From a virus, in IMG/VR virus record IMGVR_UViG_3300044704_000051, positions 1 through 41,241 of that record: a DNA stretch of 41,241 nucleotides; one strand, written 5' to 3'. This document shows, in pieces, positions 1 through 41,241 of the stretch. The position numbers and the translations under genes are program-made. Position 1 is the stretch's first letter. Every line of letters begins with the position of its first letter. The notes under the pieces are model-generated. The model did no database searches. It was not told the DNA's origin and was given only the letters and a program-made list of their open reading frames with translations.

Positions 1-1140
1 ATGCACAGCATTTCGCACCAACCCTCATCAAAGGCGTGCCAAATCGTGCCAGTTCTTTCACTCACAGACATAGCCATTCAGACGCTTAAACCCGGTCTCT
101 ACATGGACCGCAAAACGCCAGCATTCGGCATGCGCGTCGGCAAGAGTCGCAAGACATGGATAGTTCTCAGGGAGCCGAACCGTACCAAGGTCCGGCTCGG
201 GCACTACCCGGACTTGCCGCTCATTGAGGCTCGCCGCCGTGCGCACATCGCGCTCGGAACGCCGTTTGTCGCGAAGCCCGACAGCATTTCATTCGAACAG
301 GCCAAGCTCAATTTTCTCGAAGAACACTATCGCGGCAAGAAGCCCCGGACGAAGCACGAAGCAACGCGGTTGCTTAACCGCCTCGACTTCAAAGGAACAC
401 TCGCAGATATCGACGACCCGGCGATCGAGCGGGAGTTGAAAAAACTTGCCCACGTTCCGAGTGAGCAGCTTCACGCTTTCCGGGTTCTCCGCACGTTCCT
501 GCGATGGTGTTTGAAGCCCCCACACCGGTACATCAAACACAGTCCACTCGAAGGCTACCCGGCCCCAGGCAAGGACAAGAAGGGTAGCCGCATCCTCACC
601 GACGCAGAACTCCGGAAAGTGTGGAACGCATGCGAGGGCTTTTTTGGCGACATGATCCGGCTGCTGATTCTATGGGGATGTAGGAACGGCGAAGTCAGTC
701 GATCGCAACCGCAGTGGAACGACGGCAAGTTGTTCACGATCCCCGGCGAGTACACGAAGAACGGTCGCGCGCACGCGATACCGATTCTGCCTATGGCACG
801 CGTCATCCTCGATCGCCGCAAATCGAACGAACTCTACTACTTCCCCGGCCACGTCACCGATACGCACTTCAAAGACGGCTCATGGGGGAAGCTGAAAAAG
901 GAGCTCGACAAGCGTTCAGGAGTGACCGGCTGGCAGGTACGCGACCTACGCCGCACATTCCGCTCTACACTGGCCCGTTTGGGCGTACCCCGAGAGACGG
1001 CCGAGATCATGCTCAATCACGTCACGGGGGCAGGGAAGGGCGAATTAGACGAGATATACGACCGTTACGAGTATGCGGCAGAAAAGCGCACCGCCCTGCA
1101 AAAGTTGGAAGCCCACATGAAAAAAGTGCTCGGCGGTTAG
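1..1140 (+). CDS. int: Tyrosine recombinase, P4-type phage integrase
   Basis: Site-specific recombinase that would insert and excise the element. Residues about 20-60 look like the DUF4102 arm-binding domain of P4-type integrases, followed by a core-binding region and the catalytic domain. Visible active-site residues are R228 (in GCRNGEV), K253 (TKNG), R317 in RDLRRT, H340 (LNHVTG) and Y353 (IYDRYEY). The usual first histidine of HxxR is arginine here (R314), which I believe occurs in some family members. It is followed by an AlpA-like gene, the normal int-xis arrangement. The ATG is the first base of the window, so a longer N-terminus upstream cannot be excluded. Family call is firm; target site unknown. 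Confidence 0.9.
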   Translation: MHSISHQPSSKACQIVPVLSLTDIAIQTLKPGLYMDRKTPAFGMRVGKSRKTWIVLREPNRTKVRLGHYPDLPLIEARRRAHIALGTPFVAKPDSISFEQAKLNFLEEHYRGKKPRTKHEATRLLNRLDFKGTLADIDDPAIERELKKLAHVPSEQLHAFRVLRTFLRWCLKPPHRYIKHSPLEGYPAPGKDKKGSRILTDAELRKVWNACEGFFGDMIRLLILWGCRNGEVSRSQPQWNDGKLFTIPGEYTKNGRAHAIPILPMARVILDRRKSNELYYFPGHVTDTHFKDGSWGKLKKELDKRSGVTGWQVRDLRRTFRSTLARLGVPRETAEIMLNHVTGAGKGELDEIYDRYEYAAEKRTALQKLEAHMKKVLGG

Positions 1141-1215
1141 CTATGCAACAACGTCCGGGCTTGCGATCTGCCACGGTTCGCCTAGTCTAGCCATGCAGCT
1201 ATGTGGCTGTGGTTT

Positions 1216-1229
1216 GCATTGCGCAATGC
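1216..1229. promoter_or_regulatory. 14-bp perfect palindrome, likely operator
   Basis: GCATTGC is followed directly by its exact reverse complement GCAATGC, 20 bases before the start of the AlpA-like gene. A perfect palindrome there fits a dimeric regulator site controlling that gene, possibly autoregulation. No binding protein is shown. Confidence 0.45.
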
Positions 1230-1248
1230 TCTTTTGGAGTGTTGCAAG

Positions 1249-1527
1249 ATGTCAAAACCTCTGGTCGTAGATTGGGAAAGCCTAAAGGCGCTTGGTTGGC
1301 CGTACAGCAGAACTCAGACGTGGAGGCTGATGAAACCGACTATCACCGTTTCGCGCAAGGCAGGAAGCCGTCGGTTGGTCACGGAGATCCCGAACCCCGA
1401 CCCCTTCCCGGTTTGTCGCAAGGCGAATAGTCATTTCAACTCGCCGAATCTCTGGGTCATGTCGGATGTGCTCACCTACTTCGAGGCTCACGGTCTAAAA
1501 GTTACTGACGATTGGAACGCCCGATAG
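1249..1527 (+). CDS. AlpA/excisionase-like winged-helix regulator
   Basis: 92-aa DNA-binding protein. The N-terminal part (DWESLKALGWPYSRTQTWRLM) reads as the helix-turn-helix of AlpA/MerR-type excisionases, and the C-terminal part (NSPNLWVMSDVLTYFEAHGL) as the wing and second helix. In this position such proteins act as excisionase or as activator of int. I chose the ATG at 1249 because GGAG lies about nine bases upstream; an in-frame ATG at 1201 would add 16 unlikely residues across the palindrome. A strong terminator follows. Family confidence is good; whether it is excisionase or transcription factor cannot be told. Confidence 0.75.
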   Translation: MSKPLVVDWESLKALGWPYSRTQTWRLMKPTITVSRKAGSRRLVTEIPNPDPFPVCRKANSHFNSPNLWVMSDVLTYFEAHGLKVTDDWNAR

Positions 1528-1532
1528 GGCGG

Positions 1533-1566
1533 CGGCCGGGCTCCACCCCCGGCCGTTTTCGTTTTG
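1533..1566 (+). terminator. Rho-independent terminator after the AlpA-like gene
   Basis: Perfect 8-bp stem CGGCCGGG / CCCGGCCG with a 7-base loop, followed by GTTTTCGTTTT. It separates the int-AlpA unit from the TPR gene. Confidence 0.85.
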
Positions 1567-1574
1567 GGGGAACG

Positions 1575-2264
1575 ATGAAAGCAGCCGAACACTTGCAGAT
1601 CGCCGAAAACTATTTACGGGAAGCGCAGAAGTGTCCGTCCGACCCGTACTCCGCGATGATGCATATCCATCAACTCACTTCGCTCGCCGGAGATCACATC
1701 GACAAGGCCGTCGCGCTAGACCCGACCGCAACCATAGAAGTCCAGGGCCGCACAGTCGGTGCTGACTTCCTGATATCCGACTCGCTTCGCATGCAGGGGA
1801 TGATTGAAACGAAGCACGGCCCGAAGAAGTCCGACGTTCGGCGCGGCATCGGAGCAATCGAAAAAGCATTGAAGTACCGACCAAACGACCCAGACCTTCA
1901 CATCTCACTCGCGCTCGGTCGCATGCGTCTCAACGACAGGAGCGGAGCGCAGCCCCATCTCGATAAAGCAATTGAACTCGACCCGACAAATATGTACGCG
2001 CATGAACTCAAAGACGGCGCGAAGGGTGTGATGGATGCCGAACGACACGGCGGCTTGCAATTTCTTATTGATGTAGCCTTGGACTTCAAGTTGTGGGCAA
2101 TGGTTATCCCGGCGGGTTGGTGGATTTACTGCGGTTACAGGTATGTTCAAGCGATAGCAAATAACGAAGTCAGTGAGGACGCCGGGTTTTACCTCGTTTG
2201 GTTCTTCGGCATGGCAGCGGTCGTTGCGGCTTTCACTTGGGTAAAAGAAAAGCTCGCAAGTTAA
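1575..2264 (+). CDS. TPR-repeat protein with C-terminal membrane segments
   Basis: 229-aa protein. The first ~160 residues are helical and contain tetratricopeptide-like repeats (for example EKALKYRPNDPDLHISLALGRM and the next repeat ending in ELDPTNMYAHEL), a protein-protein docking fold. Two hydrophobic stretches near residues 175-195 and 200-222 suggest an inner-membrane anchor. GGGGGA precedes the ATG at suitable spacing. The stop TAA abuts the ATG of the VirD4-like ATPase with no gap, implying translational coupling and possibly a shared membrane-associated role. No specific family recognised. Confidence 0.7.
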   Translation: MKAAEHLQIAENYLREAQKCPSDPYSAMMHIHQLTSLAGDHIDKAVALDPTATIEVQGRTVGADFLISDSLRMQGMIETKHGPKKSDVRRGIGAIEKALKYRPNDPDLHISLALGRMRLNDRSGAQPHLDKAIELDPTNMYAHELKDGAKGVMDAERHGGLQFLIDVALDFKLWAMVIPAGWWIYCGYRYVQAIANNEVSEDAGFYLVWFFGMAAVVAAFTWVKEKLAS

Positions 2265-4244
2265 ATGCGCATACCGAGCGAACGATATTCGGGACCTGAG
2301 CCTTACGACATCGAGGCCAACTACGCGCGTGTGTATGCCATCTGGCAGGCGAACCCGTACCGCGACGCAGCTTTTTGCAACAAGCATTGCGATGAAGTGC
2401 TCATCAGCGCTCTCAAAGGACGAGGTACGCCGTCACTCCAGTTCGTTCAGGCGGTCGGCAACTTAATGTACGGCCTGTACGAATACGACGGGCTGTACGA
2501 GGTGAAAGAGCCGTACAAACTCGAACACGATCTCATCAAAAAAGAGAAGATGTACGAGGAACACGCCGCACGGCTGGCGGACGCGAACCGCACCATGCGA
2601 GACTTTTTCGTTAAGTTCTTCCGGCATGTGAAAGCCGAGCTTGCGTATGGAGAACCTGAGAACCGCACGGTCCCCCTCATTGAACTCTGCGACAGTCCCC
2701 GCGCCACCGTTCAGGAGTTTTTCTCGACGTTCGTCTACTCCGATCTGTTTCCTCGCACACGTGAACAGATGCTTTTGAACCTCGCAGACGTATCAGGTCT
2801 CAATCCCGACAAGCTACCGGAGAACCCCAAGTACAAATGGCCGAGGGATTCCGACTTGGGCTCGGTGGAACTGAACAACCAATATTTTTGGGGAACGCCG
2901 TTTGAGAAAATTCTGCTTTTGCAGGTGCCACTCAAAGTCCCTGAGCGTATTCGATTCGAACACGCGCACGTCGTTGCAGGTTCAGGAGCAGGCAAGACGA
3001 CGCTTCTCACGCAGCAGCTACTAGAAGACGTTTTTGACGAGAAACGGCCCACGCTCATTGTCATTGACGGGAAGGGTACATGGGCGCCAGTGCTGCAACG
3101 GTTCGCGTGTTTTGCGCCGGATCGCGCGCAGTCAGAGCGCCTTATTGTCATCAACCCCCAAGACAGACACCCCGCCGCGCTCAACATGTTCGCGGCCGAT
3201 GAGAGAATCATCGACGGAATCTCAGAAAACCTTGCTTATATCTTCGGCTCGCGGGACTTCGACCTCTCTGCAAAACAGCGCACGGCGTTCACGTATGCCG
3301 CTCAGCTTGTTTTTTCCATGCCGGGCTCGACAATTGAAACGCTGCTCGCGCTGATGCAGGACCCCGCGGAAAAGAGTGGCGGAGTTCCCGCATCGAGTCC
3401 GTTCCGGGAAGCTATAGATCGACAACCCCACATTAATCGTCGCTTTTTGAATGAACTGTTCTACCACCCGACAGAATTTCTTGAAACGAAACGACAGATA
3501 CAGAACCGCATTTACGACCTCCTGAGTTGTCCGGCATTCGCTGCGATGTTTACGCAGCAAGAGAACCGTTTGGATATGCGCAGCGTAATGCAGCGCGGGA
3601 AGATCCTCATTGTGGACGCTTCACCGGGAGCGGTAGGAGACAAGGCAGCTTCGACATTCGGGCGCTACATCATATCCCTCGCGCTCACTACCGCCCGGTC
3701 GCGCATAGACATCCCCCGCGATCAGTGGCGGCCGACCTACCTCTACATCGACGAGGCTCAGCTATTCGTGGACGAGGAGCGCACGCAGCCGCTTCTACAA
3801 CAGGCCCGGGAGTTCAACTTGGGTGTTATCCTCTCCCATCAAAAACTCGACGATTTGTCGGCTACACTCCGGGCAACATTCGCCGGCAACACCTCATCGA
3901 AGTATTGCGGTCACCCATCGCACGACGATGCCCGGAACATGGCGAAGGAAATGCGTACCGACGCGGATTTTATTATGTCGCAGCAGCATCGAGACGGGCA
4001 TGCACACTTCGCCGCCTATATTCGTGGCATCACGCCTCGCGCACTCTCGTATAGTTTTCCGCTCGGCACGATGGTGACAACTGAAAAAATGTCGGACGCG
4101 CAGTACCGTGATTTGATGGCGCGTAACAGGGCGCTCATGTCGCCGCCTCGAAAAGACCCCGAGCCACCGCCGCCGGAAATGGCCCCGCCGAGGCCAAAAC
4201 CACCGACCGATATGCCGTCAGGAAAGGCGAAGGGTCTGTGGTAG
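2265..4244 (+). CDS. VirD4/TraG-like DNA-translocase-family ATPase
   Basis: 659-aa P-loop ATPase of the VirD4/TraG/FtsK-HerA superfamily, the family of type IV coupling proteins. Walker A is at residues 238-246 (AGSGAGKTT), Walker B at 493-497 (LYIDE) followed by AQLF, and a sensor-like LSHQ lies further on. The ~230-residue N-terminal region is helical with no clear membrane helices, so it may be a soluble or TraC-like relative. The C-terminus is a proline-rich tail. It starts on the base after the TPR gene's stop. In plasmids such proteins feed relaxase-bound DNA to a secretion channel, but no channel genes are visible here, so its role in a phage is open. Confidence 0.8.
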   Translation: MRIPSERYSGPEPYDIEANYARVYAIWQANPYRDAAFCNKHCDEVLISALKGRGTPSLQFVQAVGNLMYGLYEYDGLYEVKEPYKLEHDLIKKEKMYEEHAARLADANRTMRDFFVKFFRHVKAELAYGEPENRTVPLIELCDSPRATVQEFFSTFVYSDLFPRTREQMLLNLADVSGLNPDKLPENPKYKWPRDSDLGSVELNNQYFWGTPFEKILLLQVPLKVPERIRFEHAHVVAGSGAGKTTLLTQQLLEDVFDEKRPTLIVIDGKGTWAPVLQRFACFAPDRAQSERLIVINPQDRHPAALNMFAADERIIDGISENLAYIFGSRDFDLSAKQRTAFTYAAQLVFSMPGSTIETLLALMQDPAEKSGGVPASSPFREAIDRQPHINRRFLNELFYHPTEFLETKRQIQNRIYDLLSCPAFAAMFTQQENRLDMRSVMQRGKILIVDASPGAVGDKAASTFGRYIISLALTTARSRIDIPRDQWRPTYLYIDEAQLFVDEERTQPLLQQAREFNLGVILSHQKLDDLSATLRATFAGNTSSKYCGHPSHDDARNMAKEMRTDADFIMSQQHRDGHAHFAAYIRGITPRALSYSFPLGTMVTTEKMSDAQYRDLMARNRALMSPPRKDPEPPPPEMAPPRPKPPTDMPSGKAKGLW

Positions 4245-4245
4245 G

Positions 4246-4254
4246 TGATAAAAT
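4246..4254 (+). promoter_or_regulatory. Extended -10 promoter TGATAAAAT
   Basis: TG-A-TAAAAT matches the extended -10 pattern repeated across the window. It lies just after the ATPase stop and about 76 bases before the replication-relaxation-like gene. No -35 is apparent. Confidence 0.55.
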
Positions 4255-4330
4255 AAACGTGAGGCCATTGCAGGGCTCTCCATAGCAAACCGCGCTGCGA
4301 TTGCTTTCGGAAGCCGCATGGGGATTCCTC

Positions 4331-5278
4331 ATGTGTATGGATACACTCACACGAAACTCCCGCTGGACACGCGAACCGGCGACCGGAAAAACTGGGAAGC
4401 CGCGCAAGGCGGTCGTAACCGAACGCGATATCCGCGTCATTTTGCCGTTGCTCGCACGGTATCGCTACCTCCCCGCCGACTTCATTCACGCATTCACGGG
4501 AGGCGACTACCAATCGCTCATCAAACACCTGGGCTTGCTTTCACGAAAACCGAACCTCTACCTCAACCGCCCGGAGCAGCAGCGCGAGCACGCCGAGGCG
4601 CTATACCGCAAAGGCATCTTTGAGCTCGACAAGCGCGGTATTGAAACCCTGCGGGAGCTCGGCTTCACCGTTCCCGACAGGAAATATCACTACAATTTCG
4701 CGCATGAATTAATGACGTGCCAGATCGCCGCTTCGATCGAACTCGGCGTCAACGCAAGCCAACATCAACTCATTCGGTGGGATGCGTTCAAGGCAGACGT
4801 GCCGAAGGCTACACTCGAATCGAAAAACCCGTTCGCGATGGAGTTTAAGGACGGCGAGTTTGTCACGCCCGACCACGAGCCGTTTATCATCGACTACGAG
4901 AACGGCCGGACCCGTTTCTTTCCGGGCTTTGAAGCCGACTGCGGCACCGAGCCGATAGATGCAAGCGACATGGGCCGCTCATCCATCCGCGCAAAGTTTC
5001 GCGCGTACCTCAATGTGCTGCACGACAAGATCTACAAAAAACATTACGGCATAAAAAACTGCACTATCCCTTTCATCACGAACACCGAAGCACGGATGCA
5101 TTCGATGATGGCGCTATTGCAGAAGATGGAGCCGGGCGACCTGGCCGAGCACATCATCTTTTCTCACGTCCCGTCGTTCTATGCGTTCAGGGAAACATTC
5201 AAAGCGGGCGGGCAGATGTTCACCGCGCCGTGGAAACGTGCCGGCCTACCAGACTTCCACATGAACCAAGGAGACTGA
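4331..5278 (+). CDS. Replication-relaxation family-like protein
   Basis: 315-aa protein. Residues about 30-100 form a winged-helix-like domain (TERDIRVILPLLARYRYLP). It is followed by HELMTCQIAASIELG and a core with FEADCGTEPI and then AKFRAYLNVL, which resembles the E-x-D-x-G-T-E ... K-x-x-x-Y pattern of replication-relaxation (Replic_Relax) plasmid proteins. These accompany TraG-like ATPases on plasmids and are thought to act in replication or mobilisation; a PD-(D/E)xK-like nuclease core is possible. I chose ATG 4331 because GGGGA lies just upstream; TTG 4301 and ATG 4337 are in frame. Neighbouring VirD4-like ATPase supports a plasmid-type module. Confidence 0.65.
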   Translation: MCMDTLTRNSRWTREPATGKTGKPRKAVVTERDIRVILPLLARYRYLPADFIHAFTGGDYQSLIKHLGLLSRKPNLYLNRPEQQREHAEALYRKGIFELDKRGIETLRELGFTVPDRKYHYNFAHELMTCQIAASIELGVNASQHQLIRWDAFKADVPKATLESKNPFAMEFKDGEFVTPDHEPFIIDYENGRTRFFPGFEADCGTEPIDASDMGRSSIRAKFRAYLNVLHDKIYKKHYGIKNCTIPFITNTEARMHSMMALLQKMEPGDLAEHIIFSHVPSFYAFRETFKAGGQMFTAPWKRAGLPDFHMNQGD

Positions 5279-5279
5279 C

Positions 5280-5441
5280 GTGCTCGATAGCAAACTCGCG
5301 AAGTTGAAAGACCTCATCATCGAAAGGGAACGGATCGACACCGAACTTGCCGTGCTACTCGGCGAAACACCGAAGGCGCGGCGAGGCCGACCCGCAAAAG
5401 AAAAAGGCCCGGCCGAACCCGGGCTGCGCGTTGTTGAATAG
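5280..5441 (+). CDS. Small basic hypothetical protein
   Basis: 53-aa protein with a GTG start preceded by AAGGAG at ideal spacing, one base after the replication-relaxation-like gene. The first half is a charged helix (KLAKLKDLIIERERIDTELAVLL) likely to form a coiled coil. The second half is basic and proline-rich with an AT-hook-like RRGRPAK. Possibly a DNA-binding accessory of the upstream protein. No family recognised. Confidence 0.6.
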   Translation: MLDSKLAKLKDLIIERERIDTELAVLLGETPKARRGRPAKEKGPAEPGLRVVE

Positions 5442-5467
5442 AAAAATGCCGCGCATTCGCGCGCGGC
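5441..5467 (-). terminator. Terminator of the antisense gene
   Basis: GCCGCGC (5448-5454) pairs with GCGCGGC (5461-5467). Read on the minus strand the stem is followed by ATTTTTC, so it terminates the minus-strand gene 5485-5730. On the plus strand there is no T run. Confidence 0.7.
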
Positions 5468-5484
5468 AGTCACAGGGAGGCTCG

Positions 5485-5730
5485 TTAATCCACGGGGTTT
5501 TCGCTGTCGTCGAACGGCGGGACCAGCACCATCGTGCCATCCCACGCCTGAATGTTGATCGGCAGCGTGTTCAGTTTGATGCTGAAGCCGGTCTCGGTCT
5601 TGAACGCGACGCCAACGGGCGACCAATCCTGACGACCTGGGCCGGTCTTGGCGCGAACATAGAAGTCGACTTCGCGCTTTTCACGGGGTTCACGCCGTTG
5701 GCGTGGGCGGGTATCGGTGTTGTCCAACAT
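5485..5730 (-). CDS. Small conserved hypothetical protein, antisense to the operon
   Basis: 81-aa protein beginning MLDNTDTRP. The start at 5730 is supported by AAGGAG seven bases upstream on the minus strand, so I reject the 130-aa version. The basic N-terminal tail (PRQRREPREKRE) leads into a compact beta-rich domain (VGVAFKTETGFSIKLNTLPI, then GTMVLVPPFDDSE). I recall similar short proteins with a 'LNxLPI...LVPP' signature beside alphaproteobacterial plasmid genes, function unknown. It has its own terminator and is divergent to the primase-like gene, so it is an independently expressed unit. Confidence 0.75.
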   Translation of the reverse strand: MLDNTDTRPRQRREPREKREVDFYVRAKTGPGRQDWSPVGVAFKTETGFSIKLNTLPINIQAWDGTMVLVPPFDDSENPVD

Positions 5731-5855
5731 GGCAATACTCCTTCCCGCAGGGTTGCTGTTTGTTCGATGCGGGCGGCTGGGCGCTTTGCAATACGCAGAA
5801 CAGCGTGCACCTGTTCTATATCGTCCAGCAGTCCACATCGAACGTCTACCCAGAA

Positions 5856-5864
5856 TGGTATCAT
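5856..5864 (+). promoter_or_regulatory. Extended -10 promoter TGGTATCAT
   Basis: TG-G-TATCAT lies 26 bases before the primase-like ATG, between it and the divergent antisense gene. GGAG follows before the ATG, so this transcript has a normal ribosome site. Confidence 0.5.
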
Positions 5865-5890
5865 GAGGAGAGTCCACAACGGAGGCTCAC

Positions 5891-6514
5891 ATGAACATCT
5901 TCGAGGAGGTGCGTGCCGGCGTCACGATCGCGCAAGCCATCGACTACCTGGGCCTACAGCCCACGGAAACGAAAGGCGACCAGTTGCGCTTCCCGTGCCC
6001 CAAGTGTGGCGGCACCGACAAGCGCACGCTCAGCGTCAACCTCGTCAAAGGGTTTCGCTGTTTCTCCGGCGACAAGAAGGGCGACGACGCAACGGCGTTG
6101 GTCGCGCACGTTCGCGGCATCCGAAATGGAGAAGCGGCACAACTATTGAAGGAACGATACCTTCAAGGAGCCACCAAGCCCGAGGCGAAAGCCAAAGGTG
6201 AGGGGCGGGAGGAGGCGGCCCCAGACGTTCTTCTCCCGCTAACTGATCTCGACATCGAGCATCCGGTAATTGAAATGCTCGGGCTGACAGCGGCCATCAT
6301 GGAAGCAATCGGCGGCGGGTACTGCAAACGTGGCGTGATGACCGGGCGTATCTGCATCCCGCTTCGCATGCCTGACGGCCAGCTTATCGGCTACCAAGGG
6401 ATCGCAACCAAAGCCGAACAGCAACCGTTGCTTCTGTTCCCGAAATCGCTCGAAGCAAGGATCAAAACCAAGCCCGAACCGGACGAGCTACGCAAACTGT
6501 TCCGCGTCGTGTAG
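5891..6514 (+). CDS. Primase-type (CHC2-like) zinc-finger protein without TOPRIM catalysis
   Basis: 207-aa protein resembling the N-terminus of DnaG-type primases. After an HTH-like segment (VTIAQAIDYLGL), residues about 35-65 hold CPKCGGTDKRTLSV ... FRCFSGDKKGD, a variant CHC2 zinc ribbon that recognises template DNA. The second half (RICIPLRMPDGQLIGYQG) looks like the start of the RNA-polymerase/TOPRIM core, but the acidic TOPRIM motifs are absent. It is therefore either a split primase or a DNA-binding derivative. GGAGG precedes the ATG. A terminator follows. Its position after the replication-relaxation-like gene supports a role in replication. Confidence 0.75.
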   Translation: MNIFEEVRAGVTIAQAIDYLGLQPTETKGDQLRFPCPKCGGTDKRTLSVNLVKGFRCFSGDKKGDDATALVAHVRGIRNGEAAQLLKERYLQGATKPEAKAKGEGREEAAPDVLLPLTDLDIEHPVIEMLGLTAAIMEAIGGGYCKRGVMTGRICIPLRMPDGQLIGYQGIATKAEQQPLLLFPKSLEARIKTKPEPDELRKLFRVV

Positions 6515-6542
6515 TCGCACCAAAGCAACCATAGCGTTGCGT

Positions 6543-6577
6543 AGCCGTCCGCGAAGAATCGGACGGCTTTCGCTTTT
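6543..6577 (+). terminator. Terminator after the primase-like gene
   Basis: Perfect 9-bp stem AGCCGTCCG / CGGACGGCT with an 8-base loop, then TTTCGCTTTTCT. Confidence 0.9.
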
Positions 6578-6601
6578 CTATAAGGCGCGCACAGTACGCG
6601 C

Positions 6602-6790
6602 ATGCCGCGTGTAGAACTTTTACCAGCAGTCAAAGAGCTCGACGCCCGCATTTGTGGCCGGCTCATTTATCAAACGGTCTGCCGGGCAGAACACGAGCAC
6701 GAGGGTTCGTTCGTATTCGCTGGCTGGCTGGTTTCATACACGTGTGAATCTGACGTCCTGACAATCGGTATGCAGGAGTATTTTTTATGA
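6602..6790 (+). CDS. Small hypothetical protein
   Basis: 62-aa protein (MPRVELLPAVKELDARICG...). No family recognised. No good ribosome site; TATAAG lies about 20 bases upstream. Its TGA overlaps the ATG of the next gene (ATGA), supporting that both are real and coupled. Confidence 0.5.
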   Translation: MPRVELLPAVKELDARICGRLIYQTVCRAEHEHEGSFVFAGWLVSYTCESDVLTIGMQEYFL

Positions 6791-6954
6791 GCGAAGGCCG
6801 CATGTACACCGAATACAAATGCAGCAAGGGACATCGCTGGCAGAAGTATTGGCGTAAGACGCCTTGGTTTGGTGACTATGCAACACACTGTCCGAAGTGC
6901 GGAGAGCGCCGCTGGTATTGCTACAGTTTCGACGAACGCCTGTACGAGAAATAG
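6787..6954 (+). CDS. Small zinc-ribbon protein
   Basis: 55-aa protein starting inside the stop of the previous gene (ATGA). Cysteines are arranged as a zinc ribbon: a first C in YKCSKGHRW, then CPKCGERRWYC. Likely binds one zinc and may contact DNA, RNA or protein. Typical of small early phage proteins; no specific function. Confidence 0.6.
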   Translation: MSEGRMYTEYKCSKGHRWQKYWRKTPWFGDYATHCPKCGERRWYCYSFDERLYEK

Positions 6955-6966
6955 CCGTCCTCGGGA

Positions 6967-6975
6967 TGGTACGAT
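6967..6975 (+). promoter_or_regulatory. Extended -10-like element TGGTACGAT
   Basis: Lies between the zinc-ribbon gene and the terminator at 7038. If active it would make a short untranslated RNA of roughly 85 bases. Could also be chance. Confidence 0.3.
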
Positions 6976-7037
6976 TCACTACGGCACGTCGCCCACTAAA
7001 TATCAATCCGCTCCTGGTTCTCTGGCGCATCCAAACT

Positions 7038-7065
7038 GCCTCGCGAAAGCGGGGCTTTTCTTTTT
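7038..7065 (+). terminator. Terminator immediately before a promoter
   Basis: GCCTCGC / GCGGGGC stem (one G-T pair) with a GAAA tetraloop, then TTTTCTTTTT. The next promoter begins three bases later. Confidence 0.9.
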
Positions 7066-7067
7066 CG

Positions 7068-7076
7068 TGATAAAAT
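7068..7076 (+). promoter_or_regulatory. Extended -10 promoter TGATAAAAT, leaderless
   Basis: Only six bases separate TAAAAT from the ATG at 7083, so the transcript should start at or next to the start codon. Confidence 0.65.
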
Positions 7077-7082
7077 AAACAC

Positions 7083-7364
7083 ATGAAATGTCCACGTTGT
7101 GGTGGCGACTTTTTCAAGAACTACGGCAGACGGGGCAGATACTGTTCGAGATATTGCACAGCGCCTCGCGTGCCGAAGGCAAAATCAAAACCGAGATCAC
7201 CATCCGCACCCGTTGCTCCACTAAAACCCGTCGCCAAGAAGAAGAACCCGAACTGCATTCGATGCGGTCTCTATTTGCGATCGGACCCGATACCTAGCAA
7301 AGACCCCGTGCACTGTGGGTTTTGCTATCGGGCGATGAGAGACAGCCGCGTGCAATCGACTTAA
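7083..7364 (+). CDS. Small cysteine-rich zinc-binding protein
   Basis: 93-aa protein with two putative zinc sites joined by a basic proline/alanine linker: MKCPRCGGDFF ... YCSRYC at the N-terminus and CIRCGLYL ... CGFCYRAM at the C-terminus. The N-terminal part looks like the small 'CPxC...CSxxC' proteins common in phages. It has its own promoter, no ribosome site, and lies directly after a terminator. Function unknown. Confidence 0.65.
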   Translation: MKCPRCGGDFFKNYGRRGRYCSRYCTAPRVPKAKSKPRSPSAPVAPLKPVAKKKNPNCIRCGLYLRSDPIPSKDPVHCGFCYRAMRDSRVQST

Positions 7365-7367
7365 GCG

Positions 7368-7376
7368 TGATAAAAT
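7368..7376 (+). promoter_or_regulatory. Extended -10 promoter TGATAAAAT
   Basis: Same element as at 7068, located just after the stop of the zinc protein and about 105 bases before the gene at 7482. Confidence 0.55.
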
Positions 7377-7481
7377 ACACAGAGGTTTCTTCGGTTTCGG
7401 AAATTGGTGGCGCATTTAAACACGTCATGCGCACGCGACGCTTACAATGTGCCACCGCCTCCGCAACTGAGGAGAATAGCG

Positions 7482-7733
7482 ATGCCTTGGAAAAAGTGCA
7501 CCGAAGCTCGTTACATGGAAATGCTCGAAATTGTACCGCCAGCGGTATACCTGCATCACGGCTTTCTGGTCGGAGAACCGGCAAGCCACCGGACCTGCAC
7601 GAAGTCAGGCGGGTTCAGGGCTGACTTCGCCGCGTTCGTTCGTATGGGAGACGAGCACTACGAAGGGCCGAACCTGACGATCCCGGAGTTCCGCGCGTTG
7701 GATCTTGAGCAGATCAGGCGGGAGGCCGTGTGA
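7482..7733 (+). CDS. Hypothetical protein, possible small phage accessory
   Basis: 83-aa protein MPWKKCTEARYMEMLEIVPPAV... The start is set by GAGGAG seven bases upstream; an in-frame GTG at 7404 is less likely. The TGA/ATG of this and the next gene overlap. Acidic C-terminus. No family recognised. Confidence 0.6.
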   Translation: MPWKKCTEARYMEMLEIVPPAVYLHHGFLVGEPASHRTCTKSGGFRADFAAFVRMGDEHYEGPNLTIPEFRALDLEQIRREAV

Positions 7734-7930
7734 TGCTGGACAAAACCCGCAACGTCATTTCGCTTCCAGCGTACAACGTCGAGAAGCGAGGAGAGTACTG
7801 GTACTACTGGCGAGCACCGTTCTTCAGCCAGGAGCATCCGAAAGGGCCATACGGCTCAGCCATGAGCGTATGCATGATGATCGCGCGCGAGCTGGTTCAA
7901 GACATAACGGCGCATCGTCGCAAGAAGTAA
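7733..7930 (+). CDS. Small hypothetical protein
   Basis: 65-aa protein. The ATG at 7733 has GGAGG nine bases upstream inside the previous gene and is coupled to it. Aromatic-rich middle (GEYWYYWRAPFF) and a helical basic C-terminus (MIARELVQDITAHRRKK). No family recognised. From its end to 8061 I see nothing firm, only a 24-codon GTG frame (7960-8034) without support. Confidence 0.55.
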   Translation: MLDKTRNVISLPAYNVEKRGEYWYYWRAPFFSQEHPKGPYGSAMSVCMMIARELVQDITAHRRKK

Positions 7931-8060
7931 TCCGTCCCCACCTATCCGTCTCAACTTCCGTGCGAGTCCATCCCAAGAGCAGCGACGAGGGCTACCGTCG
8001 CGTGATGGGATTCAAGAAGCGCGGCGTAACCTGATGACTTGCAATGTGCAGAAGTCAGAC

Positions 8061-8086
8061 AGCCGGGCGCAAATGCCCGGCTCTTT
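8061..8086 (+). terminator. Terminator immediately before a promoter
   Basis: Perfect 8-bp stem AGCCGGGC / GCCCGGCT with a 6-base loop, then CTTTC. The next promoter starts three bases on. Confidence 0.85.
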
Positions 8087-8088
8087 CA

Positions 8089-8097
8089 TGATAAAAT
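8089..8097 (+). promoter_or_regulatory. Extended -10 promoter TGATAAAAT, leaderless
   Basis: Six bases separate TAAAAT from the GTG start at 8104. Confidence 0.65.
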
Positions 8098-8103
8098 TCG
8101 GGA

Positions 8104-8460
8104 GTGAAACTCTGGACGAGTACGAAGGCGGACCAACTATTTTCCCGCTGGATACGCACCCGAGACAAGACGTGCTTTTTCTGCCCGAACCCCGCAACCC
8201 AAAACTCTCATTTCTGGGGCCGAGGCAATTCAGCCACCCGGTACGACCCCGAAAACTGTGACGGAATTTGCGGAGGCTGCCACATGCGCCACGAGGGAAA
8301 CAAACAAGGGCTGTATCGCGAGAAGAAGATCGCTCAGCTTGGGCAGGAGCGTTATGACGCGCTGTTCAGGCGGGCGCATTCCATCGTAAAACGGTCGGAC
8401 GCGATCGCTACGCTCATGAGCTGGTATAATACAAACGTAAGCACCCACCATGGAGACTAA
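8104..8460 (+). CDS. NinG-like recombination/HNH-type protein
   Basis: 118-aa protein similar in layout to the core of lambda NinG (Rap), which acts on Holliday junctions and recombination intermediates. Visible elements are RWIRTRDKTCFFC, an HNH-like SHFWGRGNSATRYDPENCDGIC region, GGCHMRHEGN, and a helix with IAQLGQERYDALFRRA, which mirrors NinG's GQERVxxL. Paired cysteines (CFFC, CGGC) suggest zinc. GTG start, leaderless. An ordinary HNH endonuclease is the alternative. Its C-terminus carries the promoter and start of the next gene. Confidence 0.75.
   Translation: MKLWTSTKADQLFSRWIRTRDKTCFFCPNPATQNSHFWGRGNSATRYDPENCDGICGGCHMRHEGNKQGLYREKKIAQLGQERYDALFRRAHSIVKRSDAIATLMSWYNTNVSTHHGD
8422..8430 (+). 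promoter_or_regulatory. Extended -10 promoter TGGTATAAT
   Basis: Consensus-perfect extended -10, inside the end of the NinG-like gene and 19 bases before the next ATG. Confidence 0.6.
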
Positions 8461-8674
8461 CGTCACTGTCATCCGTCCCTCGACCCGCGACGCAACCCGG
8501 GATCACTTGCTCCGCACACACAAGAAGGAGGCAACACTAGAGCAGATCATGGACTGCTTAGGGCCGAAGCTGGATGTGCTCGATCTGCGTCCTTGTAGGA
8601 CACCAGACCCGCGCAAGCTCTTAGAACCGTCAACTGTTGATCTCCGAAACGAAATCAGGAAGGGCTTTGCGTGA
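8450..8674 (+). CDS. Small hypothetical protein
   Basis: 74-aa protein METNVTVIRPSTRDATRDH..., charged and probably helical. It overlaps the end of the NinG-like gene by 11 bases and has its own promoter with no ribosome site. No family recognised. Confidence 0.5.
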   Translation: METNVTVIRPSTRDATRDHLLRTHKKEATLEQIMDCLGPKLDVLDLRPCRTPDPRKLLEPSTVDLRNEIRKGFA

Positions 8675-8680
8675 TACAAT
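8672..8680 (+). promoter_or_regulatory. Extended -10 promoter TGATACAAT
   Basis: Overlaps the previous stop codon. Nine bases separate TACAAT from the ATG at 8690, giving a nearly leaderless transcript. Confidence 0.55.
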
Positions 8681-8689
8681 GAACTGACC

Positions 8690-8854
8690 ATGAAGGACAA
8701 GCTGTACATCATCAAGAAGTACGTGAAAGCGAAGTCCGCAGCGCAAGCAATACGAAAAGAGAAAACGGTGCAGGTCGATGACTGTTGGATAGACGACGAG
8801 TGGAGGAAGGGAGAGAAAGACAACCTAGCGGCAGCCATCGGGTTCGGCTCATGA
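8690..8854 (+). CDS. Small basic/acidic hypothetical protein
   Basis: 54-aa protein MKDKLYIIKKYVKAKSAAQAIRKEKT ending in an acidic tryptophan-containing tail. Too short to recognise. Supported by the upstream promoter and by an ATGA overlap with the next gene. Similar small phage proteins carry a 'KTVQVDDCWIDDEW' style end, function unknown. Confidence 0.55.
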   Translation: MKDKLYIIKKYVKAKSAAQAIRKEKTVQVDDCWIDDEWRKGEKDNLAAAIGFGS

Positions 8855-9015
8855 ACACACTCTGCCCGTACGGTAGCAAGATGCAGTATGAGAGCCGAGC
8901 AGCAGCTAAGCGTGTACGGAATTTCCGAGGCAGATTGAAGAAGGGATTGAGTGCATATCTCTGCCCGAACTGCCACTGGTGGCATCTCACCGGTCACAAC
9001 CACAAAATACGATAG
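8851..9015 (+). CDS. Small zinc-binding phage protein
   Basis: 54-aa protein with an N-terminal CPYGSK, a basic helix (AAAKRVRNFRGRLKK) and a C-terminal CPNCHWWHLTGH, which resembles the short 'CPxCxxWHLT' zinc proteins common in phages. Starts inside the previous stop (ATGA). Confidence 0.65.
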   Translation: MNTLCPYGSKMQYESRAAAKRVRNFRGRLKKGLSAYLCPNCHWWHLTGHNHKIR

Positions 9016-9018
9016 GAT

Positions 9019-9432
9019 ATGAAAACCGTCACCGCGTTTCCGCCGAACTACAGTCTCATCAAGTCCGTTCTCAACCCGCCGGCGCACGCAGCATTTACCT
9101 ACGGCGATACGATCTACAATCCGTGCGGCCGAGAACTCCCACCCGACATCACGTATCACGAAAGCGTCCACTCGAAACAACAGGGTGACGATCCGGAATC
9201 ATGGTGGAACCGCTACTTATCGGATTCATCATACCGGCTTGCACAAGAGGTAGAAGCATATGGAGAGCAGTACGCGTTCGCTTGTCGGCACGTCAGCAAC
9301 AACAAACTCAGGACATGGGCGAAGGAGAGCATGGCCCTCGCGCTATCGAGCGAGGCATACGGCGGTGTGGTATCATTCAGTGAAGCGGAGAGTTTGATAC
9401 GACGCTACGCAAAGAACAAAGCCACGGTTTGA
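9019..9432 (+). CDS. Putative HExxH zinc metallopeptidase
   Basis: 137-aa protein. Residues 47-51 are HESVH, a canonical HExxH zinc site, followed by SKQQ. About 25 residues later AQEVEAYGEQYAFA supplies a likely third glutamate ligand (E77 or E79). This is the gluzincin arrangement in a minimal domain. There is no signal peptide, so it would act in the cytoplasm or in the virion. AGGAT precedes the ATG. It sits just before the terminase genes, so a role in head maturation is conceivable but unproven. Confidence 0.65.
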   Translation: MKTVTAFPPNYSLIKSVLNPPAHAAFTYGDTIYNPCGRELPPDITYHESVHSKQQGDDPESWWNRYLSDSSYRLAQEVEAYGEQYAFACRHVSNNKLRTWAKESMALALSSEAYGGVVSFSEAESLIRRYAKNKATV

Positions 9433-9444
9433 TTATTTTTCAAT

Positions 9445-9735
9445 ATGGCACGAGGCGGCAAAAGACCGGGAGCAGGACGACCAGAGGGCAAGGCAAACCG
9501 CCCGAGCATTTTAGAATACTGGAACGGCACCGCGTATCCGAAGCCGGTGATGGACTACTTCGCACACATCACGAAGCGGTACAAAAAAAGTGACAAACTC
9601 GCTACGTGGGTAGGCGATCAACTGTGCGGAAAAGCGATGCAGCCGATAGGTGGCGACATGGACCTCAATCTCCGCGTCGTGTTCGATTCTTCATTCGATG
9701 CTACTCCACGAAAAACAAAAAAGGATAGCAAGTAG
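9445..9735 (+). CDS. terS: Putative terminase small subunit
   Basis: 96-aa protein beginning MARGGKRPGAGRPEGKA, the basic glycine-rich start typical of many phage terminase small subunits. They bind the packaging site and guide the large subunit. It overlaps the large-subunit gene by 38 bases. The rest is short for the family and lacks an obvious full HTH, so a truncated or divergent form is possible. Confidence 0.6.
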   Translation: MARGGKRPGAGRPEGKANRPSILEYWNGTAYPKPVMDYFAHITKRYKKSDKLATWVGDQLCGKAMQPIGGDMDLNLRVVFDSSFDATPRKTKKDSK

Positions 9736-11104
9736 CCCCGCCCGTTTCAAAGTCGTCAGAGCCGGACGACGTTTCGGAAAGACCGTCGTAAAAACCGAAA
9801 CGATGCTGTTTAAGGCTGTAGCGAAAACCATCAAACTCGCACGCACGCTTACCGGCCGCACCGTCATTTTCATCGCCCCGACACAGAAGCAAGCCCGCAC
9901 GATCGTGTGGGAGGCGTTTAAGGCCCGTCTGGGGAAAATCGGCGAGTTCAACGAGTCGCGTCTTGAAATCAGGTTGCCGATAGAGGGAGGCGGACATTCA
10001 ACCATATTCGTCGGCGGTTGGGAGAACCGAGAAAACTACCGGGGCATGCCGAACGTCATTCACTTGGAGTTCGACGAGCTCGACACGATGCCTGAGTTCT
10101 TTGTGGCGTGGCAGGAGATATTTCGCCCGATGCTCATTGATACCGGCGGCAGCGCTGGTTTCGGCGGCACACCGAAAAAGGAGAACCCGAACCTGCGCCG
10201 GCTCGAGAAGCAATACGCGGACGATCCCGAATGGGCGCTATTCCACTTCACCACATACGACAACCCGCATGTGCCGCGCGAGGAAATAGAAAAGGCTCGG
10301 CTCGAAATGGACGCGCAAACGTTTCGACAGGAGATCATGGCCGAGCACGTGGATAACGAAGGGGCGCTGTTCCACTATGATGCGCTCGTTGACGTGTTCT
10401 CTAACACCATAGACAAGAGCGGCGGCAAATATCTGCTTGTTGATATCGCGGACGACGGCTCGGATAAAACCATCTTTTCGTTCTGGGACGGACTCGAAGA
10501 ATACCGGCGTGAAGCGTTCGAGCACCTGAACACCGAGGAGACCATAAACAAGATACGGGAGTTTTGCGCAAGCGAGCGCATCCCGTTCTCACACGTCGCT
10601 GTCGATGCAATAGGTGTCGGCGCCGGAGTGGCGAACTCATCCATGCTCACCGGTATCGTCGGATTCAAGTCGTCCTACACGCCTATAAAAACGGATCACA
10701 GCATCGTCCTGCTCCCGAACGTCCACTATCGCAAGGACGCACCGCTTACGTCCGAGTATAAGAATCTGCGCTCGCAGTGCGTATTCATTCTCTCCCATAT
10801 GGTGAACGAACATCAGATCGCTTCACGCGTCACAGGCCGGTTCAAAGAGATGACGATTGAGGAGTTGAGCCACTACCAAGACGCATCGAAGGGCGACGGC
10901 AAGCGCATGGCAACGCCGAAGGAGGACGTGAAAGAAGCGATCGGCCGCAGCCCTGACCATTCCGATACCTGGATCATGCGCATGTATTTCGTACTGAAAG
11001 CGAAGATGCTGCCGGACGGGGAGCGCATGACTCAGGTTGTGCAGCGGCAGGGGATGCAGTTTGACAAAGCGTTTCGCAACCGCTCGCAGAGTAGCGCCGA
11101 ATAG
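9698..11104 (+). CDS. terL: Terminase large subunit
   Basis: 468-aa DNA-packaging motor. The Walker A variant AGRRFGKT is near residue 25, a Walker B-like HLEFDELD follows around residue 120, then a coupling motif-like GFGGTPKKEN. The nuclease half shows YLLVDIADDGSDKT, VAVDAIGVGAG and a late PDHSDTW, which supply the RNase H-like acidic residues. I chose ATG 9698 (MLLHEKQKRIASSPARFKVV); ATG 9650 adds an unlikely N-terminus fully overlapping terS. Length fits the family. Confidence 0.92.
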   Translation: MLLHEKQKRIASSPARFKVVRAGRRFGKTVVKTETMLFKAVAKTIKLARTLTGRTVIFIAPTQKQARTIVWEAFKARLGKIGEFNESRLEIRLPIEGGGHSTIFVGGWENRENYRGMPNVIHLEFDELDTMPEFFVAWQEIFRPMLIDTGGSAGFGGTPKKENPNLRRLEKQYADDPEWALFHFTTYDNPHVPREEIEKARLEMDAQTFRQEIMAEHVDNEGALFHYDALVDVFSNTIDKSGGKYLLVDIADDGSDKTIFSFWDGLEEYRREAFEHLNTEETINKIREFCASERIPFSHVAVDAIGVGAGVANSSMLTGIVGFKSSYTPIKTDHSIVLLPNVHYRKDAPLTSEYKNLRSQCVFILSHMVNEHQIASRVTGRFKEMTIEELSHYQDASKGDGKRMATPKEDVKEAIGRSPDHSDTWIMRMYFVLKAKMLPDGERMTQVVQRQGMQFDKAFRNRSQSSAE

Positions 11105-11106
11105 TA

Positions 11107-11115
11107 TGCTACACT
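11107..11115 (+). promoter_or_regulatory. Extended -10 promoter TGCTACACT
   Basis: Lies in the 19-base gap after terL, eight bases before the portal ATG. Confidence 0.5.
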
Positions 11116-11123
11116 TTTGAGAT

Positions 11124-12992
11124 ATGCCAGCGAGTATTGGCGAACTGATACGTAAAGCAGAGAACGAGTTCAATCGTGGCTCTACGCAGATTTCGAAGCA
11201 TGTCACGTTCTCCCTCACCGACACGCTCGAAAAAATCGACGCGTATCTTAACTCCAAACATATAAGCGGCGAGACCGACTCCCTCGGCCGCAAAAAACCG
11301 TTTTTCAACATCGTAACCGCCGCGGCAAACATCTGGTATCGGGCAACAGACATCGACCGTAAAAACATCCGGATACGCGCAGTCAAACAAAAAGACTGGA
11401 TCGACTCGTTCCTCGCAACCGTTCACCTGCAAGCGTGGATGCGTAAGGTAAACTTTGGCGCGTTCCTCAATGACTGGGGGCGCGTTCTTTCGCGATATGG
11501 CTCTGCTATTGTCAAGTTCGTGGAAAACAGTCAGGGCCTTACGGTCCAGGTGGTGCCGTTCAACACCGTCATATTCGACGCCGTGGACTTCGAAGGCAAT
11601 CCGGTCACTGAGATCATCCAACTCACCGAGGCACAGCTTTACGAGCGCATCCAAACGCACGGATACGACGCGACGGCCGTCAAAGCGCTCTGTGACGCTG
11701 CCGAAGTTGCACGTGAAACGACCGGGAAGCAAAAGAAGGATAACAAGAGCGATTACTTCAAGCTGTACGAGTTGCACGGACTCCTTTCGAAGAAATACCT
11801 GTCCAACATGGAGGCGGATACCATTTCATTCCAACAACAGATGCACGTCATGTCGTTCGTCGGAAAGAAAAAGGGCCGTACAATCGACTACCAAGACTTC
11901 ACGCTGTTCAAAGGGCCGGAAGCGCAGAGCCCCTACATGCTCACCCACCTCATCAAAGAGGACGGGCGCTCGCTTGCGATCGGGGCTGTAGAGACACTGT
12001 TTCAGTCACAGTGGCAGATCAATCACTCGAAGAAAGCCGAGCGTGACATGCTCGATATCATTTCGAAGATAGTATTTCAGACAGCCGACGCCAATTTTGT
12101 CGGCCGCAACGTCCTATCGAACATGGAGAGCGGCGATATCTTTGTGCATGGCGTCAACATGCCGCTCACGCTCGTAAATAACTCGAAATTTGATGTAACG
12201 TCCGAACAGAACTATGCCGTCTCGTGGAAGTCGCTCGGCAACGAAGCTGCCGGCATCTCAGAAGCCATGCTCGGCATTGCTCCCAAGTCCGGCGAGGCAT
12301 GGGCGCAGACACAGGCCGTGTTGCAGGAGTCCTATTCTCTGTTCGAACTCATGACCGAGAACAAGGGTCTCGCGGTCGAAGACTGGCTCCGTCTGCGTAT
12401 ACTCCCATTCATCAGACGGACGGAAATGGACACGTCGAAGGAAGTCTCGGCGACCCTCGCACAGTACGATATCGACCGCATCGACCGCATGTATATCAAG
12501 CGCGAGGCCATCGTGCGGACCAACAAAGCGTTCCTCGACAACGCCGAAGCCATTGTCAACGGCGCGGACATCCAGCCCATGACACAGGATGACCAGGCGC
12601 AGATGATCCAGCAGCACGAGCAGGGCATGCAGGACGCGCTCAACCAAATGGGAGGACAGCGTTTCTTCAAGCCCTCGGCGCTCTCTGACAAAACATGGAA
12701 AGAGCAGTTCAAGGACTTAGAGTGGGAAGTCGAAGTTGAGATCACTGGAGAGGAACGCGATGTGAAATCAGCACTCACGACCCTCAACACCGCCCTCACG
12801 ATGGTAATGCAGCCGGGCTTCGATCAGAATCCACGCGCAAAAGCCGTCGTCGGCCGTATCTTTGAGCTCACCGGTGCAATGTCACCCATTGAATACAACG
12901 CAATTCCGGCAGCGCCGCTTCAACCTATGGCCCCAACACCTGCTGCAGCAGGTCCGACGGCAACATTACCAGCACCAGCAATTAGTGCATGA
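11124..12992 (+). CDS. Portal protein
   Basis: 622-aa protein. Its place right after terL, its length and its alpha/beta content with a long helical C-terminal third fit a dodecameric portal that forms the DNA channel of the head. Segments such as YRATDIDRKNIRIRAV, the SQWQINHSKKAERDML helix and AMLGIAPKSGEAWAQTQAVL match the general look of portal cores. The C-terminus is Q/M-rich and then Pro/Ala-rich. The stop overlaps the next ATG. No ribosome site; promoter eight bases upstream. Confidence 0.85.
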   Translation: MPASIGELIRKAENEFNRGSTQISKHVTFSLTDTLEKIDAYLNSKHISGETDSLGRKKPFFNIVTAAANIWYRATDIDRKNIRIRAVKQKDWIDSFLATVHLQAWMRKVNFGAFLNDWGRVLSRYGSAIVKFVENSQGLTVQVVPFNTVIFDAVDFEGNPVTEIIQLTEAQLYERIQTHGYDATAVKALCDAAEVARETTGKQKKDNKSDYFKLYELHGLLSKKYLSNMEADTISFQQQMHVMSFVGKKKGRTIDYQDFTLFKGPEAQSPYMLTHLIKEDGRSLAIGAVETLFQSQWQINHSKKAERDMLDIISKIVFQTADANFVGRNVLSNMESGDIFVHGVNMPLTLVNNSKFDVTSEQNYAVSWKSLGNEAAGISEAMLGIAPKSGEAWAQTQAVLQESYSLFELMTENKGLAVEDWLRLRILPFIRRTEMDTSKEVSATLAQYDIDRIDRMYIKREAIVRTNKAFLDNAEAIVNGADIQPMTQDDQAQMIQQHEQGMQDALNQMGGQRFFKPSALSDKTWKEQFKDLEWEVEVEITGEERDVKSALTTLNTALTMVMQPGFDQNPRAKAVVGRIFELTGAMSPIEYNAIPAAPLQPMAPTPAAAGPTATLPAPAISA

Positions 12993-13537
12993 ACACGCAA
13001 CAGGGAGCTATGCCCCCAGCTTCCGATAAGGAAGTAGAACTCATCAAGGCGACGTTCAAAGGGAACGAACCGCTATTACAAGCAGTCCGCGCCCTGTTTT
13101 TCGGTCTGCCATTATCCGACACCGAAAAACAACTCATCAAGAGCACGTTCGCTTCTACCGAGTTGACCGAGATGATGCGGCGCAAATTGTGTCCAGCGCT
13201 CGACCGTAGAAGCCCCATAGGCCAGGTACAGGACGTGTGGCTCGGCGTAGAGCAAATGGTATTCGGCCAAAACCGAGACACCATCGTGCAATCTGTGCAG
13301 TACAAAGACCGTGCCGTAAAGATGATCGAGTACGCAATCGGCCTGCTCGCGGACCCGGACGGAAAAGCCCCGGACCTGACATTCGCGGATGTTGTGGAAG
13401 ATCCGCTCCAAATCGGATTGCTCGCCCGCAACCAGTACATCCGGCACATCGAGCAGCAGCTTGTATTCATCAAGGTCATTGCCGAACAAGATATCCACTC
13501 CAAACCGGGGAAGGGTGGCAATGACAGTGCCCAGTAG
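12989..13537 (+). CDS. Hypothetical head-region protein
   Basis: 182-aa, largely helical protein without recognisable motif, coupled to the portal gene by ATGA. The position between portal and scaffold suggests a head-assembly or accessory role. No membrane segment or signal. Confidence 0.65.
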   Translation: MNTQQGAMPPASDKEVELIKATFKGNEPLLQAVRALFFGLPLSDTEKQLIKSTFASTELTEMMRRKLCPALDRRSPIGQVQDVWLGVEQMVFGQNRDTIVQSVQYKDRAVKMIEYAIGLLADPDGKAPDLTFADVVEDPLQIGLLARNQYIRHIEQQLVFIKVIAEQDIHSKPGKGGNDSAQ

Positions 13538-13539
13538 TG

Positions 13540-13548
13540 TGGTACTAT
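13540..13548 (+). promoter_or_regulatory. Extended -10 promoter TGGTACTAT
   Basis: Begins just after the previous stop and lies 45 bases before the scaffold ATG. The 39-base leader lacks a clear ribosome site. Confidence 0.5.
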
Positions 13549-13593
13549 TATTTTAATTGGTGAGGCGTAACACCGAAAAACAGCCTGACTCAA

Positions 13594-14175
13594 ATGGACG
13601 ACATAGAAACGATTGTAGAAGGTAAGCTCGAAGCAGACACGGATTTCCAGACATCGCTCGCTGATCTGTCGGATGACGACAAGAACAGCGCTATCGCTAC
13701 CAAGCGAAAGGAATTGCTTAACGCTGAATTTAAGGCTCTTGCAGACGGCAAGACCGCAGCGGAGAAGATTGCGAGTGACCAGAAGATTCGCGCCGAGAAA
13801 GCAGAGAAAGCGAAGAAGCAAGACGACGGCGGAGGCGATGCGCCTCAAACACCTGTTCTTTCACCTAAAGACACTTACGCAATGCAGCAGGCAGGCGTTC
13901 ACCTGGACGATTTCGACGACATCGTTGAGGGCGCCGGAGCTTTGAAGATCAGCGTCACGGAATATCTGAAAAAGGATTTCGTCGGCGCGATGCTCAAAGA
14001 TAAAGCTGAGAAGCGTAAGACAGCCGATGCAACGAATACGGGGACGAAGCGGCCGAGTCAGAAAACGACATCGGACGAACAACTCCTCGCAGACGCCTCA
14101 GCCGGTAAGATGCCCGAAAAGGGCACGGCCGAAGCGGAGCGTTTGTTCTGGCTCCGACGCGGGGGAAAGAAATAG
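13594..14175 (+). CDS. Putative capsid scaffolding protein
   Basis: 193-aa, highly charged protein rich in Lys, Glu, Ala and Asp, with a predicted long coiled coil (AEKIASDQKIRAEKAEKAKKQ), a disordered linker and a basic C-terminus (LRRGGKK). This composition and its place directly before the capsid gene are typical of phage scaffolds, which nucleate the procapsid and then leave. No protease domain is fused. Confidence 0.75.
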   Translation: MDDIETIVEGKLEADTDFQTSLADLSDDDKNSAIATKRKELLNAEFKALADGKTAAEKIASDQKIRAEKAEKAKKQDDGGGDAPQTPVLSPKDTYAMQQAGVHLDDFDDIVEGAGALKISVTEYLKKDFVGAMLKDKAEKRKTADATNTGTKRPSQKTTSDEQLLADASAGKMPEKGTAEAERLFWLRRGGKK

Positions 14176-14196
14176 GACGACGGATTATATTTAGCC

Positions 14197-14222
14197 GGTT
14201 CCTACGACGGGTAGAGTGAACC
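14197..14222 (+). promoter_or_regulatory. Hairpin in the capsid-gene leader
   Basis: GGTTC-CTAC / GTAG-AGT-GAACC forms a 9-bp stem with a 3-base bulge and a 5-base loop. It ends ten bases before the TTG start of the capsid gene, where no Shine-Dalgarno is visible, so it may affect initiation or mRNA stability. Confidence 0.5.
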
Positions 14223-14232
14223 CCAAATTACT

Positions 14233-15084
14233 TTGAACACTCAATCCACCTATGGTGAACGAGACAAGTACTTCCAGTCGCAGTACGAAATCGTTCTCCG
14301 AAACGCACTGATCGCAGAGAAAATCTGCACAGTGGACAACTCAGACCTCAAACGCATTCAGAATCCCTACGGTACACAGCCGACCGCTACGATTCAGGCG
14401 ATCGCCGGCACTTACTCGGTAAGCGCATGGACCGTCACCGACGACGCGCTCACGGTGAACAACGAAGTCATTTACTCGGAGCAGGTATTCGCTCACGAGG
14501 AGTTCTTCGCGGTCTTTGACATCGCACAGTCGCGCATCGACAACATGATGTACGCGGTTGCGTTCGGCATCGACAAGTTCGTGCTTAACAACCTGCTCGA
14601 AGATGGTACGGGAACGTACACGACTCCTGCGGGCGGTTTCACCACGGCTTCGAACATCAACACGATCATGGCGAACCTCGTTTCGAAGGTCGCCGGATAC
14701 GAAGACACCTACAAGGGTCTTTTCCTCGTGATCGAGAACACCGATCTCGTCGGCTTCGCAATCGCGGGCGCGACGAACGGCTTCTCGATGGCGGATTCCG
14801 TTCTCAAGAACGGTTTCATGAACAACTGGATGGGCGTCGACATTTACGTCGTTCGTTCCGGTCTGTTCGTTGACGCGACCATCGGCACAACCACGGTCAC
14901 CAACTCCGGTCACCGCGTGTTCGGCGTCAAGAACGTCGCAACCTACGCTTCACCGCGCGGGATGCAGTACTCCGAGAAGGAAGTGTCGGGCAAGACCGGT
15001 CACGAAATCGTCGTGTTCGGACTCGTCGGCTTCAAACTCTGGACGCAGAAGGCGGGTCTTATCGTAGACATCACCCTCGCGTAA
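14233..15084 (+). CDS. Major capsid protein (HK97-like)
   Basis: 283-aa protein following terminase, portal and scaffold in canonical order. Content and length fit an HK97-fold shell protein: N-terminal arm (MNTQSTYGERDKYFQSQYE), beta-rich central part, and a C-terminal domain ending GFKLWTQKAGLIVDITLA. The start is TTG, unusual for such an abundant protein; the nearby ATG (14252) is out of frame. No ribosome site precedes it, only a hairpin. A strong hairpin follows the stop. Confidence 0.85.
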   Translation: MNTQSTYGERDKYFQSQYEIVLRNALIAEKICTVDNSDLKRIQNPYGTQPTATIQAIAGTYSVSAWTVTDDALTVNNEVIYSEQVFAHEEFFAVFDIAQSRIDNMMYAVAFGIDKFVLNNLLEDGTGTYTTPAGGFTTASNINTIMANLVSKVAGYEDTYKGLFLVIENTDLVGFAIAGATNGFSMADSVLKNGFMNNWMGVDIYVVRSGLFVDATIGTTTVTNSGHRVFGVKNVATYASPRGMQYSEKEVSGKTGHEIVVFGLVGFKLWTQKAGLIVDITLA

Positions 15085-15086
15085 TT

Positions 15087-15108
15087 ACAGGCCCTTCGGT
15101 GGGCCTGT
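15087..15108 (+). terminator. Strong hairpin after the capsid gene (no T run)
   Basis: ACAGGCCC / GGGCCTGT, 8 bp with a TTCGGT loop. No U tract follows, so it may protect the capsid mRNA 3' end or attenuate transcription rather than act as a full terminator. A second GC-rich stem follows at about 15110-15135. Confidence 0.6.
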
Positions 15109-15163
15109 GGGCGCCGTCCCGTCGGCGGCACCCGCTGGCTCACTGAGGAACAACAACATCATC

Positions 15164-15520
15164 ATGACAAAAGAAGCAGAGAAGGCCGCAGCAAAGGCGG
15201 CGAAAGCAGAGAAGGCCGCAGCAAAGGCCGGACCTGTCGTCGTGGGCGGCATCAAAGTAAGCGATCCGCTCGTCCTCAAACCCGTTGAACTCCCGCTCGT
15301 AATCGAGCCGGCTGACGGCGGCGTGTGGGCGAATGCCGCTCAAACGGAATACGCTGCTGTGCTCAACGCATACGCGTACAGCAATCCGGCGAAATGGGCC
15401 GTCAAAAAGGACGTACTCATTGCGCAACTCGACGATCTCGCAAAGCATCCGGCAAAGATTGTTCTGTACCGTGGGAACGACCGTGTGCAGATCAAGAACA
15501 ACCAGAACATCGAACAGTAA
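15164..15520 (+). CDS. Hypothetical head protein with Lys/Ala-rich N-terminus
   Basis: 118-aa protein. The first ~23 residues are a KEAEKAAAKAAK repeat, encoded by a near-exact DNA repeat of gcagagaaggccgcagca, followed by a globular domain (VVVGGIKVSDPLVLKPVELPL...). The place after the capsid gene suggests a head decoration or head-completion protein. ATG 15164 chosen; GAGGAA lies 15 bases upstream. Confidence 0.6.
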   Translation: MTKEAEKAAAKAAKAEKAAAKAGPVVVGGIKVSDPLVLKPVELPLVIEPADGGVWANAAQTEYAAVLNAYAYSNPAKWAVKKDVLIAQLDDLAKHPAKIVLYRGNDRVQIKNNQNIEQ

Positions 15521-15541
15521 TTATCAGTTCACTCTTAACGC

Positions 15542-16054
15542 ATGAATTTCATCAAGACATTCTGCATTTCACTCATCGTCGCCATCGGCGTCCTGGGCGT
15601 TGGGGTAGGATTCCAGAAGCACGCGCCCGCTCAAACGATAGGAGCGGCAAGCCCGGACTTTTCGTCTCCATACATTTCGTATGGCGATGTTCGTCACTGG
15701 GGTGCGCGCATCGGGAGTCTACCGACCGGTACAAGCACGATCTGCTCGATCGTATCGCCACCCGCAACGACAACGCTTTCGAGCTTCATCGTTCGGTTCG
15801 ACACGACGCCGGGATACGCACAAGACTACGCCTTCGGCGTATCGACGACGATGAACGCCACGACCACGATCATTACACGTCTTTCGCAGCCAGCGTCAGG
15901 CAACACAGCGCTCGTTGCCACGACCTCTGCAACGGCCATTAAGGATGGTCTTGTCGGTCCTAGCACGTTCCTCAGCGTAAACCTCTCAACATCATCTGTC
16001 GGTTCGACATTCGCACCTACAGGCACCTGTTCAGCAGGCTTTCGAGAGATTTAG
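15542..16054 (+). CDS. Secreted small protein in the head-tail cluster
   Basis: 170-aa protein with a clear Sec signal peptide or anchor: MNFIKTF followed by a hydrophobic stretch to about residue 24, then HAPAQT as possible cleavage region. The mature part is Ser/Thr-rich and beta-type (TTTLSSFIVRFDTTPGYAQDYAF). A signal sequence is unusual for a virion structural protein, so it may be exported to the envelope. Similar in style to the next gene. No ribosome site. Function unknown. Confidence 0.6.
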   Translation: MNFIKTFCISLIVAIGVLGVGVGFQKHAPAQTIGAASPDFSSPYISYGDVRHWGARIGSLPTGTSTICSIVSPPATTTLSSFIVRFDTTPGYAQDYAFGVSTTMNATTTIITRLSQPASGNTALVATTSATAIKDGLVGPSTFLSVNLSTSSVGSTFAPTGTCSAGFREI

Positions 16055-16062
16055 CAACCTCG

Positions 16063-16110
16063 CACGCCTTCATGGGCGTGTAGTGGTCGCAACATTTAGT
16101 AGTAACCACT
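16063..16110 (+). repeat. Two hairpins between the secreted-protein genes
   Basis: CACGCC / GGCGTG (16063-16080) is followed by AGTGGT / ACCACT (16082-16110). No T run. They fill the gap between the two signal-peptide genes and may stabilise or process the mRNA. Confidence 0.4.
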
Positions 16111-16117
16111 TAGACCC

Positions 16118-16561
16118 ATGAAATCAAAATCGCTCTTACCGTTCGCAGCAGTCGCTCTCGTCATGTTCGCAACTGCGTTCGTGCTCTTTAATGCCGCGGG
16201 ACAAGCTCACGCAGGAAGCCAGTCATCCGCCCCCGCGATCAGCGTGGCGACGACTTCGGCCACGATTGCCGTTGGCGCATCGACTCGCGTGCTCGCATCG
16301 ACGACCGTACCCGGTGCCGTGACCTCGTATAACCGCGCTTACGCGACGATCTGCAACGTCACATCGAATGCCGTGTTCGTTCTTTTGAACGGCGACAAAC
16401 CGGCATCAGGCACGAACTACACGGCGGTCATTGGCGCGACATCGACGCTCCCGACATGCTTCGAAGTGACCGACAATCGGCTGATCTACAACGGCTCGAT
16501 CACCGCCTCATCTTCGAATCAAATCACCACCAACGTAACGGTTACTGATTACGTCTACTAA
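16118..16561 (+). CDS. Second secreted small protein in the head-tail cluster
   Basis: 147-aa protein with a textbook signal peptide: MKSKS, a hydrophobic core LLPFAAVALVMFATAFVLF, and a likely cleavage after AHA (about residue 32). The mature chain is Ser/Thr/Val-rich and predicted beta (SVATTSATIAVGASTRVLAST), with two cysteines that could form a disulfide after export. Possibly paralogous in design to the preceding gene. Sits before the tail adaptor gene. Function unknown. Confidence 0.65.
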   Translation: MKSKSLLPFAAVALVMFATAFVLFNAAGQAHAGSQSSAPAISVATTSATIAVGASTRVLASTTVPGAVTSYNRAYATICNVTSNAVFVLLNGDKPASGTNYTAVIGATSTLPTCFEVTDNRLIYNGSITASSSNQITTNVTVTDYVY

Positions 16562-16566
16562 ACCGT

Positions 16567-17202
16567 ATGGACCTCGCCGGAATTGCTCGCAGAGTGTACC
16601 GACGAACAGGAACCAACTCGACAGGGTGGGGCGCTTCGGGCGCTGATCTTGTGGACGCCATCAATGACGCGCACGACCACTACCTGAGCATTATCAGAAC
16701 GAAGACGGGCACATTCCGGGCAACAGCCTGGACAACCACGGACCTCTCGACGGGGACCGCAACGCCGAAATTCGCCTCGGACTTCCACGAACTGATCCCG
16801 CTCCGTGTTGAGTACCAGTACGAGAAGGACAAAAAAGCCAAGGCAGCACTCGCCGACGAACTCGCCGAGAAGCTGGACGCGCTCAAACGCTTTTATGCGA
16901 TGCGGGTCTATCAAGAGCTCATCGTCACCATCGCGGCGCCGGGGATCTTCACCGCACCCTCTCACGGCCTACAGGCTGGGCAGCGTGTCATATTCCTGAC
17001 GACCGGCGCAGTCCCGACCGGCCTTGCCGTTGATACTTGGTACTACGTCGTATCGACAAACCTCGGGGACGATACGTTCAGTGTGTCGGCTACCAAGTCT
17101 GGCACAGCCATCACGACAAGCGGCTCACAGAGCGGCACACACTACTACGCTTCCGACCAGCAGCCGCGCTTTACGATCAACCAGCAGGACAGCAACGAAT
17201 GA
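16567..17202 (+). CDS. Putative head-tail adaptor/connector protein
   Basis: 211-aa protein. The helical N-terminal ~110 residues (MDLAGIARRVYRRTGTNSTGWG ... DAINDAHDHYLSII ... ELIPLRVEYQYEKDKKAKAALADELAEKL) resemble phage adaptor proteins that sit under the portal. The C-terminal part is a beta module (FTAPSHGLQAGQRVIFLTTG...) like those in tail proteins. Its place before the nozzle-like gene supports this. It joins the next gene through TGA-T-ATG. Confidence 0.65.
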   Translation: MDLAGIARRVYRRTGTNSTGWGASGADLVDAINDAHDHYLSIIRTKTGTFRATAWTTTDLSTGTATPKFASDFHELIPLRVEYQYEKDKKAKAALADELAEKLDALKRFYAMRVYQELIVTIAAPGIFTAPSHGLQAGQRVIFLTTGAVPTGLAVDTWYYVVSTNLGDDTFSVSATKSGTAITTSGSQSGTHYYASDQQPRFTINQQDSNE

Positions 17203-17203
17203 T

Positions 17204-18712
17204 ATGGGCAAAATCTACGAAACAAAAGTACGCGACTTCACCGGAGGAATAACCAACGATCCCCGCGACGACGCGACAGGTGTCGCGCAGATGATTACCA
17301 ACTTCGATATCTTCACCGATTACAAACGCGCTATTCCGTATCGTGACGTTGAGGACGGCAACAGCGCGCAGTCAACCGCGCAGATACAGGCTTACTGCGT
17401 GGCGTTGCGAACGGGAACGACCTACAGCCTGTACGGCCTCGGAGTGGACTCGGGCCATCCCTATATTTCCTACAAAAACATCACGACGGGCGCGGCGAAC
17501 GACCTCGACGACAACGCCTGGAACTTGACCGCGAACAGCATCGCCGCTTCCGGCTCTACGTCATACGACTGCTTCGTGTTCTATCCGCGTACTGGACGTA
17601 TCTACGGCGGGCATCTCTCGTCTAATATCTGGAAATACGACCCGACAGGGGTCGCAGCTTTCGTTGATACGGAGCTTTCCATCTCGTACAGCACGATCGC
17701 GCAAGGACTCGTCCACTCACAGGACGACATCTTGTACATCCCTTACGACAACAAGATCGCCAAGAACGATAACGGTTCGTGGACCGCTACTGCCCTCACG
17801 CTTCCGACGGAGTTTTACATTACTTCGATCTGCGAGTTGGGGGCGCTGCTCGCCATAGCCGCCGCACCGAAGTCGGGTATCGGCACATCGCGCGTGTACC
17901 TGTGGGATCGGGACTCAACACTTGAAACCGTCTCGGAGAATATTGACTGGGGCACCGGCATCCTAAAAGTGCTCGAAAACATCGAGAACACGCTCATTGG
18001 CATCTCGCTCGCCAACGACGTAACCCGCAATAAGCATCGCGTGATTTTCCGAAGGTACGACGGGTATGGAGCAGTAAAATTCCGCGAGTTGACGAGTTCG
18101 AGCATCACCGACCTAAAAAGCGTCAAGCAAAAAATAGACAACCGACTGCACTTCATGCTCGCAGGTACGTTCGCGGGAGCTGTGCGTGAAGGGATATGGA
18201 CCATCGGTCGACCTTCACCGGACAAGCCCTTCGCACTCGTTCACTCACATACTCCGAACAACGACACGGCACTCGGGGCTGGTGTCCTCAAAGGCTTTTA
18301 TATCCTCGGTGACTACGTTTTTACGTCCTACATCAACAATTCCAGCGTGGCTGCGATGTCAAAGACTCTCGCTACCGCAACATATACAAAAAAGGCAATT
18401 TACGAGTCGGTTATCTTCAGCGCCAAGGACAGCGCCGCCGTAAAATCGTGGAAGGGCTACTCATCCACATTCGAGCCGTTGACTTCGAATGCTCAGGTTG
18501 TGTCAAAATACAAAAAGGACGAGGAGACATCATTTACAACGATCCAGACCGAAAACACGACGAGCGCAATCTCCCGTTCATCGGCAACAATCGACAGCGC
18601 CGGCTCGTTGCCCGAGCACAAGGAGCTTGCTTTCCGATTGGAGAGCACAAACGGCGCAGTCATTACCGGCTACAGCTTCGAGCAAGAAGTGGAGGAGAGC
18701 AAACCATATTGA
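17204..18712 (+). CDS. Putative tail nozzle/tubular protein (beta-propeller-like)
   Basis: 502-aa, beta-rich protein starting MGKIYETKVRDFTGGITNDPRD, the style of N-terminus seen in podovirus tail nozzle proteins ('F..Ggi...'). Repeated blade-like segments (HPYISYKNITTG, GRIYGGHLSSNIWKY, RVYLWDRDS, REGIWTIGRPSPDKPFALVH) suggest a propeller. Start chosen at 17204 directly after TGA-T. With the adaptor upstream and no tape measure, a short-tailed virion is likely. Confidence 0.6.
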   Translation: MGKIYETKVRDFTGGITNDPRDDATGVAQMITNFDIFTDYKRAIPYRDVEDGNSAQSTAQIQAYCVALRTGTTYSLYGLGVDSGHPYISYKNITTGAANDLDDNAWNLTANSIAASGSTSYDCFVFYPRTGRIYGGHLSSNIWKYDPTGVAAFVDTELSISYSTIAQGLVHSQDDILYIPYDNKIAKNDNGSWTATALTLPTEFYITSICELGALLAIAAAPKSGIGTSRVYLWDRDSTLETVSENIDWGTGILKVLENIENTLIGISLANDVTRNKHRVIFRRYDGYGAVKFRELTSSSITDLKSVKQKIDNRLHFMLAGTFAGAVREGIWTIGRPSPDKPFALVHSHTPNNDTALGAGVLKGFYILGDYVFTSYINNSSVAAMSKTLATATYTKKAIYESVIFSAKDSAAVKSWKGYSSTFEPLTSNAQVVSKYKKDEETSFTTIQTENTTSAISRSSATIDSAGSLPEHKELAFRLESTNGAVITGYSFEQEVEESKPY

Positions 18713-18713
18713 T

Positions 18714-19031
18714 ATGCCCAGACCCTACGAGAACAGAGAGATCGACGCAAAAATCCAGACACTCATGGATAAACTCGACGATAACTCGCACCTCACACGT
18801 AACAAAATACAAGCCGTCCAGAATGTCCTCGAACTTCGAATTGCCGACGATCACAAGGCTGTCGCCGACAGCCTTTCCCGTATCGAGGTCAAACAGGACG
18901 CTCACGGGAAGAAACTCGACTACACCAACGGGAAGGTGCGCAAGATCATCATGGCGATCATCGGTCTCGCCGGCATCTTGATCGGTCTCGGTTTTCAGCA
19001 ACTTATGCCCTTCCTCACACTCCTCGTATGA
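18714..19031 (+). CDS. Coiled-coil protein with C-terminal membrane segment (XhlA-like layout)
   Basis: 105-aa protein: an amphipathic helical region of about 75 residues (DAKIQTLMDKLDDNSHLTRNK...), then a hydrophobic C-terminal segment IIMAIIGLAGILIGLGFQQL. This layout is that of XhlA-type holin accessories or small membrane-anchored spike/lysis helpers. It starts after TGA-T and overlaps the next gene (ATGA). Confidence 0.55.
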   Translation: MPRPYENREIDAKIQTLMDKLDDNSHLTRNKIQAVQNVLELRIADDHKAVADSLSRIEVKQDAHGKKLDYTNGKVRKIIMAIIGLAGILIGLGFQQLMPFLTLLV

Positions 19032-20503
19032 ACCCCGAAATAGCGGCACTGTTGAAGCGCATCGCTGACCTCGAAAACATCGTCTTTAACCACAGACACA
19101 AAGGATTCGACCAGACGAAGGTGCTCGACCGCATCTTAGGTGGAGCGCCGCAAGGCAACCCCGCAGGTGTCGATGGCTGTGTCCTTTTCAACGATTCCGG
19201 GGACATCGGGACCATCCCATTTCTGCAATACGACAAGACCGACGCCGATAAGTTATCCCTGACCCCCGCGGGTGCGCACGCTGAACTAATCGCCGACGCA
19301 GACAAGGACATCACTATCTATGTCCTTCCTTCAACCGGGAGTACCAACGCAGGCGAAATCAACCTCATCGGCGGCGATTCCGTCACTGGCGATGCAGGTG
19401 CCGTAACCATCAGTGGAGGCGCATCGAACAACGGCGCTGGGTTCGGGCAAGGTGGGTACGTTCGTGTTTTCGGCGGCGATCAGGACGGTGGACAGATCGA
19501 AATCTCCGCAGGAAACGGCGCTACCAACGCCGACGGTGGACAAGTAAGCATAATCGCAGGTGACGGAAACGGCAGTGGCGACGGCGGCAATGTAGAAATC
19601 TGGCTCGGTGCAGGCTCACCGAGAGGCGACCTCAAGATTATTCCGATCAAGTCCTCGGGGATTGCCGCCATCCTTGATTTCTTTGGAGTCGGTGGCTCCG
19701 ACAAGCGGTTTACGTTTCAAAACAAGTCAGGGACCATCGCACACCTCGACGATATAACAGCGGCACATGTCATCGAAGAAGAAGGCAGTCCACTTACCCA
19801 ACGTTCGAAGTTGAATTTCATCGGTGCGGGCGTAACCGCGACTGACAACTCAGGAGCCGACAGCACCGACGTTACGATCCCTGGCGGCTCGCCTGACGGT
19901 TCAGACAGACAGCTTCAATTTAACGATAGTGCCGCGTTTGGTGGAGCAAAGATTTCATACACAGAAGGCGGCGGAGTACAGACACTTAAAGCCGATAACC
20001 AAACCGTCGCCGACACTAATGGCGACGACCTGCATATCGTTGCTGCTGACGGAAAGGGTGCAGCGTGGGGAGGCGACCTAGAACTCAGCGCCGGAAGCCC
20101 CGAAGGTTCGTCGGGATTCGGAGCGGACCTTACACTCACTGGAGCTCCCGACACTGGAACGCCGGGTGATACGACGTTTATAGGCGCGTACGGCGTCGAT
20201 GGCGACGGAGGCAACATTTATATACAAGGCGGTGGCAAAGGCGGCTCAGGCACCCTTGATGGAAAAGTCATCCTTTCCGACGCATCAGCCGGACAGGTGA
20301 CACTCGAAACGAATGTTTTATCCGGCAACAAGACCGCTACGTTTCCGAACCGTACCGGTATTTTCGCCCTAATCACATCAGGCAGCGGCGCACCCGGTAC
20401 GACACCAGAAGCCGTCGGCCAAATCTATGCTGATACGTCAGGTGCAAAAGTTTACATATCAACAGGGACGGCGAGTAGCGCGGACTGGAAAATCATGAAC
20501 TAG
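19028..20503 (+). CDS. Tail fibre-like protein, Gly/Asp-rich beta structure
   Basis: 491-aa protein. A short N-terminal coiled coil (MNPEIAALLKRIADLENIVFNHRHKG) probably trimerises. Then come many Gly-rich repeats (GAVTISGGASNNGAG, GGQIEISAGNGATNADGGQ, GGNVEIWLGAGS) typical of beta-helical fibres. Two similar halves are seen (around residues 110-210 and 320-410). The C-terminus (GQIYADTSGAKVYISTGTASSADWKIMN) is a common fibre end. Likely receptor-binding or base of the fibre. Confidence 0.7.
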   Translation: MNPEIAALLKRIADLENIVFNHRHKGFDQTKVLDRILGGAPQGNPAGVDGCVLFNDSGDIGTIPFLQYDKTDADKLSLTPAGAHAELIADADKDITIYVLPSTGSTNAGEINLIGGDSVTGDAGAVTISGGASNNGAGFGQGGYVRVFGGDQDGGQIEISAGNGATNADGGQVSIIAGDGNGSGDGGNVEIWLGAGSPRGDLKIIPIKSSGIAAILDFFGVGGSDKRFTFQNKSGTIAHLDDITAAHVIEEEGSPLTQRSKLNFIGAGVTATDNSGADSTDVTIPGGSPDGSDRQLQFNDSAAFGGAKISYTEGGGVQTLKADNQTVADTNGDDLHIVAADGKGAAWGGDLELSAGSPEGSSGFGADLTLTGAPDTGTPGDTTFIGAYGVDGDGGNIYIQGGGKGGSGTLDGKVILSDASAGQVTLETNVLSGNKTATFPNRTGIFALITSGSGAPGTTPEAVGQIYADTSGAKVYISTGTASSADWKIMN

Positions 20504-20514
20504 TTTTAGTAGCG

Positions 20515-20520
20515 TATAAT
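20515..20520 (+). promoter_or_regulatory. -10 promoter TATAAT, leaderless
   Basis: Perfect TATAAT, eight bases before the ATG at 20529, in the gap after the fibre gene. No upstream TG. Confidence 0.6.
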
Positions 20521-20528
20521 AAATTCAC

Positions 20529-22076
20529 ATGACCTTCACTCTCCCAGGACTCGGCGGCGGCGGATCGTACTCGGCACCCGACCTCAGCGGCGCTTCGCTC
20601 AAAACCACAAGCGTCGCGCAGCCTGTCATGACAACGGTAAAAGACCCCGGCGGTTTCACGCTGAACACGACACCGACTCCCACCGCGCCGAAACCTATCG
20701 CAGCCGACACGCTCGCTTCGACTCCCACGGCCTACAAACTCCCTGACGCACCGCAGCAGCCCGACTACTTGGGCACGCTCGCTGCAGTCCCCACCATTGA
20801 TTCAATCGTTGCCGACGCGAACAAGCCCTCGGCGACCGAGACGACAAACAACACCCTCATGTCGTCGATTCTAGAAACAGTCGGCAAGATAACAGGCCGT
20901 AAAACGGCTCAAATTGACGCGGAGGCGAAAGCAGGACTGCCCGGCCTCAATACGCAGCTCACGGACGTAAACAACCAGATACAGGCATTACAGAAGGAAG
21001 CAGCAGCCATTCCGTTGCAGATACAGGAGAACTTCGCTGGACGTGGAGCGACAGCCGCGGGAGTTGCCCCCATCCAGACCGGTCTGCTTCGCCAGAACGC
21101 CATCAAAGCACTCGGGCTCTCCGCGATCGCGCAGACCCTACAAGGAAATATCTCACTTGCGCAGTCACAGGCGGACAAAGCGGTCGAGGCCGAATTTGCG
21201 CCCGAGGAAGCGAAGCTTACATATTTGAGCAAGGCGCTCGAAATGAACACGCAACTTCTTTCGCGTGAGGATCAGAAGCGTGCGGCGGTTATGCAAGCGA
21301 AGCTAACGGAGCGTCAAAACATTATTGACCAAGCAAAGAGCGATCGACAGGCTGTTTTTACACTCGTCATGGAAGCGGCGAAGGTAGGGGTAGATTCAAA
21401 GACGCTCTCACTCATTCAAAACGCCAGGACACCCGAGGAAGCATTGATCCTCGCCGGCCCTGCACTCGGCACGGAGTTCCGAGAACGGATGAAGCAACAG
21501 GCATTCGAGAACAGCATCACGTTACAACAGCTACAGCTTGCGAAACAGGCCGCTGCACAAAAAGCCGTCGGTAACATCACTACGGCGTCAACGGTTACGG
21601 ACCTCACGAAACTTCTCTCTAGCAGCACCATAGGCGCAACTACCAAGACAAATATCGGCAATATCTTCGGGGTGATGGGCGCGGCCGAGACGATGGCAAA
21701 GAACAACACGGGAGGCAAGTTTGGCGGGATCTCACCCTTTAACGCTGTGCTCGACACTGTTCTCCCGAGCATCCTTCGCGATCCGCTAAAATCTAAGGCA
21801 GGCGTTGAAAACTCCGGCTACATCGACGGTATCAACCTCAAGGTTCAACAATGGGCATCCGGTGCCAGCCTCACCGCCGCGCAGATCGAGCAAGTCGCCC
21901 GCATGACCCCCACCACAAAAGACAGCGACACACAGGTAAGGGTCAAGTTGAACAACCTCTCTAACTTTATGAACGACCAGATTGTCGGCGCGTTGCGCGC
22001 CGAAGGTATCACCTACACCCCGCCGAAAGTCGACTTGTTCGCTCCCCCGGTAACACTGGAGACCATCTTCAAATAA
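20529..22076 (+). CDS. Putative internal virion/ejection protein
   Basis: 515-aa protein. The N-terminal ~100 residues are Pro/Thr-rich and disordered. The rest is alpha-helical with long coiled-coil stretches (NTQLTDVNNQIQALQKEAAA, MNTQLLSREDQKRAAVMQAK) and Gln/Ala-rich. Such proteins follow nozzle genes in podoviruses and are ejected with the DNA. No lytic motif seen. Joined to the next gene by TAA-T-ATG. Confidence 0.55.
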   Translation: MTFTLPGLGGGGSYSAPDLSGASLKTTSVAQPVMTTVKDPGGFTLNTTPTPTAPKPIAADTLASTPTAYKLPDAPQQPDYLGTLAAVPTIDSIVADANKPSATETTNNTLMSSILETVGKITGRKTAQIDAEAKAGLPGLNTQLTDVNNQIQALQKEAAAIPLQIQENFAGRGATAAGVAPIQTGLLRQNAIKALGLSAIAQTLQGNISLAQSQADKAVEAEFAPEEAKLTYLSKALEMNTQLLSREDQKRAAVMQAKLTERQNIIDQAKSDRQAVFTLVMEAAKVGVDSKTLSLIQNARTPEEALILAGPALGTEFRERMKQQAFENSITLQQLQLAKQAAAQKAVGNITTASTVTDLTKLLSSSTIGATTKTNIGNIFGVMGAAETMAKNNTGGKFGGISPFNAVLDTVLPSILRDPLKSKAGVENSGYIDGINLKVQQWASGASLTAAQIEQVARMTPTTKDSDTQVRVKLNNLSNFMNDQIVGALRAEGITYTPPKVDLFAPPVTLETIFK

Positions 22077-22077
22077 T

Positions 22078-23424
22078 ATGGCGATCACCGACAACTTCGA
22101 GGCAAAGAGAGCGAAGGCGAAAAGCCTCGGCTACACCGACGAGCAAATCAACACGTACCTCAGGTCGCAAGGCATTTCTGTCCCGACCGTACCGCTCACG
22201 AAAAAGATCACGAACGTCGCTGCGAAAGTGACTGACTCACTCGGCTTGCGACACGCGAGTGATGTGATCGCCGACGACATCAATAATATCGCTCACCCTA
22301 AACTTATGGAGGCAGTCAATGCTCCGAAGCGTAGTGCGCTCGACAACGCCGCCGCCGGCGCTGAGTTGGGGCTCGCAACTGCCGGGGGAGAGTTTAGTGG
22401 AGCAACCGCTGCACTCGGAACCTCCCTTGCGAAGCAAGCTGTCTCACATTCCGCCGATGGCATCGCGAGCATTCTCTCGAAAGGAGTGGAGCACGCAGCG
22501 AGCGCTCTTGAAACGCCTATCGCCAAGAACGTCGAGAGCGTCCTCAAAGAAACGCCGTCAACCGCGTTCGACCACTACGTCCAACTCGCCACGAAAGCTA
22601 CCGAGAACAATAAAAACGTTACCCCACTCGAATTTGTAGGTCGCCGTGCGGAACACGCACTCGAAACAATCCAAACCCAACTGAAAACCATCGGCCAAGC
22701 CAAACAGGAGCTCATGGGACCGGGCCGCGTGTCAGTCACACCCATTGACGGCACTATCGTCAAGACGTTCGGTCAGAAGCTCGCAAGTTTCCGCAACAGT
22801 CTCACCGGTACGGGAGGCGATACAAGTCTCATTTCGTCGGTTCAGTCAGAACTCAAAAAACTCGGAGAGACACCATCAGCAGGGCAAGTAGATAAGTTCG
22901 TCGATTTCGTACAGGATAAGATTTACACCGCAGGCCGTGACCTCACCGTGCCCGTCACGAACAAGACAACAGCAGCGCTACGGTCATTCACAGAGGGGTT
23001 GAACACTGGCCTAAAAGAACAACTTCCCTCGAAATACAAAGAGTTGAACGACGCATATTCAAAACTCATCGGCGTTCGAAACGAGTTGAACACAAAACTC
23101 GGCAAGGAAGGCGAGAAGGGCGGCGCGCTCATGAAGCGAGTGTTCAGCCCGTCGGATGCGAACACGAAGGAATTGTTCGCCAAGGTTCACGAACTCACGG
23201 GCGTCGACCTCGTGAACGAAGCTACGCTCGCACGCTACGTCATGGACGTAATGGGCGACGCACGGCAGAAAAGTATGCTCGAAATGTTGAAGATCGACGG
23301 CATGTCACCGAAGCCCGGCAACGTAATCGGTCAAGCCATTCATTACATCACCGAGCACTTTAATTCGCCCGAGGAGATTATCAAACGCGCTCGCACGCGA
23401 ACTATCGGCGGTTCCGCGCAATAA
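22078..23424 (+). CDS. Putative second internal virion/ejection protein
   Basis: 448-aa, mostly helical protein. It begins with a short UBA-like/helical segment (KRAKAKSLGYTDEQINTYLRSQGI), also common at the N-termini of phage ejection proteins. An Ala/Gly-rich amphipathic region follows (DNAAAGAELGLATAGGEFSGAT), then extended helices. Its pairing with the previous gene suggests a DNA-ejection complex. No catalytic motif seen. Confidence 0.55.
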   Translation: MAITDNFEAKRAKAKSLGYTDEQINTYLRSQGISVPTVPLTKKITNVAAKVTDSLGLRHASDVIADDINNIAHPKLMEAVNAPKRSALDNAAAGAELGLATAGGEFSGATAALGTSLAKQAVSHSADGIASILSKGVEHAASALETPIAKNVESVLKETPSTAFDHYVQLATKATENNKNVTPLEFVGRRAEHALETIQTQLKTIGQAKQELMGPGRVSVTPIDGTIVKTFGQKLASFRNSLTGTGGDTSLISSVQSELKKLGETPSAGQVDKFVDFVQDKIYTAGRDLTVPVTNKTTAALRSFTEGLNTGLKEQLPSKYKELNDAYSKLIGVRNELNTKLGKEGEKGGALMKRVFSPSDANTKELFAKVHELTGVDLVNEATLARYVMDVMGDARQKSMLEMLKIDGMSPKPGNVIGQAIHYITEHFNSPEEIIKRARTRTIGGSAQ

Positions 23425-23479
23425 TCGTCAGCACCAGACTGCCAACAAACCACGCTACCAACACTCCAATAATTATCAT
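23402..23479 (-). CDS. Possible tiny antisense membrane protein
   Basis: 25-codon frame beginning MIIIGVLVAWFVGSLVLTII and ending in a basic tail RNRR. It is a complete single transmembrane helix with positive C-terminus, lying on the opposite strand in the 69-base gap between two virion genes. Only GCGGG lies upstream as a poor ribosome site. Could be chance. Confidence 0.25.
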   Translation of the reverse strand: MIIIGVLVAWFVGSLVLTIIARNRR

Positions 23480-23493
23480 CCCGCAACGCTAAC

Positions 23494-24216
23494 ATGGACG
23501 GAGAAAAAACCCTACACGCCATCGCAGACCTCGTATCGCATAAACAGAACGGCGACGACCTTTTGAGTGCGGTCAAAGTTGCACTCGATCTATTCCTCGA
23601 ATTGAAAGACGCGAACGAGGAGCAACGCGCAGACATTTTAGCGAGGTTTCAAGCCCTAGAATCGGACACGAAGAAACGCGTTGCTCAAATAAAGGACGGC
23701 GAACCGGGACCGAAGGGCGAGCCCGGCACAAACGCCGAACCACCCACGGCCGACGAATTGCTTGCTCTCATTCGCCCGCTCATCCCTCAACCGATCAAGG
23801 GCGACGACGGAAAGCCAGGTACGGACGGCTCCCCGGACATGGCGGAGGACATCCGCAACAAACTTGAACTACTTGAGGACGACGAACGACTTGACGCATC
23901 GGCCATCAAAAACCTCGAGACATACGTCAAGCAATACGCACCGAAGCAAACGAGCGGCGGCACGACTGGTTTAATCGGTCGCGGCCGCGTCCACTACTAC
24001 GACCTCTCGCCGTTTTTGGACGGTGTTACCAAGACGTTCAACATCCCCGCTGTGTGGGCCGTCCTTTCCGTATCCGCCTCGTCATCGCCCGGCGCTCTCC
24101 GTCCGGTCATCGACTACACGAACGACACGCAAAGCATCACGTTCACCGATCAGATCCTTGCATCCGGAACACTCGAAGCCGGGCAGACAGTGGTACTATT
24201 GGTTGAAGATGCCTGA
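23494..24216 (+). CDS. Collagen-like tail protein
   Basis: 240-aa protein: helical N-terminus (about 65 residues), then Gly-X-Y repeats (GEPGPKGEPG, later GDDGKPGTDG) flanking a short helical insert, and a C-terminal beta domain (VHYYDLSPFLDGVTKTFNIPAVWAVLSVS). Collagen repeats make trimeric fibre stalks in phages. Promoter for the next gene lies in its last codons. Confidence 0.7.
   Translation: MDGEKTLHAIADLVSHKQNGDDLLSAVKVALDLFLELKDANEEQRADILARFQALESDTKKRVAQIKDGEPGPKGEPGTNAEPPTADELLALIRPLIPQPIKGDDGKPGTDGSPDMAEDIRNKLELLEDDERLDASAIKNLETYVKQYAPKQTSGGTTGLIGRGRVHYYDLSPFLDGVTKTFNIPAVWAVLSVSASSSPGALRPVIDYTNDTQSITFTDQILASGTLEAGQTVVLLVEDA
24191..24199 (+). promoter_or_regulatory. Extended -10 promoter TGGTACTAT
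   Basis: Inside the end of the collagen-like gene, 20 bases before the ATG of the large fibre gene. Identical to the element at 13540. Confidence 0.45.
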
Positions 24217-24219
24217 TGT

Positions 24220-26982
24220 ATGAAAGCGCTCTTCCTATCGTTCGGTTTCGCACTCGGCGTGTACCTCGCACTGTTTTTGAATGTCGCGTTCGCCCTACCA
24301 TCGTGGACGAATGAAGTCTCGCTGATCCCACAGGTCAACAACACCTACACACTTGGGACAACTTCGAAACTTTGGAAATCACTCTACGTCACGGAAATCT
24401 GCTTGTCGGGAGACTGTAGAACAGCGTGGCCGGCGGGTGGAGCCGGGGGAACCTTTTCAACAACGTCGGCTGATTTCTGGCAGACGCAGCGTAACTTCTT
24501 CTCCACCTCGTCCGCCGACTACCTACAAACGCAACGCAATTATTTCAGTACATCGTCGGCTGACTACTGGAAAACACAGAACAACTTTTACAGTACAACG
24601 AGCGCGAACTTTTGGAGCTCGGTAGGACTGGGATTTTCGACAACATCGAGCGACTACTGGCTGACAACGAAGTCGCTCTCAGCGTTTTCTACGACGAGCG
24701 CTAATTATTGGGCGTCGTTCGGACTCGGGCACTCCACCTCCTCGTTCGCCTACAACCTTTCGACTTACGACAAGGGTTACTTTTTTTCGACGACATCCGC
24801 TGATGCTTGGGGAGCGACAAAAGGCTACATAACGGGCACTGCCTGGGGCTCGATCACCGGCACACTTTCAAACCAGACTGACCTCGCAAACGCTCTATAT
24901 GGGAAACTCGGAACATCATCACCGCTCGTTTCGGGTTCCGGGCTACTTTTCCCAACAGGCGCGAACACTGTCGCATCGGCTCCCACAACGACACTCGCTG
25001 TCTCTGGACCGTTCACGACTACGGGAACACTAGGCGCACTCGTCGGCGGCTCAAATTCAACGATCAATTGGACCGGCCTCTCCACAACATCACAGCCCGC
25101 GTCCAGTAACCTGCTCGTTTCAAACGGGGCAGCCGGTGTATTTGGTGTTGCCACAACAAGCGCGACATGCGCGGGCACGGTCTCGTGCACAACGTTCACA
25201 ATAATCGGCGCATCGCCGGTAACACTGACCGGGAGCGCGAGCGGTGGCGCCGCCTGGCCCTTCACCCCGTCGTCCTACGCCGGCACGGCTGTTCAGGCAA
25301 CGTCGTCCCCGATCTGGCTCACCCTCACATCCGGCTACAGTCTCATCGCATCATCGACCCTCATCAACTTCGCCTCGACAACAGCGATCTCGGTTTCCTC
25401 GACTGGCTATTTCGGAACCGCCAGCACTTCGAATCTCACAGTTTCAAACGTCTCGAATGCACTCCTCAACACTTCGGCTTCCGGCGTTGTCCAGGCAACC
25501 TCCTTCTCCGGACCGCTTACATTCACCGGGGGAACGCTTACTATCGCGCCATCAAGCGACACGGCGAATGGCTACCTATCCGCCGCCGACCATTTGATCT
25601 TCACGAACAAGGTGGCTACAGGCACAACATTCGTTGCGGGGAACATCCCGTACTGGGGAGGCACTGGACAGCTTTTCAATATATCGACAGGAACGGTTTC
25701 AGGAACGAACGGCATCACCGTTACGGCGAGCCGCTACGCGTTGAATGGAGCACTTGCTATCGACTGCACTGTTGCATCACTCACAGCGGCGGGATGTCTC
25801 GGCATTACCGATTACGCCAAGTTCAATATGAAAGTCGCAACAGGACAGCCGGAAACGAAAGGACAGCTCGCATTCTGGACCACGACGAACGGAACACCGT
25901 CCACACTCGGATCAGTAGCCACGGGTACACTGGCTGCGTCGGGCCTCGTTTCCGTAACCGCCAGTAACTACGTGGTCGGTCCCGGCGCAACTGTCTCACT
26001 GGCGAACGTCAACGCCAACACTGTACTTGGGAACCCCACAGGCGCGAGCGCGGCACCGACAGCCTACGCAACATCGTCACTATTCAATAACGCAGCGTCA
26101 GGTGTGACGGGCCTCATGTCTTCGGTTGACTGGGGACTGCTTCACACAGCGACGAGTACATTCACCGCGCCGCTTGTGTGGACAGGTTCGACGAACGCTG
26201 TCACTTGTAACGTTGCATCCGTGACCGTCGCTGGGTGTCTTGGCATCACGGACTACGCGACATTCAACATGAAAGTTGCTACGTCAGGCGCAGAGACAGC
26301 AGGTCAACTCGCAGCATGGGGGACAACAAACGGCACGCCCGCAAAGTTGTTCTCCGTCGCCACAGGTACGATCTCCGCAACTTCCCCCGTCACAGTAACA
26401 GCAGGGCGCTCCTGTATCGGCGGCGGTTGTGTATTCGCGTGGGATTTCTCAGTAGCGAACACCTGGACGGGCCTACAGACTTTCAACACCGGCGGCATCC
26501 TCGTAAACGCATCCTCTACGATACAAGGTTCAGTTTTCCCAGCCTTCAACCGCTTCGGCCTCGCCTCATCGACTCCCTCAGTCTTATGGGGCGGAGCGAT
26601 CGGCACTACTACCGTGATGCAGAACGCACAGTTCGTTGTCGGTATGGCTTCTTCCACAACGTCAGGTGCAACAGAAACGGTGGACTGGGATAAGGGCAAC
26701 CATCGCCGCTTCATCCTCAATACCAATACCGCTTTCGTCATCAACTCGACATCCTCAAATCCACGCGATGGCGGGCGCTATTTGCTAGAAATCTGCCAAG
26801 ACCCTACAGGCTCGCGCACCGCGACGTTCGCCACAGGGCCGACGCATATCCGCTGGGCCGATAACGCGACGACGACGATCACCGCCACGGCGAACAAATG
26901 CACGATGATAGGTCTGATCTACGAGGCCACGTATTCCGTTTACAAAGCGGTCGGCAGCACCACCAACATGAACCTACAGTAA
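24220..26982 (+). CDS. Large repeat-containing fibre protein with signal peptide
   Basis: 920-aa protein. Residues 1-25 are a hydrophobic Sec-type signal (MKALFLSFGFALGVYLALFL, cleavage likely after AFA). TLGTTSKLWKSLYV (44-57) resembles the motif at the base of many phage fibre modules. Residues 79-206 hold eight repeats of about 15-17 residues with core FSTTSADYW. The rest is Ser/Thr/Gly-rich beta structure with an internal duplication (AGCLGITDYAxFNMKVAT ... NGTPxxLxSVATGT twice). Probably an adhesin or receptor-binding fibre, but the signal peptide would send it across the membrane. Very low Lys/Arg in the middle. Confidence 0.7.
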   Translation: MKALFLSFGFALGVYLALFLNVAFALPSWTNEVSLIPQVNNTYTLGTTSKLWKSLYVTEICLSGDCRTAWPAGGAGGTFSTTSADFWQTQRNFFSTSSADYLQTQRNYFSTSSADYWKTQNNFYSTTSANFWSSVGLGFSTTSSDYWLTTKSLSAFSTTSANYWASFGLGHSTSSFAYNLSTYDKGYFFSTTSADAWGATKGYITGTAWGSITGTLSNQTDLANALYGKLGTSSPLVSGSGLLFPTGANTVASAPTTTLAVSGPFTTTGTLGALVGGSNSTINWTGLSTTSQPASSNLLVSNGAAGVFGVATTSATCAGTVSCTTFTIIGASPVTLTGSASGGAAWPFTPSSYAGTAVQATSSPIWLTLTSGYSLIASSTLINFASTTAISVSSTGYFGTASTSNLTVSNVSNALLNTSASGVVQATSFSGPLTFTGGTLTIAPSSDTANGYLSAADHLIFTNKVATGTTFVAGNIPYWGGTGQLFNISTGTVSGTNGITVTASRYALNGALAIDCTVASLTAAGCLGITDYAKFNMKVATGQPETKGQLAFWTTTNGTPSTLGSVATGTLAASGLVSVTASNYVVGPGATVSLANVNANTVLGNPTGASAAPTAYATSSLFNNAASGVTGLMSSVDWGLLHTATSTFTAPLVWTGSTNAVTCNVASVTVAGCLGITDYATFNMKVATSGAETAGQLAAWGTTNGTPAKLFSVATGTISATSPVTVTAGRSCIGGGCVFAWDFSVANTWTGLQTFNTGGILVNASSTIQGSVFPAFNRFGLASSTPSVLWGGAIGTTTVMQNAQFVVGMASSTTSGATETVDWDKGNHRRFILNTNTAFVINSTSSNPRDGGRYLLEICQDPTGSRTATFATGPTHIRWADNATTTITATANKCTMIGLIYEATYSVYKAVGSTTNMNLQ
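24454..24837 (+). repeat. Eight tandem FSTTSADYW-type coding repeats
   Basis: Encodes eight 15-17-residue units, each starting F/Y-S-T-T/S-S-A-D/N and carrying an aromatic two residues later. Units diverge at the DNA level but keep the protein pattern, indicating selection on a regular structure, possibly an elongated stalk. Confidence 0.75.
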
Positions 26983-26983
26983 T

Positions 26984-27703
26984 ATGAGAAAGACAATCGT
27001 CGTTCTGCTGTTGCTGCTTCTGCCGAACATCGCAGCCGCCGGCACATTCGGCGGCGCTGAAACATTTGAAAGCTACGCCAACGGAGATAACATCCACACA
27101 AAAAACGGCGGCTCTGGCTGGGCTGCTGCTTGGGCGAACCAGAACGGCAACGACTGGTTCGCTACGAGCACGTCACCGGGGCAAGGCTCGCTCTCGGCCG
27201 GAGCTTCAACTGGAAATCCCGGTAACATCTCCCGTCAGCTCACGACAGCGATGACCGACAGCTCGACCATCGTCCACGTTATGATGAAGGAGTCCAACAC
27301 TACGGGGTTCGGAACATTCACTGTTGACACCGCCGCGAACCTCGACACGAACTACATCCTTCTGGAATTTATGGGCGGGAACATCCGAATACGCGCCGGA
27401 GCAGACGCACAAACGCTCGTGACGAGTTACACGGCGAACACCTGGTATCACTGTTACTTGGACCTCGACGCTCCGAACCACCGCGCACGTGGGTACTGCT
27501 CGACGACGATTCCGGGAGCGAGCGTAACGTTCTCTTCCTACGTCACCCGTGCTGCGGGGACTACTTTTGCTTACGTGGGGCCATACCGCGACAACACGGG
27601 CACCGGTATCTTTACCGTCGATGACATCCGTGACGTGGGGACCGACCTCACCGCGACCAACGTGAACTACCGGAACGATTGGTGGTCTATGTTTTGGTGG
27701 TAG
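26984..27703 (+). CDS. Secreted beta-sandwich (LamG-like) protein
   Basis: 239-aa protein with a strong signal peptide MRKTIVVLLLLLLPNIAAAG (cleavage after AAA). The mature part starts GTFGGAETFESYANGDNI and reads as a concanavalin/LamG-type jelly-roll of carbohydrate-binding style (SIVHVMMKESNTTGFGTFTVDT, YILLEFMGGNIRIRAG, WYHCYLDLD). It may bind host or envelope glycans. It follows the large fibre gene through TAA-T-ATG and is probably co-translated. Confidence 0.65.
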   Translation: MRKTIVVLLLLLLPNIAAAGTFGGAETFESYANGDNIHTKNGGSGWAAAWANQNGNDWFATSTSPGQGSLSAGASTGNPGNISRQLTTAMTDSSTIVHVMMKESNTTGFGTFTVDTAANLDTNYILLEFMGGNIRIRAGADAQTLVTSYTANTWYHCYLDLDAPNHRARGYCSTTIPGASVTFSSYVTRAAGTTFAYVGPYRDNTGTGIFTVDDIRDVGTDLTATNVNYRNDWWSMFWW

Positions 27704-27706
27704 AAT
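27698..27706 (+). promoter_or_regulatory. Extended -10 promoter TGGTAGAAT, leaderless
   Basis: Spans the stop of the LamG-like gene. Six bases separate it from the ATG at 27713. Confidence 0.55.
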
Positions 27707-27712
27707 GACCGG

Positions 27713-27811
27713 ATGAGATACATATTTATCCCTATCCTGCTTGTGGCTTGCGTCCTGGGCTCGTGGTTCATTGTCCTCTCGGAGTTGATAGGTTACCCAG
27801 TCATCGAGTAG
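27713..27811 (+). CDS. Small single-pass membrane protein
   Basis: 32-aa protein MRYIFIPILLVACVLGSWFI..., one transmembrane helix or a lipoprotein-like signal (LVAC at residues 10-13). It sits just before the endolysin and has its own promoter. A lysis role (holin, pinholin or small spanin-like) is plausible. Too short for a family call. Confidence 0.55.
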   Translation: MRYIFIPILLVACVLGSWFIVLSELIGYPVIE

Positions 27812-27816
27812 ACGGG

Positions 27817-27825
27817 TGCTACAAT
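27817..27825 (+). promoter_or_regulatory. Extended -10 promoter TGCTACAAT
   Basis: Nine bases before the endolysin ATG, in the short gap after the small membrane gene. Confidence 0.55.
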
Positions 27826-27834
27826 TAAGACCAT

Positions 27835-29166
27835 ATGAAGAACTACGGCATTGACCTCGAAAGAGAGCGAGCCGAACAAGACGGATCAGAGTGGAAATTC
27901 GGCGCAACGTCGCCGCAATGTCTCGCAGCAATCCCACTCCTCGATCGAATGAAGTACCAGCCGCCCGGCGAGTACCAGTTTGGCGTCGAAGATTTCATGG
28001 ACTGCGCCACGCGCGCGCCGATCAACATCCTCGCGGCCAAGTTCACCTTTCGCCACCGACGAATGCAATTCTTGCATGAGAATGGTTTATGGCTTGAACA
28101 GAACGGTTACGTCCAGAACGGCTACGTCGACTTCTCCGATCGGTTCACCGCCATTCTCTCCGGTACGACACCTCAGGGCAATTCGTTCAAAGCGCCTCTC
28201 GAATCAATCCGCAAAGATGGTCTTATTCCGAAATGGATGCTCCCGCGCGACGCATCCATGAACTTCAACCGCTATCACAACCGGGCCGACATCACGCCGG
28301 CGATGATCGCGCTCGGCAAGGAATTTGCCCGCCGCTTTACCATCAATTACGAGCAGGTCACAAACATCAAAGGCCACCTCTACACCGACGAGGTAGAAGT
28401 CGGCGGTTTCGCCTGGCCACCGGAACGCAACGGCATATTCGGCCGCTCGGAAGAACCGATGAACCATGCGTTCAAAGTCATCGAGCCCGAGTATCTGGCG
28501 TTCGACAACTACAAGGACAGCAACGACGATTTCTATAAAAACCTCAGCCCGGATTACAAGTTTTACGACTACGGCTACCGCGTCATTCTCTCGGCTGAAA
28601 CCGCAGATCCCGTCATCGCCCAGAAGCAGGGCATTATTGCCATGCTCTTTGAGCTCTTGGGCCTCTCCCGGTACCTAAAGAGCCTGCAGCCCGCCGCTGA
28701 ACCCCCTGTAATCCAGCCAAAACCACCCGAAATTCCAACGCCAACACCCAAACCCGTACCAACACCCACTCCATCAATTACACCCCTCTCACAGCGTTTA
28801 TACGACGTTGCATTCGCCTCGCAGGGCATGGACCTCAGCAGGAGTGCGCCCAATGAACAAGGTTGCGCGGAAAGTTTGTCCCGGCTCATAAATCAGGTGG
28901 ACCCCGGTTTTCCCATCATGCTCTCCACCGCCTCGATGATGCCGGCACTCCGAAAACGATATCGGGAAGTCACGCAGCCGGAGCAGGGCGACATCGCCAT
29001 CTTCCCAACGGTCGGACCGATCACCGGGCACTGCGGAGTGTGGGGCCGCAACCATGTCCTAAATAATAATTCCGCTAATGGAAAATGGTCGGCCAGTTAC
29101 ACGCTCGCCGGATGGTTAAAGGCCGCAAAGAACCGCGGGCTCAAAAATTACTTTTTCCGGATGTAA
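27835..29166 (+). CDS. Two-domain cysteine-peptidase endolysin
   Basis: 443-aa protein with no signal peptide. The N-terminal half (about 1-285) looks like a papain-type (C1) peptidase: C57 in EDFMDCATR, H211 in MNHAF, and a nearby asparagine (FDNYKD). A proline/threonine linker (about 288-318) leads to a second cysteine-peptidase domain of NlpC/CHAP style: C344 (GCAES), H399 (TGHCGVWG) and a following Asn cluster (LNNNSANG). Its place before a holin supports cell-wall lysis. A papain-like domain joined to an NlpC/CHAP-like one is uncommon in described endolysins. Confidence 0.7.
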   Translation: MKNYGIDLERERAEQDGSEWKFGATSPQCLAAIPLLDRMKYQPPGEYQFGVEDFMDCATRAPINILAAKFTFRHRRMQFLHENGLWLEQNGYVQNGYVDFSDRFTAILSGTTPQGNSFKAPLESIRKDGLIPKWMLPRDASMNFNRYHNRADITPAMIALGKEFARRFTINYEQVTNIKGHLYTDEVEVGGFAWPPERNGIFGRSEEPMNHAFKVIEPEYLAFDNYKDSNDDFYKNLSPDYKFYDYGYRVILSAETADPVIAQKQGIIAMLFELLGLSRYLKSLQPAAEPPVIQPKPPEIPTPTPKPVPTPTPSITPLSQRLYDVAFASQGMDLSRSAPNEQGCAESLSRLINQVDPGFPIMLSTASMMPALRKRYREVTQPEQGDIAIFPTVGPITGHCGVWGRNHVLNNNSANGKWSASYTLAGWLKAAKNRGLKNYFFRM

Positions 29167-29196
29167 GGTCGATTTATCAGCCAACACAACATCACC

Positions 29197-29406
29197 ATGT
29201 ACTCAGTCACACAAGCAGCAAACCTCGGCCAGATCATCGGCCTCTTGCTCACCATTTTCGGATCACCGGTAGACAGTCAGGCAGTAGACGGTTTTGTACA
29301 GGTATGCGGAGCGATCCTCAGCATCCTGTCATTCCTCATCGCATGGGTCCACCGCTACAACAAAGGCGGCGTGGCGCTCAGCGGTAAACGCATATACAAT
29401 CAATAG
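29197..29406 (+). CDS. Putative holin
   Basis: 69-aa protein with two hydrophobic segments (NLGQIIGLLLTIFGS and FVQVCGAILSILSFLIAWV) separated by a short polar turn, ending in a basic tail (HRYNKGG...KRIYNQ). This class II-like layout after the endolysin fits a holin. A strong terminator follows, closing the late operon. Confidence 0.75.
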   Translation: MYSVTQAANLGQIIGLLLTIFGSPVDSQAVDGFVQVCGAILSILSFLIAWVHRYNKGGVALSGKRIYNQ

Positions 29407-29422
29407 GCGCGAACGCATGACG

Positions 29423-29450
29423 AAAGCCGCCCGAGAGAAGGCGGCTTTTT
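29423..29450 (+). terminator. Terminator at the end of the late operon
   Basis: GCCGCC / GGCGGC stem (extended by AAA-TTT), 8-base loop, then TTTTT. Confidence 0.9.
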
Positions 29451-29460
29451 CATTTACAGG

Positions 29461-29572
29461 AGCAGCGCGGACCTAGTACCAGCAAAAAAGAGGAGAAGGG
29501 TCGGATTTAACCACCCCGGATATGCTTCATGTTGATGTGGGTGATACGGGAGTTTCGTCCGCGCTGCTATCC
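29461..29572. repeat. 12-bp inverted repeat, possible RNA stem
   Basis: AGCAGCGCGGAC is matched by its exact reverse complement GTCCGCGCTGCT at the other end, about 88 bases away. Right after the second arm lies CTATCCACA, one base off a DnaA box. Either an RNA closing stem or a protein-binding pair. Confidence 0.5.
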
Positions 29573-29604
29573 ACAGGCTACCATGAAATCCCCGTGAAGG
29601 GCCG

Positions 29605-29613
29605 TGCTACATT
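29605..29613 (+). promoter_or_regulatory. Extended -10 promoter TGCTACATT
   Basis: Same pattern as the gene promoters, but no ribosome site or credible gene follows; it would start transcription at about 29620, just before the structured RNA. Confidence 0.45.
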
Positions 29614-29619
29614 TTTCTG

Positions 29620-29733
29620 ATGTCTTTAATGTATAATGCCAACTGTGCGCGCGGGGCAAATTGCTTTTCCCGCACGTGCTCAGATGGCATTAAAGACGCC
29701 GGAAATTCCGCTCAGTAATGGGCGGTTTTTTCG
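29620..29733 (+). ncRNA. Candidate structured small RNA
   Basis: After the promoter, GTCTTTAATG (29622-29631) pairs with CATTAAAGAC (29688-29697), closing a domain that holds ATGCC/GGCAT and GTGCG...GGG / CCC...GCAC stems and an inner GCAA/TTGC hairpin. A terminator CCGCTC/GGGCGG plus six T follows (29708-29731). Promoter, compensating stems and terminator together give a roughly 115-base transcript. No known RNA family recognised. Confidence 0.5.
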
Positions 29734-29913
29734 TTGTTCGTTGTCAGCAGGGAAAAACGCTTGTTGGGCGCGTTGCGTAAATGCGTCCATTAAATCAGGA
29801 TGGTTGGTTGTGTGGAGGGTGGAGGTTCGATTCCTCGGGCATGAAGAGGCTGGTGCTGAGATGGCCATTACCCAAACGCCCTCCGCAAAATCAATCATCA
29901 AGGCGCGAGTAAA

Positions 29914-29974
29914 GGCACAGATGCGAAACCCCGGAAAATAGCCACCGGGTCTACCGGGGCATCTGATCTGTGCC
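29914..29974. repeat. Long imperfect inverted repeat
   Basis: GGCACAG-ATGC pairs with GCAT...CTGTGCC, and inside it CCCCGG pairs with CCGGGG. A stable cruciform or RNA hairpin of about 60 bases with no T run. Confidence 0.45.
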
Positions 29975-30113
29975 GTTGCCGCTCTAAAGAAGCACTCACC
30001 GCCGAATTTTTTCAGGTTCTGGCCCGGCTTCACCCAACCCTCTGCCTACATAGTTTTCACGTGCAACCCCTGCCGCGCTGCGTTCAGGGGAACCCGGTTT
30101 TATTCGGCGCCGC

Positions 30114-30479
30114 CTATTTCCACTTCCCCCACAGATTTCCCTTTTTCCACCACGGCTTTTCCCGCTCCGCCTTCTCCCGTTCAAATTCCTTGGCGGATTC
30201 AGCATTTAATACGTCCAAGATTCCGCGCTTAATTGCATCGTCCTGCACATGCTTCTGGACAACCGTCCGAAAAAACTGCCCGAGCAGTTGCATTTCGTCG
30301 TCGCCGACGCCGAAATAATTCTGCCGCATCCAGCGGAAGTGTTCTGGCGCATTCGCCTCATTCCAGTGCGGCCCGTACCACACCGCGAGCGTATCGCAGT
30401 ACGCCTGCTTCCCCTGCTCAGCCCTGATCTTCGCCAGCCGCGGCTTCAAGTGGATCGGCAATTCATACATCTCATCCAT
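30114..30479 (-). CDS. Hypothetical protein on the minus strand
   Basis: 121-aa, charged helical protein (MDEMYELPIHLKPRLAKIRAEQ...). Its ATG has AGGGGGAAG just upstream on the minus strand, which supports it. The C-terminus is Trp/Lys-rich (EKPWWKKGNLWGKWK), suggesting membrane or nucleic-acid contact. The region HFRWMRQNYFGVGDDEMQLL resembles nothing I know. It runs opposite to nearly all other phage genes, so may be expressed in lysogeny. Confidence 0.65.
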   Translation of the reverse strand: MDEMYELPIHLKPRLAKIRAEQGKQAYCDTLAVWYGPHWNEANAPEHFRWMRQNYFGVGDDEMQLLGQFFRTVVQKHVQDDAIKRGILDVLNAESAKEFEREKAEREKPWWKKGNLWGKWK

Positions 30480-30879
30480 ACACTTCCCCCTACACCTGCG
30501 GTGCCCTCTGCATATGCTTTCCTTGCATGTGTACCCTAGTTCAGTTTTTCTGCGCGAAAAACCCCGCTTTTCCTCACCTTTTCCGCCCTGTTCGCGCTGG
30601 TCTCCGACCGCGACTTCCTATCGTTTCTCTGTTTCCTGGTTTTTCTAATTTCCCATTACGCATGGGCGGCTTCAACCCATCCCAAGACGGCGGGATGCCG
30701 GATCGCTCCGCTCCCCGTCACCCTTGTCTCGGTCTGGGTTTATTCCTGGCACTTGCTCCGCAAGATGCAGGTACAATCCCAGGGCAAACGATAGGAAGTC
30801 GCGGTCGTCGCCTACGAGCCGCGCTCACAGGGCGGGCAGTTCGCCGGCTACCGATCTCCGATCGGCGTCCCCACCAGTT
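30480..30879. other. Gene-free stretch upstream of the minus-strand gene
   Basis: I find no convincing gene; frames here have no ribosome site or coding look. Small hairpin CCGATC-TCC-GATCGG at 30851-30865. It probably holds the promoter for the minus-strand gene. Confidence 0.4.
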
Positions 30880-30959
30880 CCGACCCTCCCATCGCTTCCG
30901 GGCTAACGAACACCGCGCCTCCGGCGCGGCGTCGCGTTAGTCCCGCTCGGGAGGGTCGG
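30880..30959. repeat. 80-base triple-nested hairpin
   Basis: Outer stem CCGACCCTCCC / GGGAGGGTCGG (11 bp), middle stem CGGG-CTAACG / CGTTAG-T-CCCG (10 bp, one bulge), inner hairpin CCGCGCC-TCC-GGCGCGG (7 bp). The arms nest correctly, which is very unlikely by chance. It is followed by a GTCCGTG / CACGGAC hairpin at 30963-30979. Confidence 0.65.
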
Positions 30960-30966
30960 CGCGTCC
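30954..30966. repeat. 13-bp direct repeat, copy 1
   Basis: GGTCGGCGCGTCC; an exact second copy lies at 31386-31398 near the other hairpin cluster. Confidence 0.55.
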
Positions 30967-31033
30967 GTGACACACGGACAGGGTTGACAGTGCCCCCATG
31001 TCCATTCCCCTCGCAATTCCACCAAGCCCCGCA

Positions 31034-31042
31034 TGATAAAAT
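31034..31042 (+). promoter_or_regulatory. Extended -10 promoter TGATAAAAT, leaderless
   Basis: Eight bases before the ATG at 31051. Confidence 0.6.
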
Positions 31043-31050
31043 GCTCATAT

Positions 31051-31239
31051 ATGCCTCCCTGTTTCGCTTGCGGACACCCTGGAGACGTACACGAATGGCA
31101 CGTGTCGCGAGAGCGCGGCGCATGCAAGACGCGCCGCAACGGGCGGCGCTGTGTTTGCAGTCGCTACGTCCCTCTCGCTACCGACCGCAAACCATCGAAC
31201 CGATATATCGGACGAATAGGGCGCCGACCCCGCCGCTAA
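31051..31239 (+). CDS. Small zinc-binding protein
   Basis: 62-aa, very basic protein: MPPCFACGHPGDVHEWHVS supplies C-x-x-C and H residues, and RRCVCSRY a second C-x-C. A nucleic-acid-binding zinc module is likely. The start at 31051 is chosen for its place eight bases after the promoter; an ATG at 31033 is in frame but lies inside the promoter. Confidence 0.55.
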   Translation: MPPCFACGHPGDVHEWHVSRERGACKTRRNGRRCVCSRYVPLATDRKPSNRYIGRIGRRPRR

Positions 31240-31300
31240 AGGAACAGCTATGCGGACAGTTCGCTCCGCATCGCCGTCACGATAGCCGTCCTTTAGCGGC
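31232..31300. repeat. Nested inverted repeat after the zinc gene
   Basis: GCCGCTAAAGGA pairs perfectly with TCCTTTAGCGGC (12 bp). Inside, ATGCGGA pairs with TCCGCAT and GCTAT with ATAGC. A further TTTAGCGG copy lies at 31380-31387. The stop of the zinc gene lies in the left arm. Confidence 0.6.
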
Positions 31301-31385
31301 CGCTCGCGGTAGAATGACGATAGGCCCGCCGTGTTTTGAGAGAAGCGTGGTGGGGTTCTTTCCACCCTCTCGCGAGGGGTTTAGC

Positions 31386-31398
31386 GGTCGGCGCGTCC
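31386..31398. repeat. 13-bp direct repeat, copy 2
   Basis: Exact copy of GGTCGGCGCGTCC at 30954, about 430 bases away. Confidence 0.55.
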
Positions 31399-31454
31399 CG
31401 TGCGCAGATCCTCTCGACGATGGGGGACCAATACGCACCGCGTCACGCCGACCC

Positions 31455-32225
31455 ATGAGAAACAAACTGTACATAGGAGAGCCTGATATTGAATTACCGC
31501 GTGGTGGTTGCCTTTTGATAGACGGTACGTTGTGGGATGTTCCCGCGTGGCGACGACCGCGGATATTTGACCCGCTCGACAGTTCATTTAATCCGCTCGC
31601 AGACCTCGACTATCGCAAGTCGTGCGACATCGTGGATATTTTCGACGCACTATTTGCGCGCGGGGAAACGACTCTCACGAAAGACATGGGGCTCGAATTT
31701 ATCGCCGACCTGCTCGAACACCGTCCGAAATCTTTTGAGGAATTGGCGGACCTCATACCAGAGCCCGACAAGAAATCTTCGCCTGGGCACACATGGGCGC
31801 ATGGCAAAGTCCGCCGCATCCTGCGCTCCCCTGTTCTCAGAAAAGTATTTTGTGAGCGGCCGAATTTCACATTCAAGCGCGGCTCCGTAAATCAGGCACG
31901 CATTAACCGAGCCGAGCTGGGAACGTTCGACGCAAACGCGCTCGGGTTGTTTCTCATTGCGAACTTTTCCGGTCAGATAATTGTTCCGAACTTCGGCCCC
32001 TATGTCCGACCGTTCCACTCGTCACTGATCGACGAACAGCGGCTCATTGCCGGCGTGCGCACGCTCTCACAGTTGAAGGGCGAATTGCGTGACGCGATGA
32101 TGCTCATGGAAAAGGTAGGGCAAGGATGCACCTACGACGACGCGCAGGAACTCGCCAAGTACGACTGCAAACACCCGCCACATACGGACGGCTACGACAC
32201 ATTCATTAAGTCCGTGATGGCTTGA
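31455..32225 (+). CDS. VirD4/TraG-like protein lacking Walker A
   Basis: 256-aa protein matching the second half of VirD4-like ATPases. FDPLDSSFNPLADLDYRKSCDIVDIFDALFA corresponds to the segment after the nucleotide site, HTWAHGKVRRILRSPVLRKVFCERPNFTFKRG to the all-alpha region, and IIVPNFGPYVRPFHSSLIDEQRLIAGVRTLSQL to the region around Walker B, though the DE pair is not in place. There is no P-loop. Possibly a regulatory or structural partner of the full ATPase at 2265, or a decayed paralogue with preserved frame. The ATG at 31455 lacks a ribosome site; upstream in-frame codons lie in the hairpin zone. Confidence 0.55.
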   Translation: MRNKLYIGEPDIELPRGGCLLIDGTLWDVPAWRRPRIFDPLDSSFNPLADLDYRKSCDIVDIFDALFARGETTLTKDMGLEFIADLLEHRPKSFEELADLIPEPDKKSSPGHTWAHGKVRRILRSPVLRKVFCERPNFTFKRGSVNQARINRAELGTFDANALGLFLIANFSGQIIVPNFGPYVRPFHSSLIDEQRLIAGVRTLSQLKGELRDAMMLMEKVGQGCTYDDAQELAKYDCKHPPHTDGYDTFIKSVMA

Positions 32226-32292
32226 ATGGGCTTGGTGGAAGGGCGCCCCGCGCAGCGGAGTTGACAACCGTTTCAAAACGACGCCGTTCGCG

Positions 32293-32301
32293 TTATCCAC
32301 A
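32293..32301 (+). promoter_or_regulatory. Consensus DnaA box in a candidate origin
   Basis: TTATCCACA is a perfect DnaA recognition site. It is followed by two copies of CGCACAT (32304-32318) and by the partial palindrome GCACAT ... ATGTGTGC (32313-32332). Together they look like a small origin or a DnaA-regulated promoter. Neighbouring structured repeats and the HTH frame add to this. Confidence 0.4.
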
Positions 32302-32326
32302 TGCGCACATCCGCACATATGGTAAT

Positions 32327-32527
32327 GTGTGCATAGGTCGCTTGGGAGTATCGGAAAGCTGGATTAACTCGCGCCTTGTGCGCCTCGACACCAGCACCAG
32401 CGAGTTCTTTGAAAACCGAATATCGACACACGCTGCGCTGAATTGCGATGAAGTGATTGTGTCGGATATATTTTCGGGGGTGCGGCAAATGACACTCTCA
32501 GCCCCGTTGGAACGAGTGTCCGACTGA
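32327..32527 (+). CDS. Possible small HTH protein (ParB-HTH-like)
   Basis: 66-aa frame with GTG start. GRLGVSESWINSRLVRLDTSTSEFFENRISTHAAL reads like the helix-turn-helix of ParB-type proteins (LGxSxSxVxxxLxLL ... IS...AL). There is no ribosome site, and a longer TTG start at 32222 is in frame. Whether it is expressed is uncertain. Confidence 0.3.
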   Translation: MCIGRLGVSESWINSRLVRLDTSTSEFFENRISTHAALNCDEVIVSDIFSGVRQMTLSAPLERVSD

Positions 32528-32548
32528 CACACGGGACGAAGTGCCCCC
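32525..32548. repeat. Repeat of the TGACACACGG ... AGTGCCCCC motif
   Basis: TGACACACGG followed after a short gap by AGTGCCCCC also occurs at 30968-30997. The two copies flank the zinc and VirD4-like genes. Confidence 0.45.
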
Positions 32549-32631
32549 GCAAATGTGAATTAAAAGCATCGAGCCTTCCGCTCCCCCGCTTCACTCGACG
32601 CGGCGGGGCAGAGGGATAATCAAACTTACTT

Positions 32632-32898
32632 ATGAATTTATCTACCATCATTGCAGATGGGTACTTACGAGAGGCATCAAGAAAACGGATTAACGGAAAA
32701 GGGTTTTTTATCTCCTACGTAGTCGCAGGGAGTGGTCCGACAGGTGATGAAACAGCACTCGTAAAGGGAAACAAATTCTACATCCTCAATGGAGACTGGA
32801 CGGAAGAATACCGACCGCTGGTTAAGAAGGGCTACAAGACTTGCAAGAAATTCTTCGACAGCAAAAAAGATGAATACGAGAACTTCTGGTCAGACTGA
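32632..32898 (+). CDS. Hypothetical early protein
   Basis: 88-aa protein MNLSTIIADGYLREASRKRINGKG..., mixed alpha/beta, ending in a charged helix (KTCKKFFDSKKDEYENFWSD). GATAAT lies about 11 bases upstream as a -10. Its lower GC than neighbours hints at separate acquisition. It is first of a run of tightly packed small genes. No family recognised. Confidence 0.6.
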   Translation: MNLSTIIADGYLREASRKRINGKGFFISYVVAGSGPTGDETALVKGNKFYILNGDWTEEYRPLVKKGYKTCKKFFDSKKDEYENFWSD

Positions 32899-32900
32899 TT

Positions 32901-33092
32901 ATGATCACACCTTACACGATCGACACCATCATCTACCGCCACGAACTCGCCTACTTCAAAGGCAAGAGCCTTGCAGATTTCCGCGAGCGAAAAGACCGCC
33001 GTATCTGGGCACACATCCAGCGGTGGTTCACGATGTGGAGCGTTCTAGCGGTGGCATTCATCCAGGCGTTACCAGTTCACACCTTCGCATGA
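32901..33092 (+). CDS. Small protein with C-terminal membrane helix
   Basis: 63-aa protein; a charged N-terminal part, then a hydrophobic segment FTMWSVLAVAFIQALPV near the C-terminus. Its stop overlaps the next ATG (ATGA). Function unknown. Confidence 0.55.
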   Translation: MITPYTIDTIIYRHELAYFKGKSLADFRERKDRRIWAHIQRWFTMWSVLAVAFIQALPVHTFA

Positions 33093-33211
33093 TCGAAACC
33101 CACCACGGTGCAGACCACAAAGACTGTGAACAGTGCCGGACAGAAAAGCTTGCGGACACCATCGCCGACGTTGCGAAGGAGTTAACAGAACCCGAATGGG
33201 ACGAACAATAA
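33089..33211 (+). CDS. Tiny acidic protein with CxxC
   Basis: 40-aa protein MIETHHGADHKDCEQCRTEK..., His/Cys cluster at the N-terminus (possible zinc site) and an acidic tail. Starts inside the previous stop. Confidence 0.5.
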   Translation: MIETHHGADHKDCEQCRTEKLADTIADVAKELTEPEWDEQ

Positions 33212-33215
33212 AAAT

Positions 33216-33329
33216 ATGCACACACGACTTACCGTGAACTTCATAGACGCCTTCGGCGGTTATGCGGTCCCGGTCGCGCTCTTTATCGGCTTCGGCATCG
33301 GAATGGCCGTTTGTTACTTACTTGTATGA
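33216..33329 (+). CDS. Tiny single-pass membrane protein
   Basis: 37-aa protein MHTRLTVNFIDAFGGYAVPV... with one transmembrane helix (YAVPVALFIGFGIGMAVCYLL). TGA overlaps the next ATG. Superinfection exclusion or holin-related roles are possible; nothing specific seen. Confidence 0.5.
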   Translation: MHTRLTVNFIDAFGGYAVPVALFIGFGIGMAVCYLLV

Positions 33330-33493
33330 CACTCACCCCGCAGAACGAGAGGCGGAAAGCGCAGATCATCCGCCAGCTCGAAAAGAAAGCGGTGCCTGGC
33401 AACATCGCTTGGCAGCGCATTGAAGAATTACAAGGCTTCGATGGCGACTACACACCCGCCGACCACGGAATGCATTGGAGCGATAACAACTAA
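33326..33493 (+). CDS. Small hypothetical early protein
   Basis: 55-aa protein MTLTPQNERRKAQIIRQLEKKAV..., helical and basic at first, acidic at the end. Coupled to the previous gene by ATGA. No family recognised. Confidence 0.55.
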   Translation: MTLTPQNERRKAQIIRQLEKKAVPGNIAWQRIEELQGFDGDYTPADHGMHWSDNN

Positions 33494-33509
33494 ACAATAA
33501 ACAACATAT

Positions 33510-34082
33510 ATGTCATTTCTACCTGAAAATTACGAACGTCCCGCAGCATCGGGCGGCAACTACGCAAAATTAGAAGATGGTGCAAACAAGTACCGCATCC
33601 TCTCGGAAGCGATTGTCGGCTGGCAGTATTGGAACACAGAGAACAAGCCAGTACGCCTCACCGAGCGACCAGATGCACTTCCCGAGGATATCCGTCTGGA
33701 AAACGGGAAGCCCGAAAAGATAAAGCATTTCTGGGCGTTCGTCGTGTGGAGCTATCGCGATAGCAAAATCCAAGTCCTCGAACTCACGCAGGTTTCAATT
33801 CAGGGACCGCTTGAAGACTTGGTCATGTCCGAGGACTGGGGCGACCCGCGCGGCTACGACATCACGATAACCAAGAAAGGCCAGAAGCTCGACACCGAAT
33901 ACACGGTGCAGCCGTCCCCGCACAAGGATGCCCCCGTGGAAGCCACTCAAATGCTCAAGACGACGACCGTTGACCTCAAGGCACTGTTCCGTGGTGAAGA
34001 CCCGTTTGGCGCAGCCACGGCCCGCGTAGAGCGCGAGGATCAGGTCGCGGAGAACAACCCGTTCGCTGGCGACTTCAAATAA
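33510..34082 (+). CDS. Predicted phage ssDNA-binding protein
   Basis: 190-aa protein. NYERPAASGGNYAKLEDGANKYRILS followed by GWQYWNTENKPVRL and KHFWAFVVWSYRDSKIQVLELTQ has the look of gp32-like ssDNA-binding OB folds: aromatics, 'KLxDGxNxxRIL' start, and an acidic flexible C-terminus (DPFGAATARVEREDQVAENNPFAGDFK). Position among early genes before a recombination-type gene supports it. Family link is from memory. Confidence 0.6.
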   Translation: MSFLPENYERPAASGGNYAKLEDGANKYRILSEAIVGWQYWNTENKPVRLTERPDALPEDIRLENGKPEKIKHFWAFVVWSYRDSKIQVLELTQVSIQGPLEDLVMSEDWGDPRGYDITITKKGQKLDTEYTVQPSPHKDAPVEATQMLKTTTVDLKALFRGEDPFGAATARVEREDQVAENNPFAGDFK

Positions 34083-34085
34083 CGT

Positions 34086-34445
34086 ATGGAGAAACCCCGT
34101 ACCGAGCAGCAGAACCGAGCGCTGCACAAGTATTTCGACTTGCTTGCACAGGAGCTCAATGGTGCGGGGTTCAACGTCCAGCTTGTCTTAAAGGAAAAGG
34201 TGGACATCGACTGGACGCCCTCACTTGTAAAGGAGGTTCTGTGGCGATCCGCGCAGCGCATCATTCTCGGAAAGGAGAGCACTACTCAGCTCGCAAAGCA
34301 GGAAGATATCGACCGCGTGTACGACCACCTTAACCGTCACCTGTCCGAAAAGTTTGGCGTGCATGTGGAGTTCCCGAGCACCGAGCTTGGATATGCGGAC
34401 ACCGCGCCGCTCAAAAAAGATTATCAACCTCATAAAACACAATGA
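34086..34445 (+). CDS. Conserved phage early protein
   Basis: 119-aa protein beginning MEKPRTEQQNRALHKYFDLLAQ. The pattern 'RTxQQNxALHkyfxlLAxeLNxAGxxxxxvlk', a central 'WTPSLVKEVLWRSAQ' and an ending 'HLSEKFGVHVEFPS' match a conserved phage protein family of unknown function often found near recombination genes (NinB-like has been suggested for such neighbours). Starts four bases after the ssDNA-binding gene. Confidence 0.7.
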   Translation: MEKPRTEQQNRALHKYFDLLAQELNGAGFNVQLVLKEKVDIDWTPSLVKEVLWRSAQRIILGKESTTQLAKQEDIDRVYDHLNRHLSEKFGVHVEFPSTELGYADTAPLKKDYQPHKTQ

Positions 34446-34720
34446 GCACCATCACAGAAGAAGTGCGCGACATCCAGCGATGGAACGCGCAGACCCGTGC
34501 AGTTCTCGCTCACTTGGAGAAGCACGGCGAAATGTACAAGCACGACTGCACACTCGGCAGCGGCTTACCCGGCTACGGTGTCATCGAGCATCCCGGCGCA
34601 CGCATCTTCGATTTGCGCGAGCAGGGCTACCTTATACGAACCGAAAAGCGCCCGACACGTTGGGTGTTGGTCGGTAAACCGGAAGCACAAATGCCGCTTC
34701 CTCTAAAAATCAAACAATGA
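34442..34720 (+). CDS. Small winged-helix phage regulator
   Basis: 92-aa protein; LAHLEKHGEMYKHDC is followed by IFDLREQGYLIRTEKRPTRWVLV, a winged helix seen in small phage HTH proteins. Probably a DNA-binding regulator. ATGA overlaps on both sides couple it to its neighbours. Confidence 0.6.
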   Translation: MSTITEEVRDIQRWNAQTRAVLAHLEKHGEMYKHDCTLGSGLPGYGVIEHPGARIFDLREQGYLIRTEKRPTRWVLVGKPEAQMPLPLKIKQ

Positions 34721-34977
34721 CCTACGACAAATTCAAAGTTATCGAAGCCCTCGGGAGTGAGACACGGTACAAAATCGTTGCGTTGCTACTCACCGGAGCT
34801 GCCGCAGTTGAAACCATCGCGGGTGGCCTCGGCATAGCTCCCTCCGCCGTGTCACAGCAGCTTCGGACGTTGTACAGCGCCGGGATCGTGACGAGCAAAA
34901 AGGACAGCCGGTACAGAATTTATCAGATCGCAAAGTCCGATGCAGGGAAAGCGGCACGGGCGATCATGCGCGTATGA
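34717..34977 (+). CDS. ArsR-type winged-helix regulator
   Basis: 86-aa protein reading as one ArsR-like domain: EALGSETRYKIVALLLTGAAAVETIAGGLGIAPSAVSQQLRTLYSAGIVTSKKDSRYRIYQI. The helix-turn-helix (AxSAVSQQLRTL) and the wing (SKKDSRYRIY) are clear. No metal-binding CxC is seen, so it senses something else or is constitutive. A long inverted repeat begins 12 bases after its stop. Confidence 0.75.
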   Translation: MTYDKFKVIEALGSETRYKIVALLLTGAAAVETIAGGLGIAPSAVSQQLRTLYSAGIVTSKKDSRYRIYQIAKSDAGKAARAIMRV

Positions 34978-34988
34978 ACCGCCAGCAA

Positions 34989-35047
34989 ACACGCCCCGCA
35001 GGAGAAGTAGGCATTGCAACACAGTGCTCTTTTCCTGCGGGGCGTGT
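34989..35047. repeat. 15-bp perfect inverted repeat with structured loop
   Basis: ACACGCCCCGCAGGA pairs exactly with TCCTGCGGGGCGTGT. The 29-base loop holds a second short stem GCATTG / CAGTGC (one G-T). No T run follows. A strong RNA or cruciform element directly after the ArsR-like gene and 33 bases before the next gene. Confidence 0.65.
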
Positions 35048-35080
35048 GCCGTGTACGTTGCCGCTGTAACGAAAAACGAT

Positions 35081-35245
35081 ATGGACGAACAAAGCAAAGA
35101 AAACAACTACGAAATTGAAGTGGCGAACGAGGGTGAATACAACGAGCGCAAATCTTTCAAGACGGTCGCGGTGTTGGAAGGTCGCCAGTACCTAAAACTC
35201 TGCAAAATCATCCTCGACTTCGTTGACAACCCTACTGAGTTATGA
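35081..35245 (+). CDS. Small acidic hypothetical protein
   Basis: 54-aa protein MDEQSKENNYEIEVANEGEY..., acidic N-terminus and a helical C-terminus. Chosen ATG follows the hairpin; no ribosome site is visible. Function unknown. Confidence 0.5.
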   Translation: MDEQSKENNYEIEVANEGEYNERKSFKTVAVLEGRQYLKLCKIILDFVDNPTEL

Positions 35246-35277
35246 CCCACACCGAACGCCGCGAAATATAGATTGTG

Positions 35278-35308
35278 CGTCATTACAATTAACCAAAACA
35301 CCATGAAC
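35278..35308 (+). promoter_or_regulatory. Duplicated promoter/leader, copy 1
   Basis: 31 bases with TACAAT as -10, 13 bases before the ATG at 35303. Matches 35844-35874 in 29 of 31 positions. Confidence 0.6.
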
Positions 35309-35488
35309 AAAAACAGGGAATTGCTCGACGAGTTCATCGCGTATTGCGACGCGCATCCCGAAATGCGGTTCTGGCAGGCGCTCCGAAATTGGTGCGGCTG
35401 GAATTTCGTGTGGGTATCGACGCGGGGCGTAACGGACGAACCGGACTTACGCGATACGTTTTACTGGGAGAAAAACACCCGCGTATGA
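35303..35488 (+). CDS. Small hypothetical protein, cassette 1 first gene
   Basis: 61-aa protein MNKNRELLDEFIAYCDAHPEMRFWQALRNW..., the form of short phage proteins with 'hPExRFWQALrNW' seen in many genomes, function unknown. Overlaps the next gene (ATGA). Confidence 0.65.
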   Translation: MNKNRELLDEFIAYCDAHPEMRFWQALRNWCGWNFVWVSTRGVTDEPDLRDTFYWEKNTRV

Positions 35489-35820
35489 ACCTCGAACAAC
35501 GCATCGCGCGGTGGGCAGTCAGTGATGATACAGGGCTCTCATCGCAGTTTCTCGCGGCGTGTGTGCTCGGTGATCCTGACCTTGCTCGCATCAGTCATCC
35601 CTGTGACCCCAGCGATTTCGGCCGCTGCTATCGCCTCACGCGGCTGCTCACGACAACCGAGTTAACCGAAGCGTTAATCCTCGCGGGTGGATGTAGCAAA
35701 GAATGGGCTGCCGTCGCAGCAAACTGGGGCGATCTATGCGAAATGTACGAAGCAGAGCTGACCGAGAATACGGGCAAGGCTCCACGGCTATACAAGCGAA
35801 TGAAAGAGCTTGGACTGTAA
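35485..35820 (+). CDS. Hypothetical protein, cassette 1 second gene
   Basis: 111-aa protein starting MNLEQRIARWAVSDDTGLSS. Helical with several cysteines; LCEMYEAELTENTGKAPRLYKRMKELGL ends it. It shares its first codons with the gene at 36018. Function unknown. Confidence 0.65.
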   Translation: MNLEQRIARWAVSDDTGLSSQFLAACVLGDPDLARISHPCDPSDFGRCYRLTRLLTTTELTEALILAGGCSKEWAAVAANWGDLCEMYEAELTENTGKAPRLYKRMKELGL

Positions 35821-35843
35821 CACGTCGCAAAATGCATCTTGTC

Positions 35844-35874
35844 CGTCATTACAATTAATCAAAACAACATGAAC
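35844..35874 (+). promoter_or_regulatory. Duplicated promoter/leader, copy 2
   Basis: Near-identical to 35278-35308; TACAAT is 13 bases before the ATG at 35869. Confidence 0.6.
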
Positions 35875-36021
35875 GAAGTCGATAAAGTGAATGCCTGCTG
35901 CTACGCGCTCATCCACATTTGCCGCGAGACGAACGCCGAGGAGATGAAACTCACACAAACAGGTGTGACGCACTTTGGCGAACCTCTCGGAGACTGGGAA
36001 ATAATCGTACGGAAGGTATGA
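35869..36021 (+). CDS. Small hypothetical protein, cassette 2 first gene
   Basis: 50-aa protein MNEVDKVNACCYALIHICRETNAEE..., probably helical with three cysteines, ending in a beta strand (DWEIIVRKV). Overlaps the next gene (ATGA). Confidence 0.6.
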   Translation: MNEVDKVNACCYALIHICRETNAEEMKLTQTGVTHFGEPLGDWEIIVRKV

Positions 36022-36440
36022 ACCTCGAACAACAGGTATGCAGCCTCGACCTCGCAAAGCGGCTGAAAGAGTTGGGGGTGAAGCAGGAGAGCCAATTCTA
36101 TTGGCGTTGTGCCGCCACCCAACACATTAAACGGGCGTCCTATTTGTGGTTCGCTAACGGAGCAATTCTCAAACAAGAAATGCTCGATGCCGCTGGCGAG
36201 GTTTCCGCCTTCACCGTCGCAGAGCTTGGAGAGATGTTGCCGATGTTCGTGAAGGAGGAGAAGTACAGCCTCAGATATTCTTTCTGGACTGCTCGCGTGA
36301 ATGACGGAAATGAATGGGGGTGTGCCTACGAAGGCGAGCACAGCAACCTCGGAGGCTACGTTTTCATTGCCGACACCGAAGCCGACGCTCGCGCCAAGAT
36401 GCTCGTCTACTTACTGGAAAATAAACTCGTCACGGTATGA
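36018..36440 (+). CDS. Conserved phage hypothetical protein, cassette 2 second gene
   Basis: 140-aa protein. MNLEQQVCSLDLAKRLKELGVKQESQFYW is a start shared with a widespread phage/bacterial protein family of unknown function ('LAkrLkeLGVkQeSxFyW'), and AFTVAELGEMLP is also typical. It overlaps genes on both sides by ATGA. Confidence 0.75.
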   Translation: MNLEQQVCSLDLAKRLKELGVKQESQFYWRCAATQHIKRASYLWFANGAILKQEMLDAAGEVSAFTVAELGEMLPMFVKEEKYSLRYSFWTARVNDGNEWGCAYEGEHSNLGGYVFIADTEADARAKMLVYLLENKLVTV

Positions 36441-36586
36441 AGCGAAGCCCACCGAGGAAGCGTAAGAGGTGTCACGTCTGCCGCGCAAAACGCGATGCAA
36501 GAAAAATGGAGAGGTGCTGCTATTCCCCGGATACCGGATGGACGTACCGCTGTGTCGAGGTCTGTATCGGAGAGGCCTTAAAGTAG
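36437..36586 (+). CDS. Small zinc-finger-like basic protein
   Basis: 49-aa protein MKRSPPRKRKRCHVCRAKRD... with C-x-x-C at the start and two further cysteine pairs. Strongly basic, probably nucleic-acid binding. Starts inside the previous stop and ends nine bases from the convergent repressor gene. Confidence 0.6.
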   Translation: MKRSPPRKRKRCHVCRAKRDARKMERCCYSPDTGWTYRCVEVCIGEALK

Positions 36587-36595
36587 CGAGCCTCC

Positions 36596-37027
36596 TCACT
36601 TCTTCGGCTTCGGTTTACGTTTCCGCGGTTTCGGCCTGTTCTCGATCGACGTTGCCACCCCTTCGACAAGAACAACGAGCGCGCGTCGTATCTCGGGATC
36701 GGATATCCGTGAGAAGCTGCCAAAAAGAATCTGTCCCTCGCGCGTGCCGAGAATATCGAGCAGCGCGGGGGATGTTTGCTTATCACCCTCGCCGTCCCAC
36801 CCACCGGGGGCACCCTCGAAGAAATATGCTGCCGGGACTTCAAGCACCTTGCCGATCTCTTGCAACCGACTGGCACCGATACGATTGGTGCCTTTTTCGT
36901 ATTTTTGAATTTGCTGAAATGTCAGGTCGATGTGTGCGCCGAGAACTTGCTGCGCCATCTTCACTTCAATGCGCCGCATGCGGACGCGGCCACCAACGTG
37001 AACATCGACAGGATGGGGGGATTTCAT
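36596..37027 (-). CDS. Cro/CI-like (XRE) repressor
   Basis: 143-aa transcription factor starting MKSPHPVDVHVGGRVRMRR. HTH is LTFQQIQKYEKGTNRIGASRLQEIGKVL. The signature 'LTFQQ(V/I)QKYEKGTNRIGASRL' is that of a common alphaproteobacterial XRE family. It is followed by a C-terminal region (YFFEGAPGG..., LLDILGTREGQILF) and a basic tail. Start 37027 has GGAGG nine bases upstream; a longer start at 37060 lies in the control region. Position, opposite to the early genes, fits the lysogeny repressor. Confidence 0.85.
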   Translation of the reverse strand: MKSPHPVDVHVGGRVRMRRIEVKMAQQVLGAHIDLTFQQIQKYEKGTNRIGASRLQEIGKVLEVPAAYFFEGAPGGWDGEGDKQTSPALLDILGTREGQILFGSFSRISDPEIRRALVVLVEGVATSIENRPKPRKRKPKPKK

Positions 37028-37062
37028 TATGCAACCTCCGTGGAGTCCGCATAGAAACACAA

Positions 37063-37224
37063 ATCTTGATTTCTGTAGGGATGTAAAGCACTGAAATCAC
37101 TAGGCATTTGCTAGACTACCTAAATGGGTTCCACAATCGCGACACAACCCGTTAGATGGCGTAAAGCCTTGCGATTCCCGTATTTCGCGCATCGGACACA
37201 CTTCGGGTTTGCAGAAATCAAGAT
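37063..37224. promoter_or_regulatory. 13-bp inverted repeat pair: operator or resolution site
   Basis: ATCTTGATTTCTG (37063-37075) recurs as its exact reverse complement CAGAAATCAAGAT (37212-37224), 136 bases away. The pair spans the repressor/recombinase divergent region. It may be repressor operators, a res-type site of the serine recombinase, or ends of an inserted unit. Confidence 0.5.
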
Positions 37225-37236
37225 ATTTGTCGCGCT

Positions 37237-37794
37237 ATGAACCTCTATGGCTACGCGCGGGTGAGTACGAACGGGCAGGCGCTTGATGCACAGGTGCAGC
37301 AATTGGAAGCGGCCGGGTGTGCTCGCATTTTCCGGGAGAAGGTAAGCGGCGCTCAGACCGACCGGGCTGAACTTAAAAAGCTGCTCCGCGCGCTCCGTAA
37401 CGGGGATCTCATTCTGGTGACGCGGTTGGACCGTCTGGCCCGTTCCACCCGTGATCTGCTCAACATCCTCGACACAGCGAAGGGCAAGGGAGCGGGTTTC
37501 CGTTCTCTCGCGGAGTCCTGGGCCGACACCACAACGGCGCACGGGCGGCTGTTGCTCACCTTTCTGGGCGGGATGGCCGAGTTCGAGCGTGAACTGATCC
37601 GGGTAAGGACCGCAGAGGGGCGGGCACGGGCGGTTGCGATGGGCGTACGGCTCGGGCGTCGTCCCAAGCTGGACGAGGAGCAGCGCCGTCAGGCATGTGC
37701 CCGGAAGGCAGCGGGCGAGGACGTGGAGGTGATAGCCAGAGACTTCAAAGTGTCGGGGGCAACGATTTCACGGCTGCAGTGCGGACCGCCTTAA
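37237..37794 (+). CDS. Serine recombinase (resolvase/invertase family)
   Basis: 185-aa small serine recombinase. MNLYGYARVSTNGQALDAQVQQLEAAG carries the nucleophile S10; LILVTRLDRLARSTRDLLNI and the conserved E-region (LTFLGGMAEFERELIRVRTAEGRARA) follow, then a C-terminal HTH (KLDEEQRRQACARKAAGEDVEVIARDFKVSGATISRL). Length fits Tn3-type resolvases. It lies between the repressor and the restriction genes and may mark the insertion of that cassette. Its codon use looks more GC-rich than the phage genes. Confidence 0.9.
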   Translation: MNLYGYARVSTNGQALDAQVQQLEAAGCARIFREKVSGAQTDRAELKKLLRALRNGDLILVTRLDRLARSTRDLLNILDTAKGKGAGFRSLAESWADTTTAHGRLLLTFLGGMAEFERELIRVRTAEGRARAVAMGVRLGRRPKLDEEQRRQACARKAAGEDVEVIARDFKVSGATISRLQCGPP

Positions 37795-37905
37795 TCCTAC
37801 AAATGCCGATTTCCATTGATTTTTCGGTTAATGTTCTGTTTTTGTTTCCTTGGTATTGCTCGTAAGTGATTCGTAGGATGCGGCCGGGCGGCGAGGTCGT
37901 GGGCG

Positions 37906-39066
37906 ATGGTTGAGAACACCCTGAAATTCTACGAGTTTTTTGCAGGCGGCGGCATGGCCCGCGCGGGCCTTGGCTCGGCATGGTCGTGCCTGTTTGCCAA
38001 CGACTTCGATCACAAGAAAGCTCGTATTTACCGGGAGAACTGGAACAAGGCACCAGAGCTCAAGCACGGCGACGTAGGGACGCTCCAGGCGTCCGACCTA
38101 CCCGGGACGCCTGACCTCGTGTGGGCATCCTTCCCCTGCCAAGACCTTTCGCTTGCCGGCGGCGGCGCTGGCCTCAAGGGCGAACGCTCCGGCACGTTCT
38201 GGCCGTTCTGGAAACTGATGAAGGCGCTTGCGGCCGACCAACGCGCGCCGAAAATTCTCGTGCTCGAAAACGTCTGCGGTACGCTGACTTCACATGACGG
38301 CAAAGATTTTGTCGCCATATGCGATTCGCTGCAGCAGGCATCGTACCAGTTCGGCGCTCTTGTAATCGACGCTGCGCTGTTCGTTCCGCAGTCCCGTCCA
38401 CGTCTGTTCGTGATCGCGATGCGTGAGGACGTAGAGCTACCCGCTGGACTTCTATCGGAGGAGCCGGACGATCGGTGGCACACCGCGGCGCTGCGACGCG
38501 CACACGGCAAACTCCCACCGGAGACAAAGTCGCAGTGGCTATGGTGGAAACTTCCGAAGCCGAAGAAGCGCAATTCCACTCTTGTCGAAATGATCGAAGA
38601 CGAGCCGACAGGCGTCGAGTGGCATACTCGCGAAGAAACGCGCGCGCTCATACGGATGATGAGCGATATCAATCTCGAAAAACTCGAAGAAGCCAAAATG
38701 GCGGGAAGCCGCGTTGTCGGATGCATCTATAAGCGCACGCGCCGTGACGAGTTCAAACGCAAGGTACAGCGCGCCGAGGTTCGTTTTGACGACGTGTCGG
38801 GCTGCCTCCGCACTCCCGGCGGCGGATCGAGCCGGCAGCTCATCCTGGTCGTCGAGGGCGACAACGTAAAATCGCGTTTGATCTCAACGCGCGAGACCGC
38901 CCGACTTATGGGACTTCCTGACGAATATGTTCTTCCGGAAAACTACAACGAGGCATACCACCTGACCGGCGATGGCGTCGTCGTGCCAGTTGTGCGCCAT
39001 CTGGCACAGCATATCTTCGAGCCTATTTTGAAACTTCCTCCGATCGCTCCAAGGAAGGCTGCTTGA
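37906..39066 (+). CDS. DNA cytosine-C5 methyltransferase
   Basis: 386-aa m5C methyltransferase. Motif I is KFYEFFAGGGMARAGLGSAWSC, motif IV is FPCQDLSLAGG with catalytic C78, motif VI ENVCG (E121), motif VIII RPRLFVIA, and motifs IX-X RETARLMGLPD and YHLTGDGVVVPVVRHL. The target-recognition domain lies between VIII and IX (about 190-310). It overlaps the next gene (TTGA), and a vsr gene follows, so its target likely contains CpX prone to deamination. Weak ribosome site; promoter not clear. Confidence 0.93.
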   Translation: MVENTLKFYEFFAGGGMARAGLGSAWSCLFANDFDHKKARIYRENWNKAPELKHGDVGTLQASDLPGTPDLVWASFPCQDLSLAGGGAGLKGERSGTFWPFWKLMKALAADQRAPKILVLENVCGTLTSHDGKDFVAICDSLQQASYQFGALVIDAALFVPQSRPRLFVIAMREDVELPAGLLSEEPDDRWHTAALRRAHGKLPPETKSQWLWWKLPKPKKRNSTLVEMIEDEPTGVEWHTREETRALIRMMSDINLEKLEEAKMAGSRVVGCIYKRTRRDEFKRKVQRAEVRFDDVSGCLRTPGGGSSRQLILVVEGDNVKSRLISTRETARLMGLPDEYVLPENYNEAYHLTGDGVVVPVVRHLAQHIFEPILKLPPIAPRKAA

Positions 39067-39923
39067 CCGACGTCATACCATGTCAGCAGAACGAGGAACT
39101 CAGACTCAGAATCCGCGAATTTTCCGAAGTGTTAAAGACAGAGGCGCACAAGCTCGGCACGCATGGCCTTACGGAAGCGGAGTTTTATAACAGCGGCCTT
39201 TTCCGGGGATCGATCGAGCGCATTCGCGGGCAGTTCTCTGCCTCGATGGGCGAGAAGCGCGCTTTCATGCAGCACGTCCTTAACTACATGCAGGACGGGA
39301 AATTCATAACCAAGTGGGAATCGTCAGGGGGCGACAACCGTCACGACTACACGATCACCATGCCGTCAGGACGAATTTCGGTCGTTGAGCTCAAAGGATG
39401 CTTGGACGGGAACAACACCAATATTTTCGTCCGGCCGGCGCACGCAAACGAATTTATCATCTGGAGCGTATGCACAAATCCGGGTGCCGATCCGCGACAC
39501 AACGCATGGTCCGGTATTCACGTGCGACTCAGCGCTGAGATCATCACGCGCGGGGAACGCGTGGACGGGCTCGTGATTTGGGATATGGTGTGCGGAACTC
39601 TCGGCCGTCCCTGTCCTAAAATAGCGAATGCCCCGGAGAGAGTAACCGAGTGCGGTCCGTATTCACTTCCGCCACCGTGCATCTATATGTTTCCCGCGAC
39701 GGTCCCGAACCCGCGTACGAATCCGACACCAACCGCTCAGCCGCTCGCGGACGTGCAATTTCTTACGGCGCTTCACCAATGCTTCAAAGGAAAAGACCCC
39801 GAGTTGCAGTACGTGGACTTCGACGTGCAGTACAAGGGTGCGGATACGATCAGGCGAACGCGCATTCGCCGCGGGGATCAGATAGTTCGCGAGTCGACGT
39901 TCACCGCCATTCGACGAACGTGA
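39063..39923 (+). CDS. Candidate type II restriction endonuclease
   Basis: 286-aa protein, TTG start inside the methylase stop. HDYTITMPSGRISVVELKGCLDG supplies a PD-(D/E)xK pattern: D95, E109 and K111 (VELKG). I do not recognise a named family. The tight overlap with the methylase on one side and with vsr on the other (GTGA) strongly implies the cognate endonuclease. It cuts presumably where the methylase protects. It could instead be an unrelated nuclease. Confidence 0.7.
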   Translation: MTDVIPCQQNEELRLRIREFSEVLKTEAHKLGTHGLTEAEFYNSGLFRGSIERIRGQFSASMGEKRAFMQHVLNYMQDGKFITKWESSGGDNRHDYTITMPSGRISVVELKGCLDGNNTNIFVRPAHANEFIIWSVCTNPGADPRHNAWSGIHVRLSAEIITRGERVDGLVIWDMVCGTLGRPCPKIANAPERVTECGPYSLPPPCIYMFPATVPNPRTNPTPTAQPLADVQFLTALHQCFKGKDPELQYVDFDVQYKGADTIRRTRIRRGDQIVRESTFTAIRRT

Positions 39924-40360
39924 CGCCCACGGAGCAGCGCAGCGCGACAATGCGCGCGGTACGCTCGGCGAACACCACTCCTGAAATCGCGGTCCGGAAG
40001 TTGGCTCATGCGCTCGGGTACCGGTTCCGGCTTCATCGGAAAGACCTTCCGGGCAAGCCCGATATTGTTTTTCCCTCGCGGCAAAAAGCGATCTTTGTAC
40101 ACGGCTGCTTTTGGCACGGACACGACTGCAAGCGGGGCGCACGCGAGCCCAAAACGAACGCCGAATACTGGCGACGGAAGATTGCACGCAACCGCGAGCG
40201 TGATGTATCGTCGATCAAAGGGCTACGACGCGCCGGATGGAAGTCGATGATCGTATGGGAGTGTCAGGTCAGAAATGAAGTCATGCTCTCTCGTCGCATC
40301 GATTCATTTTTAGCGTGCCGAAACCGTGCCACGAAAAAGGCTTGGACTAAAATTAGATAA
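39920..40360 (+). CDS. vsr: Very short patch repair endonuclease
   Basis: 146-aa Vsr-type T:G mismatch endonuclease. MTPTEQRSATMRAVRSANTTPEIAVRKLAHALGYRFRLHRKDLPGKPDIVFPS is characteristic (D48 in KPDIVFP is catalytic). HGCFWHGHDCKRG holds the zinc/His residues, then a conserved C-terminal half. It repairs T:G mismatches from deaminated 5-methylcytosine at the cognate site. GTG 39920 overlaps the previous stop. Length is close to Vsr proteins. Confidence 0.92.
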   Translation: MTPTEQRSATMRAVRSANTTPEIAVRKLAHALGYRFRLHRKDLPGKPDIVFPSRQKAIFVHGCFWHGHDCKRGAREPKTNAEYWRRKIARNRERDVSSIKGLRRAGWKSMIVWECQVRNEVMLSRRIDSFLACRNRATKKAWTKIR

Positions 40361-40375
40361 CAGTTTCAAGTGTTT

Positions 40376-40449
40376 GCGGGCGTAGTTCAATGGCAGAACG
40401 GCAGCTTCCCAAGCTGCATACGAGGGTTCGATTCCCTTCGCCCGCTCCA
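40376..40449 (+). tRNA. tRNA-Gly (anticodon CCC)
   Basis: 74 bases including encoded CCA. Acceptor GCGGGCG pairs with CGCCCGC, anticodon stem GCAGC / GCTGC encloses TTCCCAA (anticodon CCC), and the T arm GAGGG-TTCGATT-CCCTT is canonical. The gene lies 15 bases after vsr and marks the change to GC-rich DNA. Confidence 0.95.
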
Positions 40450-40517
40450 AGGCGGCCGTTCACTTTTTAAGCCAAAGGATGAAGTGACTCTCGCAACCGC
40501 GGTCACGCCAGAAGCAA

Positions 40518-40545
40518 TGGACGCGGGCTCCGCAGGGCGCGTCCA
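40518..40545. repeat. 8-bp inverted repeat upstream of the TIR gene
   Basis: TGGACGCG pairs with CGCGTCCA around a 12-base loop. It lies between the tRNA and the TTG start, and could be an operator or a leader hairpin. Confidence 0.45.
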
Positions 40546-40566
40546 CGATTCCCGGGGGCAGACTTT

Positions 40567-41241
40567 TTGTCGCGCATATTCCTGAGCCATTCCAGTTCCG
40601 ACAATGCGCAGACCATCGCGCTGCGCGACTGGCTGGTCGCCGAAGGCTGGAGCGACCTGTTCGTCGATGTCGATCCGGCGCGCGGTATTGTGCCGGGCGA
40701 GCGCTGGGAGCGCGCCCTCAACGAGGCGGCCAGCCGCTGCGAAGCGGTCCTCGTCCTGCTCAGCAAGGCCTGGCTGGACTCGCGCTGGTGCATGAACGAG
40801 CTCAACCTGGCGCGGCGGCTCAACAAGCGGCTGTTCGGCGTGTTGATCGAGGAGGGCATCTCGGTCGACGAGTTGCCAAACGACGTCACCAGCACGTGGC
40901 AGCTGGTGAACCTCGCCGCCGGACGCGATCACAGGCAATTCCGCATCACCATGCCGGTCACCGGCGAGGAGCTGCATGTCACGTTCTCGCAGGAAGGCCT
41001 GACACGCCTCAAGGTCGGGCTGGATCGCGCCGGCCTGCATGCGAGCTACTTCAACTGGCCGCCCGAGAGCGATCCCGGGCGCCCGCCGTACCGGGGCTTG
41101 CGCCCGCTGGAAGCCGACGACGCCGGCATCTTCTTCGGGCGCGAGGCGCCCATCATCAAGGCGATCGATCAGCTCCGGGGCCTGCGCGAGGCGGCGCCGT
41201 CGCGCATGTTCGTCATCATCGGGGCATCCGGCGCCGGCAAG
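40567..41241 (+). CDS. TIR-domain/P-loop (STAND-like) protein, truncated by window end
   Basis: At least 225 aa, open at the right end. With TTG as start it reads MSRIFLSHSSSDNAQTIA, the classic TIR opening. KAWLDSRWCMNELNLARRL supplies the TIR catalytic glutamate region (SxWCxxEL). After ~150 residues RGLRPLEADDAGIFFGRE leads to FVIIGASGAGK, a Walker A, so a STAND/AAA domain follows outside the window. GGGGG is upstream. Such proteins are signalling or defence NADases; often followed by WD40 or TPR sensors. Much GC-richer than the phage genes. Confidence 0.85.
   Translation, partial: MSRIFLSHSSSDNAQTIALRDWLVAEGWSDLFVDVDPARGIVPGERWERALNEAASRCEAVLVLLSKAWLDSRWCMNELNLARRLNKRLFGVLIEEGISVDELPNDVTSTWQLVNLAAGRDHRQFRITMPVTGEELHVTFSQEGLTRLKVGLDRAGLHASYFNWPPESDPGRPPYRGLRPLEADDAGIFFGREAPIIKAIDQLRGLREAAPSRMFVIIGASGAGK

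Follow-up and report, generated by a model that had tools for sequence, protein, structure and literature searches.

The window, by which we mean the whole 41,241-nucleotide stretch analysed (IMG/VR record IMGVR_UViG_3300044704_000051, positions 1 to 41,241), opens with a run of genes that, like the other features given here by start and end, lie on the plus strand: a tyrosine integrase (1–1140; Arm-DNA-bind_3 plus phage integrase; phrog_1 5e-39, PF13356 8.6e-7), a small AlpA-like DNA-binding protein (1246–1527), a TPR protein that carries a hydrophobic stretch at its C-terminal end (1572–2264; TPR_2 2.8e-6; hydropathy peak at residues 206–224) and whose gene ends one base before the next begins, a VirD4/TrwB-like ATPase of 659 aa (2265–4244), a MOBC/Replic_Relax-like protein of 315 aa (4331–5278; hereafter RR) and a CHC2-type primase N-terminal protein of 207 aa (5891–6514). 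An earlier note on this DNA had described the last three ORFs as a plasmid-type mobilisation/replication block within a tailed-phage genome; all three are present at the positions it gave, but the block was drawn too small, since it left out the AlpA-like and TPR/membrane genes and a distant gene at 31455–32225. The AlpA-like protein has no profile match of its own in our searches of the window proteins, has 41–63% identical counterparts in relatives, where orthologues precede the ATPase gene (L137, L138, L146, L147, L148), and is a probable excisionase or regulator. Downstream lie genes for the terminase large subunit (TerL, 9650–11104; phrog_2 9.7e-42; 45 relatives in IMG/VR), the portal/connector protein (11124–12992; phrog_332 1.4e-5; 49–60% in related phages) and the major head protein (14233–15084), for which the profile match is weak (phrog_267, 0.005) but synteny strong, with relatives of 57–86% identity in the corresponding position of related phages. 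The earlier note had also placed integrase, terminase, portal and capsid genes on this element.

The ATPase carries a Walker A sequence (AGSGAGKTT) at residues 238–246, exactly where it had been placed before, and a Walker B-like YIDEAQ at residues 494–499. The profile search proposed for its suspected TraG/VirD4-like identity bears this out: TrwB_AAD_bind (PF10412) is matched with E 4.9e-6 and 26.1 bits, where the cut-off is 20.5, the predicted structure (mean pLDDT 85) resembles TrwB (Foldseek 1.1e-10; VIA Z 26.9), and a 12-phage tree points the same way. The model also matches VirB4, T4CC and HerA, with HerA–NurA at 1.4e-10 (Foldseek) and DndH at Z 27.6 (VIA). A VirD4/TrwB nucleotide-binding domain with Walker motifs is therefore present as in a T4CP, but the N-terminal transmembrane domain is not: the window ATPase, like that of L136, has no hydrophobic segment there, whereas the ATPases of L137, L138 and L103 have T4CP-like ones. 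Because it lacks a transmembrane domain of its own, we call the protein VirD4-like and not a T4CP. Misreading of a terminase was considered, given a weak match to phrog_2666 'terminase large subunit' (9e-8), and rejected: a separate TerL is encoded by the phage, and the predicted fold is that of TrwB, VirB4 and HerA. The VirD4/TrwB class of the protein and the separate TerL support the earlier suggestion of a coupling-type ATPase that serves a purpose other than packaging.

A second VirD4-like subunit, without Walker A, is encoded at 31455–32225 (34–44% identity to orthologues). Comparison with a profile of small VirD4-like ATPases gave a probability of 89.5 and E 2e-6 over 258 columns, with negative controls below 1. 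The orthologues of this subunit sit immediately upstream of the ATPase gene in L136, L137, L138 and L149, unlike the window gene, which lies 27 kb away from the block.

On the alignments and the predicted model, RR is a remote member of Replic_Relax (PF13814), the family of MOBC relaxases, and shows the MOBC domain plan. The earlier proposal of a replication-relaxation-like protein holds for the family and falls short for the single sequence, which scores E 0.043 with PF13814, below the cut-off; relatives pass, both in islands (L103, 1e-19 and 71.8 bits; L083, 36.5 bits) and in phages (L136, 1.9e-11 and 44.8 bits; L150, 1.3e-13 and 51.9 bits), and PF13814 was the top match for all eight further phage RRs tested (E 1.3e-13 to 0.0046). 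The FEADCGTEPI motif picked out before belongs to the conserved family signature 'PD ... E-x-D-x-G-T-E-P ... R-K-S', and the alignments give P180 D181, E201 x D203, E207 and K217 as nuclease-type residues, which differ in L137/L138 (E-A-E-N-K-A-E). In the model (pLDDT 81), residues 25–113 form a predicted MarR-type winged helix (HpaR Z 9.4, rmsd 2.4, 74 aligned; VIA), as in the N-terminal winged helix-turn-helix of the MOBC protein TraX of pAD1, and residues from about 120 to 315 a PD-(D/E)XK-like domain. The top matches of the latter are restriction endonucleases (PaqCI Z 7.4, SdaI 7.1, BstEII 7.1), with the site-specific nickase Nt.BspD6I at Z 6.8 (VIA); since these values stay below 8 and the best Foldseek E is 0.04, support for the nuclease domain is moderate. 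A plan of winged helix plus nuclease has been reported for TraX (PMC12857230). Within BFVD, RR is matched by a Bacillus phage JL protein (3e-8). Whether the long island ATPases (about 900 aa) carry a fused RR as their C-terminal domain was also considered; profile comparison returned a probability of 0.3 and hence no homology, and this argument was dropped. A search of solved structures by sequence gave no match for either profile.

The third protein had been called primase-type, and the match to phrog_47 DNA primase (2.1e-15) agrees, as do those of its phage orthologues to the CHC2 profile PF01807 (8e-5 and 3e-9). Ahead of the RR gene lies an extended −10-like motif, GTGATAAAATAAAC (4245–4258), which recurs identically in the phage early region (7067–7080); a motif scan found a third copy (7367–7380) and a fourth with two mismatches (8671–8684). 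Four matches to this 14-base promoter-like motif compare with 0.47 expected, and none of 100 shuffles reached four.

Eleven other IMG/VR records show the same order upstream of terL: integrase, AlpA, VirD4-like ATPase, MOBC-like protein and CHC2 protein. Scans with one or three sequences had shown no relatives; those with broader alignments did. The survey of co-occurrence with terL that the earlier note had called for yields detectable terL genes, of at least two families, in ten of these 11 records, none being detected in L147. Integrase orthologues come first in the module in L136, L137, L138, L145, L146, L147 (62%) and L151, and in all 11 of 11 phages that have the module a CHC2 orthologue follows RR. 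Since eleven or more other viral sequences have the same gene order, the module seems to be a regular component of these phages. Excluded from the count was L135, an alphaproteobacterial island resembling L103 that is filed as viral; a TerL-like match lies about 14 kb from it on the record. In L152 and L153 nothing more than a distant ATPase was found. The pair is also present in Microcystis phage Mwe-JY31, which was left out of the tailed-phage count because none of the four large proteins scanned matched a structural gene.

Outside viral records, the ATPase has relatives in only 22 PLSDB plasmids and RR in one, against 80 loci with ATPase relatives in bacterial genomes, mostly alphaproteobacterial chromosomal islands, so that the statement that such genes typify plasmids was too strong. 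An RR gene is BLAST-detectable with the window protein in more than 35 of the 80 loci, generally immediately behind the ATPase gene, and many of the virion-less islands with the pair have tyrosine or serine recombinases. These islands (L076–L129; Sulfitobacter plasmid NZ_CP081110) share with the window a homologous ATPase followed by a homologous RR, a second VirD4-like ATPase nearby and, in some, a related tyrosine integrase; they differ in the serine recombinases of many, in having no virion genes in the stretches examined and in lacking the CHC2 gene, whose one match among the 80 loci is in the Roseovarius tolerans island L129, beside the ATPase–RR pair and type I R-M cargo.

We tentatively suggest, at somewhat less than an even chance, that this phage-owned, relaxosome-type module is a replication-initiation module made from plasmid/IME mobilisation parts; its likeliest use is to start the copying of phage DNA, and perhaps it also moves DNA between cells. 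The integrase would excise and circularize the prophage; the MOBC-like protein, through its winged helix and nuclease domain, would bind a site on the phage genome and nick one strand; the VirD4-like ATPase, as a hexamer with its smaller, degenerate partner, may aid nicking and/or drive the displaced strand; the CHC2 protein and host enzymes, among them a host-supplied helicase and polymerase, would finish the copies during lytic replication; and TerL would package the product. Consistent with this are the ATPase–RR–CHC2 order kept in the window and 11 viral records, the TraX-like plan of the RR model with its restriction-enzyme/nickase-like domain and the TrwB/VirB4-like ATPase. Moreover, among the window genes only this block and an SSB-like gene at 33510 were recognised as replication genes, and DnaB_C and DNA_pol_A, the two families searched for, were found in none of 12 phages with the module. 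MOBC enzymes are among the multifunctional rolling-circle initiators (PMC5714925), and MobB of CloDF13, the known VirD4-type partner of a MOBC relaxase, itself acts in relaxation (PMC7431656). Replic_Relax proteins recorded earlier in Bacillus phages (PMC9658697, PMC10454425) likewise favour this reading. Against replication initiation stand the virion-less islands, which keep the ATPase–RR pair nearly always without CHC2 and suit DNA transfer better, the score of the window RR under the Pfam cut-off together with the varying nuclease residues of L137/L138, and the fact that no convincing oriT-like inverted repeat or iteron cluster was seen near the block. Additionally, we know of no well-known replication initiator that requires a VirD4-class motor.

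The main rival, possible though rather doubtful, is mobilisation: the MOBC-like relaxase would nick the prophage circle and the VirD4-like protein would hand the DNA to a helper's type IV channel, so that the phage could travel in virions as well as by conjugation, in the manner of CloDF13 or a VirD4+MobC IME. A VirD4-type coupling protein, a PF13814/MobC relaxase and an integrase are the layout of a described IME class (streptococcal class 8; PMC5357655), which shares with the window this compact set on an integrative element and differs in its serine integrase, its Gram-positive hosts and the absence of virion genes. Going by family descriptions in papers and not by sequence comparison, the likeness to CloDF13 MobB–MobC lies in the pairing of genes for a VirD4-class ATPase and a MOBC-type nuclease on an element on which no mating-pore gene (VirB4) was found, and the difference in the setting of an integrated tailed phage that has terminase and capsid genes, an ATPase without transmembrane domain and the additional degenerate subunit and CHC2 protein. 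The islands with the same pair, including L129, and the T4CP-like hydrophobic segments of the L137, L138 and L103 ATPases favour mobilisation. The MobB transmembrane domain is essential in CloDF13 (PMC7431656), yet the ATPases of the window and L136 lack such a segment, and here only the adjoining TPR/membrane ORF could supply one; VirB4 (PF03135) is absent from the window and five related phages, so a helper would have to provide the channel; and no oriT was found. Somewhat unlikely, in our estimate, is the broader proposal that a set of temperate tailed phages has, as its usual integration/replication module, a complete IME-type relaxosome (a MOBC-type nickase, one active and one degenerate VirD4-like subunit, a primase-type protein, integrase and AlpA) that serves both replication and conjugal mobilisation and is exchanged with virion-less elements.

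Anti-phage defence or superinfection exclusion by a HerA-like ATPase and a PD-(D/E)XK nuclease, as in HerA-DUF4297, SIR2-HerA or MADS (mad8), appears improbable. The ATPase does match PADLOC mad8 (9e-16) and HerA (7e-4), and its model lies near HerA–NurA and DndH, in keeping with the HerA/VirD4-superfamily ATPase plus nuclease of those systems; but RR belongs to a relaxase-related Pfam family and has a winged helix of DNA-binding type, and no PADLOC model matches this putative nuclease. Further, in 12 phages the module holds a fixed place upstream of terL, together with a primase-type gene, within an integration/replication module and not in a variable cargo position.

The phage-plasmid suggested earlier is not supported. 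The probable right provirus boundary is a tRNA-Gly (CCC) gene (40376–40449), just past which base composition shifts; beyond it GC is 0.65–0.73 and GC3 0.90, against about 0.66 in the phage, and a high-GC TIR-STAND gene (40567–41241; TIR_2 5.5e-17; GC3 0.90), cut by the record end, looks like flanking host chromosome or a neighbouring island. Considering the tyrosine integrase, the tRNA-Gly and the GC-rich flank together, the record looks like an integrated provirus whose right end crosses the tRNA-Gly into that flank, and not like the episomal, non-integrated lysogen of a phage-plasmid. No attachment-site repeats of at least 16 bases join the ends of the window, and since the left flank lies outside the record this search is uninformative. 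Maintenance or segregation of an episome has been proposed for Replic_Relax and FtsK-like genes of Bacillus phages, in two of which an FtsK/SpoIIIE protein was noted (PMC9658697, PMC10454425). Novomoskovsk and Bolokhovo (PMC9658697), and phage G with gp146/gp156, found separately, one by fold and the other by tblastn, do have a PF13814-type or RR-fold protein and a translocase-type ATPase, but these phages belong to other groups, the motor of Novomoskovsk and Bolokhovo is of FtsK and not TrwB type, and the genes are not reported to be linked to an integrase or CHC2 gene. With the signs of integration, and with profile scans of window proteins showing no partition gene, such a role is very unlikely here. 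That the first 6.5 kb are a separate IME beside the prophage, which the earlier note had named as the finding that would speak against it and for which int–TraG–RR blocks in chromosomal islands without phage genes could be cited, is scarcely credible, since an IME has no virion genes whereas terminase, portal and head genes are present here, the L136 phage has the block, the CHC2 gene and a downstream TerL 61% identical to that of the window, ten more viral records share the block, the promoter-like motif lies on both sides of the supposed border, codon usage is the same in module and phage genes, a module gene lies at 31.5 kb and no second tyrosine integrase was recognised in the remainder of the window; the block belongs to the phage.

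Finally, DNA movement by phages and by conjugative elements is treated as following two separate routes, and our literature search found no paper that speaks of a phage-encoded relaxase. Relaxase-type and coupling-protein-type genes in a tailed-phage module, conserved in gene order while the adjacent terminases differ, offer a testable case of both machineries in one element, and suggest a likely role for PF13814 and VirD4-like genes to which phage annotation assigns an unknown function (phrog_5156) or possibly a wrong label (phrog_2666). If the module starts phage replication, its initiator would be unlike conventional phage ones and include a restriction-enzyme-type relaxase; should it mobilise the prophage, this would be a phage with two transfer routes; and if it does both and is exchanged with virion-less elements, one backbone would travel either in viral form or as a mobilizable island.

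The left end of the window, which is a complete IMG/VR virus record of 41,241 bases, carries a module composed of a tyrosine integrase (1-1140), an AlpA-like gene (1246-1527), a VirD4-like ATPase (2265-4244), a Replic_Relax-like protein (RR; 4331-5278) and a CHC2 primase-type protein (5891-6514); directly before the ATPase there is also a gene (1572-2264) for a TPR protein that has a hydrophobic segment at its C-terminus. To its right lie a NinG-like nuclease among small phage genes (8104-8460), TerL (9650-11104), portal (11124-12992), a head protein (14233-15084) and further genes. A first hint that this block belongs to the phage came from a 14-base extended -10-like motif that precedes RR as well as the phage genes at 7067, 7367 and 8671 (four occurrences versus 0.47 expected). 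Moreover, codon usage of the integrase, ATPase, RR and CHC2 genes is no different from that of the structural genes, in contrast to the right-end TIR gene, whose GC3 is 0.90.

The decisive evidence that the block is part of the phage is the comparison with other viral records. Scans with a 43-sequence ATPase alignment and with the phage ATPases revealed the ATPase followed by RR and the CHC2 gene in 11 metagenomic or genome-derived viral records (L136, L137, L138 and L144-L151); since the scans were based on short patterns and miss distant relatives, there are at least 11 phage relatives. A record with the module, IMGVR_UViG_2642422601_000001, appears to derive from the genome of an isolate. 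An orthologue of the window integrase precedes the module in seven of these, while in the other four the module starts too near the record end or no integrase was seen. TerL was detected in 10 of the 11, belonging to phrog_2 in eight and to phrog_675 in two, and thus a conserved left module stands beside a varying packaging module. L136 has a TerL 61% and a portal 49% identical to those of the window, and L137 has portal and head genes as well. In two further phages, L009 (TerL 63% identical to that of the window) and L134 (with another TerL), terL is preceded by a highly diverged VirD4-RR pair. The ATPase tree places the window in a group with phages L144-L148 (99/98), and the 12 phage sequences require three label changes; given the long branches in this tree, a single origin of the 12 is neither shown nor excluded.

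The protein identities proposed in the earlier note largely stand. Against the TrwB DNA-binding profile the ATPase scores above the curated cut-off, with the Walker A motif where it had been read before, and its predicted structure (pLDDT 85) is nearest to TrwB and HerA by Foldseek and, by VIA, to DndH, VirB4, TrwB and the Legionella coupling complex (Z 26-28; HerA 22). The primase-type protein matches phrog_47 (2e-15), and PF01807 matches its orthologues. For RR, the Replic_Relax family signature PD...ExDxGTEP...RKS is visible in alignments of 30 and 36 sequences and homologues directly behind a homologous ATPase clearly pass the PF13814 cut-off, but RR itself falls below it (E 0.043). The RR model (mean pLDDT 81) contains a winged helix of the MarR family (Z 9.4). 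Its C-terminal domain best matches the structures of restriction endonucleases, the nickase BspD6I among them, at moderate Z values of 6.8-7.4. From these values, the conserved acidic residues and a match in BFVD to a Bacillus phage JL protein (3e-8), the C-terminal domain is likely to be a PD-(D/E)XK domain. The MOBC relaxase TraX combines a winged helix with a PD-(D/E)XK-type domain (PMC12857230, a review), the same domain plan as that predicted for RR.

Part of the module lies midway along the phage genome, judging from the gene immediately before the ATPase in L136, L137, L138 and L149, which has its window orthologue at 31455-32225 (34-44% identity). The window protein, a second VirD4-like subunit, lacks a Walker A motif, but its profile matched the set of small VirD4-like ATPases that hold the same place in L126, L129, L150 and L151 (probability 89.5, E 2e-6, 258 columns; RR and CHC2 profiles as controls, under 1).

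PF13814 is a MOBC relaxase profile, and a VirD4-type coupling protein lies beside such a protein in one class of IMEs (PMC5357655) and in the CloDF13 arrangement (PMC7431656). The phage pair could start replication or permit mobilisation, functions that we infer. We tentatively favour replication initiation, since all 12 phages have the CHC2 gene within the module and neither a DnaB-type helicase nor DNA polymerase A was found in a tested set of 12 phages (L009 and L134 included), so that nothing else recognised there could start replication. MobB takes part in relaxation, which makes a VirD4-like partner compatible with this function.

Mobilisation, the main rival and not exclusive with replication initiation, is possible and somewhat less probable: virion-less islands retain the ATPase-RR pair, and membrane segments like those of coupling proteins occur in some phage ATPases, but the window ATPase was tested for this T4CP feature and lacks it. 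A bacterial-genome scan yielded 80 loci, mostly alphaproteobacterial, representing chromosomal islands that encode serine or tyrosine recombinases and, frequently, another VirD4-like ATPase; no virion genes were seen in a non-exhaustive look at island clusters. The RR cluster comprises 46 loci, window included, with the gene generally immediately downstream of the ATPase. In Roseovarius tolerans (L129, 1-14984) an integrase remnant, small ATPase, ATPase, RR and CHC2 gene are followed by type I restriction-modification genes, with no terminase recognised within the 15 kb examined, and the carrier looks like a virion-less integrative element; its 237-aa gene (8173-8886) is similar by eye to 14449-15165 of phage L136. 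Other islands (L051-L074, L080, L099, L120, L124, L125 and others) encode a TraG-like ATPase of ~900 aa without an RR neighbour, preceded by a small conserved gene and often accompanied by a second VirD4-like ATPase. The C-terminal domain of this ATPase carries a conserved, PD-(D/E)XK nuclease-like VDV...ACEISVTT...E pattern; no homology to RR was detectable. A defence role for the pair is possible but less likely.

The earlier note's 'phage-plasmid' is not supported, given the integrase and the GC-rich flank beyond tRNA-Gly (40376-40449). The high-GC TIR-STAND gene directly after this tRNA (40567-41241, truncated by the record end) probably belongs to the host or a neighbouring defence island, and directly before the tRNA, at the provirus end, lies restriction-modification cargo: consecutive genes for a cytosine methyltransferase, a type II restriction enzyme and Vsr (37906-40360). 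Part of tRNA-Gly presumably served as attachment site; the record lacks the left flank. Farther left are a repressor-like gene (36596-37060, minus strand), an SSB-like gene (33510-34082) and a 56-nt sequence in two copies (35256-35311 and 35822-35877, 82% identity), preceding two short ORFs and representing a duplicated promoter or leader. A DNA invertase of the serine recombinase type (37237-37794) lies 6.5 kb from a perfect 22-nt inverted repeat (30605-30626/30786-30807, 159 nt between arms), possibly an invertible switch. Microcystis phage Mwe-JY31 (L002, 22 kb) has the ATPase-RR pair (8646-11422) along with genes for a ParA-like and a replication initiation protein. It may be a plasmid-like element, since no structural match was obtained for the four large proteins scanned.

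VirD4-MOBC pairs are already known in plasmids and IMEs, and earlier work on Bacillus phages (PMC9658697, PMC10454425) noted Replic_Relax and translocase genes; within the open-access literature, subscription papers being outside our scope, we came across no description of tailed phages with a conserved integrase-VirD4-MOBC-primase module. The giant Bacillus phage G (JN638751.1, 92074-93003) may have a VirD4-RR pair too, with a VirD4-like match in gp156 (9e-7) and a match to the RR fold in gp146 (1.8e-6). VirD4-like phage ATPases are assigned to phrog_5156 ('unknown') and phrog_2666 ('terminase large subunit'), and such ATPases may therefore be misannotated in phage genomes.
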